Made by a program: the position numbers and the translations under genes. Below the pieces are notes generated by a model. The model ran no database searches and was not told the origin of the DNA. It worked only from the letters and a program-made list of their open reading frames with translations. From the NCBI GenBank assembly GCA_020630335.1, contig JAHDBN010000008.1, positions 1 through 64,000 on the forward strand: a stretch of 64,000 nucleotides of DNA. The letters run 5' to 3'. The stretch comes from Bacteriovoracaceae bacterium. GTDB lineage: Bacteria; Bdellovibrionota; Bacteriovoracia; Bacteriovoracales; Bacteriovoracaceae. Shown piece by piece: positions 1 to 64,000 of the stretch. How positions within the stretch are numbered: the stretch's first letter is position 1; each line of letters starts with the position of its first letter.

Positions 1-347
1 AGATCAATGATTACGAAATGTTAGAGTGAAGTTCCACTACTAAGCGAGGATATTCCTTAAAAAATAAAAAAATGTACACGAGATCTTCCTAGCTTAAAAA
101 TACAAAATTGTGCTATTTATGATCATAGCGACATGCAGTAAAAGTGCCTCTCAGTCCCTAGGGATTGTTGAACATAAAAAATTTAACTAAGCCAAAGTTA
201 AGCCAAACTAAGCCAATCGCTAGAAACTCCCTGAAATTTTCAGAAATAATAAAAACGAGATGCGCTCTAATCTCAAAACAACGTTAGTTAATAAAATTAG
301 ATAGTTAGTAAATGTTTAGCTTCAAATAAAAATGAATCGAAATCAAA
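1..347. other. intergenic region downstream of tRNA-Leu
   Basis: No convincing protein gene is visible in these 347 bases. The sequence is very AT-rich. A short direct repetition of TAAGCCAA occurs three times between about 188 and 217. A small hairpin near 251-274 probably ends the tRNA transcript. Nothing else stands out. Confidence 0.6.
251..274 (-). terminator. probable terminator of tRNA-Leu
   Basis: On the minus strand GAGAT (274-270) pairs with ATCTC (261-257) around an 8-base loop, and a T5 tract follows at 255-251. It lies about 75 bases downstream of the tRNA 3' end in the right orientation. The stem is only 5 bp, so this is a moderate call. Confidence 0.4.
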
Positions 348-432
348 TGGTGCTGGCGAGAGGACTTGAACCTCCACGCATTGCTGCATACGCCCCTCAA
401 GCGTACGTGTCTACCGATTCCACCACGCCAGC
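348..432 (-). tRNA. tRNA-Leu (anticodon GAG)
   Basis: A complete class II tRNA reads on the minus strand. The acceptor arm GCTGGCG (432-426) pairs with CGCCAGC (358-352), with A as discriminator at 351 and an encoded CCA at 350-348. The D arm has the leucine-type GTGG...GGTAGACAC. The anticodon stem TACGC/GCGTA closes the loop TTGAGGG, giving anticodon GAG, which reads CUC and CUU. A long variable arm and a T arm with GGTTCAAGTCC follow. All arms close, so identity is clear. Confidence 0.95.
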
Positions 433-474
433 ATAAATTTATAGTATATCTAAATTTTGAAAACGTCTAAGTAA

Positions 475-2163
475 TTACAAGGTCTTCAAAAACTCTATTA
501 GATCCATCTTTTCAGACTTACTCATATATTCTTTTCCATTTGCATCTAAAAATATTTTTTTATCATGCCCTGTATTTCTCATGCCAATTCTACTTGTATC
601 ATAAAAATATTTTTTTTCTTTTTTAATAAACTCTGGAACCTTATCTCCTACTGGATATCCATTACACTCTTTATCAAAATCTCTATCCTTATTTTCAGCA
701 GGCATTGACCAATATACTTTGGGCCTCTTAGAACTCTCGGTTAATAAAGCACACAAAGAAGGCACAGAATTATTATGAAAATATGGCCATCTCGCCCAAA
801 TCCCTACTAAAGGAGGAGGGACGTATCCTTTCTGAGGAACTATTAAAACATCTTTATTTTTTTGTAATGCTAATCGATTTAAATTAGAACTAAAATATTT
901 CATCCCTTCAAACCTAGCTGGGTCAGTACCAACATTTTTCACAGGTGTTTTTTTATGATAACGAACTTCTTTTGTTTCAATAAGCTCTCGCTTACTCATG
1001 GTAGCATCATTTAAAGACCAATTTTTAATATATTGCCCATGGCATTTTTGACAACGATATTTAAAATGTTTCTCTCCTCTCATTGCAGCTTGAAGATTAA
1101 TATCTTTCTCATCAAAGAAATCTAAATACTTTGGAGGCTTAGTTGCGAAAACGGCAGTTGTTAACTCCTCAACTTTTTTAGAGTTTTTATCAATCCAAGA
1201 TTCCAGCTCTTTTAAATCTGCTCCCCTGCCAACTTCATTCCAGATAAAATTTGTGTAAACAGGGTTTCCACTCACGACCGATCCATCTGATAACCAACGA
1301 GTTTTATATTTTAGATTCCACCATACCGCAGGTTTACTATCAGCAGGCTTTTTTTCAAGAGCATGCTTTTCTTGCCTTCTTTGTTTAATTTTAGAAGCAT
1401 ACTCATCCTTGGCTCTATAATGTAAACTCACTCCAACTTGAGCAAGCGAAGTATCAAGGCCAAGAGTTAAAGGTTGCATTGCTCTAGACCAGTACAAAGC
1501 ATCCATTGTCTCGTTCATCATTTTTATTTCACCATCATTTAAGCCTAGGAAAAATTTTGCAGCGACTGGATTCCAAGCTTTCCTTGCTTTTCTAGCATCT
1601 ATGAATAATTGATTTCCTTTGGGGAACCTTGCCGTTAAGCCTAAAATTTTTTTTCCAAATAAATTTCCAGAATGACAACTAGCACACCCAAAAGTTAAAC
1701 CTTCTACTCCATGACGTTTAATTAGAGATCCACCCATTGGCAATCCTCTTACTTTTTCTTCCGGGTAAGGAATATTGGAATAATTATCACTTTGTTTCTC
1801 CGGGTATTCATTATGCCCTGCACTTTTAAAAAATTGTTTTTTACTTTTATAACCGCTTGAAATTTTTAATAACCTATAAATAAACTTTCTAGCTTTATTA
1901 TTCACAGGCCTTTCATCAAAGGCTTTTTCAAAAGTACTATAAGAAAATAATAAAGGTGTGTTATCTATTGGATATTTTAGTGTATGATATTTACCTTGAA
2001 GTACATAATCTTGAAACTCGCTATCATCTAATTTATACGGATTTGCTCTATTTTCTAAGGCCCATTTACCATTATGCTTGAATTCAAAATTAGCACTCCA
2101 CTGAGAATCAACACTAGAAAATGCGAATAAAGAAAAAAGAGATAATAAAAAAATAAGTTTCAT
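475..2163 (-). CDS. exported di-heme c-type cytochrome, RoxA-like
   Basis: The 562-residue protein has a signal peptide (about residues 1-20) and two heme-binding CxxCH motifs, CASCH at 160-164 and CQKCH at 371-375. A C-terminal stretch around 448-475 reads PPPLVGIWARWPYFHNNSVP. In di-heme cytochrome c peroxidase and rubber-oxygenase (RoxA/RoxB) type proteins the equivalent stretch is PLxGIWAxxPYLHNGSVPTL. The length, two hemes and this motif fit a periplasmic or secreted RoxA-like oxidoreductase. The substrate cannot be told from sequence; polyisoprene cleavage is only one possibility. The gene lies 61 bp downstream of the papain-like gene. No strong Shine-Dalgarno site is seen before the ATG. 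Confidence 0.75.
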   Translation of the reverse strand: MKLIFLLSLFSLFAFSSVDSQWSANFEFKHNGKWALENRANPYKLDDSEFQDYVLQGKYHTLKYPIDNTPLLFSYSTFEKAFDERPVNNKARKFIYRLLKISSGYKSKKQFFKSAGHNEYPEKQSDNYSNIPYPEEKVRGLPMGGSLIKRHGVEGLTFGCASCHSGNLFGKKILGLTARFPKGNQLFIDARKARKAWNPVAAKFFLGLNDGEIKMMNETMDALYWSRAMQPLTLGLDTSLAQVGVSLHYRAKDEYASKIKQRRQEKHALEKKPADSKPAVWWNLKYKTRWLSDGSVVSGNPVYTNFIWNEVGRGADLKELESWIDKNSKKVEELTTAVFATKPPKYLDFFDEKDINLQAAMRGEKHFKYRCQKCHGQYIKNWSLNDATMSKRELIETKEVRYHKKTPVKNVGTDPARFEGMKYFSSNLNRLALQKNKDVLIVPQKGYVPPPLVGIWARWPYFHNNSVPSLCALLTESSKRPKVYWSMPAENKDRDFDKECNGYPVGDKVPEFIKKEKKYFYDTSRIGMRNTGHDKKIFLDANGKEYMSKSEKMDLIEFLKTL

Positions 2164-2224
2164 TTGATAATAAGATCAAAGATAAGAATTTCTGTCTAGA
2201 AATGTAATTATTTAGAAGTGCTTT

Positions 2225-3625
2225 TTAAATTAAAGGCCTATAGGTCTTAATATAATTTATTTGCTCTAGATGATCATTTAAAAGGTTCTCATCACAAATC
2301 CAAAATCTAGAAAAATCCATTCCGAAATTTTCATCAATTTCATAGGGATAAATTCCTCTTTTTTCATATCCAGGCAGCCAAACTTTTTTATTTCCTGAGT
2401 AACCATTTTTTCCCCAAGAATTTTGTACAAGTAAGCATTTCTTTTTTTCTTCCTTACACTCAGCAACTCCAACTGCTAGCATTGCATGCTTGCCTTCTAA
2501 ATCATTAGTAATAATATCTTTAATAGGCTCAAAAATTTTCATATTAAAACCCAAAGAAACAGGCCTTCTCGCATTGGCCATATCATGCGCTAGTGCATTT
2601 TCAAAAAAGCCCCAAGAGGTTTTGCAATGAACCCCATCATTACATATTTTCTCTTTTGCATCTTCAAAACATTTATTTATTTTTTCAGGAAGAGAGTACT
2701 TCTTTTCACATTCTTCATTAGCTTCAGTAAACTTTTCAGAGTTAATGTATTTCTTCTTTCCATTAATCTTTACTATTTTTACTTTTTTACTCTCGAAATT
2801 CTCTAATATTTTTTCTTTGCTTAAATTAGAATTACAGTTCAGAGGAATTTCAACTAAAGAATCTAGCAAATCAAAAAAGTTTGCTTTGACATCAAACACT
2901 TCTTCAATACTTGATATTAACTTTGAAACTTCACCTTGATGACAATCTATGGACTTAAAGTCATTCATATGTGTATAAATGAATGGGAAACGCCTAGTAA
3001 TCAAGCAAGCAAGGTATTGATTGGAATCTTCATTATATTGTTCGCTACATTTTCTTTCAAAAACATCAGGAATCATCTCACTTGCATACAAACTAGGATA
3101 TTCTTTAATGGTCTTTTCCACGCTTTTATTGTTTTTAAAATAAAAGTTAATAATTTGTATCGGCTCAAAGTATAAATCTGGCTCATCATGATCACTTAGG
3201 AGTTCAACCGAATTAAAACACAACCCTCTTTTCTTCTCTTTAAAATTTTTCTCTTCTATTTTTTGAATATTAGAAAAACTATTTTCAAAATAATTACCGT
3301 CTTTTAAAAGTTGATCTATCTCTTCAATGCGACATGTTTTATGATCACATTGTTTTGATAAGTATTGTAAATACTCATAAGTAAGTATCTCATCAGATTC
3401 TTGGTACTTTCTTCTAACTAAATAATTTAATTCTGAACTTAAAGACGCAAACAAACACGCACCATAGTTTTTTTGATCATGAATAATTTCTAAAGGTTCT
3501 TTAACTCTCTTATCAACTTCAGGCGAGTCGATGAGAGTTGTTTTTTTACATGCCTCTAAGGGATGCTTAATACCTGAAAAGGCATTAAAAGAAACAAAAG
3601 TAAAAATGAGGAACAGTTTATACAC
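2225..3625 (-). CDS. exported papain-like (C1 family) cysteine protease
   Basis: The 466-residue protein starts with a signal peptide (about 1-18). The papain signature is present: Q51 followed six residues later by C57 in QKNYGACLFAS (oxyanion Gln and nucleophile), H380 in GKHAMLAVGV, and N402 in VQNSWGKNGYSG. This is the C1A order Gln, Cys, His, Asn. A cysteine-rich insert of about 300 residues separates Cys and His, longer than in classical papain. It is probably secreted and proteolytic. The start is GTG with no Shine-Dalgarno site; TAAAAT lies at -12 to -7, so the mRNA may be leaderless. It starts 23 bp downstream of the prepilin peptidase gene. Confidence 0.8.
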   Translation of the reverse strand: MYKLFLIFTFVSFNAFSGIKHPLEACKKTTLIDSPEVDKRVKEPLEIIHDQKNYGACLFASLSSELNYLVRRKYQESDEILTYEYLQYLSKQCDHKTCRIEEIDQLLKDGNYFENSFSNIQKIEEKNFKEKKRGLCFNSVELLSDHDEPDLYFEPIQIINFYFKNNKSVEKTIKEYPSLYASEMIPDVFERKCSEQYNEDSNQYLACLITRRFPFIYTHMNDFKSIDCHQGEVSKLISSIEEVFDVKANFFDLLDSLVEIPLNCNSNLSKEKILENFESKKVKIVKINGKKKYINSEKFTEANEECEKKYSLPEKINKCFEDAKEKICNDGVHCKTSWGFFENALAHDMANARRPVSLGFNMKIFEPIKDIITNDLEGKHAMLAVGVAECKEEKKKCLLVQNSWGKNGYSGNKKVWLPGYEKRGIYPYEIDENFGMDFSRFWICDENLLNDHLEQINYIKTYRPLI

Positions 3626-3648
3626 TCATTAATTTTAAAAGAAATCTC

Positions 3649-4152
3649 TTAAAAAAACAGGTGATGCCCCATCCATGCCCATGACATCATAATTACTGGA
3701 GCATAAGGAAATTTGGTTCCTAGGCATTCTTTGAGTCCATCTGCTTGCCCCACTTTGGCATAGGCCACAATTTTTTCATGATTCTGGATTACTTGAGTCA
3801 AGATACTGAATCCACCGATGATGACTGTTGAATATAATAGCACCATAAATAAAGAGTCATGCCATACTAAAGGCGTTACGAGAAATAGTGAGAATAAATA
3901 TTTAGAATCTCCTGGTCCCATAATTTTTAAGAAAAATCCAACCAAGCCTACAAATAAGAATGTTAAGCTATAAAAGAAGGTTTTTGCTGTGAATTGATAA
4001 TGTTCTGGTGCAATAAATAAAAGTGCAACGAACAATCCTAAATTCAGAAACAACCATTGATTAGAAATTTTTCTGTGTTTTACGTCATTGATTGTCACCG
4101 CAAAAATTTGTACAAATAAAAATGCGTAAACACTTAATAATATTCCAGACAT
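3649..4152 (-). CDS. type IV prepilin peptidase, A24/CpaA-TadV type
   Basis: This 167-residue integral membrane protein has about five hydrophobic segments. Both catalytic aspartates of the A24 aspartic prepilin peptidases are visible: D23 in NDVKHRKISN and D82 in the GxGD motif (GPGDSK, 79-84). It lacks the N-terminal methylation domain of PilD, as is usual for the short CpaA/TadV form. It lies 17 bp downstream of the Flp pilin gene in the same direction, so it probably processes that pilin at the inner membrane. The rest of the Tad apparatus is not in this window. Confidence 0.85.
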   Translation of the reverse strand: MSGILLSVYAFLFVQIFAVTINDVKHRKISNQWLFLNLGLFVALLFIAPEHYQFTAKTFFYSLTFLFVGLVGFFLKIMGPGDSKYLFSLFLVTPLVWHDSLFMVLLYSTVIIGGFSILTQVIQNHEKIVAYAKVGQADGLKECLGTKFPYAPVIMMSWAWMGHHLFF

Positions 4153-4169
4153 TGAATACTCCTAAAATA

Positions 4170-4364
4170 TTATTGAATCTTGTTCGCAAAATCTGTGATC
4201 TTTCCAAAAACATTAGAAATAACTTTTCCAAGTTCTGTCTCAACTGATCCTTTAATCTTGAAGATAACCATCGCAGCAACTGCTAAAAGTAATACATACT
4301 CAACTGCTGTTTGACCTTCTTCGTCTTTTGCATAATTTTTAAAAAATTTAATTATCCCTTTCAT
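4170..4364 (-). CDS. Flp/Fap-type pilin subunit
   Basis: This 64-residue prepilin has a basic leader ending in EEG (residues 15-17), then QTAVEYVLLLAVAAMVI, with Glu at mature position +5 followed by Tyr. That is the Flp class hallmark. Cleavage after G17 would leave a 47-residue pilin. I chose the ATG at 4364 because GGAGG lies 8 bases upstream. An upstream in-frame ATG at 4382 overlaps that ribosome site and is rejected. The adjacent prepilin peptidase fits as its processing enzyme. It likely polymerises into a Tad-type pilus. Confidence 0.88.
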   Translation of the reverse strand: MKGIIKFFKNYAKDEEGQTAVEYVLLLAVAAMVIFKIKGSVETELGKVISNVFGKITDFANKIQ

Positions 4365-4560
4365 TTTGTTCTCCTCCCTCAATAAAAGTTCTTGCTAATA
4401 ATATTTTAAGTCAAAACATGCTTATTTCTCTTGTTCACTTACAAGAAAAATCGCTAAAAATAAGATAAGTGCTTGAAATAATTAGAATCACCTCTTGTTT
4501 TTTTGAAGAAGAATAAAAACCTGAGTCGAGAGAACAAGCAAAAAAAGTAGGCAATTTTCA

Positions 4561-4588
4561 TTGAACATCATTTAGCTCTCTGTATACA
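4561..4588 (+). promoter_or_regulatory. candidate sigma-70-type promoter for sdhCAB
   Basis: TTGAAC (4561-4566), a 16-base spacer and TATACA (4583-4588) lie 61 bases before the sdhC start. A second possible pair, TTGAGC at about 4595 and TACTAA at about 4618, overlaps downstream. Neither is proven. Confidence 0.4.
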
Positions 4589-4649
4589 TAAACCTTGAGC
4601 TCAATTAGAATAAGAGATACTAAACACTTAAAATTATTAGGATTTTTTT

Positions 4650-5345
4650 ATGGCAAGCAATACCTGCTCAACTGGGATCTGTGGTTATCTTTGTTCATCT
4701 ATTGGGAAAAAGCAACTTATGGGAGTTACTGCTTTTTTACTTATTGGTTTTCTTAAGACTCACCTTTTAGGAAATTTGTTAATTTTAGGAGGAAGAGATC
4801 TATTTAATGATTATGCTCATAAACTTATTTCACTAGGAAACATCTTAATTGTAGCTGAAGTCATTTTACTTGCAATTTTTCTTATTCATCTCTTTTTGGC
4901 CATTGCTTTAGTTTGGCAAAATAAAAAAGCAAGGCCTGTTAAATATCATTCAAAGAAAAGAACTGGCAGGGGTGCAACTTTTGCTTCTGATACTATGCCC
5001 TACACTGGTGTTGTAATACTTGTTTTCATTGTTCTTCATCTTCTAAATTTTAAATACGGAACTTATTATGAGTACGAACTAAATGGAGTGATTGTTAGAG
5101 ATCTTTATCAAACAGTTATAGAGTATTTCTCAAATCCTCTATATACAGCTTGGTATGTTATAGCGATGATTGTCATGGGAATACATTTATCTCACGGAGT
5201 ACAGTCAGCATTTCAATCGGTTGGATTTAGGCACGCACGCTACACCCCTATTATTAAAAAAATTGGTTGTGCATTAAGTGCTGGACTGACTATCGGTTTT
5301 TCCGCCCTCTCTATATATGGGTATTACATTTCAACAATAAATTAA
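4650..5345 (+). CDS. sdhC: succinate dehydrogenase cytochrome b558 subunit
   Basis: The 231-residue protein has five membrane spans, the single-anchor architecture of the B. subtilis-type (type B, di-heme b558) succinate:quinone oxidoreductases. A heme-ligand type motif HLLGNL begins at H38, and further histidines lie in the later spans (for example in VLHLLN and GIHLSHGVQSAF). It anchors SdhA and SdhB to the inner membrane and passes electrons to quinone. The N-terminus is unusually Cys-rich (C6, C11, C15). AGGA lies 7 bases before the ATG. First gene of sdhCAB, 12 bp before sdhA. Confidence 0.93.
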   Translation: MASNTCSTGICGYLCSSIGKKQLMGVTAFLLIGFLKTHLLGNLLILGGRDLFNDYAHKLISLGNILIVAEVILLAIFLIHLFLAIALVWQNKKARPVKYHSKKRTGRGATFASDTMPYTGVVILVFIVLHLLNFKYGTYYEYELNGVIVRDLYQTVIEYFSNPLYTAWYVIAMIVMGIHLSHGVQSAFQSVGFRHARYTPIIKKIGCALSAGLTIGFSALSIYGYYISTIN

Positions 5346-5357
5346 GGATAAATATAT

Positions 5358-7277
5358 ATGAGTAAATTAGATTCAAAAGTTCCAAGCGGTAAACTTCAAG
5401 ATAAATGGGAGCAGTATAAGTTTGATATGAAACTTATCAACCCTGCAAACAAAAGAAAGTTCAACGTTATTGTTGTTGGTACAGGTCTAGCTGGAGCAAG
5501 TGCCGCCAGTACGATGGCAGAGCTTGGTTATAATGTTCAAAGTTTTTGTATTCAAGACTCTCCAAGAAGAGCTCACTCAATTGCAGCTCAAGGTGGAATT
5601 AATGCAGCAAAAAATTATCCAAATGATGGTGATAGTGTTTGGAGATTATTTTACGACACTATTAAGGGTGGAGATTATAGATCAAGAGAAGCAAACGTTT
5701 ATAGGCTAGCTCAAGTTGCTAATAATATTATTGATCAATGTGTAGCTCAAGGTGTCCCTTTTGCTAGAGAGTATGGTGGATATCTTGCAAATAGATCTTT
5801 TGGTGGAGCTCAAGTTTCTAGAACTTTTTATGCCAGAGGACAGACTGGGCAGCAATTACTTTTAGGTGCTTACTCATCAATGATGAGAATGGTTGCAGCT
5901 GGAAAGATTAAACTCTATACAAGAAGAGAAATGACTGAGCTTGTAGTCATTAATGGACAAGCAAGAGGAATAGTCGTTAGAAATATTTTAACTGGTGAGT
6001 TAGAAACTTATCACGCTGATGCTGTTATCCTAGCAACTGGTGGGTACGGAAATACGTATTACTTATCTACCAATGCTATGGCATCAAATTCTTCAGGAGC
6101 ATGGCAGGCCTATAAGAAAGGGGCAATGTTTGCGAATGCATGTTTCACTCAAATCCACCCTACTTGTATTCCTGTTCATGGGGATAATCAATCAAAGCTA
6201 ACACTCATGAGTGAGTCTCTTAGAAATGATGGACGAGTTTGGGTTCCCAAAAAACAAGGTGATACGAGAAAACCAAATGATATCCCTGAATCAGAAAGAG
6301 ATTATTATTTAGAAAGAATTTATCCTAGCTTTGGAAACTTAGTTCCAAGAGATGTTGCTAGTAGGAATGCAAAGACACAAGTTGATGCCGGACGTGGTGT
6401 AGGCTCGACTGGTGTTGCTGTTTATCTTGATTTTGCTGATGCAATCAAGCGTGATGGTGAAGATACAATTAGAGGAAGGTATGGAAACTTATTTGAAATG
6501 TATCAAAGAATTACAGACGAATCACCTTATAATACTCCAATGAGAATTTACCCTGCCGTTCACTACACGATGGGTGGGCTTTGGGTTGACTACAATTTGA
6601 TGAGTACAATTCCAGGCTTACATGTTCTTGGTGAAGCAAACTTTTCAGATCACGGAGCCAATAGATTAGGTGCAAGTGCTTTGATGCAAGGCCTTGCTGA
6701 TGGCTACTTTGTCATTCCTTATACTATTGGGAACTATTTTGCTTCTAATATGATTGATCAAAGTATTACAACTGATCACCCTGCTTATAAAGATGCTCTT
6801 CAAAATACTAAAAATAGATTAACAGGTCTTTTAAATACTAAAGGTTCTCAGTCAGTAGAATCTATTCACAAAAAGCTTGGAAAACTAATGTGGGAACATG
6901 TAGGAATGAGCAGAAATGCTGCAAGCTTAGAGGAAGGGATTAAGAAAATTCAAAGCCTAAGAGAAGAGTTTCAACAAGATGTGAATGTGCCTGGATCTGA
7001 TAAAGGTGTAAATACTGAATTAGAAAAAGCGATTAGAGTTTCTGATTTTTTAGAAATTGGTGAGTTGATGGCACGAGATGCTCTTACTAGAAATGAATCT
7101 TGTGGTGGACACTTTAGAGATGAATATCAGACTGAAGAAAATGAAGCGAAACGTGATGACGAGAATTTTACCCACGTTGCAGCTTGGGAATACACTGGAG
7201 ATAATAAAGAACCAGTAAGAAATGTTGAAAACCTTGAGTTTGAAAACGTAAAACTAACAACAAGAAGCTATAAGTAA
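5358..7277 (+). CDS. sdhA: succinate dehydrogenase/fumarate reductase flavoprotein subunit
   Basis: The 639-residue protein carries the N-terminal FAD-binding [10 protein letters not shown] (41-50) and the covalent flavin site [14 protein letters not shown] with H73. Substrate-site segments include [11 protein letters not shown], the active-site region [17 protein letters not shown] and the C-terminal FAD segment [14 protein letters not shown]. It oxidises succinate to fumarate (or the reverse) on the cytoplasmic face. The length fits the type B family that pairs with a five-helix SdhC. It sits between sdhC and sdhB with 9-12 bp gaps, so it is co-transcribed. Confidence 0.97.
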
Positions 7278-7286
7278 GGAATTCTT

Positions 7287-8045
7287 ATGAGTACAGCAAC
7301 AATGACTTTGAAATTAAAAATCTGGCGACAAGCGGATAATACCTCAAAAGGGTCAATGAAAGAATATGATCTTCCAGGAGTCAGTCCAGATATGAGTTTT
7401 CTTGAGATGTTAGATCTTCTCAATGAAAATCTTGTTAACTCAGGAAATGATCCAGTCGCTTTTGATCATGATTGCCGGGAAGGAATTTGTGGGATGTGCT
7501 CACTTATGATTAATGGTGAAGCTCATGGCCCTCAAAAACTAACGACTACCTGCCAGCTTCATATGAGAAGTTTTAAAGATGGAGATACTGTAGTGATTGA
7601 GCCTTTTAGAGCAAAGGCCTTTCCAGTGCATAAAGATTTAATGGTTGATAGATCAGCTTTTGATGAAATTATTGCAGCGGGTGGTTTTATTTCAATGAAT
7701 GCGGGTAACGCTCCTGATGGAAATGCTATTCCGATTGGAAAAGAAACTGCTGATCTTGCGATGGATGCTGCTGCTTGTATTGGATGTGGAGCTTGTGTGG
7801 CAAGTTGTGAAAACGCATCAGCAATGCTTTTTACTAGTGCAAAACTTAGTCAATTGGCCTTACTTCCTCAGGGTAAAGCAGAAGCCGCTGAAAGAGCACA
7901 AAAAATGGTTAAGAAAATGGATGAGCTTGGATTTGGGAATTGTACTAACGCAGCTGAGTGTGAGGCAAGTTGTCCTAAAGGAATTGAGCTTTCTAATATT
8001 GCTAGGATGAATAGAGAGTTTTTTAAATCTTCACTGTCTAAGTAA
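7287..8045 (+). CDS. sdhB: succinate dehydrogenase/fumarate reductase iron-sulfur subunit
   Basis: This 252-residue protein carries all cluster ligands of SdhB/FrdB. The [2Fe-2S] cysteines are C63, C68, C71 and C89 (CREGICGMC ... TTTC). The C-terminal [4Fe-4S]/[3Fe-4S] set includes [11 protein letters not shown] (C164-C174) and C219, C225, C229 ending CPKG. It relays electrons from the SdhA flavin to the SdhC hemes. Last gene of the operon; a perfect 10-bp hairpin begins one base after the stop codon. Confidence 0.97.
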
Positions 8046-8072
8046 AAGCTACTTTCATCTCAAAAGTAGCTT
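8046..8072 (+). terminator. terminator after sdhB
   Basis: AAGCTACTTT (8046-8055) and AAAGTAGCTT (8063-8072) form a perfect 10-bp stem around a 7-base loop just after sdhB. The following T content is modest. It lies between convergent genes and may serve both directions. Confidence 0.6.
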
Positions 8073-8091
8073 GTACTCTTGTTTACTTCAT

Positions 8092-8763
8092 TTATTCTTT
8101 TATTAAATCGACTTTTACTGAACCGTGGTGAGAGTTAGCTTTTACTACCATTTCAGTAAACCTATCATTTAATAAAATAGTTTCATAGACCGCTTTATCC
8201 ATCTTATCAATCGTCACAACAACCCTAACTCTTTTTCCAAAATCAGATTTATTAAAATCATAAGCATAAAAATCATAATCAAATGCAAAATCAACTTTTT
8301 TAAATGTTGAAAATCTTTTTGTTTTAGGATTATACTTCTTCAAAACGACTTGAACTTTTGAATTATCATATTTAGAAACACCTGTAATTGATAATATTTT
8401 TTCATCTCCTGATATTTCACTTTTAGGATAACTCTCTATTCCTACTGTATATTGTGATTTCGCTTTTCCAAGAAGGGCGTGAACAGTTGTTTTATATCCT
8501 TTTTTTAATTTCACCTTTTTTTTAATACTCTCAAAGCTACTATATTCTAGTGTCATATTATAAGTACCAGCTTTGACATTATCGATATTAAACGTTCCAT
8601 CAATATCACTAATCGTTCCATCAATATACTCACCAGTCTTGATATCCTCTAAATAAAGAGAGGCTCCAATCAGTGCTGTCTCATCTGTAGCCTCTCCTAT
8701 AAAGCCACTTAATGATTGAGAAAAAGCAGTAAAGCTCATTAATAATAAAAATAAAAAATTCAT
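8092..8763 (-). CDS. exported protein with carboxypeptidase-regulatory-like domain
   Basis: The 223-residue protein has a signal peptide (about 1-15). Residues 18-95 look like a carboxypeptidase-regulatory-like beta-sandwich: SGFIGEATDETALIGASLYL, then GTISDIDGTFNIDNVKAGTYN. This fold is common at the start of secreted and outer-membrane proteins. The C-terminal 110 residues are not recognised. It is the last gene of the six-gene operon headed by the heme peroxidase and starts 2 bp after the interrupted lipoprotein gene. I infer a surface or adhesive role, not an enzymatic one. Confidence 0.65.
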   Translation of the reverse strand: MNFLFLLLMSFTAFSQSLSGFIGEATDETALIGASLYLEDIKTGEYIDGTISDIDGTFNIDNVKAGTYNMTLEYSSFESIKKKVKLKKGYKTTVHALLGKAKSQYTVGIESYPKSEISGDEKILSITGVSKYDNSKVQVVLKKYNPKTKRFSTFKKVDFAFDYDFYAYDFNKSDFGKRVRVVVTIDKMDKAVYETILLNDRFTEMVVKANSHHGSVKVDLIKE

Positions 8764-8765
8764 TC

Positions 8766-9353
8766 TTAATCCTTTTTGTTGTTATTTATAATCCATTTTA
8801 ATTCTATAGCAGTATTCTTAAAGGCAAAGCTTGGCTTAAAAACAGCTGAAAAGCTTTCAGAAAAACCAAAAATTCCAGGATAGCATGTAATGGCCTCTCC
8901 CCTATACCTTGCTCTAGAGTTATAATATTCTTTTGACATGCCTCTTTGACTGAATTCTTGCATTGAATTTCCAGACAAGACTTTCAAAAAACCTTTGTTT
9001 TTTACTCCGTTGTGAATCAATTCAGCTTCCCACTTATCTGAATTCAAAGCATTAGGATGATTTGAACTAATCATAACTTTAAAACAAGCTGACTTAGAAC
9101 TTAAAAGCTTTTGAATGCTTTTTTCTTTACCCTTCTTCCAAGATCTTAAATATGGTTGAGTCATAGGAATCGCATCTAAACTTGTAATATAAGGAGAATG
9201 AAAAGCATCTCCTTTTCTAATAAGATCTGCTTCTATTTCACTTTTTTTATAAACTCCATCTCCAATTAAATATTTTTTTTGAGACACTCCTAATTATTTC
9301 TGCATAGAAGCACACGAAACCAATAAAAAGCTGATCAATAATATAATTCTCAT
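8766..9353 (-). pseudogene. lipoprotein gene interrupted by an in-frame TAA stop
   Basis: An ATG at 9353 with AGG 7 bases upstream opens a frame encoding MRIILLISFLLVSCASMQK. This is a typical lipoprotein leader with lipobox LVSC (Cys14). Codon 20 is TAA (9296-9294). The same frame then stays open for 175 further codons to 8766. If translation restarted at the GTG (9287), the body (173 aa) would lack an export signal. AGGA abuts that GTG with no spacer, a poor ribosome site. The body is unrecognised. The simplest reading is a nonsense mutation (or sequencing error) in a membrane-anchored lipoprotein of the peroxidase operon. Stop-codon readthrough is possible but unsupported. Confidence 0.65.
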
Positions 9354-9361
9354 AATATTTC

Positions 9362-10312
9362 CTATTTTTTCTTATGAACTTCATGTCTAAAAAGAATTCC
9401 ATCATCCCCAAAAGAAGATGCCAAAAACTCCGAAGTAGTTATGATTTCTCCAATCTTCTTAGATACTTTCACATAATTAGGAATCATTGGAACTTTGTAT
9501 TTAGAATAATCAACTTTAGAGAACTCTGGGCCAAGGGCCCTTACTTCATAAAGCCTAGTCCCTTGAGGTATTTTCAAAAGATCTTCTCTTATATCGTGAG
9601 GAGTGGACTTTATTTGAGATTTTTTTGAATAGATAGGAACAAAAAACAACTGCACAGGAGTTTTTGATTTAATATTCTTTAAGCCTTTAGTGTTATAAAA
9701 ACTCATATCATCTACTTTTAATTGCTCTGCTTTATCTGTTACTTTTTCAAATATTTTTTTTACTAACTTTGCTCCAAAACCAGATCCAGTTGGAACAATA
9801 TTGGAAAGAGGATTAGAAAAGAAATTATAATTTTTCCCCTGTCCCTTCAAAGCATAGAGTGCCGAAATATTTGCACTATGAACCTTATCTCTAAAAACCT
9901 TTAGCGCTAAACCTGGAGCTACTCCTCTTTTCTTAGGATCAAATGTTAATGAAAGTCTTAATAAAGCACACTCTGCTCCCTGAAAGATTCCACTAAATTC
10001 AGAGTTTTCAGGGACAAATTTGACTTTGGCCATCGCTCCTCTTCTATGAAGATATTTCTTCCATCCTTTTGGACTAACATCTGAAAAGTTATTTACTTTC
10101 TTTTTCATACTCTGAAAAGACATTTTTACAACTTGAATAAATCCAAATTTTTCATACTTAGGTAATTTTTCATGTTTAGTTTTTAAAACTTTATCCCAAA
10201 GTAACTCTTGCTTCTCACAGCCCTTTAACTGTTCATATTGAGCAGGTAAGATCTCTTCAGCTCCAGCATTAAATAGAAAAAATAAAACAATAAGGATTTT
10301 CTTCATAGCCAT
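9362..10312 (-). CDS. exported catalase-fold heme protein, catalase-related
   Basis: The 316-residue protein has a signal peptide (about 1-18). Its core resembles the catalase superfamily: LHRRGAMAKVKF with H89 aligns with the catalase motif VHAKGAGAFG. Then come ALLRLSL (R119), RGVAPGLALKVF for the RGFAVKFY segment, and NYNFFSNPL for the NNTPIFF segment. It is much shorter than true catalases (about 480-700 aa), and the proximal RxxxY heme-ligand motif is not visible. Catalase-related enzymes of this size include allene oxide synthases that act on fatty-acid hydroperoxides. In an operon with an alpha-dioxygenase-like enzyme, a hydroperoxide-processing role is attractive but inferred. Confidence 0.55.
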   Translation of the reverse strand: MAMKKILIVLFFLFNAGAEEILPAQYEQLKGCEKQELLWDKVLKTKHEKLPKYEKFGFIQVVKMSFQSMKKKVNNFSDVSPKGWKKYLHRRGAMAKVKFVPENSEFSGIFQGAECALLRLSLTFDPKKRGVAPGLALKVFRDKVHSANISALYALKGQGKNYNFFSNPLSNIVPTGSGFGAKLVKKIFEKVTDKAEQLKVDDMSFYNTKGLKNIKSKTPVQLFFVPIYSKKSQIKSTPHDIREDLLKIPQGTRLYEVRALGPEFSKVDYSKYKVPMIPNYVKVSKKIGEIITTSEFLASSFGDDGILFRHEVHKKK

Positions 10313-10632
10313 TATAGATTCACGATAGAGTTAATAAGTACTTGTCCATATAATAGCTCTAAAGATTCAACTTCTTCTTTGTTCTGTATATCGATGATCT
10401 TTAATAAGCTTTTTAGTTTATCTTGAGAATTTGTACTTTGAGGTAAACTCTCCATTTTCTTTGAGAGAATGGAGTTATTTTTTATTTTCTGAGAAATACT
10501 TAATATCATTTTATCATCAAATGTTTCGGTCACCTTTTTGATTTTAATGAACCGATTCTTATAGTCATCTGCTGCAAAGCTTAAGACATTACTAAACATA
10601 AGAAAAAATGATATTAAGTATATTTTTTTCAA
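10312..10632 (-). CDS. small exported protein of the peroxidase operon
   Basis: The 106-residue protein has a signal peptide (about 1-21, ending SFAADD) and a mainly helical, Lys-rich mature part with no recognised domain. Its stop codon overlaps the next start by one base (TAATG), so it is translationally coupled to the catalase-fold gene. It lies 11 bp after the 308-residue gene. Function unknown; a small periplasmic partner of the neighbouring heme proteins is possible. Confidence 0.6.
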   Translation of the reverse strand: MKKIYLISFFLMFSNVLSFAADDYKNRFIKIKKVTETFDDKMILSISQKIKNNSILSKKMESLPQSTNSQDKLKSLLKIIDIQNKEEVESLELLYGQVLINSIVNL

Positions 10633-10643
10633 ATCTTTATCCT

Positions 10644-11570
10644 CTACTGCTCTTTATCTTCGTTTCCAAATTCTTCAAAATACATTTGAGAACCATATGG
10701 ATTACTTGGATCAATTAAAATCAACTCAACTGTTTTCATTACAGGAGAAGCATCATAAACATCAATAAACACACCAATTTTATCTTCAACTAAACTTGCT
10801 CCAGTACTTGCAACTTTCTCATTTTCTTGAAATGTAAACATACCTGGACCAGCTTCAATGATGTCAAATCTTCCTTGAATTAAAAGATCTCTATCTTTAA
10901 GAGTTTCTACATCAAAAACAGCAGTTGCTTCTTTTGTTTTCTTGTTAAAATCATCTAACAAGAAAAGAATATCGATATCTGCTTGCTTGTAACCTGGATT
11001 ATAAGGACCAGGTACATAAGAATCTTTCCAAGTTGACTTTAATGGAAATCTTCTTGTTTTCGTAAGTTTTAAATCAACAATTTGACCATTAATTACAGTT
11101 TTCAACACTGAATTTCTCATTGGCTTTCTTTCATTTGGATTAACTTGCAAGCTAGCGAACTCAGCACTTTCTTTAACTACAACTTTTCCATTTCTAACTT
11201 CTAGAGGCTTCATTCTAAATGTTCTAGAATTATGAACTCTTTCAAACTTATAGATTTTAATCCATTTTAATAATTCTTGAAGATATCCGTGTCTTCCCTT
11301 TCTAAAGATTTTCTTTTTCCCGGGCCTTAAAAAACTCCCAACAAAACCTTTTTCTTTGAATGGTTTTAAATATTCTAAAACTACTCCATAGTAACTATCT
11401 TGCTCACCAGCTATTGGCTTAAGAAAAAGTCCTACTTGTCTCTTTTCTCCATCATAATCAACTTTTCCAAAATATCTTCCTTCTAAATTCTTCATTTTGT
11501 AATTTGAAGTATTATTTTGCGAAAAAGCCGCTAAATTTAATCCTAATACTAATAATAATATTTTTTTCAT
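10644..11570 (-). CDS. exported protein of unknown function in the peroxidase operon
   Basis: The 308-residue protein has a signal peptide (about 1-17). The mature part looks beta-rich: alternating strands such as LEGRYFGKVDYDGEKRQVGLFL at the start and DKIGVFIDVYDASPVMKTVELILID near the end. There are no cysteines, heme motifs or known catalytic signatures. It is packed between the heme peroxidase (9 bp) and the 106-residue gene (11 bp), so it almost certainly acts with them. I do not recognise a family. Confidence 0.7.
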   Translation of the reverse strand: MKKILLLVLGLNLAAFSQNNTSNYKMKNLEGRYFGKVDYDGEKRQVGLFLKPIAGEQDSYYGVVLEYLKPFKEKGFVGSFLRPGKKKIFRKGRHGYLQELLKWIKIYKFERVHNSRTFRMKPLEVRNGKVVVKESAEFASLQVNPNERKPMRNSVLKTVINGQIVDLKLTKTRRFPLKSTWKDSYVPGPYNPGYKQADIDILFLLDDFNKKTKEATAVFDVETLKDRDLLIQGRFDIIEAGPGMFTFQENEKVASTGASLVEDKIGVFIDVYDASPVMKTVELILIDPSNPYGSQMYFEEFGNEDKEQ

Positions 11571-11579
11571 AACTATCTC

Positions 11580-13532
11580 CTAAAGTTTATTCCAAGGGTT
11601 AAACGCATTCTTCACTCCAAAAAGTGTCTTCTGAAGTCTTGGATGATGTCTTAAAAGAATAGTTTTCATATTATTATTATCAATCCAATCTAAACCTAAT
11701 TTTGTATAAGTTTCTTTGTTATAATCAGTTGTATAAAATCTATCAGCAACTAATCTTCTTGAGGCCATTACTACGAATACCTGAAAAGCAGTCTCTCCAA
11801 AACCAAAACCTGTTGGCCTATATTGCTCTGCTAAACAACCTACTAATAAATCAAGAGCTTCAATATCGTTATCATAAATCTTTTTAAGTTTTGCTAACTG
11901 AGCTTTATCAGAAGTTAATTGCTCAAAAGAAGTAAGAGGCTTCAAACGAAATTGTCTTCTGAACTCATTATATCTAGGAACATTTCTTTCTCTATCTCTT
12001 AAAATATCCATTGCAGCTAAATCCATTTTCCCTACAAAAGGAATAGACATGTTCATTAACTCTTTAGGGTAATTATTAAGAGTTAACTGCCCAGGATGCA
12101 TTTGACCAAAAGAATAAAAAAGGTCATCCATTTTGTTATTTTTAAGTAAGTTCCCAGACTTAGCTTCTCTAGTTTGATTTAAAGTAATTGCCTTAGCGTA
12201 TGATTTATCAGACATCTTTTTTAAAACCAAGTTATCTGGAAGCAAAGGGTGCATTCTATATACACTTACGAACTCTTCTGTCATTGAAAAAGGAACGTCT
12301 GCTAAATTTTTCTTTCCACCAACAATCCCTGAAGTCACTTCAGACTTTAAAATCTTCTCCCAAGGTTTTGATACTTTTCCTGAGTTATTAATTAAACCAT
12401 TCCAGTTTGCTTTCATTCCATGTTCTAATTTCTTAGAAGTTAAAATTGCTGGAGTCCACTCTACTGTATGAATTTTCGCCATTAATGCAGCAACAACAAG
12501 TCTTGCCTTTTGAAACAACTCCTCATCTTTCATACTTGGATATTTTTCAGAAAGCGCATCCGCCACAGCATTGTGCTCTTTAACAAAAAGATTATGTAAT
12601 AAACTTAAACCTACCCACCAGTTTCTGTTAAAACCTGTTTTCTCGACTCCATCTCCTCCAAGAGGAATATTACCATTATTATCAACAGTTAATTTTCCAC
12701 CTTTAAAAGATCTAAGAGAGTTTGTTTTTGCTGTAGAACTACCATAAACTTGAGATCCATCCCACCAGTGTGTAACTTCATTTTTAAATACATATGGAAA
12801 TCTAATATTTTCTCTTTTTGTTTTTGAAGAATCAATCATAGACTTTGGGAATACTAAAGTTTCACCTAATTTATCTGACTTATCTAAAGGCAAGAAAAAT
12901 GGCTTAACTTTAGAAGGATCTTCATTATCACCGTGGCTAAACCAATCATGAGTCATATACTGAATCCATGAAACGGCCATAAGATTTAGGAAATCTACAG
13001 GAAGAAATTTCTTTCTTTCTAGTAATTCCTTACTAATTGTTCTTGGATTCGGATAAAGAACATCATAGTTTTTTTGATTATCTATCATTGGATCAGTATT
13101 TCTTCCGAAACGAGTCCACACTGCACCCATTGTAGGATCTTCTATATCGTTACAATATCCTTCACTCACTCTATATGATGTCTTCCCTACACAATCTTCT
13201 TCAGTCTTTGGTCTTTCAACATAAGTGTCATATAAATTATGCTTATAAAGTTCTTTTCTAATTGAAGAAAGTTTTAGCAATCCTGGTAAAAACATTTTTC
13301 TATACCAAGTTGCCCATGGAGAAGATTCTTTTTCGAACTTAGAAACTTTCTTCCATTCTTTAGCTACTTTCTTTTCTTGCGCTTTTCTAATTTCTTTTCT
13401 TTCTTTTTCTCTTCTATCCTCTTCTTTTTTATCAGCAGGAGTAATAAGAGAATTTTTTACTTTGACTTGTGAAATTCCTGATAAAGAAATCAAAAGCACA
13501 AATGCCATAAATGGCGACATCATTTTTTTCAT
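11580..13532 (-). CDS. exported alpha-dioxygenase/cyclooxygenase-type heme peroxidase
   Basis: This is an animal-type heme peroxidase of 650 residues. The ATG at 13532 is chosen because AAAGGA lies 8-9 bases upstream and a signal peptide follows. Family signatures occur in order: WIQYMTHDWF with distal His195, WWDGSQVYGS, NWWVGLSLLHNLFVKEHN, SVYRMHPLLPD and RDRERNVPRYNEFRR. The YRMH segment has Tyr425 three residues before His428, as in plant fatty-acid alpha-dioxygenases, where these are the radical Tyr and the proximal heme ligand. Known members add O2 to fatty acids to give hydroperoxides. Here it is predicted to be periplasmic or secreted. It heads a leftward operon that includes a catalase-fold protein. 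Confidence 0.85.
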   Translation of the reverse strand: MKKMMSPFMAFVLLISLSGISQVKVKNSLITPADKKEEDRREKERKEIRKAQEKKVAKEWKKVSKFEKESSPWATWYRKMFLPGLLKLSSIRKELYKHNLYDTYVERPKTEEDCVGKTSYRVSEGYCNDIEDPTMGAVWTRFGRNTDPMIDNQKNYDVLYPNPRTISKELLERKKFLPVDFLNLMAVSWIQYMTHDWFSHGDNEDPSKVKPFFLPLDKSDKLGETLVFPKSMIDSSKTKRENIRFPYVFKNEVTHWWDGSQVYGSSTAKTNSLRSFKGGKLTVDNNGNIPLGGDGVEKTGFNRNWWVGLSLLHNLFVKEHNAVADALSEKYPSMKDEELFQKARLVVAALMAKIHTVEWTPAILTSKKLEHGMKANWNGLINNSGKVSKPWEKILKSEVTSGIVGGKKNLADVPFSMTEEFVSVYRMHPLLPDNLVLKKMSDKSYAKAITLNQTREAKSGNLLKNNKMDDLFYSFGQMHPGQLTLNNYPKELMNMSIPFVGKMDLAAMDILRDRERNVPRYNEFRRQFRLKPLTSFEQLTSDKAQLAKLKKIYDNDIEALDLLVGCLAEQYRPTGFGFGETAFQVFVVMASRRLVADRFYTTDYNKETYTKLGLDWIDNNNMKTILLRHHPRLQKTLFGVKNAFNPWNKL

Positions 13533-13676
13533 AAAATAAGTCCTTTTCTTGTTAATTTTACTCAACTATATAACGCACTCTAGCACAGCTTCTTCATAAC
13601 ATTTGTTAAGAAATCAGTTTTGAGTAATTTTTACAAAAGTAGTTAATAACATAGACAATAGAAAAAGTACTTTTTA

Positions 13677-13705
13677 TTGACTAGCTAGTAAAAACTTAGT
13701 ACATA
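13677..13705 (+). promoter_or_regulatory. promoter of the XRE-NfeD-SPFH operon
   Basis: TTGACT (13677-13682), a 17-base spacer and TACATA (13700-13705) predict transcription starting at about 13712, essentially at the ATG at 13713. No Shine-Dalgarno site exists, so the mRNA is probably leaderless. Confidence 0.5.
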
Positions 13706-13712
13706 TATGTAC
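13680..13712. promoter_or_regulatory. two palindromes overlapping the promoter, probable operators
   Basis: ACTAGCTAGT (13680-13689) is a perfect 10-bp palindrome over the -35 end. GTACATATATGTAC (13699-13712) is a perfect 14-bp palindrome over the -10 and start point. Dimeric XRE regulators bind such sites. Their position suggests that the adjacent XRE protein represses its own operon. Confidence 0.5.
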
Positions 13713-14453
13713 ATGAAGAACTTTCTATTAAATCTTAAACTAGCTAGAAAAAAGGCTGGCTTCACTCAAGAGCAAGTAGAAAGCACCCTAAATCTTAGAA
13801 GTCTTACCATAAAGGATTATGAAACTGGGCGACTTAAAATACCTGTAGAAACAGCAATGAAACTTGCTGATCTTTATAGAACAGATCTAAACTCTCTTTT
13901 TGGTAAATATGAATCAATCCGTCATGCTGTAGATTTGAGCTCGATTCATGGCCTTTGGGATAAAAAATTCTCAAATATTGTCCTCTTAGATCCAATTATC
14001 AAGGCCCATGTCGAGAATTATCGGGCAGAGTACATAAATCACTCCTTACTTGATGTCTTGCTTATTGAGTTTAATGACAAAGAAAAAAAGAGCTATGTAC
14101 TTGAAATTACTAAGTTTATGAATTCTTTAATTGGTATTGACGGCAAGGTCCTTCCCAGTGAAATTAGCTTAAGAAATAGCCTGCTTGATCACTTTGATTG
14201 TATGAATCAAGTTGCTAAGACTAAAGAGTTTATTAATTCTCCTTATTATCCTAAAGATCTACCTAAAGTACTTTATCACTTACCTTCTAAGCACTTTATT
14301 TTGTGGTTATTATTTTTCTTGGCTCACTTTGATAAAGAAGTTCATTATAGAGAAGAAGAATACTTAAAAGTTAGTGCTGAGAATTTAAGAATTACAAAAT
14401 CAAATTATAATTTTATTTCGCAGTTTTTTATTTCAGGAGAATTTAATGCTTAA
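13713..14453 (+). CDS. XRE-family regulator with C-terminal TerB-like domain
   Basis: The 246-residue protein begins with a helix-turn-helix of the Cro/CI (HTH_3) type at about residues 1-62: LARKKAGFTQEQVESTLNL, then KDYETGRLKIPVETAMKLA. The C-terminal part is helical and has two acidic segments like TerB-type domains, IGIDGKVLPSEISL and AHFDKEVHYREEEYL. An in-frame ATG also exists at 13707. I chose 13713 because the predicted transcription start falls there. It overlaps the NfeD gene by 8 bp. Inferred role: stress-sensing repressor of the membrane-integrity operon that follows. Confidence 0.75.
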   Translation: MKNFLLNLKLARKKAGFTQEQVESTLNLRSLTIKDYETGRLKIPVETAMKLADLYRTDLNSLFGKYESIRHAVDLSSIHGLWDKKFSNIVLLDPIIKAHVENYRAEYINHSLLDVLLIEFNDKEKKSYVLEITKFMNSLIGIDGKVLPSEISLRNSLLDHFDCMNQVAKTKEFINSPYYPKDLPKVLYHLPSKHFILWLLFFLAHFDKEVHYREEEYLKVSAENLRITKSNYNFISQFFISGEFNA

Positions 14454-14883
14454 TTTATATATTTGGGCAATTACAGGTTTAATTCTTATTTTAGCCGAAA
14501 TGATTATTCCTGGTGGAGTAATCATTTTTTTAGGCCTTGGATGTTTAACCGTTGCTAGCTCTATTTATTTCGGACTTATAACAAATGTGGTCACTGCTTT
14601 TTTGACTTTCTTTATTTCAAGTCTCGCCTATTTATTAATTTTAAGAAGTTTTTTTATGAAATACTTCGAAGGTGACTCAGTAATTGAAAACACTGATGAA
14701 GATATAGAAGCTGCCAATAGCATTGTGCAAGTTATAGAGTTAATAACTCCTTACAAGGCAGGTCGGGTTAAATTCAGAGACTCTACTTGGGTGGCTGAAA
14801 GTGATTATGAAATAGCCAGTGGAGAAAAAGCAATAATAAAAAAAAGAGTTGGAAATAAATGGATCGTTGATCCTGTTAAATAA
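14446..14883 (+). CDS. NfeD-like membrane protein
   Basis: The 145-residue protein has two to three N-terminal membrane spans (about 3-70, including AEMIIPGGVIIFLGLG, the usual NfeD signature region). A C-terminal OB-fold-like domain follows (about 85-145, ending GNKWIVDPVK). The short NfeD/YbbK form is normally encoded beside SPFH proteins and works with them in the membrane. The same is seen here: it overlaps the regulator by 8 bp and precedes the first SPFH gene by 9 bp. Confidence 0.85.
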   Translation: MLNLYIWAITGLILILAEMIIPGGVIIFLGLGCLTVASSIYFGLITNVVTAFLTFFISSLAYLLILRSFFMKYFEGDSVIENTDEDIEAANSIVQVIELITPYKAGRVKFRDSTWVAESDYEIASGEKAIIKKRVGNKWIVDPVK

Positions 14884-14892
14884 GGAGAAGTT

Positions 14893-15822
14893 ATGTTCAC
14901 AGCATTTACAGTGCTTATGTTAATTGTACTCTTTGTTCTTTGGAATACAGTCGTTGTTGTGCCTGAAAGAGAACAATGTGTAGTAGAGAGGTTAGGAAAA
15001 TTTAAAGGTGTCTTGAAATCAGGGATACACTTTCTTATTCCATTTTTTGATAGAATTGCCTACAGACATGAAGCGAGAGAGCAAGTTTTTGATATCCCAC
15101 CTCAAACCTGTATCACTCAAGACAATATGCAGGTTTCCATTGATGGCCTTGTGTATCTGAAAGTCATTGATTCAAAATTAGCAAGTTATGGTATTGGAAA
15201 CTATAAGAATGCATCTATTAATCTTGCTCAAACTACTATGCGTTCAGAAGTAGGTAAACTTTCTTTAGCAAAGGCATTTTCAGAGCGAGACTCTCTTAAT
15301 GAAAAAATTGTTTTAGAAGTTGATAAGGCCAGTGATTCTTGGGGGATAAAAGTTCTGAGATATGAAATTAAAAACATTAGACCAAGTAATAATGTCATTT
15401 CGACTCTTGAGAAACAAATGGAAGCAGAGAGAGAAAAAAGAGCAGAAATAACTTTGGCCCTTGCTGACAAAGAAAATAGAATTATTCTTTCTGAGGGCGA
15501 AAAAACTGAAGCAATTAATATTTCTGAAGGAGAGAAACAAAGTAAAATTAATCTTTCATTAGGAAGAGCTAAGGAAATTCAATTAATCTCTGAAGCAACT
15601 GCGGAAGGAATCAGAACTGTAGCTGAAGCTGTTAATTCCCAAGCAGGTGCAAAAGCAGTCAAGCTACAACTTGTGGAACAGTTTATTAGAGAAGTTGGAG
15701 AAGTGATGGATAAATCTAAAATCTCTGTATTACCAACTGAAATGGCAAATATTAAAGGATTTTTCGAAGGAGCTTCAAAGGTTTCTAAAACAGTATCAAC
15801 CTCAACAACAGGAGCTTTATAA
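14893..15822 (+). CDS. SPFH/band 7 protein (QmcA/stomatin-like), copy 1
   Basis: The 309-residue protein has one N-terminal membrane span (about 2-20). An SPFH domain follows from VVVVPEREQCVVERLGKFKGVLKSG through IRPSNNVI. A charged coiled coil (about 175-235, EAEREKRAEI...) and a short C-terminal tail complete it. These proteins form large ring assemblies in membranes and pair with NfeD proteases or chaperones. GGAG lies before the ATG. It overlaps the paralogous next gene by one base (TAATG), so the two are translated together and may form a hetero-oligomer as HflK and HflC do. Confidence 0.9.
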   Translation: MFTAFTVLMLIVLFVLWNTVVVVPEREQCVVERLGKFKGVLKSGIHFLIPFFDRIAYRHEAREQVFDIPPQTCITQDNMQVSIDGLVYLKVIDSKLASYGIGNYKNASINLAQTTMRSEVGKLSLAKAFSERDSLNEKIVLEVDKASDSWGIKVLRYEIKNIRPSNNVISTLEKQMEAEREKRAEITLALADKENRIILSEGEKTEAINISEGEKQSKINLSLGRAKEIQLISEATAEGIRTVAEAVNSQAGAKAVKLQLVEQFIREVGEVMDKSKISVLPTEMANIKGFFEGASKVSKTVSTSTTGAL

Positions 15823-16754
15823 TGGGTTTAGAGAATTTAGGTATCACAGATGCACTTAATTTATTTTTTTGGGCAGCACTCTTTTTAATTGTCATTGTAA
15901 AGTTTTTTCAATCAATTAGACTTGTCCCTACTAAAAAAGCATATATCATTGAACGCTTAGGTAAGTATCAAAAAACTCTTGGCCCAGGATTTCATGCTCT
16001 TATTCCTTTTATCGATAGAGTTGCTTTCATTCAAGACTTAAAAGAAAGAACTATTGATGTTCCTCCGCAAGATTGCTTCTCTAAAGATGAAGTCAATGTA
16101 GTGGTTGATGGAGTTATTTATTTATCAGTTATTAATCCTGCAACTGCAAGTTATGGTGTAACTAATTTTTCTTATGCTGCTGTTGAGTTAGCTCAAACAA
16201 CAACCAGATCAATTATCGGTACATTAGCTCTAGATAGGACCTTTGAAGAAAGAGAACTCATAAGTTCAAAAGTTGTAGAAGTTTTAAATCAAGCAGGAGA
16301 ATCTTGGGGAATCAGGGTTCATAGATATGAAATTAAAAACATCATGCCTCCTCATAGTGTTCAGAACGCAATGGAAAAGCAAGTGAATGCTGAAAGAGAA
16401 AGACTAGCAATCCTGGCTAAATCACAAGGTGATAAACAAAGTAGAATTAATCATTCTGAAGGTATCAAAATGGAAATGATTAATCATTCTGAAGGACAAA
16501 TGCAAAAACTAATTAACGAAGCTGAAGGGCAGGCTCAAGAGATTTTAACCATTGCTAACGCAACGGCTGAATCTATTAAGAAAATTTCATCTGCTTTAAG
16601 TGTACCTGGTGGTGAGAAAGCATATAATCTTAAGTTAGGTGAAAAATACCTCAACCAGATGGGGAAACTCGCTGATGGAAAAGTCGAAGTCATTGTGCCA
16701 GCAGATATTAGCAATTTTAATAAATGGCTTAAGTCTGTTGATTTAGAATTCTAA
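15822..16754 (+). CDS. SPFH/band 7 protein (QmcA/stomatin-like), copy 2
   Basis: The 310-residue paralogue of the preceding gene has the same plan: an N-terminal span (about 12-30), an SPFH domain beginning RLVPTKKAYIIERLGKYQKTLGPG, then a coiled coil starting VNAERERLAILAK. Conserved landmarks shared by both copies include FxxPFxDRVAF/IAY, IDVPPQ/FDIPPQ and ELAQTTTRS/NLAQTTMRS. The tandem pair with a one-base overlap suggests an obligate partner. Last clear gene of the XRE-NfeD-SPFH operon. An inverted repeat follows at 16760-16794. Confidence 0.9.
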   Translation: MGLENLGITDALNLFFWAALFLIVIVKFFQSIRLVPTKKAYIIERLGKYQKTLGPGFHALIPFIDRVAFIQDLKERTIDVPPQDCFSKDEVNVVVDGVIYLSVINPATASYGVTNFSYAAVELAQTTTRSIIGTLALDRTFEERELISSKVVEVLNQAGESWGIRVHRYEIKNIMPPHSVQNAMEKQVNAERERLAILAKSQGDKQSRINHSEGIKMEMINHSEGQMQKLINEAEGQAQEILTIANATAESIKKISSALSVPGGEKAYNLKLGEKYLNQMGKLADGKVEVIVPADISNFNKWLKSVDLEF

Positions 16755-16759
16755 ATAAT

Positions 16760-16794
16760 TTCTCTGCTAGAGTGACAAAATCTTTAGCAGAGAA
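16760..16794 (+). terminator. inverted repeat after the SPFH operon
   Basis: TTCTCTGCTA (16760-16769) pairs perfectly with TAGCAGAGAA (16785-16794) around a 15-base loop. It follows the SPFH stop by 6 bp but has no T tract. The right arm lies inside the promoter spacer of the next gene. It could be a weak terminator or a protein-binding site. Confidence 0.4.
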
Positions 16795-16800
16795 TATTAT
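16772..16800 (+). promoter_or_regulatory. promoter of the SprT-like gene
   Basis: GTGACA (16772-16777), a 17-base spacer and TATTAT (16795-16800) predict a start near 16807, two bases before the ATG at 16809. There is no Shine-Dalgarno site, so a near-leaderless transcript is likely. Confidence 0.45.
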
Positions 16801-16808
16801 CTCATCAC

Positions 16809-17867
16809 ATGAGAATTTATTCTGAATTAATTCTAGAGTTTAATAAAAAAGCTAAAAAAGACTTAGTTTTAATTCTAAAAAATGAAACATCTATTGAAGT
16901 CAATAGATCTAGATTTTTTCTTCATGGTTACTACTACCCTATTATCATTGAGTCATTCATAGATGAAAGTGATAAACAAGTTAAAACTCTAGGAGAGTTT
17001 GATTTTAATACTCTTAGTATTCGTTTAAATTACTCAATCTTAAAAAATTTGGATAAAAATGAATATTTAAATATTTTAAGACATGAATTTGCTCATTACC
17101 TTGCTTACCTTCATCATGGTTCTAATATTGATCCACATGGAAGTGAATTCAAAGATATATGCATGAAGAATGGCTGGAGAGAAGAAGTTTATTCAGCGAG
17201 TATTGAGAGTAAAAAAATTGATCAATCTCAAGAAAAGAAAAAGCGAAAATATGAAAAACTTATAAAACTCTCCAAAAGCTCAAACATTCATGAAGCAAGC
17301 TTGGCCTTAAGCAAGGCCAATGAATATATGCTAGAACTAGATGATGTAGAGACAGAAGATAATATTTTCTATTTGGATAATTTAGTTTTTTTTAAAAGAA
17401 AAAACTCTAAGCTTGATACGATTTATCATATAATGAAAGAAATGAACTTTGGGGTTGTTTTTAGATACGCTCAAAAAGAACATTCTTTAGAAACTTTTGG
17501 AACAAAAAATCTTATTGAACAATCACATGAAATTTATCATTTTCTTGATAAATCTTTAGATCAAATTTATAAAAAAAACAAAGAAAGTCATAAATTAAAA
17601 GGACTAAAAGCAAAAAATTCTTTTTTTAGAGGTTTTTGTCTTGGTGTTTTAGAAAATTTAAAACTTAAGAGAAAAGACTATACTGCTTATCAAAAAAAAG
17701 CTCTGATTAAACTTGAATTACTCGTCAATGAAGCTCAGGATATGATCTATGGGAAGCTTTCAAGAACGCATGGGAATGTAGAGACAAATAAGAAGGTTGA
17801 ATCTTTAGGATTTCAATCTGGAAAAGACTTTAATACTCAATATAAAAAACATACTTTTTTAAATTAA
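16809..17867 (+). CDS. SprT-like zinc metallopeptidase fused to DUF2786
   Basis: The 352-residue cytoplasmic protein has an N-terminal SprT-like domain. Zinc motif HEFAH sits at 92-96 (H92, E93, H96), with a third ligand H110 in PHGSEFKDICMKNGW, the usual SprT spacing. A DUF2786 segment follows (about 147-180, LIKLSKSSNIHEASLALSKA). The rest is helical and Lys-rich, with SFFRGFCLGVLENL near 275-290. SprT/Spartan-type proteases act on DNA-protein crosslinks; the DUF2786 partner is uncharacterised. It is convergent with the next gene, with a 4-bp gap. Confidence 0.75.
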   Translation: MRIYSELILEFNKKAKKDLVLILKNETSIEVNRSRFFLHGYYYPIIIESFIDESDKQVKTLGEFDFNTLSIRLNYSILKNLDKNEYLNILRHEFAHYLAYLHHGSNIDPHGSEFKDICMKNGWREEVYSASIESKKIDQSQEKKKRKYEKLIKLSKSSNIHEASLALSKANEYMLELDDVETEDNIFYLDNLVFFKRKNSKLDTIYHIMKEMNFGVVFRYAQKEHSLETFGTKNLIEQSHEIYHFLDKSLDQIYKKNKESHKLKGLKAKNSFFRGFCLGVLENLKLKRKDYTAYQKKALIKLELLVNEAQDMIYGKLSRTHGNVETNKKVESLGFQSGKDFNTQYKKHTFLN

Positions 17868-17871
17868 TTTT

Positions 17872-18825
17872 TTACTTCCTACATTCATGCCAAATATTTC
17901 CAACTGGCACCGGTATCTCTTCAAGATTCATTGTTAGTCTATAAAATTTATCTCTAACCTTCTCAACTTTATATTTAGAGTTTTCAAGATGCGACTTCAC
18001 CCATTTATCCATATAATTAGGTGAATAAAAATCTACTTGATAAAATTTCTGAATTCCTAATGGTGGTTCTGGAATAGAATAACTCGCATAAAACTCTTCC
18101 CAAGTCGTACTTGTCGTTAACATTTCGAGAGTACTTACTTTATTAAAATTTTCATTCAAGAGATGAGCTTCCTCATTGCTATCAAAGTATAATTTCTTAG
18201 AATGTGGCCCTACTAAAGTATGTGGAATTCTAATGGATTCACTCCAATGGGACAAAATTGATTCATCATTAAAGCCAATTACTTTTAAGATCCCCACGGC
18301 AAAGCCAGAACAACCTGCTCCTTCACAAGCTAGAGGATTATTAGGTAATCCATAGTTAAGATATAATTTTTTCTCTCTAAATTCTTCAAGATATCTTTTT
18401 GCTCTTTCACAAGCTTGATCAGAAATTACAAAATCAATCACACTTAAACGTCCTTTTGTTGCATTGAAGTTTGATTTTTCAATGATCTCTTCTTTATTTT
18501 CTAATCTTCCTCTGAAATTATGCAACAAACTTCCTAGTCCTGATTTATTTTTGAAAGTTAAACGACGTCCTTCTTTTTTATCCAAAGTTGTCATGCCTGC
18601 ATAATCTAAAAACCTTCCGTCATTACAACTTAATTTCAAAGCAACATGGCCTATTGGCCTACTGTTTTTAATGAAGATACTTAAAACTTGATTATTCAAC
18701 GTACTCCATGTTAATGCTCTAGGATTTTGCCAATTGATTTTTTTAGGTGAAGGATGAATCAAGAAACTAATTTTATTGGAAGAAAAAGAAAATATAGGAA
18801 TTAAAATCAATAAAAGCTTCAGCAT
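17872..18825 (-). CDS. exported protein, possible permuted NlpC/P60-type peptidase
   Basis: The 317-residue protein has a signal peptide. Its start at 18825 is set by AAGGA six bases upstream; an in-frame start at 18858 is rejected. A His in RPIGHVALKLSC precedes a Cys in EGAGCSGFAVGILK. This His-then-Cys order is that of circularly permuted papain-like (NlpC/P60, LRAT-like) hydrolases that cut cell-wall peptides or amides. The remaining sequence (FYSPNYMDKWV and others) is unrecognised. A peptidoglycan or lipid amidase in the envelope is a guess; other families are possible. Confidence 0.5.
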   Translation of the reverse strand: MLKLLLILIPIFSFSSNKISFLIHPSPKKINWQNPRALTWSTLNNQVLSIFIKNSRPIGHVALKLSCNDGRFLDYAGMTTLDKKEGRRLTFKNKSGLGSLLHNFRGRLENKEEIIEKSNFNATKGRLSVIDFVISDQACERAKRYLEEFREKKLYLNYGLPNNPLACEGAGCSGFAVGILKVIGFNDESILSHWSESIRIPHTLVGPHSKKLYFDSNEEAHLLNENFNKVSTLEMLTTSTTWEEFYASYSIPEPPLGIQKFYQVDFYSPNYMDKWVKSHLENSKYKVEKVRDKFYRLTMNLEEIPVPVGNIWHECRK

Positions 18826-18989
18826 ATAACATCCTTGTTTTACGTAAGAAAAAAGCAATAAAAGTATTTTAAATAGTTATGACGAAAATGTCTTAGAAGG
18901 GAGTATTTTTCTCATTTATATTTGACAATAATTTTCATAAAAATTGATATCATTTACAAAAGAACCTGGCACTTTTTTATCCGATCAAA

Positions 18990-18995
18990 TAGAAT
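18990..18995 (+). promoter_or_regulatory. -10 element for a leaderless M48 protease mRNA
   Basis: TAGAAT occupies -12 to -7 relative to the ATG at 19002, so transcription should start at the A of the ATG. No Shine-Dalgarno site is present. A -35-like CTGGCA lies 18 bases upstream. A separate TTGACA occurs further upstream, near 18924. Confidence 0.5.
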
Positions 18996-19001
18996 CATCT
19001 C

Positions 19002-19844
19002 ATGGGTTTATTTAGAAGAAGAAATACATTTGGACAACGAGGGGGAATGGGTAGAAGGCCAGGAGGTGGACGCTTAAAAATCATGCTTTTTTTGGGCTTA
19101 ATCTATGCTGGTTATCATGTTCTAAGCTATTACTCTAAAACTGAATACAACGAGATTACAGGAAAAAAACAAAGAATAGGACTTAACCAAGAACAAGAAA
19201 TTGCACTTGGACTTCAAAGTGCTCCTCATATGGCCAAACAACATGGTGGACTACACCCAGATGAAAAAGCTCAAGCTTATGTAGATAGAGTTGGGAAAAA
19301 ATTAGTTGATAATTCTATTGCAGCAAGTTCTGGTTATAAATTTGATTTTCATCTTTTAGCAGATCCTCAAACGGTTAATGCTTTTGCTCTTCCAGGTGGA
19401 CAAGTTTTTATTACTCAAGCATTGTTTTCAAAATTAGAAAATGAAGATCAATTAGCAGGAGTTTTAGGCCATGAAATCGGACATGTATTAGCTCGTCATG
19501 GAGCTCAAAGAGTTGCTAAGGATCAACTTACCAAAGGTTTAACTAATGCTGCTGTTTTAGTTACTGGAGATTATAGTGGAGGCCAACTTGCGGCCATGAT
19601 CGGATCAGTAGTTGGAATGAAATATGGAAGAGGCCAAGAGCTAGAATCTGATGATTTAGGTATTAGATTAATGATGAAATCTAATTATGATCCAGAGCAA
19701 ATGGTTGGAGTGATGAAGATTTTAAAAGCTGCAAGTGGTGGGGGTAGAAAACAACCTGAATTTTTTAGCACTCACCCTAATCCTGAAAATAGAGTAGGAA
19801 AAATTCAAGAATCAATCAAAAAATATAGGTCTCAGGGTTTATGA
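19002..19844 (+). CDS. M48-family zinc metalloprotease
   Basis: The 280-residue protein starts with a Gly/Arg-rich segment (1-25) and one membrane span (about 28-42). A peptidase M48 domain follows with zinc motif HEIGH in LGHEIGHVLARHGAQRVAK and the third-ligand helix QELESDDLGIRLM, where Glu is the metal ligand. PEFFSTHPNPENRV near the end is also typical of the LoiP/Oma1-like branch. It is predicted to be membrane-anchored with the protease in the periplasm and to act in envelope quality control. It overlaps the DUF423 gene by 4 bp (ATGA). Confidence 0.88.
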   Translation: MGLFRRRNTFGQRGGMGRRPGGGRLKIMLFLGLIYAGYHVLSYYSKTEYNEITGKKQRIGLNQEQEIALGLQSAPHMAKQHGGLHPDEKAQAYVDRVGKKLVDNSIAASSGYKFDFHLLADPQTVNAFALPGGQVFITQALFSKLENEDQLAGVLGHEIGHVLARHGAQRVAKDQLTKGLTNAAVLVTGDYSGGQLAAMIGSVVGMKYGRGQELESDDLGIRLMMKSNYDPEQMVGVMKILKAASGGGRKQPEFFSTHPNPENRVGKIQESIKKYRSQGL

Positions 19845-20215
19845 GAAAATACTCACTGCCTGGATTTTTATTATTTTTTGCAGTCATGCTTGGTGCTTTC
19901 GGAGCACATGGCTTAGAAGGTAAAGTCTCAGAAAAAGCATTAGCTACTTATAAAACGGGGAACCTTTATCACTTCTTTCACTCTTTTGGAATTATGTTCT
20001 TAATCATCATTTCTGAAATAAAAAAAATAAACTTAAAATTAGAATGTCGTTTAATGTTATTAGGGATACTGATCTTTAGTGGATGCTGTTATCTCTATTC
20101 TCTTACTAGTATTAAATTTTTTGCAATGTTAGTACCAATTGGAGGAGTCTCCTTTCTTATAGCTTGGCTACTTTTTTCTCTGAAGTGCTTAAAACAAAAA
20201 CATGGCTTGTCCTGA
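19841..20215 (+). CDS. DUF423 family membrane protein (YgdD-like)
   Basis: The 124-residue protein has four predicted membrane spans. The start signature LGAFGAHGLEGKVSEKALATYKTG and the following YHFFHSFGIMF are typical of DUF423. Function of the family is unknown. It is translationally coupled to the M48 protease by an ATGA overlap. Its last codons (from 20157) fall in a 38-bp direct repeat whose second copy lies at 20657-20694. That copy also reads in the DUF423 frame as AWLLFSLKCLKEK followed by a stop, against CLKQKHGLS here. The present C-terminus was probably supplied by an insertion. Confidence 0.88.
   Translation: MRKYSLPGFLLFFAVMLGAFGAHGLEGKVSEKALATYKTGNLYHFFHSFGIMFLIIISEIKKINLKLECRLMLLGILIFSGCCYLYSLTSIKFFAMLVPIGGVSFLIAWLLFSLKCLKQKHGLS
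20157..20194 (+). repeat. direct repeat, copy 1 (3' end of the DUF423 gene)
   Basis: 38 bp starting ttatagcttggctac and ending gcttaaaa. 37 of 38 bases match 20657-20694, including an unbroken run of 32. The copies are exactly 500 bp apart and flank one small exported-protein gene. Confidence 0.9.
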
Positions 20216-20279
20216 ACAGGCTTTACGAATTGTAGATCTAGTGCTATTTTTCACGCTATAAATACAAGGAGATTTGTTA

Positions 20280-20651
20280 ATGAATAATATATTACTTAAA
20301 AGCTTAGTATTTTTTTCTCTACTCTCAGCAACCTTAGGATTTTCTAAAAACTGTAGCAATCAATTAAATAAGCAAATCACTTATTGGTATAATGATGGCT
20401 TTACTTCAATTCAAAGTTTAATCGGTCCTATTTATTTTAATGAGGGTGATATTGTAAATGGAAATCCAATAATTCGATCAATGCTAGGCTTTGCAGTTAA
20501 TTTCTCTTATAAAGAAACAGAAGATGGGAAGATATTCTATAAAAACATTTTTATCACTGCTGAATGTCTTCATACTGAACCTGAGACACTACTTGATAAA
20601 AACAATGATGGTATTTTTGATTTAAGAGACACTAATACTCTTGGCATGTAG
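20280..20651 (+). CDS. small exported protein between direct repeats
   Basis: The 123-residue protein has a signal peptide (about 1-20, ending LGFSKN). The start at 20280 is set by AAGGAG 8 bases upstream. The C-terminus has an EF-hand or dockerin-like acidic loop, DKNNDGIFDLRDTN, which may bind calcium. No family is recognised. The gene and its leader occupy the whole segment between two 38-bp direct repeats, which suggests it arrived as a unit between the DUF423 gene and the convergent transglycosylase gene. Confidence 0.7.
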   Translation: MNNILLKSLVFFSLLSATLGFSKNCSNQLNKQITYWYNDGFTSIQSLIGPIYFNEGDIVNGNPIIRSMLGFAVNFSYKETEDGKIFYKNIFITAECLHTEPETLLDKNNDGIFDLRDTNTLGM

Positions 20652-20656
20652 CTCTT

Positions 20657-20694
20657 TTATAGCTTGGCTACTTTTTTCTCTGAAGTGCCTAAAA
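20657..20694 (+). repeat. direct repeat, copy 2 (3' end of the transglycosylase gene)
   Basis: Begins exactly at the stop codon of the leftward transglycosylase gene and differs from copy 1 at one base. In the plus direction it still encodes the DUF423 C-terminus and reaches a TAA at 20699-20701, as expected for a displaced original gene end. Confidence 0.9.
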
Positions 20695-21829
20695 GAGAAG
20701 TAAAAAAGCCTTTTACCTTATCCCATATAGAGTTTGCTTTCTCCTGCACTTTAGGTTGTTCATAAAGAGCAGCTGGAATATAGATTTTTGTATTACTAGG
20801 AAGAGCAAGCTTATTTTTATACACTTTTCTTTTAATAAAAGGATTATAGTCTTTAAATTTTTCTAAAGTTAATTGTTGCTCTTCTAAGATTTCATTAATC
20901 TTCATTTTTCTATCTAATCTCACCTCTAACATTTCTTTTGGATCTTCTACTACTAACTCAGGAAAATATTCATAGTAATTATCTGCAACTTCCACTGCTG
21001 CCATAAATGAACCATAGAAATTTTTCGAGGCAAACCTAAAACTTTTAGATTTATATCTAGTAACGATTTTATCCCACTTAGTAGAGCCAACTCTTTTAGC
21101 TGCTCTTCTCACTCCTGATGGCCCATGATTATAAGCTGTAATTGCCATTGGCCATGTAGGAAGAATGAGTTTATTTTCTTTAAAGTGTCTGGCTGCTGCA
21201 TCAGTTGCTGCTAGAACATCTAATCTTTCATCAATATGATCTGTAATTTTTAACTTAAATAATTTCGCTGATCTTCTCATAAATTGCCAAATTCCTGCTG
21301 CACCAACCGAAGAATAAGCTTTGTAATTATAAGAACTTTCAACATGAGCTAAATAAGCAAGCTCTTCAGGCAGTTCATAACTTAAAAAAATCTCTTTTAC
21401 TCTATCAATATATTTATGAGATCTAGCAACACCTTTAGCAAACTTTTCTCTCATCCCCTGCTGGTATCGTAGTCCCTTTGCTCTTTTAGAGAAATTTCTA
21501 TACTCCTTAGGGATTTGATTATAGATTTTTCTTTCTCTAGCACTAAGTCTCTTCCCTCTTTTTCTAGCTATACTCTTAAGACTAGCTCTTAGTTTTTTGA
21601 TTTCTTTTCTAACTTTATTTATTCTACTTCTATGAGAATATCCTTCATGATCAATTGTTTTATAAATAATTGAAGGTTCATTTTTATCATGAATAACTGT
21701 TTCGCTAATTGAAACTTCTGTATACATCTTTTTCCAAAACTCTTTTTGCCTCTCCATATAGGGACTTTCAGGTGTGAAAAAGTTAGAAAAAGAAAGTGAA
21801 CTGATAAATACAAATAATAAAATTTTCAT
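20657..21829 (-). CDS. membrane-bound lytic transglycosylase, MltD-like
   Basis: The 390-residue protein has a signal peptide. An SLT-type lysozyme domain spans about 130-290: catalytic Glu164 in LAYLAHVESSYNYKAYSSVG, then AAGIWQFM and ITAYNHGPSGV. A C-terminal LysM-like segment follows (MKINEILEEQQLTLEKFKDYNPF ... TKIYIPA). It cleaves peptidoglycan glycan strands in the periplasm. I chose the ATG at 21829: TATATT lies 10-15 bases upstream with no ribosome site, while an upstream GTG (21850) would overlap it. Its last codons lie in a direct repeat. Confidence 0.85.
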   Translation of the reverse strand: MKILLFVFISSLSFSNFFTPESPYMERQKEFWKKMYTEVSISETVIHDKNEPSIIYKTIDHEGYSHRSRINKVRKEIKKLRASLKSIARKRGKRLSARERKIYNQIPKEYRNFSKRAKGLRYQQGMREKFAKGVARSHKYIDRVKEIFLSYELPEELAYLAHVESSYNYKAYSSVGAAGIWQFMRRSAKLFKLKITDHIDERLDVLAATDAAARHFKENKLILPTWPMAITAYNHGPSGVRRAAKRVGSTKWDKIVTRYKSKSFRFASKNFYGSFMAAVEVADNYYEYFPELVVEDPKEMLEVRLDRKMKINEILEEQQLTLEKFKDYNPFIKRKVYKNKLALPSNTKIYIPAALYEQPKVQEKANSIWDKVKGFFTSLLGTSEKKVAKL

Positions 21830-21888
21830 AGCGCAGAGAATATAGCGCACTTCGTCATAAAAGCAATATTCATTGTAATATCTACAAG

Positions 21889-22758
21889 CTAAATCTTAGG
21901 TTTATTAATGATTTCAATAGTTTGCACTGGAAATGGAATTTCTACAGCATGAGTTTTAAAAGCATTTTTAATAGAACATATCGCTTCATCATAGGCCCTG
22001 AAATATCCTTTATTTCCTGGATACTTTACCCAAACTTGAGCATTCAAATTAACAGAATAATCATCAAACTTATTATAATAAACCTCTACAGGCTCAGATT
22101 GAATTCTTCCAAAAAGATTTTCTAACGCTCCTTTAATCACATCCTTTACTTGATCAAGATCTGAGTTATAAGAAATCCCAACTTCAAGATCTATTCTTCT
22201 TCTTGGAGTTGAAGTGTAATTAATCATTGTATTAGAAAACATCATTTTATTTGGAACAATGATTTCAAGTCCTTGATAAGTTTCAATACTTGTTGTTCTT
22301 AACGATATTTCTCTAACTACACCTAGGTGCTTATCTATTTCAATAATATCACCTATTCTATAAGGACGCTCAAAAGCTATCATGGTTCCGGCCATAAAGT
22401 TTGAAGCAATTTCTTGAAAGGCAAAACCTAGTGCTAAACCAATAACACCTGCACCTGCTAGTAAAGAAGTAACAGCTTTATCAAGTCTTAATATTTCAAG
22501 AGCTGAAAAAAGCCCAATTCCAACGATAAAACAAAAAATTGTAGTGCTAATAATTGAACTGACAGTTTGGTTATTGCCTGAAAAGCGATTTGCAATATTT
22601 CGATAAGAGCTTCTTACTAATTTACCTAGATAATAAAAGGCAAAAAATACTACAGCTGCCGCAACAAGATTTGGGAGCATATTAACACAGGCATCCATCC
22701 ATCGTTCTAATTTCCTTAAAATAAGCTCTAAATAGCGCTGTGCTCCTCTTAATTGCAT
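21889..22758 (-). CDS. small-conductance mechanosensitive channel, MscS family
   Basis: The 289-residue protein has three membrane spans. The pore-lining third helix and hinge are clear: LLAGAGVIGLALGFAFQEIASNFMAG, then the beta domain AFERPYRIGDIIEI. The C-terminal alpha/beta cytoplasmic cage (about 200-285) is present, ending EIPFPVQTIEI. It is a homoheptameric osmotic safety valve in the inner membrane. TATGAT sits at -12 to -7 of the ATG with no good ribosome site, so the transcript may be leaderless. Divergent from the TauE gene. Confidence 0.93.
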   Translation of the reverse strand: MQLRGAQRYLELILRKLERWMDACVNMLPNLVAAAVVFFAFYYLGKLVRSSYRNIANRFSGNNQTVSSIISTTIFCFIVGIGLFSALEILRLDKAVTSLLAGAGVIGLALGFAFQEIASNFMAGTMIAFERPYRIGDIIEIDKHLGVVREISLRTTSIETYQGLEIIVPNKMMFSNTMINYTSTPRRRIDLEVGISYNSDLDQVKDVIKGALENLFGRIQSEPVEVYYNKFDDYSVNLNAQVWVKYPGNKGYFRAYDEAICSIKNAFKTHAVEIPFPVQTIEIINKPKI

Positions 22759-22764
22759 ACTCTC

Positions 22765-22770
22765 ATCATA
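22765..22770 (-). promoter_or_regulatory. -10 element for a leaderless mscS mRNA
   Basis: On the minus strand TATGAT occupies -12 to -7 before the ATG at 22758, which predicts transcription starting at the start codon. No clear -35 box at the standard distance was found. Confidence 0.35.
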
Positions 22771-22847
22771 ACAAAGGAAGAAAATAATATTTTCAAGAGG
22801 TAAATTTACCTTGCTCTATTAACACAATTAAAATAATTTTATTGATT

Positions 22848-23570
22848 ATGACTATCACCCATCTCCTATTCTTACTGCCCTCTTTATTAACAGGATTTAT
22901 TTCATCAGTCTCAGGCATGGGGGGCGGAGCTATTCTTTTAGGAATTCTCACTGCATTTTTTCCTATAAGAACACTTGTCCCAATTCATGGCATTGTTCAG
23001 TTAAGTGCTAATCTTTCGAGATCATGGATTTTAAGAAAGTTTATAAAAAAGAAAATGACTCTCTATTTTCTTTTAGGTGCTCCAATTGGTGCGTACTTAG
23101 GGACATTACTTTTAAAACAAGATATTTCAGAAAAAACTTTAAAACTACTCATTGCAGGCCTTATTATTTTTGTTGTTTTTAAACCCAAAAAGATGCCTCA
23201 GTTTAAATTAAGAGAATGGCAATTTTCTATCCTGGGATTAATGGCATCAACACTTGGAATACTTATTGGATCAGTTGGTCCATTTCTTGCTCCATTTTTT
23301 TTACGAGATGATATTAACAAAGAAGAACTTGTTGCTACAAAATCTTGTTTTCAAATGATTGTTCACCTAATAAAGATTCCTTCTTTTCTTGCCTTAGGTT
23401 TTAATTATTTCACTTATGGATATGAAACTCTTTTTTTAGTCTTTGGAGCTTTAATAGGAAATTGGATTGGGATTGCGGTCTTAAAAAAGATTAATAAAAC
23501 TGTCTTTACTTATATTTTCAAAATTAGTCTTCTAGCTGCGGCTGCTCGACTTGTTTATTCTTGCTTTTAG
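22848..23570 (+). CDS. TauE/SafE-family anion exporter
   Basis: The 240-residue protein has about eight membrane spans. Each half starts with a similar Gly-rich helix: LTGFISSVSGMGGGAILLGIL and LASTLGILIGSVGPFLAPFF. That internal repeat is the signature of the TauE/SafE (DUF81) family, which exports sulfite or sulfonate-type anions. An upstream in-frame TTG (22842) is possible, but the ATG at 22848 is preferred. No ribosome site is visible. A hairpin follows the stop but is better oriented for the gene on the other strand. Confidence 0.82.
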   Translation: MTITHLLFLLPSLLTGFISSVSGMGGGAILLGILTAFFPIRTLVPIHGIVQLSANLSRSWILRKFIKKKMTLYFLLGAPIGAYLGTLLLKQDISEKTLKLLIAGLIIFVVFKPKKMPQFKLREWQFSILGLMASTLGILIGSVGPFLAPFFLRDDINKEELVATKSCFQMIVHLIKIPSFLALGFNYFTYGYETLFLVFGALIGNWIGIAVLKKINKTVFTYIFKISLLAAAARLVYSCF

Positions 23571-23572
23571 TA

Positions 23573-23598
23573 TAAAAAAAGGGAGCCCTAAAGCCCCC
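23573..23598 (-). terminator. terminator of the OmpA-family gene
   Basis: On the minus strand GGGGGC (23598-23593) pairs with GCTCCC (23586-23581) with one G-U pair and a 6-base loop, followed by seven Ts (23580-23574). It lies 31 bp after the stop of the OmpA-family gene. A convergent gene ends just beyond it. Confidence 0.7.
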
Positions 23599-23629
23599 TC
23601 TTCTTAATATTTAGTTTTTAACTACTTTA

Positions 23630-25531
23630 TTAGTAATTATAAATTCTAAATTCTACTCTTCTGTTTTGCCAATGCTCTGGCTCTTCATTTAAGTAGTCAT
23701 CTCCGTAAGAAACTGTTTCAAGAAGACTTGGATTAACACCTCTTTGGATTAGGTATTGCTTAACATTTCCAGATCTACCAACAGATAATCTATTGTTATT
23801 ACTTTTGGGCCCAACTTTAGAAGCATAACCTTCAATGATAACTCTAGAAACACTTCCTTCGTTTTCAATTAAGTACTGAGCAACTTCATTAAGCTTCGCT
23901 TCTTGAGCTGAAACATTAACAGTGCTATCTACAATATTTGTTCTGTTATTGTTGAAGTAAACTCTCTCAGCTCTAAATAAAGTACCTAAGCTAGATTCTT
24001 GAGATCTATCAGAGATAATTTCAGGAACTGGTGCCGGAGCAGGAGCTGCAACTGGTGCTGGAGCAATAGCTCTAATGATCCACATTTCATTATCAAACTT
24101 CTCTCCGTTAATGAAACCATCAACATTAAACTCGTACTCACCTTCATAACCTGAAGGAACTGTCCAAGAAGCCATACCTGTTGTTGTATCAAATTGAAAT
24201 CCTGGTAAAGACGTACAAGGCATTCCACTCACTACAGCATCATCAATAACTTTATCATAAGTACAAACATAATTAATCGCATCACCATTAGTAGAAGCAT
24301 CCATTCCTGAGTTTAACTCATTAATATCAATCATAGAGATTGACTGACCAACAGTAACAGTTTGATCTGAAATTGAAATTAACTCAGCTCTAAGTGGTGC
24401 TGGCGGAAGTGGCTCAACAACTGGTTCTGGTTCTTCTTCAATAATTTTAACTTTCTCAACTCTCTCTCTTGGCCCTGGATGAATCTTTAGACCAGCAAAA
24501 AGTGTAATATTCCCAAGATCAACTTCGTTGAATCCAGCAACACCAGCACCAGCGTAAATATCAAAGTTTTTGTGAGCTTTGTATTTACCAGTTAGATAAA
24601 TATCCATTGAGTTCTGATCGATCTTTTCTGTATTTGCTGCATTTGTAGGAATAGAGTCTGTTCCAATTGTGTGCCTATAATCAAGCTCTAGGTTTGCATT
24701 GAACTTTTTAGTGATCCTATAAGATAAACCACCTTGAACTTTAATTAATTTATCATAATCGATTACATCTAATTCTGATTCAGAACCATGAGAATAACCA
24801 GCACCTAATTGCATACCAAGTCTTTTCCAAACTTTTTCAAAAACACCCATAATGTTAAATCTAATTTTATGAGAAGTGTTGAAGGCTTCAGACTTACCAG
24901 TAGGTAAATCAATAGCTGGTAAAAGAGCAAATGCCATTCTTCTTTTAGCATTTCTATAAAATCTCCACTTTGCTCTTAAACGTACATCACCGATAGATCC
25001 AACGTCACCATTACCATTTTGAATATTATAAAATGGGTTTTCATTTCCATTACACCGAGAACCACCAAATGTATTTGTACCACCTGTTACTGTTGATCCA
25101 TCGCTAAATGGCCCAGCAGAACCAGCAGAACAATCAATACCAACCTGTGCTCTGGCAATGGCATCATTATTACCGCCATTCAAAGCCGCAGTCTCATCAC
25201 TCATTGATTGCTTCACATAACTTATATCAGCACCAATTGCTAAATATCTCTTTAAATAATAACTAGCACCTAATGTACCAATCAAATGGTTATCAACAAC
25301 AACACCAACTTTGTCTCCAGAGTTAACATCTTTGGCAATAACAAGAGGTTGCTTAACGTAAGCACCACTTAAATGAACTACCCATCTTCCTGGATGTTTT
25401 AAAAGTAACGAGTCTTCGATGACTGCATACTTGTAAGCATCAGAAAAATAATAATTCTGAAGATTAATGGCCCACGTATTTGCGGACATGAAAAATGCTA
25501 CAGCGAGCATTAAGAAATTTTTCTTTCTCAC
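23630..25531 (-). CDS. outer-membrane beta-barrel protein with C-terminal OmpA domain
   Basis: The 633-residue protein has a signal peptide (about 1-21). An N-terminal transmembrane barrel follows (about 22-365, many alternating strands). Then come a Pro-rich hinge (PEPVVEPLPPAP), an Ig/cadherin-like section (about 385-490), a second Pro/Ala linker (PAPVAAPAPAPVPE) and a peptidoglycan-binding OmpA domain (about 515-633). The OmpA domain has GYASKVGPKSNNNRLSVGRSGNVKQYL and NRRVEFRI. It should tie the outer membrane to the cell wall. It starts with GTG behind a good AAGGAAGG ribosome site. It is monocistronic with a strong terminator, so probably abundant. Confidence 0.9.
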   Translation of the reverse strand: MRKKNFLMLAVAFFMSANTWAINLQNYYFSDAYKYAVIEDSLLLKHPGRWVVHLSGAYVKQPLVIAKDVNSGDKVGVVVDNHLIGTLGASYYLKRYLAIGADISYVKQSMSDETAALNGGNNDAIARAQVGIDCSAGSAGPFSDGSTVTGGTNTFGGSRCNGNENPFYNIQNGNGDVGSIGDVRLRAKWRFYRNAKRRMAFALLPAIDLPTGKSEAFNTSHKIRFNIMGVFEKVWKRLGMQLGAGYSHGSESELDVIDYDKLIKVQGGLSYRITKKFNANLELDYRHTIGTDSIPTNAANTEKIDQNSMDIYLTGKYKAHKNFDIYAGAGVAGFNEVDLGNITLFAGLKIHPGPRERVEKVKIIEEEPEPVVEPLPPAPLRAELISISDQTVTVGQSISMIDINELNSGMDASTNGDAINYVCTYDKVIDDAVVSGMPCTSLPGFQFDTTTGMASWTVPSGYEGEYEFNVDGFINGEKFDNEMWIIRAIAPAPVAAPAPAPVPEIISDRSQESSLGTLFRAERVYFNNNRTNIVDSTVNVSAQEAKLNEVAQYLIENEGSVSRVIIEGYASKVGPKSNNNRLSVGRSGNVKQYLIQRGVNPSLLETVSYGDDYLNEEPEHWQNRRVEFRIYNY

Positions 25532-25667
25532 GATTCCTTCCTTTTCCTAAAACGTTTAGAATATTTAAAACTAACTATTAAAATGATCTAGAATATTCAT
25601 AGATGCGTCAACTCTTTGTAAAAAGGTTCTTACAAAACTTACTAAATTTATTTAAAGATGAGAGAAA

Positions 25668-26123
25668 TTAGAGTTTCTTTTCCCACTGAAGAACTTCACC
25701 GTTCTTACGGGTGTCAACCTTGTCGTAGCCATAAGACTCATTTAGTCCGATATTCCTAAAATTATCAACAGCACAGAAGTGCACGATATTAGAAAACTTA
25801 TCTTCTCTGGCTTTTTGCTCAAAGAATTCTTTTATTTTATGAGATACACCTAGTCCTTTGTGACTCATCTTAACTGCCGTATTTTTTGTTAACAAGGCCT
25901 TGCCATCTTTTTTCATAAATAAAGCCGCTATAATCTCTTTTTCAGCTTTAAAAGTTACAGAATATATATCCCAGCCCTCAGTTTGTTCTTGTTTTAGGTT
26001 TTTTAGTGACCATTCAAAATCACCGGCTTCAGCAAAGACATCAGCATCATAATCATAAACATCTTTTAAATCATCTTCCGTTTCACATTTTTTGAAAACT
26101 AACTTTGGATCTTTTTTACTCAT
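25668..26123 (-). CDS. GNAT-family acetyltransferase
   Basis: The 151-residue protein has the GNAT layout: strands VTFKAEKEIIAALFMKK, the acetyl-CoA loop motif HKGLGVSHKIKEFF (motif A, about residues 89-102), and a motif B-like segment FCAVDNFRNIGLNESYGY. The substrate is unknown. It follows the small cytochrome c gene by 11 bp and may share its transcript, but no functional link is evident. Confidence 0.75.
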   Translation of the reverse strand: MSKKDPKLVFKKCETEDDLKDVYDYDADVFAEAGDFEWSLKNLKQEQTEGWDIYSVTFKAEKEIIAALFMKKDGKALLTKNTAVKMSHKGLGVSHKIKEFFEQKAREDKFSNIVHFCAVDNFRNIGLNESYGYDKVDTRKNGEVLQWEKKL

Positions 26124-26134
26124 AATAATTCTTC

Positions 26135-26443
26135 TTATTTTTTCTTAGGCATACTAGCAATATATGCACTTAAATTAGAAATATCTTCATCACTTAAATT
26201 CTTCACATAAGGCATCATTTTCTTTGTATTATTATTTGCTCTCGTGCCATTTTTTATATTATAAATTTGTTCTTTCAAATACCATTCAAACTGCCCAGCA
26301 ATCATTGGAGCTTTCTGAGATTTTTTTCCTAGCCCATCATTGCCATGACAAGCGGTACATTTTTTATATAGCTTCTCTCCCCTGGCTAAATCTTGAGCTG
26401 ATAGCATAAAAGAAAAACAAAAAATAACTGAAAGTAACTTCAC
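26135..26443 (-). CDS. small periplasmic class I cytochrome c
   Basis: The 102-residue protein has a signal peptide (about 1-18). It has one heme site, CTACHG in KLYKKCTACHGNDG, and a distal Met in KKMMPYVKNLSDEDISNLSAYIASM, the class I cytochrome c pattern. It is a soluble periplasmic electron carrier. The GTG at 26443 is placed 6 bases after AGGAG and is better than the TTG just before it. Its maturation would use the CcsB/CcsA pair encoded at 29080-32141. Confidence 0.88.
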   Translation of the reverse strand: MKLLSVIFCFSFMLSAQDLARGEKLYKKCTACHGNDGLGKKSQKAPMIAGQFEWYLKEQIYNIKNGTRANNNTKKMMPYVKNLSDEDISNLSAYIASMPKKK

Positions 26444-26526
26444 CAAACTCTCCTAAACAATGATCTTTTACATAAACTGTATTGAAAATTCTTAATTTTT
26501 GCAATGATTTCTGTTAAAGATTGTCT

Positions 26527-27111
26527 ATGCATAAACGAATTCTTATTGGTCCCTTGCTAGAAACTCATCAAAAGTACTCTTTTGAATCTGAGGTTATATT
26601 TGTTGATGGTGGGTTGAATTTTAAAGATCAAGTGAGTGCTCCTAAGACTAGCAGTATTGGAGATGGTGATTCATCTGATAAAAAACCAGAAAACTTACTA
26701 TCAACTAATAAAGATCGATCTGATCTATATTATGCATTAAACAAGTCTTCAAAAGCTAAAACATATGAACTTTATGGCTTCTGGGGCAAAGACTTTGATC
26801 ATCACCTTTTTAACATTGGTGAAGCTTACCAATTTCTACATGAAAATTCCTCAATAGAGAAAATTGATTTTTTTTACAAAACAAAAAACATTCTCTCTAT
26901 CTATCAAAAAGGAAAGTTTCAGTTTGAGTTAAATTCTGAGTTCTCCTTAGGCTCTTTGATGGAAAACTTAATAGAGTTGGATGGAAACTTAACTTACCAA
27001 GGCACAATACGACTCATAGCTCTTAGTTCTCAAGGCCTTCATAATAAAGCAGCAGGTAAATTTAGTATTAAAGCAACTAAGCCTTTTCTACTTTTTTATA
27101 AAGATGAATAG
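26527..27111 (+). CDS. thiamine pyrophosphokinase-like protein
   Basis: The 194-residue protein has TPK-type motifs in order: VDGG (near 28), IGDGDSS (the DxDS metal site), DRSDLYYAL (the DKTD-E-AL segment) and GFWGKDFDHHLFNIGE (the GGRxDHxxxN segment). The C-terminal half is beta-rich, as in TPK. TPK transfers pyrophosphate from ATP to thiamine. The DHH in place of DH and a divergent N-terminus mean substrate identity is uncertain. It overlaps the convergent MFS gene by 35 bp. Confidence 0.65.
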   Translation: MHKRILIGPLLETHQKYSFESEVIFVDGGLNFKDQVSAPKTSSIGDGDSSDKKPENLLSTNKDRSDLYYALNKSSKAKTYELYGFWGKDFDHHLFNIGEAYQFLHENSSIEKIDFFYKTKNILSIYQKGKFQFELNSEFSLGSLMENLIELDGNLTYQGTIRLIALSSQGLHNKAAGKFSIKATKPFLLFYKDE

Positions 27112-28285
27112 ATAAAAATAAAAGAAGTGTAGAAAAACTAAGAAACGCAATTATTATCCAACTCGTTAGTTCCACTCCTATAAATTCGTAAAGATAAGCA
27201 AATAATGAAGGAGCAATTGCTGTAGAAATAACAACAATGCTAGCACCTACTCCACTTACTCTTCCTAAAAATTCATCTCCGAAAAGCTCTGCCATTAATG
27301 GCCCTCCAGTGGCGTTGGCCATTCCTACACTCATTCCAATAAAACAAAACATAATAATACAACTAAATGTTGAATCCCAAGTAATAAATATAAACATAGC
27401 AATGATAAGAGGAAGGTATTTGTAAGAAAAAATTCTAAATGATCCAAACTTATCTACTAAAAATCCTGTTAAAAATGTAAAGATTAATTGAGTAAGAGAA
27501 TAAAAAACAAACGAGCTGGCCCATAGAGATTCTTCCCAACCTTTAAAGTTGATCAAAAAATTATAATGAAAAAAAATCCCCGTCAAAATAAACCCAAGAG
27601 CTACATTTCCAACCAATAACATGTAGAGTTTATAATCCTTTAGAACTTCTTTATAAGTTTTATTTTGTCTAATCTCAGATACAACCACATTTTCATGATA
27701 AAAAATTTCTGCTTTAAAATTTCTAAGAAAATAAAATGTTATTGGAACTAAAATCAGAATAAAGCTTAATCCAACGGCTTTCGTTGCCCCTGAAAATCCC
27801 CAATTAGCTAAGAAAAACAAAACCAAAAGAGAAATTGTTCCTTCTCCAAGAGATTTCCCTATATTTTTAAATCCTAGTATCTTCCCTCTATTTCTTCCAA
27901 AGGACTTTGATATGGCAGTATCTCCGATCATAGGCAATGTTGATTGTCCTAATAATCTTATGAACATGTAGGATAAGAATAACCCAACAACGGAAGTAGA
28001 AATACTTAAAGAAAAAAAACTTAATAATACTCCTATTGAAACAATTAAAATTAGGGTTTTGATACTTTTTTTATCGATAAGACTACCAGATATTGGTAAA
28101 AACATTGAAGCTGCTAGAGTCGCAAACCCATATATACTCGCAATCTCTGAGATACTCAGATTAAATACTTTCGATATAGAAGTATTAAAAAGTGCTAAAC
28201 AATATGTCTGACCAAAACCAGAAAAAAAGCCTAAAGCTATAGTAAAAAAAATAAATTCCCAATGCTTGATAAAGACTTTTTTCAT
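27077..28285 (-). CDS. major facilitator superfamily transporter
   Basis: The 402-residue protein has about twelve membrane spans. The loop 2-3 motif reads GSLIDKKSIKTLI, an MFS motif A variant of GxxxDRxGRRxxL. An equivalent in the second half reads GFLVDKFGSFRIF. A related segment ISKSFGRNRGKILGFKNIGKSLGEG lies between. It resembles the monocarboxylate/oxalate-type MFS branch, but the substrate cannot be called. Its start lies only 21 bp from the divergent DUF1624 gene, and its 3' end overlaps the TPK-like gene. Confidence 0.85.
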   Translation of the reverse strand: MKKVFIKHWEFIFFTIALGFFSGFGQTYCLALFNTSISKVFNLSISEIASIYGFATLAASMFLPISGSLIDKKSIKTLILIVSIGVLLSFFSLSISTSVVGLFLSYMFIRLLGQSTLPMIGDTAISKSFGRNRGKILGFKNIGKSLGEGTISLLVLFFLANWGFSGATKAVGLSFILILVPITFYFLRNFKAEIFYHENVVVSEIRQNKTYKEVLKDYKLYMLLVGNVALGFILTGIFFHYNFLINFKGWEESLWASSFVFYSLTQLIFTFLTGFLVDKFGSFRIFSYKYLPLIIAMFIFITWDSTFSCIIMFCFIGMSVGMANATGGPLMAELFGDEFLGRVSGVGASIVVISTAIAPSLFAYLYEFIGVELTSWIIIAFLSFSTLLLFLSIHLYKKVEKA

Positions 28286-28306
28286 TTTATACTAAATTTA
28301 TAAGTT

Positions 28307-29041
28307 ATGAGTATTGTAAAAAAACTATTCTATGAATTCTATAGTCCTCTAAAGGATCACAGTCAAAGAATATTTTTTATAGATTTATTAAGGTTTTTGG
28401 CCATTATTCTTATGGTGATTTATCACACAGGTTATGATTTAAGTCTAGAAAGAGTAGTAAACATCAATATGAGAGCTCCTTTTTGGTATTATTTACCAAG
28501 AATTATTGTGCCTTTATTTTTATTCTCAAGTGGTATGAGTCTCAATCTCAATGCTAAATTCGAAGGTGTCTTAAAAAATTTCACAAAACTTAGGTTCAGA
28601 ATATTTAAGATTGCTTTCTTTGCGGCCTTAATCTCACTTGCAACTTATGTTTTATTTCCTAAATACTGGATTTTTTTTGGAACTCTTCATTGTATTGCTA
28701 GTTGCTCATTGATAGCTTCTCTTTTTTTAGGGAAAACACTTGCCCCACTAATTCTAGGCTTAATGATTCAACTCAATTATTTCTTAAATATTATCCCTTT
28801 CACTGATCCAATGGACTCAATTAAAATAAAATCTATGGATTATATTTCTTTGTATCCTTGGCTTGGAGTTTTTTTGATTGGAATGGGCCTTTCAAGCTAT
28901 TTAATTAAGTTCTTTTCAGCAATTAGTTGCCCCGATTCTTTAAGATGGATTAGCTATATTTCTCAAAAATCCCTACCTATCTATTTATTGCATCAAATTT
29001 TTATCTATAGCATTGTTCTAGGTTTATCTAAAGTCATTTAA
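28307..29041 (+). CDS. DUF1624 membrane acyltransferase-like protein
   Basis: The 244-residue protein has about seven membrane spans. Its N-terminus reads RIFFIDLLRFLAIILMVIYHTGYDL, the DUF1624/HGSNAT signature with the Asp and His thought to matter for transmembrane acetyl transfer. The C-terminus YISQKSLPIYLLHQ resembles acyltransferase-3 proteins. It probably acylates a sugar or envelope glycan at the inner membrane. No ribosome site is seen. The ccsB-like gene starts 38 bp downstream behind its own likely promoter. Confidence 0.72.
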   Translation: MSIVKKLFYEFYSPLKDHSQRIFFIDLLRFLAIILMVIYHTGYDLSLERVVNINMRAPFWYYLPRIIVPLFLFSSGMSLNLNAKFEGVLKNFTKLRFRIFKIAFFAALISLATYVLFPKYWIFFGTLHCIASCSLIASLFLGKTLAPLILGLMIQLNYFLNIIPFTDPMDSIKIKSMDYISLYPWLGVFLIGMGLSSYLIKFFSAISCPDSLRWISYISQKSLPIYLLHQIFIYSIVLGLSKVI

Positions 29042-29070
29042 TTGCTTCAAGGTCTTTATACCAGTAAGAT
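29042..29070 (+). promoter_or_regulatory. candidate promoter of ccsB-ccsA
   Basis: TTGCTT (29042-29047), a 17-base spacer and TAAGAT (29065-29070) predict a start at about 29077, three bases before the GTG of the ccsB-like gene. No ribosome site is visible there. Confidence 0.35.
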
Positions 29071-29079
29071 GTTAGTTAA

Positions 29080-30678
29080 GTGGAATTCATTAAAAAAATT
29101 GAAAAGTTCATTGGTGAAGTTAAATTTGCCGTTATTATCATCCTCATCTTTGCGGCCTATTTAACTTATGGAACTTTTCAAGAAAGTTATCATGGGGCTG
29201 AGTATGCTGGAAGACATGTTTATAAGTCTATTCCATTCATGCTGCTTCAATTTTTAATGTTTCTTAGTATTTTCACAGCAACTTTATTTAGAATGCCTTT
29301 TAAGAAAAGGCTTTATGGTTTTTATACCTTACACCTAGGACTTTTATTACTTTTTATAGGTTCTTTTGTTTCTTATTACGCTGGAATTGATTCTAGTATT
29401 ACTCTTGAACCAAATACTCCAGCTCAATATGTTGTCTCTCAAGAAGATGAACTTTTTTTTAAAACTCCACTAATCGAAGAGACTATTCCTTTACCTGCAG
29501 TATATAAAGCCACTGATATAAACCAAACTATTGGAAATATTAAAATACAAACCTACCTACCTTATGCTGATGAGACTTTGGAATGGAAAGATAGTATCAA
29601 GACAAGTAGGTATCACTCTTCTACTTATCAACTCTTTAATGACATGCTGAGTGAGGAGCTTACCTTTTCTCTTCATGATAAAGCAGATTTTGAAAGCTCT
29701 AAATCCCTAGGTCCACTAAATATTCATTACTTACCTGTTGGTTTTGCAAAATGCTTCAAAGCTAATCAAGCGGATCATTTAATTTGGGATTCACTAAATC
29801 AAGTCTGTCTTGAAAATATTTCTTTTGAAGAAAAAACAACTCCAACAGGATTGAAAATTTTAAGAGCAAAAAACTCCGAACAAGAAGAAATTTTTGTTCC
29901 AAAGCTCTCCCCTCTTCCGGTTTATATTGATCAAGATCAAAAATTAAAAGTAAAAGAAATTTCACCTTTAAGGCTTTTCTCTAGGAATATGTTTAAAGAC
30001 AAGCCTCATTTATTTTTATTTGGGAGATCTGTTTCTTATTTTGATCAAAGTGATGAGTTATGGATGACAAAAGAGTTAAATCAAATCATCGAGCTTCCTT
30101 GGATGGGCTTTCAGGTAAAACTACTTACTCATCATGATAAGAAATATCCTATTTTAAAACCTATTCCAGTGACGCCAATCCAGGATACAAATGAGCTTAT
30201 CAAAGGAAAGCAAAGAGCAATTAAGGTTAGCGTTCAGACAAAAGCTGGAGAGAAAGAATTTTTTGTAAAACGAGGAACTCCTCTCAAACCAGTGATTGAT
30301 GGGAAAGAATATTATTTTTCTTTAAGAAACCAAGCTCACAAACTTCCTTATCAAATCACGCTTGATCGATTCAAGATGAATGTAGATCCTGGGACTAACA
30401 AACCAGCATCTTATGAGAGTTTTGTTACAGTTTTTGATGGTGGATCTAGTAAGCATCATATCTTTATGAACAACCCTTTAAAATATGAAGGACTTACATT
30501 TTATCAATCTTCTTATTTTCAAGATCCAAAAACCGGTCAATACGGCTCAATACTCACAGTTAATTATGATCCAGGAAGATGGCTTAAATATTTAGGTTCA
30601 TTACTTTTAGTACTTGGTTCGTTTTATCACTTCGTTTTAAGACGTAAGATTATTTCTTTAAGAAAGGCCTCTTTATGA
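29080..30678 (+). CDS. ResB/CcsB-like cytochrome c biogenesis protein
   Basis: The 532-residue protein has three N-terminal membrane spans (about 17-35, 50-67, 80-100). A large periplasmic domain follows, with a last span near 505-520, which is the ResB/Ccs1 layout. Diagnostic segments include AAYLTYGTFQES near the start and late in the protein FVTVFDGGSSKHHIFMNNPLKYEGLTFYQSSYFQD, close to the ResB pattern of a peptide-bound periplasmic strand. With CcsA it forms System II heme export and ligation to CxxCH apocytochromes. GTG start; overlaps ccsA by 4 bp. Confidence 0.85.
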   Translation: MEFIKKIEKFIGEVKFAVIIILIFAAYLTYGTFQESYHGAEYAGRHVYKSIPFMLLQFLMFLSIFTATLFRMPFKKRLYGFYTLHLGLLLLFIGSFVSYYAGIDSSITLEPNTPAQYVVSQEDELFFKTPLIEETIPLPAVYKATDINQTIGNIKIQTYLPYADETLEWKDSIKTSRYHSSTYQLFNDMLSEELTFSLHDKADFESSKSLGPLNIHYLPVGFAKCFKANQADHLIWDSLNQVCLENISFEEKTTPTGLKILRAKNSEQEEIFVPKLSPLPVYIDQDQKLKVKEISPLRLFSRNMFKDKPHLFLFGRSVSYFDQSDELWMTKELNQIIELPWMGFQVKLLTHHDKKYPILKPIPVTPIQDTNELIKGKQRAIKVSVQTKAGEKEFFVKRGTPLKPVIDGKEYYFSLRNQAHKLPYQITLDRFKMNVDPGTNKPASYESFVTVFDGGSSKHHIFMNNPLKYEGLTFYQSSYFQDPKTGQYGSILTVNYDPGRWLKYLGSLLLVLGSFYHFVLRRKIISLRKASL

Positions 30679-32141
30679 ACAAATTTTTCTTTTTATTTAT
30701 TAGCATTGTTTTAAGCAATATCGGTTTTTCCAGCTCCACTTGCGATCAAAATATAGAAACCATCCCAGTCCAAGCAGATGGAAGAATTAAACCTTTTTCA
30801 GTTTTGTCTGTAGAAGTATTTAAATTCATTACTCCTGAAAAAAAACCTTTTGGCTTTTCAAAAGCTAAAGCGCTTTGTCTTTTAAGTAATGAGTTTTATG
30901 ATCCGAAAGACTTAGATCTTCCAATTAAAATTGAACATGTAAAAGCAAGAAAACTTCTTGAGATTGATCAGAATAAAACCTCTATGAACTTCTCTGATCT
31001 TGAAGGCTATTCTATGGAAATTAGAGCTGCCATGATGAAGATCAAAGAAAATAATAGTTATAAAAAAGAACTTCAAAAAATTTCTAGTAGAATAAATTAC
31101 GTCAATGCTATAAAAAAAGGAAAGCTCTTTAGCCTCTATGATAAAAGTTCTACATGGAGAGGCCTTGATTCTTTATCACTAAATGAGTTTAACTCTTTAT
31201 TTCAAGTAAGTGATCATCAAAAAAAACTGGGGAATACTTATATGTTTGAGCATTACTTGTTTAAGTATCATCCCTTTGGCATTGCGATTATCTTTATTTT
31301 ACTTTCTATTTTTTCTCTTTCTATTTTCAAAAAGAATGCACTTGGCATGAGCTTTGCTGTTATTGCTTTAATCATTCAAGTTTTAGCAATTGCTGTGAGA
31401 GTTTATGTTTCTGGTAGAGCACCAATTACCAATATGTATGAAACAGTGATGTTTTCAGGTTTTGGAGCAGCACTCATTGCTTATGTATTAACACTTTTCA
31501 AAAAAGAAAAAATCTTTTTAATCGCAGGTTTGGGCTATAATGTTTTATGCCTATTCATGATGATCTTTGCTAATAATATGCTTAACCCCGCCATTAAAAA
31601 TCTTGAACCAGTGTTAAGAGATAATTTTTGGTTAAGTACTCATGTAACTTGTGTGATTTTATCCTATGCCGCTTTAGCTATTAGCTGGATACTTGCCAAC
31701 ATCTACATTGTTAAAACTAGTCTTGGCAAAGGAGTGGATAAGCCGAAGCATCAAGTAAAAGTGATCTATACATGTGTTCAGATTGGAGTGGTTTTGCTCG
31801 CAGCTGGTGTTATCTTAGGTGGAGTTTGGGCCGATTATTCTTGGGGGAGGTTCTGGGGTTGGGATCCAAAAGAAACTTGGAGTTTAATTGCACTGTTAAT
31901 TTACATGGCCATTCTTCACGGAAAATATACGTCTTGGATTAATGATAAAAATTTTATCCCACTCATTGCAGCGGCTTTTTTATCAGTCATTATGGCATGG
32001 TTTGGGGTAAATTATATTTTAGCTTCTGGGCTTCATTCTTATGGTTTTAGTGAGGGTGGTGCAATTTTTATTGGATCAGTCTTTTTAGCACAGATGAGCA
32101 TACTTGCCTTGCACTTTTTTCCAAAGAACAGAAAAGTTTAA
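30675..32141 (+). CDS. ccsA: cytochrome c assembly protein CcsA/ResC
   Basis: The 488-residue protein starts with an N-terminal signal or anchor and a periplasmic region. Eight membrane spans follow (about 205-480). The heme-handling WWD segment reads WGRFWGWDPKETWSLIALLIYM. Conserved histidines lie in STHVTCVILSYAA and GLHSYGF, and the motif SGRAPITNMYETV is typical of CcsA/NrfE. It presents heme to apocytochromes together with the ResB-like partner, which it overlaps by 4 bp (ATGA). The several CxxCH proteins in this window are its likely clients. Confidence 0.92.
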   Translation: MNKFFFLFISIVLSNIGFSSSTCDQNIETIPVQADGRIKPFSVLSVEVFKFITPEKKPFGFSKAKALCLLSNEFYDPKDLDLPIKIEHVKARKLLEIDQNKTSMNFSDLEGYSMEIRAAMMKIKENNSYKKELQKISSRINYVNAIKKGKLFSLYDKSSTWRGLDSLSLNEFNSLFQVSDHQKKLGNTYMFEHYLFKYHPFGIAIIFILLSIFSLSIFKKNALGMSFAVIALIIQVLAIAVRVYVSGRAPITNMYETVMFSGFGAALIAYVLTLFKKEKIFLIAGLGYNVLCLFMMIFANNMLNPAIKNLEPVLRDNFWLSTHVTCVILSYAALAISWILANIYIVKTSLGKGVDKPKHQVKVIYTCVQIGVVLLAAGVILGGVWADYSWGRFWGWDPKETWSLIALLIYMAILHGKYTSWINDKNFIPLIAAAFLSVIMAWFGVNYILASGLHSYGFSEGGAIFIGSVFLAQMSILALHFFPKNRKV

Positions 32142-32143
32142 GA

Positions 32144-32177
32144 AAATTAGATATTACTGTTTAGTAATATCTAATTT
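32144..32177 (+). terminator. terminator after ccsA
   Basis: AAATTAGATATTACT (32144-32158) and AGTAATATCTAATTT (32163-32177) form a perfect 15-bp stem with a 4-base loop, followed by CATTTTA. It sits between convergent genes and is likely bidirectional. Confidence 0.75.
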
Positions 32178-32189
32178 CATTTTACTTGC

Positions 32190-32876
32190 CTAGATCTCTT
32201 CTATTACTCTTCCCTTGTGATCTAAAAATAAATCAGGATGATACTTCAAAATACTTGATCCTATAGTTCCACTGACTCCTGTATCGATCTCAAAGTTTTC
32301 ATAACCTAGTTCGATATTCTGAACAACACCTTTGATCTTATACTCCAAATGTACAACTAAGCTCATAGCATCCATGAGTGATCTTCTATGAAGCTCCACC
32401 CCTTTTTCAGTTAAATGAATCACACAAGCTTGAAACGTTCCTGCTTGTCCTGCTTTGTGCTCGCAAAAAGATTTTTCTTTATCTATTTCATCAAAAGAGT
32501 TCTCGAGCTTTAAATATGAAAAGCTATATGGTGCTCCCACTATTAATGGATTCTGAGAGAGTTTTAGTAAAGACGGCCTAATATGTTCTAGCATTAACTT
32601 ATCATACTTAGGCCTTAATAATACTCTAATCGTTGCCTTTGGCTTACATCGAGGATGAATCCAACGACAATGATCTTTTGACTCATGATAAGAAAACAAT
32701 GGTTTTTTTGTATTCTCATCAATTGCGATTTCTAAGCTTTTAGGAACAGCATAAAAAAGATCTAAATCTTTATGATCTGGATAAATTGTTAGCATAGTAT
32801 TACTAGCAGCACTGGCATCAAGTACAGGCAAAGAAAAACTAAGACTACTAAAAAGTAAGACGATAATTTTTATCAT
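32190..32876 (-). CDS. exported protein, paralogue of the first gene of its operon
   Basis: The 228-residue protein has a signal peptide (about 1-22). The ATG at 32876 shares one base with the preceding stop (TAATG), has AGGAG about 6 bases upstream, and replaces a longer in-frame start at 32903. Residues after the leader, TIYPDHKDLDLFYAVPKSLE, match TLYPDHQNKNLFYFYADSSE of the operon's first gene (33979-34950), so the two share a domain. Several cysteines (CRWIHPRC, FCEHKAG) may form disulfides. No known family is recognised. Confidence 0.7.
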   Translation of the reverse strand: MIKIIVLLFSSLSFSLPVLDASAASNTMLTIYPDHKDLDLFYAVPKSLEIAIDENTKKPLFSYHESKDHCRWIHPRCKPKATIRVLLRPKYDKLMLEHIRPSLLKLSQNPLIVGAPYSFSYLKLENSFDEIDKEKSFCEHKAGQAGTFQACVIHLTEKGVELHRRSLMDAMSLVVHLEYKIKGVVQNIELGYENFEIDTGVSGTIGSSILKYHPDLFLDHKGRVIEEI

Positions 32877-33163
32877 TAATTTCTCCTTTTTGTGACTGAA
32901 CACTGGGAATTAAAACAATCAATTCTATAGAAGTGATCCAAAGAAAAAACCTGCTCTTGTGAGACTTCTCGCATCATCGCATTGAGTACAATTAATTGTG
33001 CTAGATCAAGTTGATCCATTTTTTTGATCTCATCTAATTTCATGATCTCTTGCTTTGATGTTTCTAATTCAATTTCAACATCTTGTTTCTCAGAGTTTCT
33101 TTTTACTTGAGTTTCATTACAAGAAAAAAATATGAATAAAAATATGAATATTACTCTCTTCAT
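32876..33163 (-). CDS. small lipoprotein
   Basis: The 95-residue precursor has a leader ending in a lipobox-like FFSC (Cys15), then an acidic helical region (EKQDVEIELETSKQEIMKLDEI) and two C-terminal cysteines (DCFNSQC). It overlaps the preceding gene by 4 bp (ATGA) and the following gene by one base. It is part of a four-gene translationally coupled operon and probably anchors or assists the exported partners. Function unknown. Confidence 0.68.
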   Translation of the reverse strand: MKRVIFIFLFIFFSCNETQVKRNSEKQDVEIELETSKQEIMKLDEIKKMDQLDLAQLIVLNAMMREVSQEQVFSLDHFYRIDCFNSQCSVTKRRN

Positions 33164-33978
33164 TTAATCTCCTTATAGCTTATAACTTTAGTAACGATGT
33201 TAATTTTTGCTTTTTTATTCTCAAGCTTAATGGTTTGCCCTTTTATCTCTTTGACTGATCTGTTTTCATATAATTTAGTTAATAAAAGTTCTTTAAAACT
33301 ACTCACACTCTGACTCATGTCCTGCATCACGCAGCCATACAAAAGATTATCTCTCAAACTTTCATAAGTGCTATTAAACTTAAATTCTTTTTGCTCTAAG
33401 GAATGTAACTGTTTAAAGTAATTCTTAAGAACTGAATATGTTGAATTCCCATTAGAAAAGAGTTTTCTACATACTTTATTTCCAAGACTTACCTCTTCTA
33501 CTATCTCATTTTTTTTCATAGAAACTTCGAATTCATCTTCTATTAAAACTAACTTTTCTTCTCCGAGTAAACTCTCCCTGATTTTCAAAAAATTCTTTTG
33601 ATCTAAATCAACTTGCAAGTAAAAATACACTCCATGCATTGAGTTTCGAAGCTGAACGCTTACATTCTTTTTTAAAGGTAGTATTCTTAAACTTATAACA
33701 TCTTTACTTTTAATGGTTCTAAGATTTCTAAATTCATAATCCCTATACCTCTTTTTTAGATTATTCAGATCAACATCTTTTTCAACCTCATCAGAAGAAT
33801 AATTCGAATCAATAATAAGTGTTCCCCAATCATCCTCACTCTCTTTCAACTCAACCAAAGAAACTTTTAACTCTAGCTTTGGAACAAAGAAAACTTTTTT
33901 TTCATACTCATCAACCCAATGATGAATGTCTTGTCCCCAAGCGCTACAAACTATAAAAATTAAAATTAAAAACTTCAT
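33160..33978 (-). CDS. exported protein of unknown function
   Basis: The 272-residue protein has a signal peptide (about 1-15, ending AWGQ). The mature part alternates short strands and Lys/Glu-rich helices, with two cysteines (VCRKLF, GCVMQD). No family is recognised. Its ATG begins one base after the stop of the 323-residue gene, and its end overlaps the lipoprotein gene by 4 bp, so all four genes are expressed together. Confidence 0.68.
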   Translation of the reverse strand: MKFLILIFIVCSAWGQDIHHWVDEYEKKVFFVPKLELKVSLVELKESEDDWGTLIIDSNYSSDEVEKDVDLNNLKKRYRDYEFRNLRTIKSKDVISLRILPLKKNVSVQLRNSMHGVYFYLQVDLDQKNFLKIRESLLGEEKLVLIEDEFEVSMKKNEIVEEVSLGNKVCRKLFSNGNSTYSVLKNYFKQLHSLEQKEFKFNSTYESLRDNLLYGCVMQDMSQSVSSFKELLLTKLYENRSVKEIKGQTIKLENKKAKINIVTKVISYKEIK

Positions 33979-34950
33979 TTACTCTCCTTTAATATATTTA
34001 ACTAATGTGTCGTAATTTTCTTGAATAGATTCCATTCCAAGTAATAAACAATGCTTTTTTTCGAGATTTACTCTCTCTGATAGATAGAAATCAATATCTG
34101 CAACACTTTTGTAACTTTCGTATTTCATCTTAAACTTCATGCCTAAGAAACTTTTACCTTTAGATTTACTACTTCCATTAATAAGCTCAGTGACAGGAGT
34201 AAGAAACTCTTTTATTAGCATCTCGGCCATTTTCCGAATATAAGCTTGATCGTTCTCATCGCCTCCGTTTCTGGTGATTTTTACAATGCCTTTTTTGATA
34301 AGTTTTTTTACTACACCCTTAAGATCTAGCCCAATTATCCATATCTTGCCTTTAAAACTTGCCTGTAATTCTTTATAAGACTCCCTCCAATCAATACTTA
34401 TATGAGCATCTAAATGATCAGATAAACCAGAAACGGTGATACACTGATTTAATGAAAATGGGTTTGAGCCTCTTAAGCTTTCAGAAAAAAGTTTTGCTCC
34501 CCTTGAAGTCAGTTCTCCTGAAAAACCTGTCTCGCCTCCAATAGGTGCTCCTTTGTCGGCGTGTTTGAAATTTGCAAATAAGTTAGAACCTTCAACTGAA
34601 ACTCCTGCTTCTAGTGAATTTTCTAATATAGGCATATGAGTAAGAGTGGCATTCGGGTAATTTACTCTAAAATCCTTTATGGCCAATTTCATTTCCTCGG
34701 AAATACTTAATTTAAAAGCACCATGAACAAAACCACCTTCTGAGTCATAGACCAAAGAAAACTTAGGATATCCATGCTTATCAAGCGAAATTTCTGAGCT
34801 GTCAGCATAAAAATAGAATAAATTTTTGTTCTGATGATCAGGGTATAAAGTTAAAAGCTTGTTGATTTTAATACCCTTTCCCTGAGAGAGAATCGGTCTT
34901 GCTATACTAAATTGCATGTAAAATAAACTAAAAATTAAAAATACTTTCAA
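33979..34950 (-). CDS. exported protein with YPDH-type domain, operon head
   Basis: The 323-residue protein has a signal peptide (about 1-17). A segment LLTLYPDHQNKNLFYFYADSSEISLD is shared with the last gene of the same operon (32190-32876), where it reads TIYPDHKDLDLFYAVPKSLEIAID. A probably helical middle (IWIGLDLKGVVKKLIKKGIV type) and KKHCLLLGMESI near the end complete it. I do not recognise a family. Leader peptides in all four genes point to an envelope or secreted complex. Confidence 0.7.
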   Translation of the reverse strand: MKVFLIFSLFYMQFSIARPILSQGKGIKINKLLTLYPDHQNKNLFYFYADSSEISLDKHGYPKFSLVYDSEGGFVHGAFKLSISEEMKLAIKDFRVNYPNATLTHMPILENSLEAGVSVEGSNLFANFKHADKGAPIGGETGFSGELTSRGAKLFSESLRGSNPFSLNQCITVSGLSDHLDAHISIDWRESYKELQASFKGKIWIIGLDLKGVVKKLIKKGIVKITRNGGDENDQAYIRKMAEMLIKEFLTPVTELINGSSKSKGKSFLGMKFKMKYESYKSVADIDFYLSERVNLEKKHCLLLGMESIQENYDTLVKYIKGE

Positions 34951-35047
34951 TAGATCTCCTTTTTTGAAAATTAGGAGTTCATCATCTAAGAAGTCAAAGA
35001 AGAACTATACAAAAAAAATGATTTGTTCTGAAAAAGAAACAAGAGCT

Positions 35048-35776
35048 TTAAGTTTGTTTAGTTTCACAAAAAGAAAACACACAACCATCTTTAAAATTTG
35101 TATGCACCTTAATGGATTCAATTTGAATTTTATCTTTAATCTCTTTATTTAGGATTGAAAAATTTGATAAAAAATCATTATCAAGTATTTCTATATGATC
35201 TAATTCAACATCAAAGAAATGAAAATATTTTTGATATAAAGGGAAAATGGCCTTGAAAATTGCTTCTTTGCTTGAGAAAATAAGAGCTTGATATTCTTGT
35301 TCATCCAAAGACATATTATTCATCTGATTTTCTTGATTACTCATAAATTGCTTAGATATTTGATCTTTAAATCTTTCAACATACTCTACATCTACTCCAA
35401 GTGAAGTTGAAGAATCAGAAGTAGCGACAAAAAAAGTATATTCTCCTGAAGTTTTCAAGCGCGCATGAGAGATAGAGCCACAGTAATTTTTAGGCCAAGA
35501 ACATTCCTTCGTTTCTAATCTTTCTAAATTGATATCTTTTTCTTCACATCCAAGTTTTAGTAGAAGATTCTTTGCTATCTCTCTTCCTTTTAAAAATTCT
35601 TTTTGTCTATTTTCAGACCAGCCTGAAAGCTCAGAGGCAAGATAATCATCTAATGAGAAATTATAAGTAAAAAGTTTATCTATACTTAAATTTTCAAATT
35701 CTTCTTTATTAAATTTTTTATAAGTAGATACTAAGCTCACGAGTCTAAGATACTTAAAAGTGCTAATTAATTCCAC
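35048..35776 (-). CDS. 4'-phosphopantetheinyl transferase (Sfp/EntD type)
   Basis: The 242-residue protein carries both PPTase signatures: SLGVDVEYVERF (metal-binding Asp and Glu) and IFSSKEAIFKAIFPLYQKYF (the WSxKEAxxKA motif, Phe for Trp). WPKNYCGSISHAR matches the upstream PxGxPxxSxSHxxG region. It would transfer phosphopantetheine from CoA to a carrier protein. No polyketide or peptide synthase lies in this window, so the client is elsewhere. The start is GTG immediately after AGGA, an unusually tight spacing, so the exact start is uncertain. Confidence 0.82.
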   Translation of the reverse strand: MELISTFKYLRLVSLVSTYKKFNKEEFENLSIDKLFTYNFSLDDYLASELSGWSENRQKEFLKGREIAKNLLLKLGCEEKDINLERLETKECSWPKNYCGSISHARLKTSGEYTFFVATSDSSTSLGVDVEYVERFKDQISKQFMSNQENQMNNMSLDEQEYQALIFSSKEAIFKAIFPLYQKYFHFFDVELDHIEILDNDFLSNFSILNKEIKDKIQIESIKVHTNFKDGCVFSFCETKQT

Positions 35777-35848
35777 TCCTGATTCCCGAGAGAAATATTC
35801 TATTATTGGAGATATTTTCTCCGAATTACCTCTAAATAAAAATAGTTA

Positions 35849-35854
35849 TATACT
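35849..35854 (+). promoter_or_regulatory. -10 element for a leaderless cytochrome c lipoprotein mRNA
   Basis: TATACT (5 of 6 to consensus) occupies -12 to -7 of the ATG at 35861, predicting initiation at the start codon. No ribosome site is present. A weak TTACCT lies at the -35 position with a 17-base spacer. Confidence 0.5.
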
Positions 35855-35860
35855 AAAGAA

Positions 35861-36280
35861 ATGAAATATCTGATTTTATCTTTTTTCTTCGTTTCTTGTA
35901 ATGATCAATTAATAAGTTCTTTGGAAAAAGAAGCAGTTACTACAACTACTAGTACAACATCAAGTTCTTCATCATCCACTTCTAGCTCAAGTAGTACGAC
36001 AACATCCAGCTCTACAACAACGACTTTGAATGGGAACTGTTTACCAACAGATAGAACTCAAGGTGATGCTAGCATAGGTGCTCAAGAATATTTCAGTAAA
36101 AACTGCGTGAGTTGCCATGGCCAAAATGGAGAAGGAGCAATCCACGGCCCTATTATCGGAGCGACTGATGAAGAGATATATGATGCGATTAAAGTAAGTC
36201 CTGCTCCTGAAATGCAACACTTACAAAATTTAGAGGACTGCATTATCCAAGATATTGCAGCCCATATTAATACTTTTTAA
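35861..36280 (+). CDS. lipoprotein cytochrome c with Ser/Thr linker
   Basis: The 139-residue precursor has a lipoprotein leader with lipobox FVSC (Cys13). A low-complexity linker of almost only Ser and Thr follows (about 27-55). Then comes a small class I cytochrome c domain with CVSCHG and a likely distal Met in PEMQHL. It is probably membrane-tethered on a flexible linker, passing electrons across the periplasm or at the surface. Its last codons (IAAHINTF and stop) are repeated at 37348-37378 beyond the next gene. Confidence 0.85.
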   Translation: MKYLILSFFFVSCNDQLISSLEKEAVTTTTSTTSSSSSSTSSSSSTTTSSSTTTTLNGNCLPTDRTQGDASIGAQEYFSKNCVSCHGQNGEGAIHGPIIGATDEEIYDAIKVSPAPEMQHLQNLEDCIIQDIAAHINTF

Positions 36281-36282
36281 TT
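36252..36282 (+). repeat. direct repeat, copy 1 (3' end of the cytochrome gene)
   Basis: 31 bp (atattgcagcccatattaat and the following 11 bases), identical to 37348-37378. The copies are 1,096 bp apart and flank one outer-membrane-type gene plus a non-coding leader. Confidence 0.9.
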
Positions 36283-36542
36283 TCTCTTAATAGTCATCTT
36301 ATTACTATATTCTCAATAAGCAGTCCGATAGTTGGAGTTTTCTAAAAAAGCTAATACTTTAAATCTCTTTCATCATTAGAATGAATTTGCTAATTTTATA
36401 CTATGTAGAAGCTAATACCACTTCAAGTACTGCATTACCTACTGTAGAAAAAATCAACACTCCCTATAAATATAACAATCTGAAATCCTCTTCTCTTTCT
36501 TTTAAGCTAAGATATAAAAAATAGTTTACATAAGGATATAAA

Positions 36543-37274
36543 ATGAAAAAAATTCTTTTTGCTTTCAGTATGCTTTTAGTAATTAATACCTTTGCCCAAG
36601 TAACTGAAGATCAAATAAGTTTACGATTAAAAAATCTTATAAAGACTGATTTAATTTCAGTTTCAGCTGGATCTGACTTTAAGAACATAGAAGTTCTTGA
36701 TGTCAATTTTTCTAAAGTCTATACAGAGGATTACCCTGATACTTTCTCTAACTTTTTAGTAGGAATTGAGAGTCTTTATGAATCCAACAACAGAACTACT
36801 CGAATGACCGGCGCTGTAGATTTATTAGGTGCAGCTATCGTAACTGACAATATACTACTTGGCTTCGTCATTATAGAGCCAGGATTTTTTTCAATCCAAG
36901 ACAAAAAAAGTGACAATACATACGGAGGGTTCTCGATGGGGAATAAGGTTCTTATTGGCTTTAGTGATAAATTCCTTGGTACCCTTTCACGCAAAACAAC
37001 ATTTGGACGACGCAATTACACTCTACTTAAAGCACATGGAACCTATTGCGTCACTAATAAGATCAAATTAAATGCAGAGACGTGCGTTTATACAGCTAAC
37101 GATGGACAAGATAAAATCACTGACCTTGAATTAGCAGAAGATAGTTTTTTCAATATTGAAGCATTATACGAAGTTCATACAGGGCTCAATATTGAAGCCG
37201 GAGTAAATCTTCACAACAGAAATGATGCTGGTAAACTTATGCTAGGCGCAACACTGAAAATGGGATTGTTTTAA
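36543..37274 (+). CDS. exported beta-barrel-like protein between direct repeats
   Basis: The 243-residue protein has a signal peptide (about 1-18, ending FAQ). Amphipathic strands and a terminal Phe (LMLGATLKMGLF) are the usual ending of outer-membrane barrels. AAGGA lies 7 bases before the ATG. Five of its seven Arg codons are CGN, whereas neighbouring genes mostly use AGA; this fits acquisition from another source. It sits alone between two 31-bp copies of the cytochrome gene's 3' end, with about 260 bp of apparently non-coding DNA before it (no convincing gene seen there). Confidence 0.7.
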   Translation: MKKILFAFSMLLVINTFAQVTEDQISLRLKNLIKTDLISVSAGSDFKNIEVLDVNFSKVYTEDYPDTFSNFLVGIESLYESNNRTTRMTGAVDLLGAAIVTDNILLGFVIIEPGFFSIQDKKSDNTYGGFSMGNKVLIGFSDKFLGTLSRKTTFGRRNYTLLKAHGTYCVTNKIKLNAETCVYTANDGQDKITDLELAEDSFFNIEALYEVHTGLNIEAGVNLHNRNDAGKLMLGATLKMGLF

Positions 37275-37347
37275 GTTCTAAAAAATAATCAAATAGTCCC
37301 TCTGAGTAAAAACTAAAAAAAATAGATAATATGAGCTGCGATACAAA

Positions 37348-37378
37348 ATATTGCAGCCCATATTAATACTTTTTAATT
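37348..37378 (+). repeat. direct repeat, copy 2, displaced cytochrome 3' end
   Basis: Identical to 36252-36282. It still reads IAAHINTF followed by TAA, and upstream of it is a decayed version of the preceding codons (QN where copy 1 has QD). The TAA abuts the stop codon of the leftward gene at 37377. Confidence 0.9.
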
Positions 37379-38645
37379 AAAGAACGATATAAGGATTCGA
37401 GATTTGTTCTTTTATTTGCTTCTTCTCTTCACTATCCTCTCTTGATTCAAAATAAGCATAAAGAAAAGCATCATTTAAACTTTGCTGTACATAATATGAA
37501 CTAGCAAAGCTATGTACTTGTGATTTTATAAATGCTGGTATTTTAGGAACAAACCCTAATGCCATTTGCCCCATTTTAATCATAGTTCTAATGTTTCGTA
37601 CTTTCCTAGGCTTATCATAATAAAAAGAAACAGCGGGTCTTGAAGTATACATATGCTCATTAACTGAGAAGTTATAAATTACTCGCTGACCTTTAGCATT
37701 GAAACCATTATAGAAAATATAATCTAAATGGCTTAAATCTTTCATCGTTTTTTTAAGACTTCTATGTTTACCCTGAGCTGATCTTAGAATTGTATCAAAT
37801 TTATTCCATCCAAAATCTGACCACGTCTTTACAGCACTTCTAGATTCTAACCAACCATTAACTGCAATTCTTGATTCATAAATTGAAGACACAACTCTAT
37901 TTACCTCATCAGCTGTAAGTCCTAATTCAGATTCAAAGTTAGATAGGTAATAAAGTAGAATGTTTTGAGAGATCACTCTTTGCTCAATAATTTTCTTCTC
38001 AGCTTCAGTAAATATAAAGCTTGCAAGATCTAAATAAGGAACAGAGTTCATCTTTCTTTTGGCAAACCTCATGGCTTGTCTAAAAACCTCGTTTGCTATC
38101 TTCTTTTTATAATAAAATTTTGGTTTATTGGGTTGAGCTACAATACTTAGATCTAAATTTTCATAAAAACCATTTAACTTCTTAATGAAATTTTCAATAA
38201 TTCCTTTCTTATCTAATTTATCAATAGCATCTTTTAAACTAAGAGTTTTTAGTCCTTGAAAAGATCTTTTAAGAGATTTTCTAATATTTCTCCGATCTCT
38301 TTTCTTAAATAATCCAGCAAATGGATCATGATTGGGAGCAAAGGCTGATGTGTCCTCCACTAGCCCAATTTCTTCTAATAAAGAATCAATTTTTCTTTCT
38401 GCTTCCGTATCACTTAAAGAATTTCCCCCTTGAGGAAATAGATCTTTACTTAAAGCTTCTAGGTCTTCTTTTAAGTTAAGAAAATACTTATTAAGGTTAA
38501 ATTGAGAGACAACTCCTCTAGCTTTAATGTGCATTAACTTACCTTGTTCATCCTTAACGAGCTCAAATCGCTCGAAAAATTTATCAACAGGTCCAGATAA
38601 TACAGTTAAAGAAAAGGTTAATAATAAAGAATAAATAAATTTCAA
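37377..38645 (-). CDS. large exported protein of unknown function
   Basis: The 422-residue protein has a signal peptide (about 1-18). The mature part is mostly helical and rich in Lys and Arg, with long amphipathic stretches (AFAPNHDPFAGLFKKRDRRN onward) and few cysteines. No motif I recognise. It is convergent with the direct-repeat-flanked segment; removing that segment would put its stop codon directly against the stop of the cytochrome gene. Confidence 0.68.
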   Translation of the reverse strand: MKFIYSLLLTFSLTVLSGPVDKFFERFELVKDEQGKLMHIKARGVVSQFNLNKYFLNLKEDLEALSKDLFPQGGNSLSDTEAERKIDSLLEEIGLVEDTSAFAPNHDPFAGLFKKRDRRNIRKSLKRSFQGLKTLSLKDAIDKLDKKGIIENFIKKLNGFYENLDLSIVAQPNKPKFYYKKKIANEVFRQAMRFAKRKMNSVPYLDLASFIFTEAEKKIIEQRVISQNILLYYLSNFESELGLTADEVNRVVSSIYESRIAVNGWLESRSAVKTWSDFGWNKFDTILRSAQGKHRSLKKTMKDLSHLDYIFYNGFNAKGQRVIYNFSVNEHMYTSRPAVSFYYDKPRKVRNIRTMIKMGQMALGFVPKIPAFIKSQVHSFASSYYVQQSLNDAFLYAYFESREDSEEKKQIKEQISNPYIVL

Positions 38646-38758
38646 AATTTCACTCCTTGAAAAATTTTTAATTAATTCGTTTCTTAATTATGGGAAATAT
38701 CTGCCTCTTTGAGAGGATAAAAGACTAATAGCTTCTGACATTAAATAAATTGACTTCA

Positions 38759-38787
38759 TTGCAACTCATAATTCCCTAAACTAGAAT
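38759..38787 (+). promoter_or_regulatory. promoter of the transaldolase gene
   Basis: TTGCAA (38759-38764), a 17-base spacer and TAGAAT (38782-38787) lie 25 bases before the ATG. An AAGGAG ribosome site follows, giving a normal short leader. Confidence 0.5.
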
Positions 38788-38811
38788 TTAGGCATTAAAA
38801 GGAGTTTAAAT

Positions 38812-39447
38812 ATGATTTTCTTTATTGATACCGCTGAAATAGATGATGTAAAAGAGTTTTATGATTGGGGAATAGTTGACGGAGTTACTACGAATCCAAG
38901 TCTTATTGCAAAGTCTGGAGGAAATCAAAAAGAAATTATTACTAAGTTAGCAGAGATTGTAGATGGCCCTATTTCCGCAGAAGTTTTAGCTACTGATTTT
39001 GATGGAATGATTAAGGAAGGAAGCGAGCTAGCAAAAATTCATCAAAACGTTGTCATTAAAGTTCCTATGACTATAGATGGATTAAAAGCTACGTACTGGT
39101 TCCACAAGAATCATATAAGAACAAATGTGACTCTAGTATTTTCTGCAAACCAGGCCTTGTTAGCAGCTAAAAATGGAGCCTCTTATGTCAGTCCTTTTAT
39201 TGGACGCTTAGATGATATTGGACATACTGGCCTAGAGCTTATTAGGGAAATTAAAACCATTTTTGATAATTATAATTTTGAAACTAAAATCCTCGCTGCT
39301 TCTATTAGATCTACTCAGCATGTAAAAGATGTTGCTCTAGCAGGATCCGATGTAGCTACTATTCCACCAAAGCTTTTGAAGCAACTTATTAAGCATCCGC
39401 TTACGGATATTGGTTTGGAGAAGTTTTTGGCTGATGCTAAAAAATAG
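38812..39447 (+). CDS. transaldolase, small TalC/FSA-type
   Basis: The 211-residue protein opens with MIFFIDTAEIDDVKEFYDWGIVDGVTTNPSLIAKSG-type sequence diagnostic of the short transaldolase/fructose-6-phosphate aldolase family. The Schiff-base lysine lies in NVVIKVPMT (about residue 83), followed by NVTLVFSANQALLAAKNGASYVSPF. It transfers dihydroxyacetone units in the non-oxidative pentose phosphate pathway. The short form is usually a true transaldolase in bacteria lacking TalB, but FSA activity cannot be excluded. Good AAGGAG site; a bidirectional terminator follows. Confidence 0.92.
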   Translation: MIFFIDTAEIDDVKEFYDWGIVDGVTTNPSLIAKSGGNQKEIITKLAEIVDGPISAEVLATDFDGMIKEGSELAKIHQNVVIKVPMTIDGLKATYWFHKNHIRTNVTLVFSANQALLAAKNGASYVSPFIGRLDDIGHTGLELIREIKTIFDNYNFETKILAASIRSTQHVKDVALAGSDVATIPPKLLKQLIKHPLTDIGLEKFLADAKK

Positions 39448-39459
39448 AAGTGTGTGCGA

Positions 39460-39491
39460 GCAGGTACTTTTTTTCCAAAAAAAGTACCTGC
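39460..39491. terminator. bidirectional terminator
   Basis: GCAGGTACTTTTTTT (39460-39474) is a perfect 15-base inverted repeat of AAAAAAAGTACCTGC (39477-39491) with only CC between. A T7 or A7 run sits next to a GC-containing stem on either strand, so it can end both the transaldolase and the convergent leftward transcript. Confidence 0.75.
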
Positions 39492-39506
39492 CCTTCTAAC
39501 GTCCCT

Positions 39507-40730
39507 CTAATTAAACGATTTATTTACAACCTTGCTCATCTTTCTTAATGTAATAAACTTGTTTCCTTTTCTTACAAACTTATTTTCATAAGCAAGGTCG
39601 ATAACTCTTGTTGCATACTCAAGTTTAGAAATCCCAGGAAACTTCTTACTAAATCTCTTGTAAAATCTATTAAAAAGTCTACTAGTTTTTGCATCTTGAT
39701 TTTCATAAAGATCATTAGCACTTTTAAGAAACTTTAGTTTTCTTTTATATAATGTGTTAGCAATCAATCCGTAAGTAGTAATTCCTACTCCAATTCCTAT
39801 ACCAACAGTCCACACCGCAGTTGAAGCAGCTACTGATAATCCACCGCCATTAGTAACAATCCAAGCTCCCAAAGATAAGCCTGCATTAGCCAAGCCAGAA
39901 AATCCAAAACCTGCTGGGATTGCCCAAAATACTGCTTCACTACTAAGAGGAGTGCCTTTAGCCTCTAACACCTCTAACTCATAAGGTTTTAAATCTCTTT
40001 TTTTAATACTCAACTTATAACTTGTACCATGAACAAGTTTTACATTTTGATTTTCTAGAACTTCTAGAGCTGCTTCGTAAGACTTCGCTTTAGAAAATCT
40101 TATTTGAAGAGATTTGGCTGCTTGTTCAAGAGGAATAATCACCAATTTTTGATTTAAAGTTTCTAGTATTTTATCCCTATCTTCTGATTTTCCTTCAGAA
40201 AGAAGCAAACCTGATAAAACGTCAGCATCACTCTTGCTTATCAATGGAGAACTATATCTATTTTTCTGCTGAATGAGTTTTTTTACAACTAGCCTAACCA
40301 TCAATGACTCTCTATCAAAGTCACTTAATTGATCATAAAGATGAGAATCAACATTTAGCTTATGTCCCTCATACACTCCTAAAATCTTTGATTCAGGAAC
40401 TTCATTTTTATCAGAACAAATTCTGTAACTTTTAGTAACTGCTGCTGAAGGAAATTGAAATGCTCCTAAAGACAGGTTGTCTAAACTAGAGACCTCTGTA
40501 TATACATTCGCAAACATTTGCCCTAAAACGGGTGAAACGGCATCTATTCTTGAACTCATCAATTTGATGTAAAAATCTTTATTCTGAGTTTCATTAAATG
40601 AGATATTTTGCTCATTTTTGAGCTTAGAGATACTTAATAACTCTGCCTCTCCTGATTTACAATTCAATGTGTGAATCTGAGAAAACCCCAGAGTAGAAAT
40701 GAGAGCTAACATTACAAATATTTTTTTCAT
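39507..40730 (-). CDS. exported protein with central Gly-rich hydrophobic region
   Basis: The 407-residue protein has a signal peptide (about 1-17, ending GFSQ). A globular middle follows, then a Gly/Ala-rich hydrophobic region (about 265-335, including FGFSGLANAGLSLG and GIGIGVGITTYGL) that could be one or two membrane insertions. The C-terminus is basic. No family is recognised. GGAC lies before the ATG. Confidence 0.68.
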   Translation of the reverse strand: MKKIFVMLALISTLGFSQIHTLNCKSGEAELLSISKLKNEQNISFNETQNKDFYIKLMSSRIDAVSPVLGQMFANVYTEVSSLDNLSLGAFQFPSAAVTKSYRICSDKNEVPESKILGVYEGHKLNVDSHLYDQLSDFDRESLMVRLVVKKLIQQKNRYSSPLISKSDADVLSGLLLSEGKSEDRDKILETLNQKLVIIPLEQAAKSLQIRFSKAKSYEAALEVLENQNVKLVHGTSYKLSIKKRDLKPYELEVLEAKGTPLSSEAVFWAIPAGFGFSGLANAGLSLGAWIVTNGGGLSVAASTAVWTVGIGIGVGITTYGLIANTLYKRKLKFLKSANDLYENQDAKTSRLFNRFYKRFSKKFPGISKLEYATRVIDLAYENKFVRKGNKFITLRKMSKVVNKSFN

Positions 40731-40935
40731 TTTTGTCCTTTACTAAAAAAAATTATTTTAAATCCTAAAAAGACTCTAACACCTATTTTCTGGCAATAAC
40801 TAGTCAGTATCCGAAATTACATAGTTGTTTAATTTTTTTACGATATTGTATTATCAAAAGAGTATCTGCACGGAGGCTGTCATTACAGCAATGCCATGAT
40901 TAACGATTTTAAAGATGTATTAACAATATAATGAG

Positions 40936-41856
40936 TTAAGAGTAAGCACAGACATCCAAAGATTTAGATAGAACGCTAACAGAGAATGATTCAGAATCTT
41001 CAAGTATTTCTCCATCTCCTAAAAACTTTACAGCTTTTCCACGAATGACATTTAAAACGAGTTCATTCGTTTCAAAAGCTATTAAATCTTCATCTCCACT
41101 CACATCGATCCCTAAATTAATTTTAAGTATAGTCAACGCTAATTTAAGACGACTTGTGTGTTTAAATATTAAGACATTAAAGTATCCGTCATTATTTTTA
41201 GTATTTGGTGCAACTAAAAATTTTCCACCTATCCTGGCTTGATTATTTACCATAATGATAGGAGCTTTTACTTTTTTATCTACTTTAGAAAAATCAGGAC
41301 TATCAATCTGATAAGTAGATATTTTCATTTCGCCTATCATTTCCTTCGCAATGAAAATACTATAAATAAAAGAGCCGGTATATTTCATGACCTTTTTAAA
41401 AACAGGATATTTGCTCCGAATTTCATTTATTTTATGAGCAACATTAGATGTTAAACCTATCCCACCATTTGTTATCATATACTCATGATTCACTTTTATG
41501 ACATCTACGCTTCGAATTTGCTGACTCTTCAATGCACTAATTGCTTTCTCTAAATTATCAATTCCTAATTCTCTTGCAAAATCATTGGCCGTACCTGTAG
41601 GAATTACTAAGAGCTTAATATTAGAACCCACTAAAAACTTCACTAAAGTGTTAACTGTTCCATCCCCACCAACAGCAAAAATATAATCTACTTGATCTTT
41701 AATATCTTCTTTTACTAATTGAGAAATTAAATCTTTACTCTCTGGCTTTCTAAACTTCACAACATGATTTACAAAGTGCTCTGAGATAACCTCTTCCCAT
41801 TTTGTATCATTGCCTTGCGAAGCTTTGTTATTGAGATAGACACTAATTTTGAACAT
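40936..41856 (-). CDS. diacylglycerol/lipid kinase (DagK catalytic domain, YegS-like)
   Basis: The 306-residue protein has the DAGK-cat nucleotide site GGDGTVN (about 63-69) and the second motif IPTGTANDFARELGI (about 85-99). The C-terminal beta-sandwich has NNQARIGGKFLVAPNTKNNDGYFNVLIF. It phosphorylates diacylglycerol or a related lipid using ATP, at the membrane. I chose the ATG at 41856; the longer in-frame GTG start (41874) is less likely. No strong ribosome site is visible. Confidence 0.88.
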   Translation of the reverse strand: MFKISVYLNNKASQGNDTKWEEVISEHFVNHVVKFRKPESKDLISQLVKEDIKDQVDYIFAVGGDGTVNTLVKFLVGSNIKLLVIPTGTANDFARELGIDNLEKAISALKSQQIRSVDVIKVNHEYMITNGGIGLTSNVAHKINEIRSKYPVFKKVMKYTGSFIYSIFIAKEMIGEMKISTYQIDSPDFSKVDKKVKAPIIMVNNQARIGGKFLVAPNTKNNDGYFNVLIFKHTSRLKLALTILKINLGIDVSGDEDLIAFETNELVLNVIRGKAVKFLGDGEILEDSESFSVSVLSKSLDVCAYS

Positions 41857-42072
41857 AATACAAAACTCTAGCACAAAAGGTTTTTCTCGTCTTATGCCAT
41901 GAAGTAATTACAAAAGTTTCAAGTTCTTATCGGCTTCTTTCTAAAGCAATTCTCAAAACGTGCTTCTCTTTAATTTAATTTTCATTTGCCCATTTTTCTT
42001 TACATTTCACAGGTCTTATTTTTTCAGTAACTGCTTGAAATCAGGTAAAACTTGCAATATTCGAGCTTCTAA

Positions 42073-42115
42073 TCCCCTGTTCGGATTTAAAATATTTGTA
42101 GGGGAAATAAAGGGG
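42073..42115 (+). promoter_or_regulatory. possible ribosome-site-masking leader of the subtilase gene
   Basis: TCCCCT (42073-42078) can pair either with AGGGGA (42100-42105) or with the ribosome site AGGGG (42111-42115) just before the ATG at 42121. The two pairings exclude each other. This could control translation, but the stems are short. Confidence 0.3.
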
Positions 42116-42120
42116 CAAGA

Positions 42121-43137
42121 ATGAAGATTTTAGGGTTAATTCAGATTTTAGTATTAGCGAACTTAGCATCAGCTTTTACGATTTCAAAAAAGTCAGCTTA
42201 TATAGCTACTCATTCAGCTTTTAGCTCTTGGGGAACAAAAACTCAATCAATTGCTAATATTCATGCGTTCGAGGCTCTTCAAAACTTAAAAATAAAAAAA
42301 ATACCTACTATTGCTGTTATTGATACTGGAATTGATCCATTTCATAAGTTTTTAATCTCTAATATTTATACTTTTAAGAACGGAAAATTAAAAAAAGCAA
42401 CTACTACGAATTATGGAAGAGATTTCTCAAACTCTTTCAAGGGAGAAAAAGCAACAAATACTCCAGTTGATAGTCATGGACATGGGACACATGTTGCTGG
42501 AATTATCAAATCTGTATTTCCAGTAGCAAAATTTGTTCCTGTTAAATTCTTTAATGAGAAAGCTAGTGGAGATGATAATATGATTAATCTTTTAAAGGCT
42601 TTGAAATTTGCGATTGATAATAACGTAGATATCATTAACTACTCAGGTGGTGGTAAAGCAGCTAAGAAAAGTTTAATGGCTCAAGAAGTAAGATTACTAA
42701 AAGAAGCTAAAAGAAAAGGAATCTTAATCGTAACTGCATCTGGAAATGATGGACAAAACATTGATTTAAAAAGAAATCATTATTTTCCAGCAAGTTATAA
42801 GTATTCAAATATTTTAAGCGTTGGAGCTTATGATAAAAATTTAAATTTCTTTAATAGATCAAACTATGGAGCAGGTACAGTTCATATTGTAGCTCCTGGA
42901 AAATCGATTGCTTCTGCTCACATTAAAGGAGCTTATTCAATGAGTGGAACAAGCCAAGCAACTGCTTTTGTTTCAGGAGTTGCTGCAATTTTAAAATCAG
43001 CATACCCAGAATTAAATGATGAGCAAATCAAGGGTTTAATCATCAAAAGCTCAACTCACAAAAATCAGTTTTCTGGTAAATCTATAGGTGGAAAGCTTAA
43101 CGCATTTAACGCTTTAAGATTAGCTTCTAGAAACTAA
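42121..43137 (+). CDS. exported subtilisin-like serine protease (S8)
   Basis: The 338-residue protein has a signal peptide (about 1-18). The full triad is seen: D68 in AVIDTGIDP, H121 in DSHGHGTHVAG, S278 in SMSGTSQATAFVSGVAA. The oxyanion Asn209 is in TASGNDGQ. There is almost no propeptide between the leader and the catalytic domain, and no extra C-terminal domain, so it is a minimal secreted subtilase. AAGGGG ribosome site. The next gene in the same direction is a metalloprotease. Confidence 0.93.
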   Translation: MKILGLIQILVLANLASAFTISKKSAYIATHSAFSSWGTKTQSIANIHAFEALQNLKIKKIPTIAVIDTGIDPFHKFLISNIYTFKNGKLKKATTTNYGRDFSNSFKGEKATNTPVDSHGHGTHVAGIIKSVFPVAKFVPVKFFNEKASGDDNMINLLKALKFAIDNNVDIINYSGGGKAAKKSLMAQEVRLLKEAKRKGILIVTASGNDGQNIDLKRNHYFPASYKYSNILSVGAYDKNLNFFNRSNYGAGTVHIVAPGKSIASAHIKGAYSMSGTSQATAFVSGVAAILKSAYPELNDEQIKGLIIKSSTHKNQFSGKSIGGKLNAFNALRLASRN

Positions 43138-43315
43138 GATTTAGCCCTAGTTCTTTACCTGACAAGTTTAATTTGCACTTTCTAATAATTTATTCCCTAA
43201 TAAGGTTTATAACTATCTAATTTTTTTATAAAAAATATTCACCATCACAATAATTGATATAAAAGATCAATGTTTTGTGACTCTACATCTGATCTTGAAA
43301 TGCCAGAGCGAAAGG

Positions 43316-44200
43316 ATGTTTTTGAAATCTCTAGTTGTGTTATGTATTAGTTTTGTCTTCTTAATTTCTTGTGGTGGAGCTGGAAGTGATTCATCTGCTC
43401 AAGCAGTAGCCAGTGATTCTACTAGATGGTTAAATTCATCTTTACCAATATCATTAAAAGTCTCAAGTTCTTTTTCTTTAGCTGCTGAGCAGGCAGCTAT
43501 AAGCAATTCTGCGGCTGAATGGTCTACGGCTGTAGAGAATCAAGTGACATTTATATCTAGTACCCTGCCAACAACTAGTAATAAAGTTTATTCTAGCTTA
43601 TCAAGTTATAATGATGGTGAAATGGGAGTTTATCAACTAACAACCTGGCCATCAAGTCTACCTTCTACTGCATTAGCTGTTACTCAACTTTTTGGTTACC
43701 AAAACTCTAATGGTGGAGTTGTTATTACTCATGCTGATATTTTAGTTAATGAAGATTCTTATAGTTTTTCAACCAATGGAGCTGATTTTACTAAATATGA
43801 TTTCGAAACAGTCATGCTTCACGAGCTAGGCCATTTTTTAGGATTGGCCCATCAAAGTTATACTGCAAACTCTGTCATGATTCCTTCTATTAGTTTAAGT
43901 GATGTTAATAGAACTTCTACGACGCTAGATAGAGCTAATATGGCCTATAATTATGAACTTTCTACAAGTTATACTAGTTCTATTATGGCAGGTGGTTCAA
44001 TTGCTGCACTTCATGTAGGTATTGAAGAAGATCAGGAAGAAGATTTAGATCAAGGTGTTATAGAAGAGATTGGTTATAATTTAATTAGAATTCAAGTTCA
44101 TCTGATGGAAAACGGTGAATGTATAACGATGAAAAATGGAAAAGAAATTTCAAGACATAAAGTTGATCTACATCCTAGTAGGACAGCTAATTCCAAGTAA
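43316..44200 (+). CDS. matrixin-like zinc metalloprotease lipoprotein
   Basis: The precursor is 294 residues from the ATG at 43316; a TTG at 43322 has the better ribosome-site spacing. Its leader ends in the lipobox LISC. The metzincin zinc site is complete: VMLHELGHFLGLAHQ (HExxHxxGxxH), followed by the Met-turn region NSVMIPSI. The C-terminal 75 residues are acidic then basic and are not recognised. They end in antisense to argS, which the gene overlaps by 33 bp. Surface-anchored proteolysis is likely. Confidence 0.82.
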   Translation: MFLKSLVVLCISFVFLISCGGAGSDSSAQAVASDSTRWLNSSLPISLKVSSSFSLAAEQAAISNSAAEWSTAVENQVTFISSTLPTTSNKVYSSLSSYNDGEMGVYQLTTWPSSLPSTALAVTQLFGYQNSNGGVVITHADILVNEDSYSFSTNGADFTKYDFETVMLHELGHFLGLAHQSYTANSVMIPSISLSDVNRTSTTLDRANMAYNYELSTSYTSSIMAGGSIAALHVGIEEDQEEDLDQGVIEEIGYNLIRIQVHLMENGECITMKNGKEISRHKVDLHPSRTANSK

Positions 44201-45922
44201 GCTTAAACCTTCTTTTAAAACTTCTGAGAAATTATCAATTAAATATAACCTAGCGTGCTTAACACTTTCTTCTTGATTCATGATTGGATGATCAGCATAA
44301 AAACTATTAAAGTCTTGGCATAGATCATAAAGATAATTACAAAGTAAACTTGGTGAATATTTCAAACTCGCCTCTTGAATTACATCATGAAAACTATTCA
44401 TCTTAAAAAGAAGTTTTCCTTCTTTATCACTACTTAAATTTTTAGCATACTCAGGATTAATGCTCTCTGCCTTATCGCAAATAGATCGAATTCTAGCATA
44501 TGTATATTGAAGATAAGGCCCTGAGTTACCATCTAAACGTAACCACTCATCCATATCAAAAATAATTTTCTTTTGAGAATCAATTCGGCACATCCCATAC
44601 TTAATTGCACCATTTGCAATCATTTTACTTACGCTTTGAATCTTCTCACTCTCCCACTCATCTTTATACTTCTCTAGATATCTTTCTTGAATAGTCTTTT
44701 CCATTTGTTGAATCAAAGAATCCAAAGTAATAACAATCCCCTTTCTAGAGCTCATCGCACCACTAGTTAGCTCAACAAAAGCATAAGATAAATGCTCACA
44801 AAGTTTTGCTTGCTCAAACCCCATTAATTCTAGAGTTTTAAAAACTTGTTTAAAATGTAGTGATTGTCTCTCATCAACAATATAAATACTCTTCTCTATT
44901 TTAAAATCCTGAAACTTTTTTCTCGCTAGCTCCAAGTCTTTCGTAGAATAAAGTCCATTGCCATCAGATTTTTTTACCATAAAAAATCCTAGCTTATGAT
45001 CACTTAGATCGATTCCCACTGCTCCATCATCAACTTTAAAAAAACCTTTTTCTAAATACTCATCAACTAACTTAAGTGATGGTTTATCCACTTCAGATTC
45101 AAAAAACCAATGCTCAAAATCAACATCGGCCCAAGTATAAAAATGCTTCATCAAACTAATAGACCATTGCCTTGTTTCTTTCCAAAGATCGTAATACTCA
45201 CCTGTTTGAGTTTTCAATTTCTTTAGAATCGCAGTTAATTCTTCTCTGTTCTTTGCTTCTAACTCACTTCCTCTTTGTTCTTCTAACAAGGCATTAGCCT
45301 TAGAGTATTGCTCTCCAAGCCAAGCACCTTTATTCTCAGAAGGTGCTTCTAGATTATTTTTTTTAAGAAACCACAAAGTCTTAGCAACATGTGTTCCCAC
45401 ATCACCCGGATAGGTAGCTGCTATCACTTCTACTCCAGAAAATCTTAAAAGATTTACGATAGAATTTCCTAAACAAAGATTCCTCATATGTCCAACATGT
45501 AACTCTTTATGTGTATTCGGCTGAGAATACTCAATCATCGTTTTTAAAGTCTCTGAAAAGAGTTCTTTTTTGAAAAATTCTTTTGATTCTATATTTTTTA
45601 AAAAATTTGATGCGAAAGAAGAAAAATTAATATGAAAATTCGTATAAGGCCCTAGGTTTTCTATCTTTTCAAAGTGACTACTTTTCTTGTCATTTGCAAA
45701 TTCACAAAAATCACTCGCTAACTCAACTGGCTTCATCTTTAAAATTTTACTTAAATGAAACATGGGAAGGGCCAATTGCCCATTCTCCCACTTAGGAGGA
45801 GTCCCTATTTGCTTATATAAGCTTAATTCATCATTAAACGTACTTTCTCCCTTATTTTCTAGATACAGCCTAATAAGCTCTAAAATCTCAATTTTCAATG
45901 AATTACTGGCCTTTCTTTTCAT
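44168..45922 (-). CDS. argS: arginyl-tRNA synthetase
   Basis: The 584-residue class I synthetase has the HIGH-type motif HVGHMRN (about 142-148), the insertion YSTKDLELARKKF, and MSSRKGIVITL in the KMSKS position. The anticodon-binding domain contains SGPYLQYTYARIRSI and the canonical C-terminal GISCPTRM ending in RM. GAGGA lies 8 bases before the ATG at 45922; earlier in-frame starts are rejected. It charges tRNA-Arg. The convergent metalloprotease gene overlaps its last codons. Confidence 0.96.
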   Translation of the reverse strand: MKRKASNSLKIEILELIRLYLENKGESTFNDELSLYKQIGTPPKWENGQLALPMFHLSKILKMKPVELASDFCEFANDKKSSHFEKIENLGPYTNFHINFSSFASNFLKNIESKEFFKKELFSETLKTMIEYSQPNTHKELHVGHMRNLCLGNSIVNLLRFSGVEVIAATYPGDVGTHVAKTLWFLKKNNLEAPSENKGAWLGEQYSKANALLEEQRGSELEAKNREELTAILKKLKTQTGEYYDLWKETRQWSISLMKHFYTWADVDFEHWFFESEVDKPSLKLVDEYLEKGFFKVDDGAVGIDLSDHKLGFFMVKKSDGNGLYSTKDLELARKKFQDFKIEKSIYIVDERQSLHFKQVFKTLELMGFEQAKLCEHLSYAFVELTSGAMSSRKGIVITLDSLIQQMEKTIQERYLEKYKDEWESEKIQSVSKMIANGAIKYGMCRIDSQKKIIFDMDEWLRLDGNSGPYLQYTYARIRSICDKAESINPEYAKNLSSDKEGKLLFKMNSFHDVIQEASLKYSPSLLCNYLYDLCQDFNSFYADHPIMNQEESVKHARLYLIDNFSEVLKEGLSLLGISCPTRM

Positions 45923-46024
45923 AACTCTCATCCTCAAATTTCTTAATTTTTAGCCAATCACAGTATAATTAAACATATGGGTAAAGTCTTCCGATAAATA
46001 AAGGAATACTTTAATTGGGGAGTA

Positions 46025-48634
46025 ATGAAATACTTTAAGAATCTTTTTCACTTAGTTTTAATTGTTGAGTTAATTGCTCTTCCTGTTCAAGCTGATGTGA
46101 AGGGAACGATTCTTGATATCACTAAGAATGTTCTTCAAGAGCAGCTTGGAAATAGAGCTTCTTCTGCACAACTAGGCTCATACGCTAGAGTTGTAGCTGA
46201 GATTTGTCCCTTTGGCCAAGGATTACACTTTGAGGTTCCACAAGCCTGTAAGGCTTCGCAAGAGTTACACCCAGATCTATTGAAGGTTATTGAAAAACAA
46301 CATGAAAATATAAAAAAAACAAAAAGCCAAGACCTACCACGATGTCAGTCTAATAAGAAATCAAAAGTAAATACTCTTTTTGATTCAGAGATATCTCTTC
46401 TAGAAGAAGAGTTTGATAAAATTATAGATTTAAACAAAGATTTTGTTCGTGATACTTATACTAAAATATATGAACCAATGAAAAGAGAATATGAGTTCTT
46501 ATATGAAGGAAATGCAGGTGTTGGTGAACTCTTCAACGGAGTTCCGTCTTGCAAAAGCATAGGGACCGAGACTGATTTTCAAGAATGGGGAAATCAGGGA
46601 GGTCTTTTTGGCATGATTAGTAAAAGTGGAAAATCTGGAACAGGTGATCTTCTTATACAAAGAGATAATTTCGCCAAAGGGAATGTCTCCAAAAGACTTG
46701 ATTCATTTATTAATCAAGTTGCTCTTAATGCAAAACGAGAAGGACTTTACTCATTTAGAAAAAATGGTGATGTTACTCCAAAAAATTATAAAGATTTTTC
46801 TGGTCTGACGAGTTTTTCAGACACCTTAAATCAAGAAAAATCTGAATACCATAACAAATTCAAAGAATATAAAAATGAATTAGGAAAATACCTCACAAAT
46901 GCTCCTGAAGATGTCGCTTTATTGCAATCTTTAACTGAACAAGGAGATAGCTCTGATATAACTTTAGCTTACAGAAATTGGAGAACAGCAAAAGAATCTC
47001 AATGTATTTATGGAACGATATCTTCAAGCAAGGAAGGATTTTATAAAATTTTTGATAATGTTTATGATAATGATCAAAATGTCACTGCTGATGAGAGAAG
47101 AGATTTTAAAACTAAGGATATTGGTGGAACTTCAGATGTTTCAAGACAAATAAAGTCTGTTTTAGAAAATAATAATGGTAGATCATTAAGAGATAAAATC
47201 AAGGCTTTGAAAAAGTATATAAATGATCCAAGTAAAAGAAGACATGATACTAATGTACGTGCTCGTTTTTCAGGAACAAATAAAACATCATGGCACCCTA
47301 GTGAGTTATTGGATCAACTTTATAAAAAATGTATGGCAGGTAGCACTAATGCTTCAAGAGTGAATGGACATAAGATTACAACGGCCTTCAAACAAGTAAG
47401 AAGTTATGCCTTAAAAATAAATAAAGAAAAAAAACAATTTGCTGGTAATTTACGACAAAGCTTAAGAGCATCTTTAATAGATTGCTCTCAAGGAGATAGC
47501 TCTAAGTCTGATATGATGTGCTCTCCAGGTAAAGAAAGTGCATTTGCAATCAAAGGTGATTTTTGTTTAAAAAATGCTAATACATGTTCTAAAAGTGTAA
47601 GTGCTTGCTTAGGGAATGCTCGGAAATCTTATAAAAACAGACGTAATGCTTTAAAAAATATTGCTAAAACTTATAATCAACAAGTAGATAGTCATGTTCG
47701 TAACTTAGATGTCCATATGAGACAAATTCAAAATAGGTTAAAAGGACATTTTAATCTTGTGAAAAGTTATGGGGTTTTCCCTAAGAGTGCTAGTCAGTTT
47801 AATGGCAGCAAAACCCTCGACATTCTAATGAATAAAAATTCTACAAATGATACATTCAAGAATGAAAACTTTAAAAAAGAAATCAATGAAGATATTAAAG
47901 AGTTAAACCCTGAGGAATTAATTAAAGATTTCCAAGAAGTAAAAGAGCAAGAAGTTAAAAGATTAGAGGATGCGAAAGCAGAATTTGAGACAATGCTTGA
48001 TAAAATCATAGAAGAAGCAAAAAATAGAGTTGAAGAATTTGAAGAAGATCTTGAGAAATGTTCGACTTCAAAGAATCTTACTTATCAAAAACAAGGAGAA
48101 CGAGCCGGTCTTTGTCAGCAATCAAAGAATGATTATAGTTCAGAGACAGAAGAACTTGATGACTTGGTTAAAAACATGAGAAATGCTGGTATTATAACAG
48201 AAAGCTCAAGTGAAGACTTAGAAAAACATCGAGAAAATCTTAAGGAGTCAGAAAAAAAGTTAGAAAAAGCTAAAGAATACAAATATGATGAGGGTGTTGA
48301 AAAATTTTGTAACGCGCATGCAAATGAGACTGAAGTTTCGTGTGAACCTTGCTATAACAAACCATCAGAAACTTCAACTTCAAGCACAACTACTACAACA
48401 GAAGATAAAGAGAAATCTAAAACTAAGGCTCAGGCTTGCATAGAAGAAATAAAAAAAATTAGAGATTATTATGATGAAAAGGTAGCTGGATCATTAAAAA
48501 ATTCTCTTAAGTCTGCAGAAGATAATTGTACGGATATCAATAATGCATCCAGAGGTGATTTAGGTGAAAACCCTTCGAGCGATAGTGTTCAAGATATTCT
48601 TGAAGCAATAAAATCTACTGTAAACCAAATTTAA
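46025..48634 (+). CDS. very large exported coiled-coil protein, unknown
   Basis: The 869-residue protein has a signal peptide (about 1-23, ending VQAD). A Cys-containing N-terminal domain follows (PFGQGLHFEVPQAC). Long Lys/Glu-rich helical stretches come next (about 95-160, 530-640 and 700-755), with Asn/Ser-rich spacers between. The C-terminus has CNAHANETEVSCEPCYN, a Ser/Thr linker (STSSTTTTTED) and two more cysteines. GGGGAG precedes the ATG closely. It overlaps the convergent gene by 4 bp. No family is recognised; a cell-surface fibre or scaffold is a guess from composition. Confidence 0.72.
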   Translation: MKYFKNLFHLVLIVELIALPVQADVKGTILDITKNVLQEQLGNRASSAQLGSYARVVAEICPFGQGLHFEVPQACKASQELHPDLLKVIEKQHENIKKTKSQDLPRCQSNKKSKVNTLFDSEISLLEEEFDKIIDLNKDFVRDTYTKIYEPMKREYEFLYEGNAGVGELFNGVPSCKSIGTETDFQEWGNQGGLFGMISKSGKSGTGDLLIQRDNFAKGNVSKRLDSFINQVALNAKREGLYSFRKNGDVTPKNYKDFSGLTSFSDTLNQEKSEYHNKFKEYKNELGKYLTNAPEDVALLQSLTEQGDSSDITLAYRNWRTAKESQCIYGTISSSKEGFYKIFDNVYDNDQNVTADERRDFKTKDIGGTSDVSRQIKSVLENNNGRSLRDKIKALKKYINDPSKRRHDTNVRARFSGTNKTSWHPSELLDQLYKKCMAGSTNASRVNGHKITTAFKQVRSYALKINKEKKQFAGNLRQSLRASLIDCSQGDSSKSDMMCSPGKESAFAIKGDFCLKNANTCSKSVSACLGNARKSYKNRRNALKNIAKTYNQQVDSHVRNLDVHMRQIQNRLKGHFNLVKSYGVFPKSASQFNGSKTLDILMNKNSTNDTFKNENFKKEINEDIKELNPEELIKDFQEVKEQEVKRLEDAKAEFETMLDKIIEEAKNRVEEFEEDLEKCSTSKNLTYQKQGERAGLCQQSKNDYSSETEELDDLVKNMRNAGIITESSSEDLEKHRENLKESEKKLEKAKEYKYDEGVEKFCNAHANETEVSCEPCYNKPSETSTSSTTTTTEDKEKSKTKAQACIEEIKKIRDYYDEKVAGSLKNSLKSAEDNCTDINNASRGDLGENPSSDSVQDILEAIKSTVNQI

Positions 48635-49701
48635 AATCGCAACACAAAATCAACATCCACACCAATCGCATTCACCTTTACAGAATTAATCAAATCAAAA
48701 GAAAGGATTTGTCCGTTCGAAAGCTTCCTCTCACCTTTTGAAAAACTTAGTGGTTGATACACAACTTCAAAAAGAACCCCAAACTTTTCATTAAAAAAAT
48801 ATTCGTGCCCAGCACTGACTCTAAAGCCAGTTCCTCTTAGATTAATTTCTTGGTTAAATTTATTTGAAGAATCTTTATATCCATAAGCTGCATAGGAAAA
48901 CCCAATACTTCCAAACCATCCTTTTTTCTGATAACCAACATGTAACCCGGCATCTGCTAAAGCAGTATCAAGATCAAAAACCGTCTTTGTTCCACTAACA
49001 TTTTGTACTCCCTCACTGCTACCACCAAGGCCTTGTCTATAATTCATTCCTAAGAAAAAACTTGAACTAATATACCTTCTATAACCTAGGTTTAATCCTA
49101 TATTACTACCTGATTCGACTTCCCAGCGATCTCCGTTAGTATCATGATCTTTCGCTTTTCCAATACTAATATATGATGCTCCAAGGAAAAATCTATTTTT
49201 ATAATCTGGTTTTGAAGTTTTATATTCTTTTTCATCCTCGAGAGTCTCAATATCATTGATTGAATCTTGACTTGTTTCAAAGGTATTCTCTGAAGGTAAT
49301 AAAGAAGTATTATTTTCAATGCTACTACCTACACTCACAGCTGATTGATTTGTCTTTTGAACTTCTTTATTATTTGAGGTGTTAGAATAAGTTGTCTTTA
49401 TTATTTTTTTTGTGCTTTTTACTTTTGTACCAGCTTTTAATTTAAGAACTTTCAAGTTCGTTCCAACTGATAAATGTTCTACCCCCTTAATTACTTGTAG
49501 CATACTTTTAGGTCCAGAGGTTAAGATTCCTATCGCTGAAATTAATTGTCCATTACCTTTAAAGTAATAAGTCTGATCTTTAAGAAAAGTTTTACCATCA
49601 TTAGAAATAGTAATTTTATCACCAAATACTTTCTCAATACTTATAGAAAAAGAAACTGGTGCCCAAAGAATTATCGAACATATTAAAAGAAAAAATTTCA
49701 T
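48631..49701 (-). CDS. outer-membrane beta-barrel protein
   Basis: The 356-residue protein has a signal peptide (about 1-20). A periplasmic stretch follows (about 21-165; VFGDKITISNDG and a Lys/Thr-rich linker). Then comes a barrel-like region (about 168-356) with alternating aromatic strands, including NRFFLGASYISIG and HEYFFNEKFGVLFEVVYQPL, ending VDVDFVLRF with a terminal Phe. Two domains in one chain suggest the N-terminal part contacts the cell wall or another protein. The ribosome site GAGAGG is good. Confidence 0.75.
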   Translation of the reverse strand: MKFFLLICSIILWAPVSFSISIEKVFGDKITISNDGKTFLKDQTYYFKGNGQLISAIGILTSGPKSMLQVIKGVEHLSVGTNLKVLKLKAGTKVKSTKKIIKTTYSNTSNNKEVQKTNQSAVSVGSSIENNTSLLPSENTFETSQDSINDIETLEDEKEYKTSKPDYKNRFFLGASYISIGKAKDHDTNGDRWEVESGSNIGLNLGYRRYISSSFFLGMNYRQGLGGSSEGVQNVSGTKTVFDLDTALADAGLHVGYQKKGWFGSIGFSYAAYGYKDSSNKFNQEINLRGTGFRVSAGHEYFFNEKFGVLFEVVYQPLSFSKGERKLSNGQILSFDLINSVKVNAIGVDVDFVLRF

Positions 49702-49772
49702 AAATACCTCTCTTATTAAGTATAGAGAAGATTAAGAATTTCTAAAACCATAAAAGTGTTTTACTCAGCTTT

Positions 49773-50639
49773 CTAGTGAGTGTCATCCCAAAAGCATTCT
49801 CTTGAATGAGGTTCTTTTAAAATCCCATCTCCATTATAAGACCAAGATCGTCTTCCCTTGGGGGAATCAATTCCAAAATGAATTCTAGTATTTCCAAAAC
49901 CTGCTGAAAGGTTAGATGTATAAGAAAGAAAGTTTACATCAGAGTTATAGCGGCCCTTAAACCAGTAATTTTCGCAAATATATTGCTGAACTTTTTTTCT
50001 GACATCAGTTTTTGAAAAGACCGCGCCTTTATAACTTAAATCCAAGGCACGTGCTAACAAATGATCACTATTTCTTTCTTTTTGCTTAAATGATTTATAA
50101 AGTTCTTTATTATAACAACTTGACCTATAATGGCTCTCAACACTTATAGGATGTCCTAAATTTTTTCTGATTTTTTCTGCCATTAGTAATAAAACAACAG
50201 ATCTTATCCAACAAGGCCTTGGGGGTAATAAATTCTTCAATCCACAAGTCTTTAAAATTTCAGGATGATTACTTCTTGAAACTTCCCTAGCTGAAAAATT
50301 TACAACTCCAGAGTCTTTTAAATATCTATCAAACCCTTCAAGAGTCTCAGGATAATTTGAAGAATAAGGAGAAGTAGCAAAGCCTCCCAAATCAAAGATC
50401 TTATCTTCATAAAAATAAAATTCTTTCACTCCATTTGCTCTGTCGCAACTAACTCCGAAGTCAATTGATCCACTTGGTAAATCTGAAATTGGTTTTTTCT
50501 TAATTTGAGCATGAGTTGCAGGATCAAAAGGATCTTCAAGTTCAAATGCTTGTGTAGTAGTAGTCACTCCCTCTTCATTCGAGGCAGTTGTTTTATTTCC
50601 ACAAGAAATGAATAATACTAAAAGCACTATATACTTCAT
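49773..50639 (-). CDS. M15-type peptidase-like lipoprotein
   Basis: The 288-residue precursor has a lipobox leader (LFISC, Cys13). A Thr-rich short linker (TTTTQ) is followed by a domain with the M15A zinc pattern: VESHYRSSCYNK, then SDHLLARALDLSY (His and Asp ligands) and TRIHFGID (third His). M15 enzymes are D-Ala-D-Ala or L-Ala-D-Glu carboxypeptidases that trim cell-wall peptides. Many cysteines suggest disulfides. TATGCT lies at -12 to -7 of the ATG with no ribosome site, so the transcript may be leaderless. Confidence 0.72.
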   Translation of the reverse strand: MKYIVLLVLFISCGNKTTASNEEGVTTTTQAFELEDPFDPATHAQIKKKPISDLPSGSIDFGVSCDRANGVKEFYFYEDKIFDLGGFATSPYSSNYPETLEGFDRYLKDSGVVNFSAREVSRSNHPEILKTCGLKNLLPPRPCWIRSVVLLLMAEKIRKNLGHPISVESHYRSSCYNKELYKSFKQKERNSDHLLARALDLSYKGAVFSKTDVRKKVQQYICENYWFKGRYNSDVNFLSYTSNLSAGFGNTRIHFGIDSPKGRRSWSYNGDGILKEPHSRECFWDDTH

Positions 50640-50769
50640 AATTCAAGCATAACACTTGCTATAAGATGAAATTGTTAAAATTGTAATTATTGCAGAGATG
50701 TATAAAAAATAGACAAAAAAATTATTGTTTTATTAGAAAATCAAAAGCATTATTAAAAAAAGTAAATCT

Positions 50770-51666
50770 ATGGAAAGCTTATTAGCTAAAATTATCAAAC
50801 AAGGCTTCAAGCTTAAGAATATTAAGAGATCCTATCAAACATCATCTCCTAATATATTAAGAATGAGACGTCATAATATTAATAGTCAAAGCTCATACAT
50901 CAAAAAGTTAAAATTCACTCAAGTTCCATTGCTTGAGCATTGTTATTACCAATACATTCCTAAAAGGAGTTTAGAAGCAAATTCTTTAATTATTTGGTTT
51001 CATGGCGGAGGTTATTCCTTAGGGCCATTCAAACAAAACTTTAAACGCCTAAAACAAATATGTGATCAAACAAACTCGAAAGGGATCTTGCTAGATTACC
51101 CTAAATCCCCAGAGCATAATTATAAAGACGTTTTTTCTTTTTTAAATGGTTTTTATAAAAAAATTCTTTCTCATAATAAAAATTTTTATTTCATTGGAGA
51201 ATCTGCTGGTGGAGGGTTAGCTCTAGGATTTACTTTCAAATTAAAAGATGAAAATAAAAGTCTTCCCAAAAAAGTTTTTACTTTTTCCCCTTGGCTAGAT
51301 TTATCTATGCATATAAATGCTGATAAATATGAATCTGTAGACCCTTTCTTGGCCCAAGAAGCTTTAAGTACCTTTGCATTAAACTACGCTCCTAAAGAGC
51401 AGCAACAAGCTTCATATATCTCTCCATTCTGGGGTGATTTTAATAATTTAAATGTAGACATAGATATTTATTCAGGCACTCACGAAATTTTACACCCTAC
51501 AGCTCTAGCTCTAAAAAATAGATATCAAAATCTCAAGAGTTTAAATTTTCATTTTTATGATAAGATGATTCATTGCTGGCCATTAATGCCTATTAAAGAA
51601 GCAAAAATTGTCATGAAAGAAGTAGAGCTATCAATCAATTCAATAAAGAATCGATCCATTTCATAA
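50770..51666 (+). CDS. alpha/beta hydrolase, hormone-sensitive-lipase-like
   Basis: The 298-residue protein has the HSL-family oxyanion motif HGGGY (78-82) and nucleophile GESAGGG with S145. A C-terminal His lies in YDKMIHCWPLMP. The position of the usual acidic residue reads SGTHEILHP, with Glu where Asp is typical. No signal peptide is obvious, so it is probably a cytoplasmic or membrane-associated esterase. It overlaps the convergent acyltransferase gene by 32 bp. Confidence 0.82.
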   Translation: MESLLAKIIKQGFKLKNIKRSYQTSSPNILRMRRHNINSQSSYIKKLKFTQVPLLEHCYYQYIPKRSLEANSLIIWFHGGGYSLGPFKQNFKRLKQICDQTNSKGILLDYPKSPEHNYKDVFSFLNGFYKKILSHNKNFYFIGESAGGGLALGFTFKLKDENKSLPKKVFTFSPWLDLSMHINADKYESVDPFLAQEALSTFALNYAPKEQQQASYISPFWGDFNNLNVDIDIYSGTHEILHPTALALKNRYQNLKSLNFHFYDKMIHCWPLMPIKEAKIVMKEVELSINSIKNRSIS

Positions 51667-52699
51667 TATAAAAAGACTCTTTCTTTACTAAAGGAGCCTC
51701 TTTAGAGTATTCATTATTTATTACTTTTTCATGTCCCTTACTTCTATGAAAATAATTTGTACCGAGATTATATAACTTTCCTCTAAAATAACTAATCTGT
51801 TCACTATAAGAAAAACTTTTAAGTTTATTTAACTTTATACCATTTCCTAGATGAAAGCTTAATGTTGAATTGATTTGATTAGAAAGCTCTTTAAAAATAT
51901 AAGCATTTGAAAGATTTACAGATTTTTCTCGCAACTTTAAGTAATCTTCTGATGGTTCCCCTTCAACAAAAATTGGATGATAGGTAGTATCATCTGATTG
52001 CTCTCCAAACTTGATAAAACCTTTTTTCCAAATAGGGTCTTGAGCGTATATTTTATTATCTGGAGTCCAAGCAGAGACTGAACCTGCTGGGAAAATTAAC
52101 AAGGCTTTTCCTTCCCTAACATGTGAATTAATAACCTCTATCATTTTTTTATTATACTTTTTTGCTTCCTCACCTTTTAAAACATTAACAACAAAAGCTT
52201 CGTTCTTTAAACCTGGAATACTTTCGAGAAATGAGGCCACAACAACTTTAACATCTGGACGTACCTTTTCAATCTCTGACATTAAGGCAAAAACATCTCC
52301 ACCTGAGAGAGGATGATTCGCATAAAAAACCACAGGACCAGTTTTTTTCACCTTAGAGAAATCTCCATTAACTACTTTTGTTTTAATTCTAAATGATGAG
52401 ATGAATTGCTCAAAATAAGGCCTATCAGATTTTGCTAAACTAGTTTGTAATCGATCAATTGCATATTTTAATTTTTCAAGGCCAAGTTTATTATTAAATA
52501 ACAAGGAAACCTTATTCAAAATTCTTCCTATATAATTGTCTTCAGTAAAGATTTTAAGTTTCTTGTTTCCATTATGCTCAGTTACTTTCACATCTATCAC
52601 TGCTTTTTTCATCAGGTAATCTCCACACCCTGCATATGAGACTGTTGTAAGATTAAAGGCTAATAATAGAATAATGATTTTTTGATTCATGTATTTCAT
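51635..52699 (-). CDS. exported PlsC-like acyltransferase
   Basis: The 354-residue protein has an N-terminal signal peptide (about 1-23), unusual for this family. The acyltransferase core has YANHPLSGGDVFALM (H129 and D135; one residue longer than the usual NHxxxxD), then LIFPAGSVSAW for the EG/FPEG-type block. It resembles lysophospholipid or hemolysin-type acyltransferases. The ATGA overlap with the upstream frameshifted gene (stop 52696) indicates translational coupling. An extracytoplasmic acyl transfer would need a non-CoA donor, so the role is unclear. Confidence 0.6.
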   Translation of the reverse strand: MKYMNQKIIILLLAFNLTTVSYAGCGDYLMKKAVIDVKVTEHNGNKKLKIFTEDNYIGRILNKVSLLFNNKLGLEKLKYAIDRLQTSLAKSDRPYFEQFISSFRIKTKVVNGDFSKVKKTGPVVFYANHPLSGGDVFALMSEIEKVRPDVKVVVASFLESIPGLKNEAFVVNVLKGEEAKKYNKKMIEVINSHVREGKALLIFPAGSVSAWTPDNKIYAQDPIWKKGFIKFGEQSDDTTYHPIFVEGEPSEDYLKLREKSVNLSNAYIFKELSNQINSTLSFHLGNGIKLNKLKSFSYSEQISYFRGKLYNLGTNYFHRSKGHEKVINNEYSKEAPLVKKESFYIMKWIDSLLN

Positions 52700-54752
52700 C
52701 TACTTAAATATTTATTACAATTTTCTATTTCATTAGTTGAGATCCAATCTGCTATTGATTCATATCTAAGTGGGAAAACTTTTGGGGATTCAACATCTAA
52801 TTTCAAAGACAATATATCAACAAACTCTCCCACTCTATAACCCTTAGAAGGTGGTGATGTGTATATAAACTTAACAGAAGGAATTTTTTTGCTAGATAAA
52901 AAGTTTTTTTCTTTTAAAAAGTATTCAAAGCTATCAAGTTTTTTCAATAAATTATTGTAATCAAATTCTAGAAACATACGTTCAGTCAAACCTATCTTTC
53001 TTTTATGATGACTCATTAAGCTGTAGATTTCCTTTGCAATGCTTTCAACTTCTTGAAAGATTTTATTCTTTTCAAAGCTCTTGGGAACTTCATTCAATTG
53101 TATTTGATTCCAAGAACTTAATATGTCCAACATCTTATCTTCAATCTCTTTCTTAGATTTCTTCTTAATCGCAAGGTAAGGAAGCTGAGGCAAGAAACTA
53201 TCACTAATAAAATCATTCAAGGCCTTTTGGTATCCAGGAAAATCTTGACTATAAATTTTAGTTTCATTTAGTTTGTTTTCTAAGAATGCTTCATAAGCAG
53301 TATAAACGTTTTCCTGTAACTTTTCGACTCTTCTAGTAGGATTCTTTCTTCTTGTATAGTACTGGCTTTGTAGATACTTAGGAGATAAACGAGGTAAATT
53401 TGCATTGCTAAGATCATCTCCTCTAGACCAAACTATTCCATAAGGATTTTTCCAAAAATCTTTAAAGGAAGCACCTCTGGGTCTAGCACTCCAAGAAACA
53501 TATTTATCCAAAGGAAAATTTTTCTCAAGTCGATTTAATATTTTTACATATTGTTTTTTAGCTTTTTGAAATTCGCCATTAAATAAATCATCATAATTAC
53601 GAACTAAATCTTCATAAACTTGCTTCAAGCTAGATAAATCTTCTCCCTTATCTGCCATTTGTAAAACTTCGTTAATTCTTCTACCCAGCAATGACATTTC
53701 TGTTTTTAAAAGATTTTGCTCCCATGATTTTAAATGATTAATATTTCCTATTGGAGGATTTTTAATTATTTGATCATTTCTAATTTGATCTAAGAGATGA
53801 TCTGATCTTAGATGAAGATCTTCAAGAGGAATACCTATTTTAAAATCTTCAGACCACTTGACATACCAATCAGTCATCATCATATCTGCCAAGGCCTCAG
53901 AATAAGCTATAAATTTTTTATACCCAACTTTTCTGTAAATACTATGAATAGGTTCAATATAAGTAGTCGCCGTGGACATTAGCATAGAGTCGAGCTTGTC
54001 TCCTAACAAAGAAGATAAATCAGGAATAGCACGAGGAACTCCTAGATCTTTTGTTCGCTGTAATGATGCGGTACTTAGTTTACTTCTTAGAAAACTAATA
54101 TATTTTTTAGTCTGTCCGTAAATATAATGATGTAAAACTTGAACATGCTCCCGATTAGTCATTGGAGCAACACCACTATAATAACCTTGAGCATATTTTC
54201 TATATTCACTCACATTTTGAGGTTTATCTCTCCACTCCCAGTATTTCGGAACATAATAAATTGAAGAAACAGCTGTCGCAAAAACTTCTTTTTTAAGAAT
54301 AATATCAACAATTAATTTTTTAGTCTTTTCTTTATCTTTTAAATGATACTGTCTTATCCCTGGGATTCCAGCAAAATGATGAGCTAGATCATGTTGCATT
54401 AAATAAAGATTTCCTACTCCAGCGGTCTTGTTAACTCCAATAGGTACTTCATCTAGATATTGAGATCTTGCAATAGTCGGAGAATATAAATCAAAAAACC
54501 ACCGAACTCACCTTGATTTCCTATAAGAACAGGAACTCCTACTTTTTCAATATAACTCGCCATTTCTCCATTTAAAGGCATACCCTTAGAATTTAATCCT
54601 TCAAGCTCTGGAAAGCTTTTATGCTTACTTTTAAAAAATTCTGTTGGATTATAATACTCCTCACCTGTGTCTTGATAACCAAACCAATGTGTTTTCTCTT
54701 GAGTGAATCCAACAAAATTAATGAAAATCACAAGAACTTTTAATATATTCAT
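52696..54752 (-). pseudogene. exported protein gene split by a one-base frameshift
   Basis: Two overlapping reading frames join into one protein. The first (54752 down) has a signal peptide and reads ...VLIGNQGEFGGF before running out of frame. The second continues FDLYSPTIARSQYLDEV... in another frame to 52696. The shift lies at a T6 tract (minus strand, 54498-54493); seven Ts would restore a single 685-residue frame, and the 2,057-bp span is one base short of a multiple of three. The body has QHDLAHHFAGIPG and long helices; no family is recognised. Either a true inactivating slip, a homopolymer error, or polymerase slippage. It is coupled to the acyltransferase gene by ATGA. Confidence 0.75.
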
Positions 54753-54758
54753 TAATTT

Positions 54759-54764
54759 ATTATA
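54759..54764 (-). promoter_or_regulatory. perfect -10 element, leaderless start
   Basis: On the minus strand a consensus TATAAT occupies exactly -12 to -7 of the ATG at 54752. There is no ribosome site, so a leaderless transcript is strongly suggested. Confidence 0.55.
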
Positions 54765-54774
54765 TAGAGGGATT

Positions 54775-54795
54775 TACTAAACCTCTGGTTTAGTA
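54775..54795. promoter_or_regulatory. inverted repeat over the -35 region
   Basis: TACTAAACC (54775-54783) and GGTTTAGTA (54787-54795) are perfect 9-bp arms with a 3-base spacer. It lies at the -35 position of the leaderless promoter at 54759-54764, with no recognisable -35 box. It is likely an operator or activator site. On the plus strand a T6 run follows, so a terminator is the alternative. Confidence 0.5.
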
Positions 54796-54941
54796 CATTT
54801 TTTCCCTTATTTTTACTCTTCTCAACTCCTTGCTATGTGAACTCCATTAAATAAGTGAAGTGAATTCAAGCCCCTTATCATATGTTAATGCTCAAGTTTA
54901 AAGGAAGTAATACTTTAGCTTTAAATTGCAAGGAGAAATTT

Positions 54942-55550
54942 ATGAAAATTATTATGTTAGCAAGCTTTTTAACTATATCTGCATTAAGTCAAACGACTCT
55001 AAATCTTACGGGTGGATATTATCACTACAAAAAAGAAAGTATTGTTTTTGAATGTTTGGAAGATTTGTCAAAAACAGACATTTGCAAATCAGCTCAGGCA
55101 ATTCTCATCAAGAAAAAACCTAAAGAAAATGGAGAAGTAAAAGCAATTCTCGCAAAAGGAAAATACTTATCTTTCAATCAAGAGAATATTCATAGAATAG
55201 AAAATCGTATTCGTATGCGTTTAAAACAAAATACTACAAAGTTCAGTGATTTTTACATGCATGGTACATACGGAGGCTTTATGCTCGGATTTATGTTTCC
55301 TTGTGTGTACGGAACTCTTCCTTGTCTGATAGGAGTTCTCCCTTCTGTTGCAGTCACTTCAAGTGTTGGAATATTAGCAGACTTAGCCATGATTCCTATT
55401 CGTTTGACTAGAGTTATCAAAGAAAAAATTAAAAAGAAAAGACAACTTTCTCATGAATCGACTAAAGAACAAGTCTTAAATAATCATAAAAAAATTAAAG
55501 TTACCCAAGAAATATTCGAGAAACTAAAAGAAGCTCTTGAATTAAATTAG
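54942..55550 (+). CDS. exported protein with central hydrophobic region
   Basis: The 202-residue protein has a signal peptide (about 1-16). The start at 54942 is fixed by AGGAG 7 bases upstream; an earlier in-frame ATG (54882) is rejected. Two mature cysteines (FECLEDLSKTDIC) may pair. A Gly/Pro-rich hydrophobic region (HGTYGGFMLGFMFPCVYGTLPCLIG) follows, then a Lys-rich helical tail. No family is recognised. A perfect 12-bp hairpin terminates it. Confidence 0.7.
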   Translation: MKIIMLASFLTISALSQTTLNLTGGYYHYKKESIVFECLEDLSKTDICKSAQAILIKKKPKENGEVKAILAKGKYLSFNQENIHRIENRIRMRLKQNTTKFSDFYMHGTYGGFMLGFMFPCVYGTLPCLIGVLPSVAVTSSVGILADLAMIPIRLTRVIKEKIKKKRQLSHESTKEQVLNNHKKIKVTQEIFEKLKEALELN

Positions 55551-55557
55551 TATTTCG

Positions 55558-55589
55558 AAAGGCTTTTGTTAAGTTTTACAAAAGCCTTT
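55558..55589 (+). terminator. terminator after the exported-protein gene
   Basis: AAAGGCTTTTGT (55558-55569) and ACAAAAGCCTTT (55578-55589) form a perfect 12-bp stem with an 8-base loop, followed by ATTTC. The stop codon of the convergent lipoprotein gene overlaps the right arm. Confidence 0.7.
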
Positions 55590-56193
55590 ATTTCAAATAC
55601 TCTATATCAATTAAAATATCATTAGGAGCAGTTCGATTTCCTCCAAAGTAAGGTGTAATTAAACGACCAGATATCGCTTCCAGCTCACACCCTCTTCCAT
55701 TTTTTCCAGACATCACTATTGTTTCGCCATTAAACTTATACGTATAAGTTTTATTTTTCTCACCCGCTTTAATTGAAAACTCATACCACGTATTTACATT
55801 TGCTGTAGCTGTAAAAGCAATAACTCTTCTAGATTTATCTCCTTGGTTATGCACATAAGCAGCCAACTCTATAACTCCTAAGCTTTGATTCCATCTCCAA
55901 CCAAGCATTGCTCCCTTGCCTCTAAAAGCATCAAAGTTATTGCAATCAGAAAACCCCGTTGCTTTATTCCAATCTGCTTGATCACTGGAAAGACTTCCAT
56001 TGGCATTTAAGATTTGATATTGAGGTTTTCTAAAGTTTATTTTTAACTTATATATTTTTTCGCCTCTTACACGTTTATATTCTATAGGAGAAGCATTATG
56101 CGATCCTTTATTAATGGTATATTCTACAAGACGGCCATCTTCTGTCGTTTCCCCACAGGCAAATAAAAATAATAAAAAAAATAGTTTCTTCAT
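55588..56193 (-). CDS. beta-rich lipoprotein, lectin-like composition
   Basis: The 201-residue precursor has a lipobox leader (LFAC, Cys13). The mature part looks like a jelly-roll: alternating strands including LGWRWNQSLGVIELAAYVHNQG, KTYTYKFNGE and RLITPYFGGNRTAPNDILIDIEY. Such ends occur in carbohydrate-binding or polysaccharide-related modules, but that is only composition-level evidence. It overlaps the upstream barrel gene by 4 bp (ATGA). Confidence 0.6.
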   Translation of the reverse strand: MKKLFFLLFLFACGETTEDGRLVEYTINKGSHNASPIEYKRVRGEKIYKLKINFRKPQYQILNANGSLSSDQADWNKATGFSDCNNFDAFRGKGAMLGWRWNQSLGVIELAAYVHNQGDKSRRVIAFTATANVNTWYEFSIKAGEKNKTYTYKFNGETIVMSGKNGRGCELEAISGRLITPYFGGNRTAPNDILIDIEYLK

Positions 56194-56657
56194 TTTTTTC
56201 TCTTTCTTAATAAATCATCTATTTTGTACCCAATCCCTACTTGAAAATCAGGAATATCTAAAAAACTAACTCCCGATCCTTTCAAGGGACGAGTCAGTGT
56301 TGTTTTTAAGTTAAGAGAAAAGTTTTTATAGACCTTAAAATCAAGTCCTCCTTCTAAACCAACAAAAGGAGTTTTGAACCCATCTTCTTTATAAAGTTTT
56401 ATGCCTCCAAAGAAATGTGTCCAAAAAAAATGTCCTCCACTAAACCCAAAGTTACTAGAGTAATCCGAAGCATAGTTTTTCTCTATCTCCCAATCTGCAT
56501 CTATATAAAATGATCTTTTTTTGTTTTTTAAAAAAGTATAATTTCCTTCTATTCCAAAATGATGTAATAAACCTTTTGTCACTCGAACGTGAACGTCTCG
56601 TAAGTCTTTAGAAAAAGCATTGAAAGAAAATAATATTACTAGAAGAAAAAACCTCAT
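56190..56657 (-). CDS. small outer-membrane barrel-like protein
   Basis: The 155-residue protein has a signal peptide (about 1-16). Alternating amphipathic strands with aromatic girdle residues follow (HFFWTHFFGGIKLYK, FVGLEGGLDFKVYKNFSLNLK, FQVGIGYKI). The size suits an eight-stranded barrel. It is translationally coupled to the beta-rich lipoprotein downstream, suggesting a surface pair. No strong ribosome site is visible before the ATG. Confidence 0.62.
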   Translation of the reverse strand: MRFFLLVILFSFNAFSKDLRDVHVRVTKGLLHHFGIEGNYTFLKNKKRSFYIDADWEIEKNYASDYSSNFGFSGGHFFWTHFFGGIKLYKEDGFKTPFVGLEGGLDFKVYKNFSLNLKTTLTRPLKGSGVSFLDIPDFQVGIGYKIDDLLRKRKK

Positions 56658-56699
56658 AATATAATATGGTAAATACTTTATTAAGGTTCTACAAGCTTC

Positions 56700-57644
56700 T
56701 TATTTGATCATATAGCTTTGAATAAATTTTTTATTTTTAGGATTCCCCAAGTGCACGAAGATACTTCTTAAGTCTTCAATTGCATTATACTTTCCAAACA
56801 GCATACTTGATTTCTTAGTAAGAGAATGAGCTTCCATTGTTATAACTCCAACTAAATCACCATCTGAGGAAAAAAGTGGTCCCCCAGAATCTCCTTTAAA
56901 TACTTCAGAGTAAACACTATTCTTTTTTCTATGAAGGTTTGTTCCTATAGACAGCAAGGGTGCTTCATCATTGAAATAACTTTTGGGCAATAAACGAATT
57001 TTTGCAGATCTCTTTTTACTCTTATTAAAATCTATTCCAAACCATTGATCAAACTTCTTTTTATATAAAGTATAATTATCTTTTACGACATAATGAGCAC
57101 CGTACCCAACAATTTTAAAATCTTTAAACTCTGCAAGATTTAACAACCATGGATTCATTCCTGATTCAAACGAAGATGGATCATGCAAAGTTTTTATATT
57201 ACTTCTCAAGTTCATCTTAGGAAATTTAATCTGACCTAATCCTTTAATATTTTTATCTAAAGTTATTAATGCTAGATCATGACTTGGATTAAATGCAATT
57301 TCTCCGTTGATATCTAGCCCTAAGATAGATTCTTTAGGTACGATGATATTCTGTATGGATTCTCTTTTGATTAAAACTTTTTGGTTTCTGCTCTCAATGG
57401 TTACTTCAGGTTTAAAATATGTAAACTCATTATTTTTAAGCATTACTACACAATGTGCTGCTGTTAAGATTGTTCGCTTAGAAATAAGTGTTCCTGTACA
57501 TAATCCAATTGCTTTTCCCTTATTGTCATGATGAAGAAGTTTAACAACAGCTTCATATGAACCTCTTGCTACTATTTTACCATCTATTACATCTGGAGAA
57601 GCATAAGCTTTAAAAATAAATAAAATACAAAAAATTAATCTCAT
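56700..57644 (-). CDS. exported trypsin-like serine protease (S1)
   Basis: The 314-residue protein has a signal peptide (about 1-15). The triad is complete: H64 in TAAHC, D123 in HDLALITL, and Ser in FKGDSGGPLFS (about 247). The short IDGK segment after the leader may serve as the activated N-terminus. No additional domains. It is probably secreted. It is separated from the pyr operon by its own start region. Confidence 0.9.
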   Translation of the reverse strand: MRLIFCILFIFKAYASPDVIDGKIVARGSYEAVVKLLHHDNKGKAIGLCTGTLISKRTILTAAHCVVMLKNNEFTYFKPEVTIESRNQKVLIKRESIQNIIVPKESILGLDINGEIAFNPSHDLALITLDKNIKGLGQIKFPKMNLRSNIKTLHDPSSFESGMNPWLLNLAEFKDFKIVGYGAHYVVKDNYTLYKKKFDQWFGIDFNKSKKRSAKIRLLPKSYFNDEAPLLSIGTNLHRKKNSVYSEVFKGDSGGPLFSSDGDLVGVITMEAHSLTKKSSMLFGKYNAIEDLRSIFVHLGNPKNKKFIQSYMIK

Positions 57645-57706
57645 GTCATCTTTCTATCCTAAATAAACATCTCAAAACGAAATGATAGGTGATGTTGGAA
57701 AAAGGA

Positions 57707-58669
57707 CTAAAAAGTGAGTAATTTTTTCAGGATGGAAGGGCCTTGATAGATAAAGGAAGTATAAATTTGAAAAAAACTCGCACCCTTTTCTTCCAGTAAT
57801 CTTATATCTTCTGGCCCTGAAATCCCTCCAGCACAGATAATTTCAAAGTTTTTCACTTTTTCAGTGAGTTCTAAAAGTTTTAATTGAGTTTTCCTAGCTT
57901 TAAGTTTTAATTCTTCTCCAGAAACTCCACCTCGCCCCCACTCTTTTTTCACAGTCGTATTTGTAGCTATGATTCCTTGAACATTTTTTAAAACTAATAG
58001 CTCAACAAAAGCCTCAAAGTCTTTTAAGTCTTCATCAGGCGAAACCTTTACATATAAAGGTTTTTCAAATTCTCTCACATCATTAACTTCACTCAAGATC
58101 TCTTTCATAAACTCTACATCTTGAAGTTTTCTCAAATCTTTTGTATTTGGGCTAGAGACATTAATAACTAGATAGTCTGCATCTTCTTCAAATATTTTAA
58201 CTAACTCTCTATAATCATCAGCTGCTTTATTTAATGGAGTATCTTTATTTTTCCCTATATTAATACCTAAACTAGCATCTCCTCGGTAAGCTTTGGTTTT
58301 CTTTTTTACAAAATCAGCTCCCTTACAAGGAAAACCTAAATAGTTTCTTAAAGAAAGTTCCTCTTGATGTCTAAAAATTCTTGGTTTTTCATTTCCTTCT
58401 TGAGGCTTAAGAGTCACAGTACCTAACTCTATCGCTCCAAACCCAAGATAATCTAAAAACTCAAGAGCTACTCCATTTTTGTCAAAACCTGCAGCAAGCC
58501 CAAGTTTATTTCTCCAAACAAGTCCTTCACTTAAAACTTCTTGATGTTCAGTAAATGCAGGGAACATTTTTCTTAAATACTTAGGGTTTTTAGAGAATTG
58601 GTTTAAAGTTAAATCATGAGCTACTTCAGGATCAAGAAGAAAAAACAAATTTTTTAAAATTTCATACAT
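57707..58669 (-). CDS. pyrD: dihydroorotate dehydrogenase, class 2 (quinone)
   Basis: The 320-residue protein has the class 2 signatures: NKLGLAAGFDKNG near the start, INVSSPNTKDLR with the catalytic Ser, and CAGGISGPEDIRLLEEKGASFFQIYTSFIY for FMN phosphate binding. An N-terminal membrane-association helix (PEVAHDLTLN) precedes it. It oxidises dihydroorotate to orotate with ubiquinone. It lies directly after pyrE with no gap. Last gene of carA-carB-pyrF-pyrE-pyrD. Confidence 0.95.
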   Translation of the reverse strand: MYEILKNLFFLLDPEVAHDLTLNQFSKNPKYLRKMFPAFTEHQEVLSEGLVWRNKLGLAAGFDKNGVALEFLDYLGFGAIELGTVTLKPQEGNEKPRIFRHQEELSLRNYLGFPCKGADFVKKKTKAYRGDASLGINIGKNKDTPLNKAADDYRELVKIFEEDADYLVINVSSPNTKDLRKLQDVEFMKEILSEVNDVREFEKPLYVKVSPDEDLKDFEAFVELLVLKNVQGIIATNTTVKKEWGRGGVSGEELKLKARKTQLKLLELTEKVKNFEIICAGGISGPEDIRLLEEKGASFFQIYTSFIYQGPSILKKLLTF

Positions 58670-59257
58670 TTATTTATGCTCTTTTATAAAAGTATCTACT
58701 AATTCTTTTTCTTTATCTCCTAAAGTCGATACTGACAAAATATCCTCAAGGCTAATCAAGCTAAAATATTCTCTATTGTTAATATTTTCTTGAAAACTTT
58801 TAAGTCCATAATTAAAAATTGATCCCATTACCTTCACTTCTATTCCAACTTCTTCAAGCGCTTCAGCGGCTTTAATAGCACTTCCTCCTGTCGAAAAAAG
58901 ATCTTCAATTAAAGCAACACTCTTCATATTTTTTATATCGCCTTCTATAAGATTTTTTTTTCCATGTCCTTTAGAATTAGATCTCACATAAATCAGGGGC
59001 TTACTTCTAGCATAGGCAATGGCACTAGCATGAGGAATACCCGCAGTTGCAACCCCTGCTACTCCATCAAAGTCGTAATGATTTAGCTTTTGGCAAAAAA
59101 GATCAATGAGTGATTGCCAAAATTTAGGAAAAGATAAAATCATTCGATTATCACAATAAAAAGGAGATTCAATACCACTGGCCCAAGTGTAATTCTGATC
59201 ATTGATACTAAACGCTTTAATAGTCACAAGCATTTCAGCTATTTCTTTCATACTCAT
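58670..59257 (-). CDS. pyrE: orotate phosphoribosyltransferase
   Basis: The 195-residue protein carries the PRPP-binding loop VALIEDLFSTGGSAIKAAE (about 111-130) and the upstream GVATAGIPHASAIAY and KGHGKKNLIEG segments typical of OPRTase. It adds ribose-phosphate to orotate to give OMP. It overlaps pyrF by 23 bp and is followed without gap by pyrD, consistent with one polycistronic message. Confidence 0.94.
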   Translation of the reverse strand: MSMKEIAEMLVTIKAFSINDQNYTWASGIESPFYCDNRMILSFPKFWQSLIDLFCQKLNHYDFDGVAGVATAGIPHASAIAYARSKPLIYVRSNSKGHGKKNLIEGDIKNMKSVALIEDLFSTGGSAIKAAEALEEVGIEVKVMGSIFNYGLKSFQENINNREYFSLISLEDILSVSTLGDKEKELVDTFIKEHK

Positions 59258-59912
59258 CCTTTAACTTCTCAATCACCATTAAGGGATCAATCGATCTGGT
59301 AATCTCTCTTCCCATAACAACATAGGTTGCTCCATTTTTAAATGCTTCCCATGGAGTTAAAACTCTTTTCTGATCATCTATAGTTTTGTTCATACGCACT
59401 CCTGGAGTTATGTATTCAAAACCTTCAATCTTTTTTAAAGTTTTAAGATCAAGGCCTGAGCAAACAATCCCACTTAAACCCGATTGATAAGCACTCATAT
59501 GAAACTTTTCAACATACTCATCTAGTGATTTTTCTAATCCAAGCCTTTGCAATGAATGCTGATCATGACTAGTCAGAATAGTCACAGCGAGAAGCTTCGT
59601 GCTAGAAAGTGACTCTTGAGCCTTACTCATCATTTCCACTCCACCTAAAGCATGTACATTTACAAATTCAAGATCAAAACTATCTATTACCTTTAGGGCC
59701 CTTGAAACTGTGGTTGGAATATCGTGGAGTTTAAGATCTAAAAAAATTTTCAAATCATGCTCTTTTAAAAATTCTAAAACTTCAAATCCCTCTGAGTAAA
59801 AAAGTTCCATCCCTACTTTCACTCTAAAGATTTCTTTTGAAACTTTTGAAACAAAGTCTTTCGTAGAACTAAGATCAGGAAAATCAAGAGCAACGATTGT
59901 TTTCTCAAGCAT
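59235..59912 (-). CDS. pyrF: orotidine-5'-phosphate decarboxylase
   Basis: The 225-residue TIM-barrel protein has VALDFPDLSS near the start, KVGMELFY, and the catalytic DLKLHDIPTTV (Asp-Lys-Asp set). GVRMNKTIDDQKRVLTP and YVVMGREITRS near the end bind phosphate. It decarboxylates OMP to UMP. I chose the ATG at 59912, which overlaps the carB stop by 8 bp; longer in-frame starts (59942, 59927) would overlap more. It is co-transcribed between carB and pyrE. Confidence 0.94.
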   Translation of the reverse strand: MLEKTIVALDFPDLSSTKDFVSKVSKEIFRVKVGMELFYSEGFEVLEFLKEHDLKIFLDLKLHDIPTTVSRALKVIDSFDLEFVNVHALGGVEMMSKAQESLSSTKLLAVTILTSHDQHSLQRLGLEKSLDEYVEKFHMSAYQSGLSGIVCSGLDLKTLKKIEGFEYITPGVRMNKTIDDQKRVLTPWEAFKNGATYVVMGREITRSIDPLMVIEKLKDEYERNS

Positions 59913-62900
59913 GATCTTTTCTCTCATAATATTCAAGCACATCTAAATAAGATTTCGCAGTATCTAATGAGGTAAAACAAGGAATTCTTCTCTCAAAAGC
60001 TGTTCTTCTTAAAAGGTGTCCATCAGTATTGGATTTTTTTCCTTTAGAAAGAGTGTTAATAATCACATCAATCTCGCCATCTAAAACATAATGATGAAGG
60101 TTATAATCTGCTTTACCAATCTTATGAACTATCTTCATCTCTAGGCCTAAATTATTTTTTATATACTCGGCAGTTCCTGGGGTAGAAAGAAGAGTAAAGC
60201 CTAGATCATGAAACCTTTTCACCAAGCTCGCTCCTTCTTGTTTATAACGATCAGACAAGGTGATAAGAATGTTTTTTCTTTTTGGTAAATCTATACCTAA
60301 TGAAAGTAACCCTTTATATAAGGCCATGGGCAAATCTTTTGCCTTCCCCATCACTTCACCTGTAGATTTCATCTCCGGCCCAAGTCCTGGTTCGACACCA
60401 CTTAATTTATCAAAAGAGAAAATTGGAACTTTCACCGCATAAAAATCAGGAGTAGGACAAACTCCAGGTTTTAATCCTAAGTCATTTAAACTTTTACCAA
60501 GCATTAATTGAGTTGCAACTTGGGCCATATGAACCTTCGTCATTTTAGATAAGAATGGTACTGTCCTACTAGCTCGAGGGTTTACCTCGATAACATATAC
60601 CTTTCCTTTCTTATGCATAAACTGAATATTAAAAATTCCTTTGATATTTAGAGCTTTTGCTAACTGCTCTGTCATTGAAACAATCTTCTCTTTAATCTCA
60701 TCAAAAAGTTTCACACTAGGATAAACGGCCATCGAATCTCCTGAGTGAACCCCTGCTCTTTCTATATGCTCCATTATTCCAGGAATACAAACTTCACTTC
60801 CATCACAAAGTCCATCGACCTCAATTTCGAGGCCTTCAATATATTGATCAATAAGAAGTGGCCTTTCTTTATTAATAATAATTTCTTGTTTTAAATATTC
60901 TCTTAAATCAGTCTCATCATGAGCAATCTCCATAAACTGACCACCTAGAACAAAAGAAGGCCTTAGCATTACGGGAAAAATAATTTGATCTAAAATATCA
61001 TCTATTTCTTTCACATCACTTAGAGTTAAAGCTGCTGGCCTATTAATTTCTAAGTCATCTAAAACTTTTTCAAACTGCTCTCTATCTTCAGCTCTAGCAA
61101 TATCTTCAGGGCTTGTTCCTAGAATTTTAAATCCAGCATCACTAATATCTTTGGTAAGATTAATTGCAGTCTGGCCCCCAAACTGAACAATCACACCTTC
61201 TGGTTTCTCTCGTTTTAAAATATTGAGAACATCTTCTTTATATAGAGGCTCAAAGTATAATCGATCTGACATAGAAAAATCTGTCGAACAAGTCTCAGGA
61301 TTATTATTAATCATAATTGTTTTATAACCAAGCTCTCTACATGCTATGAGAGAATGTACACAAGAATAATCAAACTCAATTCCTTGCCCAATTCTTATAG
61401 GGCCAGAACCTATAATAGCTATCTTTTTATCTTTCTCCTCTTCCCACTCATCATACTCTTCATAAGTTTGATAATAATAAGGAGTAAGTGCTGGGAACTC
61501 AGCGGCACAAGAATCTACTAACTTTACAACTGGCGAAATAGAAAACTCATCTAAGAGTGATTCTACCTCAATTTCTGATTTTTTTGAAAACCTTGATATA
61601 GCAGAGTTTGTAAAACCTAGATATTTTGAAAAATATAATAAATCTTTACTAAGTTCTTCACTAGCTAGTCTTTGCTCTATTCTAATAATCTTTTTAATTT
61701 TATTTAAAAAGAATTTATCAATCATTGTTTTTTGATAAATTTCTTCTATCTCTCCTTGGTTTCTTAAAAATTCAGCAATCGCAAAAATTCTAGAATCATC
61801 TTGTTTAAGAATAATATCTAATAACTCATCTTGAGAGAGATCCTTCATCGATGAATCTTCCAAATGATCATACTTAAGTTCTAAGGACCTTACGGCCTTA
61901 AGAATTGATTCTTCCAGAGTTCTCCCCAACGCCATCACTTCACCAGTAGATTTCATTTGAGAACCAAGATTTTTATTTGCTGTGGTAAATTTATCAAATG
62001 GCCATCGAGGAAACTTAGAGACCACGTAATCTATACTTGGCTCAAAAGAAGCATAAGTTTTTCCAGTAATTGGATTTAATACTTCATCAAGGTTTTGTCC
62101 GAGAGCAATAAAGGTTGAAATCTTGGCAATGGGATAACCAGTTGCTTTTGATGCTAATGCTGATGATCTACTAACTCTTGGGTTAACTTCAATGATAATA
62201 CAGTGTTTAGAGTGAGGATCTAGAGCAAGCTGAACATTGCAAGCACCTTCAATTTTTAACGCTCTAACGACATTTAAAGAAATATCTCTTAAGTTTTGGT
62301 AATCATCATCTGATAAAGTTTGTGATGGTGCTACAACTATACTATCACCTGTATGTATTCCAACAGGATCAATATTCTCCATATTACAAATAATAACGGT
62401 GTTATCATTTTTATCTCTAATAACCTCGTATTCAATTTCTTTATAACCAGCAATACTTTTCTCAACTAAGCATTGAGTAATGCTAGAAAGGTGTAACCCT
62501 TTAGTAAGAGTTTCAAGAAACTCTTCTTCTGACTTAACTAATCCTCCTCCAGAGCCACCCATTGTATAAGCAGGCCTAATAATCAAAGGAAGTCCATACT
62601 CTTTTAAAACTTTCTTCCCTTCTTCTAAAGAAGAAACAATTTGTCCTTCTGGCACAGGAATATTCATCGAAATCATTTTTTCTCTGAATAAAAATCTATC
62701 TTCTGCTGTTTTTATTGTTTCTAAGTTTGAGCCTAGAACATCGACGTTATGTTTTGCTAAAAAACCTGATTCAGCTAAAGTTTTAGACATATTAAGTGCA
62801 GTTTGCCCTCCAAAAGAGCTAAGAATGGCATCAGGTTTTTCTTTAATAATAATATCTTGAACAAATTTTTCAGTGATAGGTTCCAGATAAACTTTATCCG

Positions 62901-63072
62901 CCATCGTTTCATCAGTCATGATAGTAGCAGGATTAGAGTTTACTAACACACTTTCAATTCCCAACTCTCTTAAAACTTGTAAACATTGAGAACCAGAATA
63001 ATCAAATTCTGCTGCTTGTCCTATAATGATAGGACCAGAACCAATGACCATGACTTTTTTATACTTTTTCAA
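59905..63072 (-). CDS. carB: carbamoyl-phosphate synthase large subunit
   Basis: The full-length 1,055-residue protein has two homologous ATP-grasp halves. The first starts with VIGSGPIIIGQAAEFDYSG, the second with IIGSGPIRIGQGIEFDYSC. Paired segments EVNPRVSRSSALASKATG and EVNPRASRTVPFLSKMT mark the two active sites. A C-terminal MGS-like allosteric domain (about 930-1055) is present. It makes carbamoyl phosphate from bicarbonate, ammonia and two ATP. It overlaps carA by 4 bp (ATGA). Confidence 0.97.
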   Translation of the reverse strand: MKKYKKVMVIGSGPIIIGQAAEFDYSGSQCLQVLRELGIESVLVNSNPATIMTDETMADKVYLEPITEKFVQDIIIKEKPDAILSSFGGQTALNMSKTLAESGFLAKHNVDVLGSNLETIKTAEDRFLFREKMISMNIPVPEGQIVSSLEEGKKVLKEYGLPLIIRPAYTMGGSGGGLVKSEEEFLETLTKGLHLSSITQCLVEKSIAGYKEIEYEVIRDKNDNTVIICNMENIDPVGIHTGDSIVVAPSQTLSDDDYQNLRDISLNVVRALKIEGACNVQLALDPHSKHCIIIEVNPRVSRSSALASKATGYPIAKISTFIALGQNLDEVLNPITGKTYASFEPSIDYVVSKFPRWPFDKFTTANKNLGSQMKSTGEVMALGRTLEESILKAVRSLELKYDHLEDSSMKDLSQDELLDIILKQDDSRIFAIAEFLRNQGEIEEIYQKTMIDKFFLNKIKKIIRIEQRLASEELSKDLLYFSKYLGFTNSAISRFSKKSEIEVESLLDEFSISPVVKLVDSCAAEFPALTPYYYQTYEEYDEWEEEKDKKIAIIGSGPIRIGQGIEFDYSCVHSLIACRELGYKTIMINNNPETCSTDFSMSDRLYFEPLYKEDVLNILKREKPEGVIVQFGGQTAINLTKDISDAGFKILGTSPEDIARAEDREQFEKVLDDLEINRPAALTLSDVKEIDDILDQIIFPVMLRPSFVLGGQFMEIAHDETDLREYLKQEIIINKERPLLIDQYIEGLEIEVDGLCDGSEVCIPGIMEHIERAGVHSGDSMAVYPSVKLFDEIKEKIVSMTEQLAKALNIKGIFNIQFMHKKGKVYVIEVNPRASRTVPFLSKMTKVHMAQVATQLMLGKSLNDLGLKPGVCPTPDFYAVKVPIFSFDKLSGVEPGLGPEMKSTGEVMGKAKDLPMALYKGLLSLGIDLPKRKNILITLSDRYKQEGASLVKRFHDLGFTLLSTPGTAEYIKNNLGLEMKIVHKIGKADYNLHHYVLDGEIDVIINTLSKGKKSNTDGHLLRRTAFERRIPCFTSLDTAKSYLDVLEYYERKDHA

Positions 63073-64000
63073 TTTGACTCCATTAATTTTTCAAACTCTT
63101 CAAATAAAAAATTTGTATCTCTCGGACCAGGCCTGTGCTCTGGATGAAACTGTACAGATATTGCTTTTTTTCCTCTAACCTTAACTCCCTCAACACTTTT
63201 ATCATTTACATTTATAAACCAAGTATCAAGGCCTGCTTTTTCTAAAGAATCTTTTGTCACGATAAATCCATGATTCTGAGAGCTCATATAAACTTTTCCT
63301 GTCTCAACATCTTTAACTGGATGATTTCCTCCTCTATGTCCATAAAGCATTTTCTCAGTCTTAGCTCCATTCGCTAAACTCAACAATTGATGCCCAAGGC
63401 AAATACCAAATATTGGAAAATGATCTTGAAGAGTATTAATCATATTTATTGTTCCTTGAAGATCCATTGGATCTCCTGGCCCATTTGAAAGACACACTCC
63501 ATCAGGATTAAGTGATTTTATTTTTTCAAAACTTGAATTGAAAGGTACAACAGTCACTTTATATTTCTCTTTTAAATTTTTTAAAATATTTCCTTTATAA
63601 CCAAAGTCCACTAAAACAACGTGTTTACTGGCACTAGAGTTCTCAAAAAACTCTTCTTCTTTCTTACTTACCTTGCTTACTTGTTCTAAAAGATTAGTGT
63701 TTTTTAATTTTTCAACAACTTTTGAAGTCTCCACTTCACTTGAAACAATTAAACCTTTAATCGTTCCATGCTCTCTTAGAGTTTTAGTTAAGGCCCTTGT
63801 ATCTACATTACAAAGCCCACATAGATCTTTTTGGACAAGAAGAGAGTTTAAAGTATTTTCATTACTAAAGTGAGAAGGATGAGTACAAAGATCTTTAATG
63901 ATTAATCCCTTGCAAAAAAGATCTCTTGATTCAAAGAACTCTTCACTTACTCCATAATTCCCAATTAAAGGATAAGTCATGCAAATAATTTGATCACAGT
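63069..64000 (-). CDS. carA: carbamoyl-phosphate synthase small subunit (5' end outside window)
   Basis: The frame is open to the window end, and residues before the internal Met at 63980 read DQIICMTYPLIGNYG, as in normal CarA, so the true start lies beyond 64000. The class I glutaminase triad is present: Cys in FGICLGHQLL, and His and Glu in QFHPEHRPGP. It supplies ammonia from glutamine to CarB. First visible gene of the pyrimidine operon; any regulatory leader lies outside the window. Confidence 0.95.
   Translation of the reverse strand, partial: CDQIICMTYPLIGNYGVSEEFFESRDLFCKGLIIKDLCTHPSHFSNENTLNSLLVQKDLCGLCNVDTRALTKTLREHGTIKGLIVSSEVETSKVVEKLKNTNLLEQVSKVSKKEEEFFENSSASKHVVLVDFGYKGNILKNLKEKYKVTVVPFNSSFEKIKSLNPDGVCLSNGPGDPMDLQGTINMINTLQDHFPIFGICLGHQLLSLANGAKTEKMLYGHRGGNHPVKDVETGKVYMSSQNHGFIVTKDSLEKAGLDTWFINVNDKSVEGVKVRGKKAISVQFHPEHRPGPRDTNFLFEEFEKLMESN

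Follow-up and report, generated by a model that had tools for sequence, protein, structure and literature searches.

Alpha-dioxygenases (alpha-DOX) produce 2-hydroperoxy acids, from which reduction yields 2-hydroxy acids and loss of CO2 yields Cn-1 aldehydes (PMC9305512). The fate of this product in bacteria is poorly known. A catalase-related partner has been described for another dioxygenase: according to the papers that cite Brash 2014 (PMC9579011, PMC13049297), the linoleate 10S-dioxygenase (10S-DOX) of Nostoc punctiforme, a COX-family dioxygenase, works with a catalase-related 10S-hydroperoxide lyase. The coral cAOS-LOX and the catalase-LOX fusions of Anabaena and Acaryochloris join a lipid dioxygenase to a catalase-fold domain (PMC5617202, PMC11719350). 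In the coral allene oxide synthase (AOS), the heme residues are R64, R102, and R360, the distal residues are T66, H67, and N137, and the proximal residue is Y353 (PMC5617202). Our literature search, which stopped largely short of subscription journals, returned nothing on a fusion of alpha-DOX with catalase and no oxylipin or alpha-DOX work in Bacteriovorax or Halobacteriovorax.

Here, we describe a locus in a 64,000-nucleotide stretch of DNA, referred to below as the window, which is part of a 2.36-Mb assembly (G000); its relatives in a named collection belong to Bacteriovoracaceae, Halobacteriovorax, and bacteria of a similar predatory type. The locus encodes an alpha-DOX, a putative catalase-fold protein of 316 residues (CAT316), and a protein of 308 residues (E308). 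As in the systems above, a lipid dioxygenase is paired with a catalase-like protein, here one whose catalase fold is putative. It differs from the Nostoc punctiforme system, compared here by its description in the citing papers, in the dioxygenase subtype and in a CAT316 family that lacks the proximal-Tyr helix, and from the coral, Anabaena, and Acaryochloris fusions in using a heme alpha-DOX rather than a lipoxygenase; the heme of the coral enzyme is also Tyr-ligated. The Nostoc 10S-DOX with its hydroperoxide lyase is the nearest precedent. This conserved set of exported proteins, centered on DOX, suggests a bacterial pathway for lipid peroxides that has been little studied, together with a new protein family.

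Organization of the Locus

Six open reading frames (ORFs), all leftward on the minus strand, occupy positions 8092–13532, as confirmed on the sequence. The intergenic gaps are 9, 11, -1, 8, and 2 bp when the lipoprotein leader is taken as the start of gene 5; the six leftward genes with gaps of -1 to 11 bp described in an earlier sequence-only reading were thus recovered with the same coordinates and gaps. Signal peptides were called by eye, without a predictor, and on this basis the proteins read as exported, in agreement with the same reading. The features are as follows.

11580–13532, minus strand: gene 1, alpha-dioxygenase (DOX), 650 aa, assigned by Pfam An_peroxidase, PDB matches, and residue mapping; putative N-terminal signal peptide
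10644–11570, minus strand: gene 2, E308, 308 aa, new family with no Pfam match, all-beta in its model and predicted to be exported
10312–10632, minus strand: gene 3, P106, 106 aa, TTG start, small and predicted exported, with same-genus homologues
9362–10312, minus strand: gene 4, CAT316, 316 aa, predicted exported, characterized by an AF2 model, Foldseek, a 34-row alignment, and DOX fusions
8766–9353, minus strand: gene 5, lipoprotein gene with an in-frame TAA (leader 9353–9297, remainder of the frame 9287–8766)
8092–8763, minus strand: gene 6, predicted exported protein of 223 aa with a carboxypeptidase-regulatory-like domain (Pfam CarbopepD_reg_2, 1.4e-10)
13707–14453, plus strand: HTH_3 protein (Pfam HTH_3, 1.3e-07), divergent and upstream of DOX

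The group is flanked on the left by converging sdh genes and on the right by the divergent HTH protein, a possible regulator. A scan for promoters and terminators performed no better than on shuffled sequences. Adjoining the divergent HTH gene, positions 14446–16754 of the window encode, as recognized by eye, a short NfeD-like protein and then a pair of SPFH/stomatin-like proteins.

The in-frame TAA of gene 5 (9296–9294) lies 19 codons past the lipoprotein ATG, just beyond the lipobox leader, and is either a nonsense mutation or an assembly error. Only two homologues of the lipoprotein were found in 129 genomes, both intact and unlinked (congeners G001 and G003), and the 223-aa ORF has no homologue in the module loci of relatives. 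Both genes were considered as members of the module and rejected on these grounds. Judged from sequence comparison, only genes 1–4 make up the unit: DOX, E308, and CAT316 widely, and P106 within the genus.

The Alpha-Dioxygenase

DOX matches Pfam An_peroxidase with an E-value of 1.2e-109. Its PDB matches are the plant (rice/Arabidopsis) alpha-dioxygenases at 1e-107 to 4.1e-110, the best being the rice fatty acid alpha-oxidase (4.1e-110), and the next kind of structure is lactoperoxidase at 3.6e-28. Identity to rice alpha-DOX is 38.5% over 559 aligned residues. All six functional residues of the rice enzyme (H157, H311, T316, Y379, H382, and R559) have counterparts in DOX (H195, H355, T360, Y425, H428, and R593, respectively). 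By this mapping, H195 is the distal His, H355/T360/R593 form the carboxylate site, Y425 is the radical Tyr, and H428 is the proximal His. Some of these roles are well established; those of most of the six are given for the rice enzyme in PMC8720084. The distal His, catalytic Tyr, and proximal His (H195, Y425, and H428) are invariant in eight aligned DOX sequences. The motifs THDW, YRMH, and RDRERNVPRYNEFRR, on which the alpha-DOX identity had originally been proposed, are present, and together with the Pfam and rice matches they uphold it. Gene 1 is, on this residue mapping, predicted to encode a genuine fatty-acid alpha-dioxygenase with a complete active site.

The An_peroxidase domain, the distal His, the Tyr/proximal His pair, and the carboxylate site (H311/T316/R559 in rice numbering) are common to DOX and the plant and cyanobacterial alpha-dioxygenases (rice, Arabidopsis, CalDOX, and LepDOX). 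Unlike these, DOX begins with a sequence that resembles a signal peptide, replaced by a lipobox in four of the eight aligned sequences (by eye and a simple pattern), and it comes together with E308 and a partner of putative catalase fold.

Fold and Conserved Residues of CAT316

CAT316 has no match in Pfam and no meaningful match in NCBIfam, and Pfam catalase (PF00199) matches none of 15 CAT316-family members. An AlphaFold (AF2) model computed from a 15-row alignment has a mean pLDDT of 88.6 and a pTM of 0.88. A Foldseek search of this model against the PDB gave just two significant matches, the 33-kDa catalase-related protein or mini-catalase of M. avium paratuberculosis (3e4w; E 4.8e-5, probability 1.00, TM-score 0.36) and the coral allene oxide synthase (1u5u; E 3.3e-4, probability 0.97, TM-score 0.35); no match was found in a viral fold library. 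The model therefore appears to resemble the catalase fold in part, the TM-scores being low. For the catalase fold proposed in the sequence-only reading, the two top matches are both catalase-fold proteins, and the TM-scores are about 0.36.

Catalase ancestry could not be secured from sequence alone with Pfam, NCBIfam, phmmer/hmmsearch against the PDB, or hhalign. Profile alignment of CAT316 with mini-catalases by hhalign is weak (P 0.001–0.003), in the expected register R-x-S ... G-x-A-x-K, with scores of 31–34 against about 18–25 for controls and 28 for one signal-peptide alignment; a weak match to full catalases disappeared when a larger alignment was used. Such evidence by itself is not sufficient for kinship of CAT316 with catalases. 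The catalase-core motifs noted earlier in the 316-aa protein are real, though weak in sequence, and the Foldseek comparison supports them.

With residues numbered from the second ATG (10306), the positions D76, K84, H87, G106, R117, S119, A134, K136, F186, P217, R240, S297, D301, and H308 are invariant in an alignment of 34 members, fused domains included. By motif, and without superposition, K84-x-x-H87 corresponds to the distal-site R-x-x-H and R117-x-S119 to the R-x-S that follows, so that the counterparts of the distal His, Arg, and Ser (H87, R117, and S119) are kept in 34 of 34 relatives. The proximal helix, including its Tyr and the third Arg, is absent throughout the family, whose chains end at most about 20 residues past H308. 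From a similar point, related mini-catalases run on via HRPLG to N-R-x-R-x-x-x-Y, the proximal helix. The alignment indicates that this loss is family-wide and no truncation special to the genome of the window. Because the family stops before the proximal-Tyr helix, CAT316 is, by its sequence features, neither a canonical catalase nor a canonical AOS. The mini-catalase MAP-2744c (3e4w) and the y4iL-like proteins are nearest to it in fold; domains of their type are also fused to alpha-DOX in other bacteria, and they retain the R-x-x-x-Y helix before which CAT316 stops.

E308 and P106

E308 has no Pfam match. Its AF2 model is all-beta with a pLDDT of 83.8 and has no significant fold match in the PDB; lipocalin identity was considered and rejected, all calycin-like matches being below threshold. 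Most relatives of E308 begin with a lipobox (by eye and a simple pattern). Searches for E308 in Pseudomonas, Marinibactrum, Teredinibacter, and Calothrix records and in plasmids gave no match. A homologue of P106 lies between E308 and DOX in G002 (phmmer), and a look-alike ORF occupies the equivalent place in G003 (by eye); P106 is confined to three genomes of one genus. Of the 308-aa and 106-aa proteins, suggested earlier as possible new components, E308 is a new and widely co-inherited family, and P106 occurs within the genus only. Neither E308 nor CAT316 is recognized by Pfam.

Co-Inheritance of the Module

A survey of 129 genomes of the class found alpha-DOX in 26 of them. All 26 contain CAT316, each above 250 bits (a level reached in 32 genomes overall), and all 26 contain E308 (33 genomes overall); the hypergeometric p values for co-occurrence with DOX are 7e-22 and 3e-21, respectively, with shared ancestry left uncorrected. 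DOX and CAT316 are neighbors in 20 of the 26 genomes, CAT316 and E308 in 22, and every genome has one or both of these adjacencies; in G023, which is among the 26, DOX is present only as a fragment on a separate contig. The order and strand of the module genes vary between genomes; therefore, linkage has been maintained through rearrangement. The operon grouping put forward earlier, which a lack of conservation in relatives was to refute, survived this check: DOX, the 308-aa protein, and CAT316 are grouped in relatives, the 106-aa protein is so within the genus only, and genes 5 and 6 fall outside.

Across 369 genomes of the phylum, DOX occurs in 41, CAT316 in 99, and both in 37 against 11 expected. 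In a second family, the DOX/CAT316 pair is found 101–490 bp apart in nine genomes. DOX and CAT316 distances over 29 taxa correlate with a Pearson r of 0.58 (Mantel 0/2000) and a Spearman coefficient of only 0.18, a correlation that could be explained by species history alone. Within the class, 31 of the 57 genomes with the CAT316 family lack DOX. Because many members sit in such genomes, the family has other roles as well.

Fusions and Substituted Partners

DOX followed by CAT316 forms one protein of about 913–956 aa in five Pseudomonas genomes, Marinibactrum, and Teredinibacter, and in one genome (G189; L190) an E308 domain is fused ahead of DOX with CAT316 adjoining. Four of the 41 phylum genomes with DOX have no CAT316 (G230, G282, G187, and G056). 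In G230, DOX is followed within the same protein by a mini-catalase domain (1e-63) that retains the proximal-Tyr helix, and in G282 by such a domain (3.9e-23) cut by the contig end; the stretches examined of G187 and G056, the latter near a contig end, gave no match to CAT316 and no mini-catalase. In Rhizobium and Phyllobacterium plasmids, a catalase (mini-catalase) domain lies N-terminal to DOX, with PF00199 above cut-off in both and a match of the Rhizobium domain to 3e4w at 9e-12. These sequence comparisons indicate that alpha-DOX gained catalase-fold partners by several different routes, which is the strongest evidence for a functional partnership.

The Pseudomonas fusion adjoins type II secretion genes (secretin and GspE) and a LuxR-type ATPase regulator (L072 499–10634; also L071 and L073), and it has no obvious signal peptide.

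Proposed Pathway and Alternative Explanations

We consider it reasonably probable that the locus encodes an envelope module for fatty-acid alpha-oxidation, with 2-hydroperoxy fatty acids produced by alpha-DOX and handled by CAT316 and with E308 as an accessory protein. In this pathway, alpha-DOX would place O2 on C2 of free fatty acids, and CAT316, which appears placed to decide the fate of the 2-hydroperoxide, would receive the product and direct it rather than let it decay. CAT316 may reduce it to the 2-hydroxy acid, dehydrate it to the 2-oxo acid, or assist its decarboxylation, which gives the shorter aldehyde. Heme is probably still bound by CAT316, by way of its conserved distal and propionate-side residues and a non-Tyr proximal ligand, for which the invariant C-terminal H308 would be the best candidate, and E308 probably aids the pair in the envelope by lipid delivery or scaffolding. 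We favor alpha-oxidation because alpha-DOX has all six key residues; because the only significant fold matches of CAT316 are both catalase-fold hemoproteins; because DOX, CAT316, and E308 are co-inherited and adjacent, with DOX and CAT316 fused in some genera; because mini-catalase domains are fused to DOX in two genomes of the phylum without CAT316 and also in Rhizobium and Phyllobacterium; and because a Calothrix plasmid carries the DOX/CAT316 pair together with genes for a GMC oxidoreductase and a patatin. The reading is weakened by CAT316-family genes in DOX-less genomes and by G187 and G056, in whose examined stretches neither partner was found; heme binding and catalysis by CAT316 are weakened by the lack of a profile match, the TM-scores of 0.36, and the missing proximal-Tyr helix. 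A bolder version, which we hold to be possible and on the whole doubtful, makes CAT316 a new class of catalase-fold heme enzyme, its proximal Tyr replaced by the invariant C-terminal His, dedicated to converting 2-hydroperoxy fatty acids from alpha-DOX, as part of an envelope oxylipin pathway that is widespread in bacteria and in which the new E308 family also takes part. Prey or host lipids as possible targets are a suggestion of the sequence-only reading.

CAT316 might instead be a heme-free relic of the catalase fold and no enzyme, with a role in carrying lipid or hydroperoxide or in partnering alpha-DOX structurally. This would accord with the helix missing in 34 of 34 members, which end within about 20 residues past H308, and with the lack of a profile match between CAT316 and heme catalases, but the counterparts of the distal His, the propionate Arg/Lys, and the distal Ser are invariant, which a mere scaffold would not need, and mini-catalase domains substitute for CAT316 in two related genomes; we judge such a relic rather unlikely. 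Less likely again is a role in setting the peroxide tone, by which CAT316 would clear H2O2 or lipid hydroperoxide and so control the activation of alpha-DOX or the damage that it does, outside the pathway itself: the fusions and tight pairing suggest a hand-over of substrate, and the sole functional catalase-related partner found for a COX-like dioxygenase, that of Nostoc as described in citing papers, is a hydroperoxide lyase, even though CAT316 has a catalase-type fold by Foldseek and H2O2 activates alpha-DOX according to the title of a rice alpha-DOX structure paper listed in PMC13049297. Allene oxide formation needs an allylic double bond, which a 2-hydroperoxide of the alpha-DOX type does not have, and such chemistry is therefore unlikely here. 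That CAT316 is a catalase-related AOS acting on the alpha-DOX product, as proposed in the sequence-only reading, is accordingly judged very improbable: coral AOS ranks second in Foldseek, but its heme is ligated by Y353 (PMC5617202), and the corresponding helix is missing throughout the CAT316 family.

In the favored alpha-oxidation pathway, CAT316, which is found next to DOX, inherited with it, fused to it, or replaced by a mini-catalase domain, is a direct candidate for the step after alpha-DOX, and the same genes occur in Calothrix and in Pseudomonas, which can be cultured. Heme binding by CAT316 without a proximal Tyr, if true, would break a defining rule of the catalase superfamily.

Neighboring Genes in Other Genomes

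A plasmid of Calothrix PCC 6303 carries in a row DOX, CAT316 (annotated as a hypothetical protein), and genes for a GMC oxidoreductase and a patatin-like phospholipase; a small ORF and a transposase gene separate CAT316 from DOX. A metallo-beta-lactamase-fold hydrolase lies beside the set in many Bdellovibrionota loci, and elsewhere the vicinity of DOX includes alpha/beta hydrolases or thiamine-diphosphate enzymes. These neighbors would fit with a release of lipids and with further oxidation; the six-gene group of the window has none of these hydrolase, oxidoreductase, or thiamine-diphosphate neighbors.

The Lactamase_B_2/B_3 hydrolase, possibly a lipid hydrolase, recurs by the module in several genera of two families (L060, L061, L066, L067, L068, L190, and L191). 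On Qingshengfaniella and Streptomyces plasmids (L083 and L086), alpha-DOX lies amid genes for an FAD oxidase, a P450, a benzoylformate decarboxylase, and an alpha/beta hydrolase, which are possible alpha-oxidation clusters. The genome of the window has a second, distant CAT316-family gene (335 aa; G000:C31:26837-27583, L195 1652–2659) away from alpha-DOX. Pseudomonas veronii plasmids (L080 and L081) encode a CAT316-family protein of 28% identity with no alpha-DOX near, adjoining a gene annotated as an NAD(P)/FAD-dependent oxidoreductase.

Follow-up and report, generated by a model that had tools for sequence, protein, structure and literature searches.

How did a single orphan gene come to lie between two exact copies of the 3′ end of a cytochrome gene, and was it brought there by a dedicated recombination system? 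The question is raised by a locus in a 64 kb stretch of DNA (the window) from a Bacteriovoracaceae genome, designated G000. Three genomes of the same genus (G001, G002 and G003), all of them Bacteriovoracaceae metagenome assemblies, were used for comparison; the same-genus placement of G000 was taken from the kinship annotation of the search tool. An earlier note on the window had proposed that it carries two cassettes of one exported gene each, and that the attachment sites of an integrase acting in trans are the 3′ ends of genes.

The insertion at the cytochrome locus

The two copies of the repeat at the cytochrome locus are identical in 31 of 31 bases (Table 1), and copy 1 codes for ...IAAHINTF followed by TAA in the cytochrome ORF. 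Coordinates and reading frames had been given correctly in the earlier note. The window has no exact direct repeat of more than 20 bp other than this one (36252/37348) and one of 32 bp (20157/20657), and the two loci are within 17 kb of each other. In 20 order-3 Markov simulations of the same length, the longest exact repeat within 6 kb had 14-19 bp.

Table 1 Features of the two repeat-flanked loci. Positions refer to the 64 kb window.
Feature	Positions	Strand	Evidence or remark
DUF423 gene; 3′ end holds repeat copy 1 (20157-20188), final codons insert-derived	19841-20215	+	Pfam DUF423, E 2.6e-24
Inserted DNA with 125-aa exported orphan ORF (20274-20651, +)	20189-20656	.	absent from three same-genus genomes
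SLT-domain transglycosylase (mltD-like) gene	20657-21850	-	Pfam SLT, E 7.9e-22
Host gene 1, c-type cytochrome lipoprotein-like, 3′ end duplicated	35861-36280	+	Pfam Cytochrom_C, E 3e-5; same-place orthologues in three same-genus genomes
Repeat copy 1: the 29 nt that end the cytochrome gene, TAA included, then TT	36252-36282	+	exact-repeat comparison
Inserted DNA	36283-37347	.	junction empty in G001 (L006), G003 (L007) and G002 (L008)
Orphan exported ORF on the insert, 243 aa	36543-37274	+	CGN-rich Arg codons; relatives confined to own genome
Repeat copy 2: same 31 bp, non-coding, runs into native downstream sequence	37348-37378	+	exact-repeat comparison; G001 junction
Host gene 2, leftward exported gene, 422 aa, stop abutting the repeat	37377-38645	-	52-63% identity within genus

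Copy 2 ends against the stop codon (37377-37379) of the leftward gene, which is conserved in 20 of the 39 genomes searched. In G001, the closest same-genus genome, the cytochrome TAA is adjacent to the TTA of the leftward gene (...CCCATATTGATACGTTTTAATTAAAG...). The same state is obtained when the window flanks are joined with the insert removed: the cytochrome stop then meets the stop of the leftward gene (480/481, ...CCCATATTAATACTTTTTAATTAAAG...). The insert is likewise missing from G002 and G003, where ~40 bp separate the two genes. Both points had been anticipated in the earlier note, which expected the two stop codons to meet upon excision and suggested that relatives might have empty sites. 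Judged from these junctions, the 31 bp repeats bracket a genuine and recent insertion of one orphan gene, and neither neighbour has been broken by it. Degenerate remains of the cytochrome codons that precede the repeat, which the earlier note had reported upstream of copy 2, could not be substantiated, as the similarity is at chance level (anchored score 3, p ~0.09); extended decayed homology beside the DUF423/mltD blocks is borderline (p 0.02).

The cargo of the insert is peculiar to this genome. Its 243-aa protein has one paralogue with 63% identity on C3, and a second, weak paralogue is encoded on C6, both in G000 only; no relative was found in 128 other family genomes searched. It uses CGN for 5 of its 7 Arg codons, compared to 20% across the sampled part of G000; among 817 G000 genes, 0.5% have a share as high, which bears out the unusual codon use pointed out in the earlier note. 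The protein has neither a family match nor a PDB match, and its AlphaFold model (pLDDT 30) is too poor for fold assignment, so that the barrel-like character suggested in the earlier note carries no weight as evidence. When the cargo was compared with the genome collection and 129 family genomes, only its own paralogues were retrieved, and the cargo proteins of both window loci had no match among viral contigs and phage families. The 260 bp and 73 bp non-coding parts of the insert, as well as the insert at the second locus, showed no homology to other loci examined, and the searches made did not reveal a donor locus for either of them.

Two further duplicated gene ends

The second repeat of the window (32 bp, 20157-20188 and 20657-20688) flanks the 125-aa exported ORF, and its copy 2 starts precisely at the stop codon of the mltD-like gene. 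In G002 and G003 the two convergent genes share 77 bp, whereas in G000 the insert of 468 bp keeps them apart. When the G000 flanks are joined, an overlap of 47 bp results, with a DUF423 C-terminus of ...LKCLKEK-stop. Because the genes overlap, an insertion at this place must duplicate sequence if both genes are to be spared. On the basis of this sequence comparison, the 32 bp pair likewise brackets an insertion. The presence of two insertions of one exported gene each within 64 kb is thus supported, in both cases by empty or overlapping sister junctions.

At the corresponding junction of G001 (L029), a different exported gene of 114 aa is found, in opposite orientation and with its start codon overlapping the mltD stop. 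The reading frames of both neighbours are intact around this gene. Probably, the DUF423/mltD junction has been entered twice, in G000 and separately in G001. Any duplicate DNA copies of the old overlap in G001 are too diverged to be demonstrated by alignment, with scores of 11 and 9 compared to 12 for the 99% null. Duplication at the G001 junction is thus inferred from the conservation of both reading frames, not from DNA alignment.

The earlier note had also proposed to scan the genome for other gene-end repeat pairs. We compared gene 3′ ends with the next 3.5 kb, with mid-gene and 5′-end controls, for 812 genes in the 1.16 Mb (49% of the genome) of G000 that were read for repeats and gene ends. 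Outside paralogous or repetitive genes, the yield consisted of the two window loci and asnS, which are 3 of the 812 testable gene ends. The scan thus added one locus and nothing more. Neither of two outcomes that the earlier note had named as fatal to its proposal, a lack of other pairs and a lack of empty sites, was observed. At asnS, which lies outside the window, two genes of 97 aa and 272 aa come next, and behind them is a degraded repeat of the 3′ end of asnS, with one piece of 59 bp (86%), one of 26 bp (88%) and an internal deletion (about 165 bp overall). The signal for this end duplication is 46 in G000, compared to 10-17 in 28 family members. In G002 asnS adjoins the next conserved gene, and in G003 yet another gene lies between.

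A search for further exact repeats covered the same 1.16 Mb of G000 and samples of 407 kb from G002, 262 kb from G003 and 130 kb from G001. Apart from asnS, all that it returned were repeats within proteins, tandem genes, tRNAs and scaffold gaps. As sister proteins are 50-85% identical to those of G000, only recent duplications are detectable by such comparisons. A 3.3 kb contig (L098, 2457-2680) has 25 bp repeats and inverted copies (AGCTATTCTCG...) and is perhaps a plasmid or phage. The window holds one more G000-specific gene (17872-18858); its two flanking genes are direct neighbours in G001, with a spacer of ~20 bp there, and it has no flanking duplication.

At all three loci the duplicated piece is the 3′-terminal part of a host gene up to the stop codon, and in 3 of 3 cases the insert-side identity ends at this codon or at most 2 nt from it. 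We estimate, without formal computation, that random target duplication would give such an edge in about 1 in 10 to 1 in 25 cases per locus.

Origin of the duplicated gene ends

Two explanations would dispense with an insertion altogether. Assembly artefacts, either false joins between contigs that share a k-mer or a mixture of strains in a metagenome-assembled genome, come to mind as the three relatives are metagenome assemblies and G000 has scaffold gaps with repeated 55-mers. Such artefacts were recognized at L045 (2105-2314) and L054 (2960-3169), where 55 bp repeats lie on either side of 100 N. However, these gap artefacts have exactly 55 bp around N runs, which points to k = 55 and is longer than 31 or 32 bp, there is no N at the window loci, and an artefact would account neither for unrelated loci nor for the decayed asnS case. 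We therefore attach hardly any weight to this explanation. Only slightly better is the standing of a local tandem duplication with subsequent loss and divergence, which the earlier note had named as a possible origin. Genuine tandem copies with parts of both flanking genes do exist in the genus: in G003 (L064 on C47, 4804-10024), the duplicated unit comprises a gene of 510/1025 aa, the 5′ end of one flanking gene and the 3′ end of the opposite one, and these flanking genes are adjacent in G001. At the window loci, however, there is a single copy of the cargo, no flank copy exceeds 31-38 bp, copy 2 passes into native downstream sequence as in G001, and the cargo is missing from all sisters. This makes a tandem origin very unlikely.

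Site-specific integration in trans is a more serious candidate. A tyrosine recombinase would join small circles to the 3′ ends of genes; the circle would bring along the final ~30 bp of the gene and thereby restore it, as in CIMEs. The blocks do end at the host stop at three loci, the two clean ones have 31 and 32 bp, two of the loci are close neighbours, and G000 encodes several tyrosine recombinases. Against this, the targets are unrelated: the blocks of the cytochrome, mltD and asnS loci have no sequence in common apart from a chance-level octamer, with lengths of 31, 32 and ~165 bp (decayed), so that the asnS duplication is ~5 times longer, and just three gene ends in 1.16 Mb are concerned. 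The two window inserts lack shared termini, terminal inverted repeats, transposases and recombinases, and none of the six tyrosine recombinase matches of G000 was found at any of the three loci in the 1.16 Mb read. The only integrase examined that has a clear neighbour adjoins tRNA-Gly (L152, 11345-12897); accompanied by a small DNA-binding gene and an SSB-like gene, it belongs to an ordinary tRNA-integrated element. An octamer that the earlier note had pointed out in both cores (TACTTTTT) was rejected as a shared signal: common to the cytochrome and mltD blocks only, it is at chance level, was picked post hoc, and is present at 6 of 1087 gene ends, not all of which have an insert. As to integron gene cassettes, which have an attC hairpin at their end and an IntI integrase, an Rfam search over 19500-38700 gave no match, and the repeat blocks are host coding sequence. 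Thus, of the proposal that an integrase acts in trans at gene 3′ ends, the insertions between gene-end repeats and the empty sites stand, while the integrase itself, lacking a common block, common ends and a recombinase, is doubtful. Even less probable is a target-site duplication with a stagger of ~31 bp by an integrase, transposon-like or Cas1-like, that has escaped recognition. It would fit the nearly equal duplications of 31 and 32 bp at unrelated targets, but the inserts have neither terminal inverted repeats nor a transposase, Cas1 was sought in the genus and is absent, and the asnS duplication is far longer. Taken together, integrase or fixed-stagger insertion has a minor yet appreciable chance, given the similar block lengths (31 and 32 bp) and the precise stop-codon edges. 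We are sceptical that a separate route, integrase-independent or served by a trans-acting integrase, repeatedly sets single genes right behind stop codons and restores the end of the host gene. Such a route would allow harmless entry of new genes into the crowded convergent junctions of the lineage, and some of these (DUF423/mltD, asnS) would have been entered separately in sister species. A dedicated system, if there is one, would represent a novel class of minimal mobile cassettes.

We favour, with a probability of about 0.5, rare insertions by illegitimate or copying recombination, without a dedicated recombinase, in which the target was duplicated and which selection then filtered. Short foreign or orphan DNA, with one gene at each window locus, has recently entered a tight gene junction, and the joining event would also have duplicated the host gene end, so that both neighbours stay whole. 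This might happen by a template switch that re-enters ~30 bp upstream of the exit point. As another option, a fragment or small circle with a gene-end stub may be joined through a homologous event plus an illegitimate one. Selection would then retain only those events that duplicate enough of the target. The repeats would thus be gene 3′ ends because target-duplicating events were kept, not because of an attachment site. Nor does the convergent placement call for a dedicated system, since 109 of the 161 convergent gene pairs in G000 (68%) overlap or are at most 5 bp apart (median spacer -4 bp) and only duplicating insertions would survive there. The insertion of 17872-18858 into a ~20 bp spacer without duplication is as expected under selection.

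The variable block length and the different inserts of G001 at DUF423/mltD and of G003 at asnS speak for this selection-filtered insertion. The stop-codon edges at all three loci and the near-equal 31 and 32 bp speak against it, the latter being what a fixed stagger or core predicts. The copying step, for which neither insert offers a donor locus, is one that we infer. Ku was sought in the genus and is absent, and ComEC gave one sub-threshold match only, so that neither Ku end joining nor natural competence is supported as a route. Incoming DNA at lacZ of E. coli mostly gave homologous gene-end duplications of 109-950 bp by single crossover (PMC3240628), which shows that gene-end-duplicating insertions can arise without an integrase. 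In four bacterial comparisons, 10-18% of small variable segments were flanked by direct repeats, mostly of less than 30 bp (PMC2884548).

Comparison with known systems

Most convergent gene pairs of G000 have no spacer, so that it is hard to see how a new gene could settle between them. The loci described here illustrate that incoming DNA can bring a second copy of the end which the genes share. A direct repeat of a gene end need not imply an integrase. In the Streptococcus ICE literature, CIMEs and other integrase-less remnants have flanking att sites that lie in gene 3′ ends. The loci in G000 resemble CIMEs in that a gene 3′ end recurs as a direct repeat on both sides of DNA without an integrase, and the gene is left intact. 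However, CIMEs have one target and att sequence in common with a resident ICE family, whereas three unrelated targets are used here, no partner element was found, and a common att core across the insertions is absent.

The small variable segments of Touzain et al. 2010 (PMC2884548) are also similar, being short indel loci without mobility genes, with direct repeats of ~30 bp or less at their edges and empty alleles in relatives. Both the empty alleles and the edge repeats are present here. The loci differ in that their repeats consist of the 3′ ends of host genes, at abutting or overlapping convergent genes, and in that the comparison is between species rather than between strains of one species. 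Homology-facilitated illegitimate recombination, or single-crossover capture (PMC3240628), has an equivalent product, consisting of the host gene, foreign DNA and a duplicated gene end. The laboratory duplications, however, have 109-950 bp and involve long homology, whereas those in the window, with 31-32 bp, are near or below the usual homology limit of RecA.
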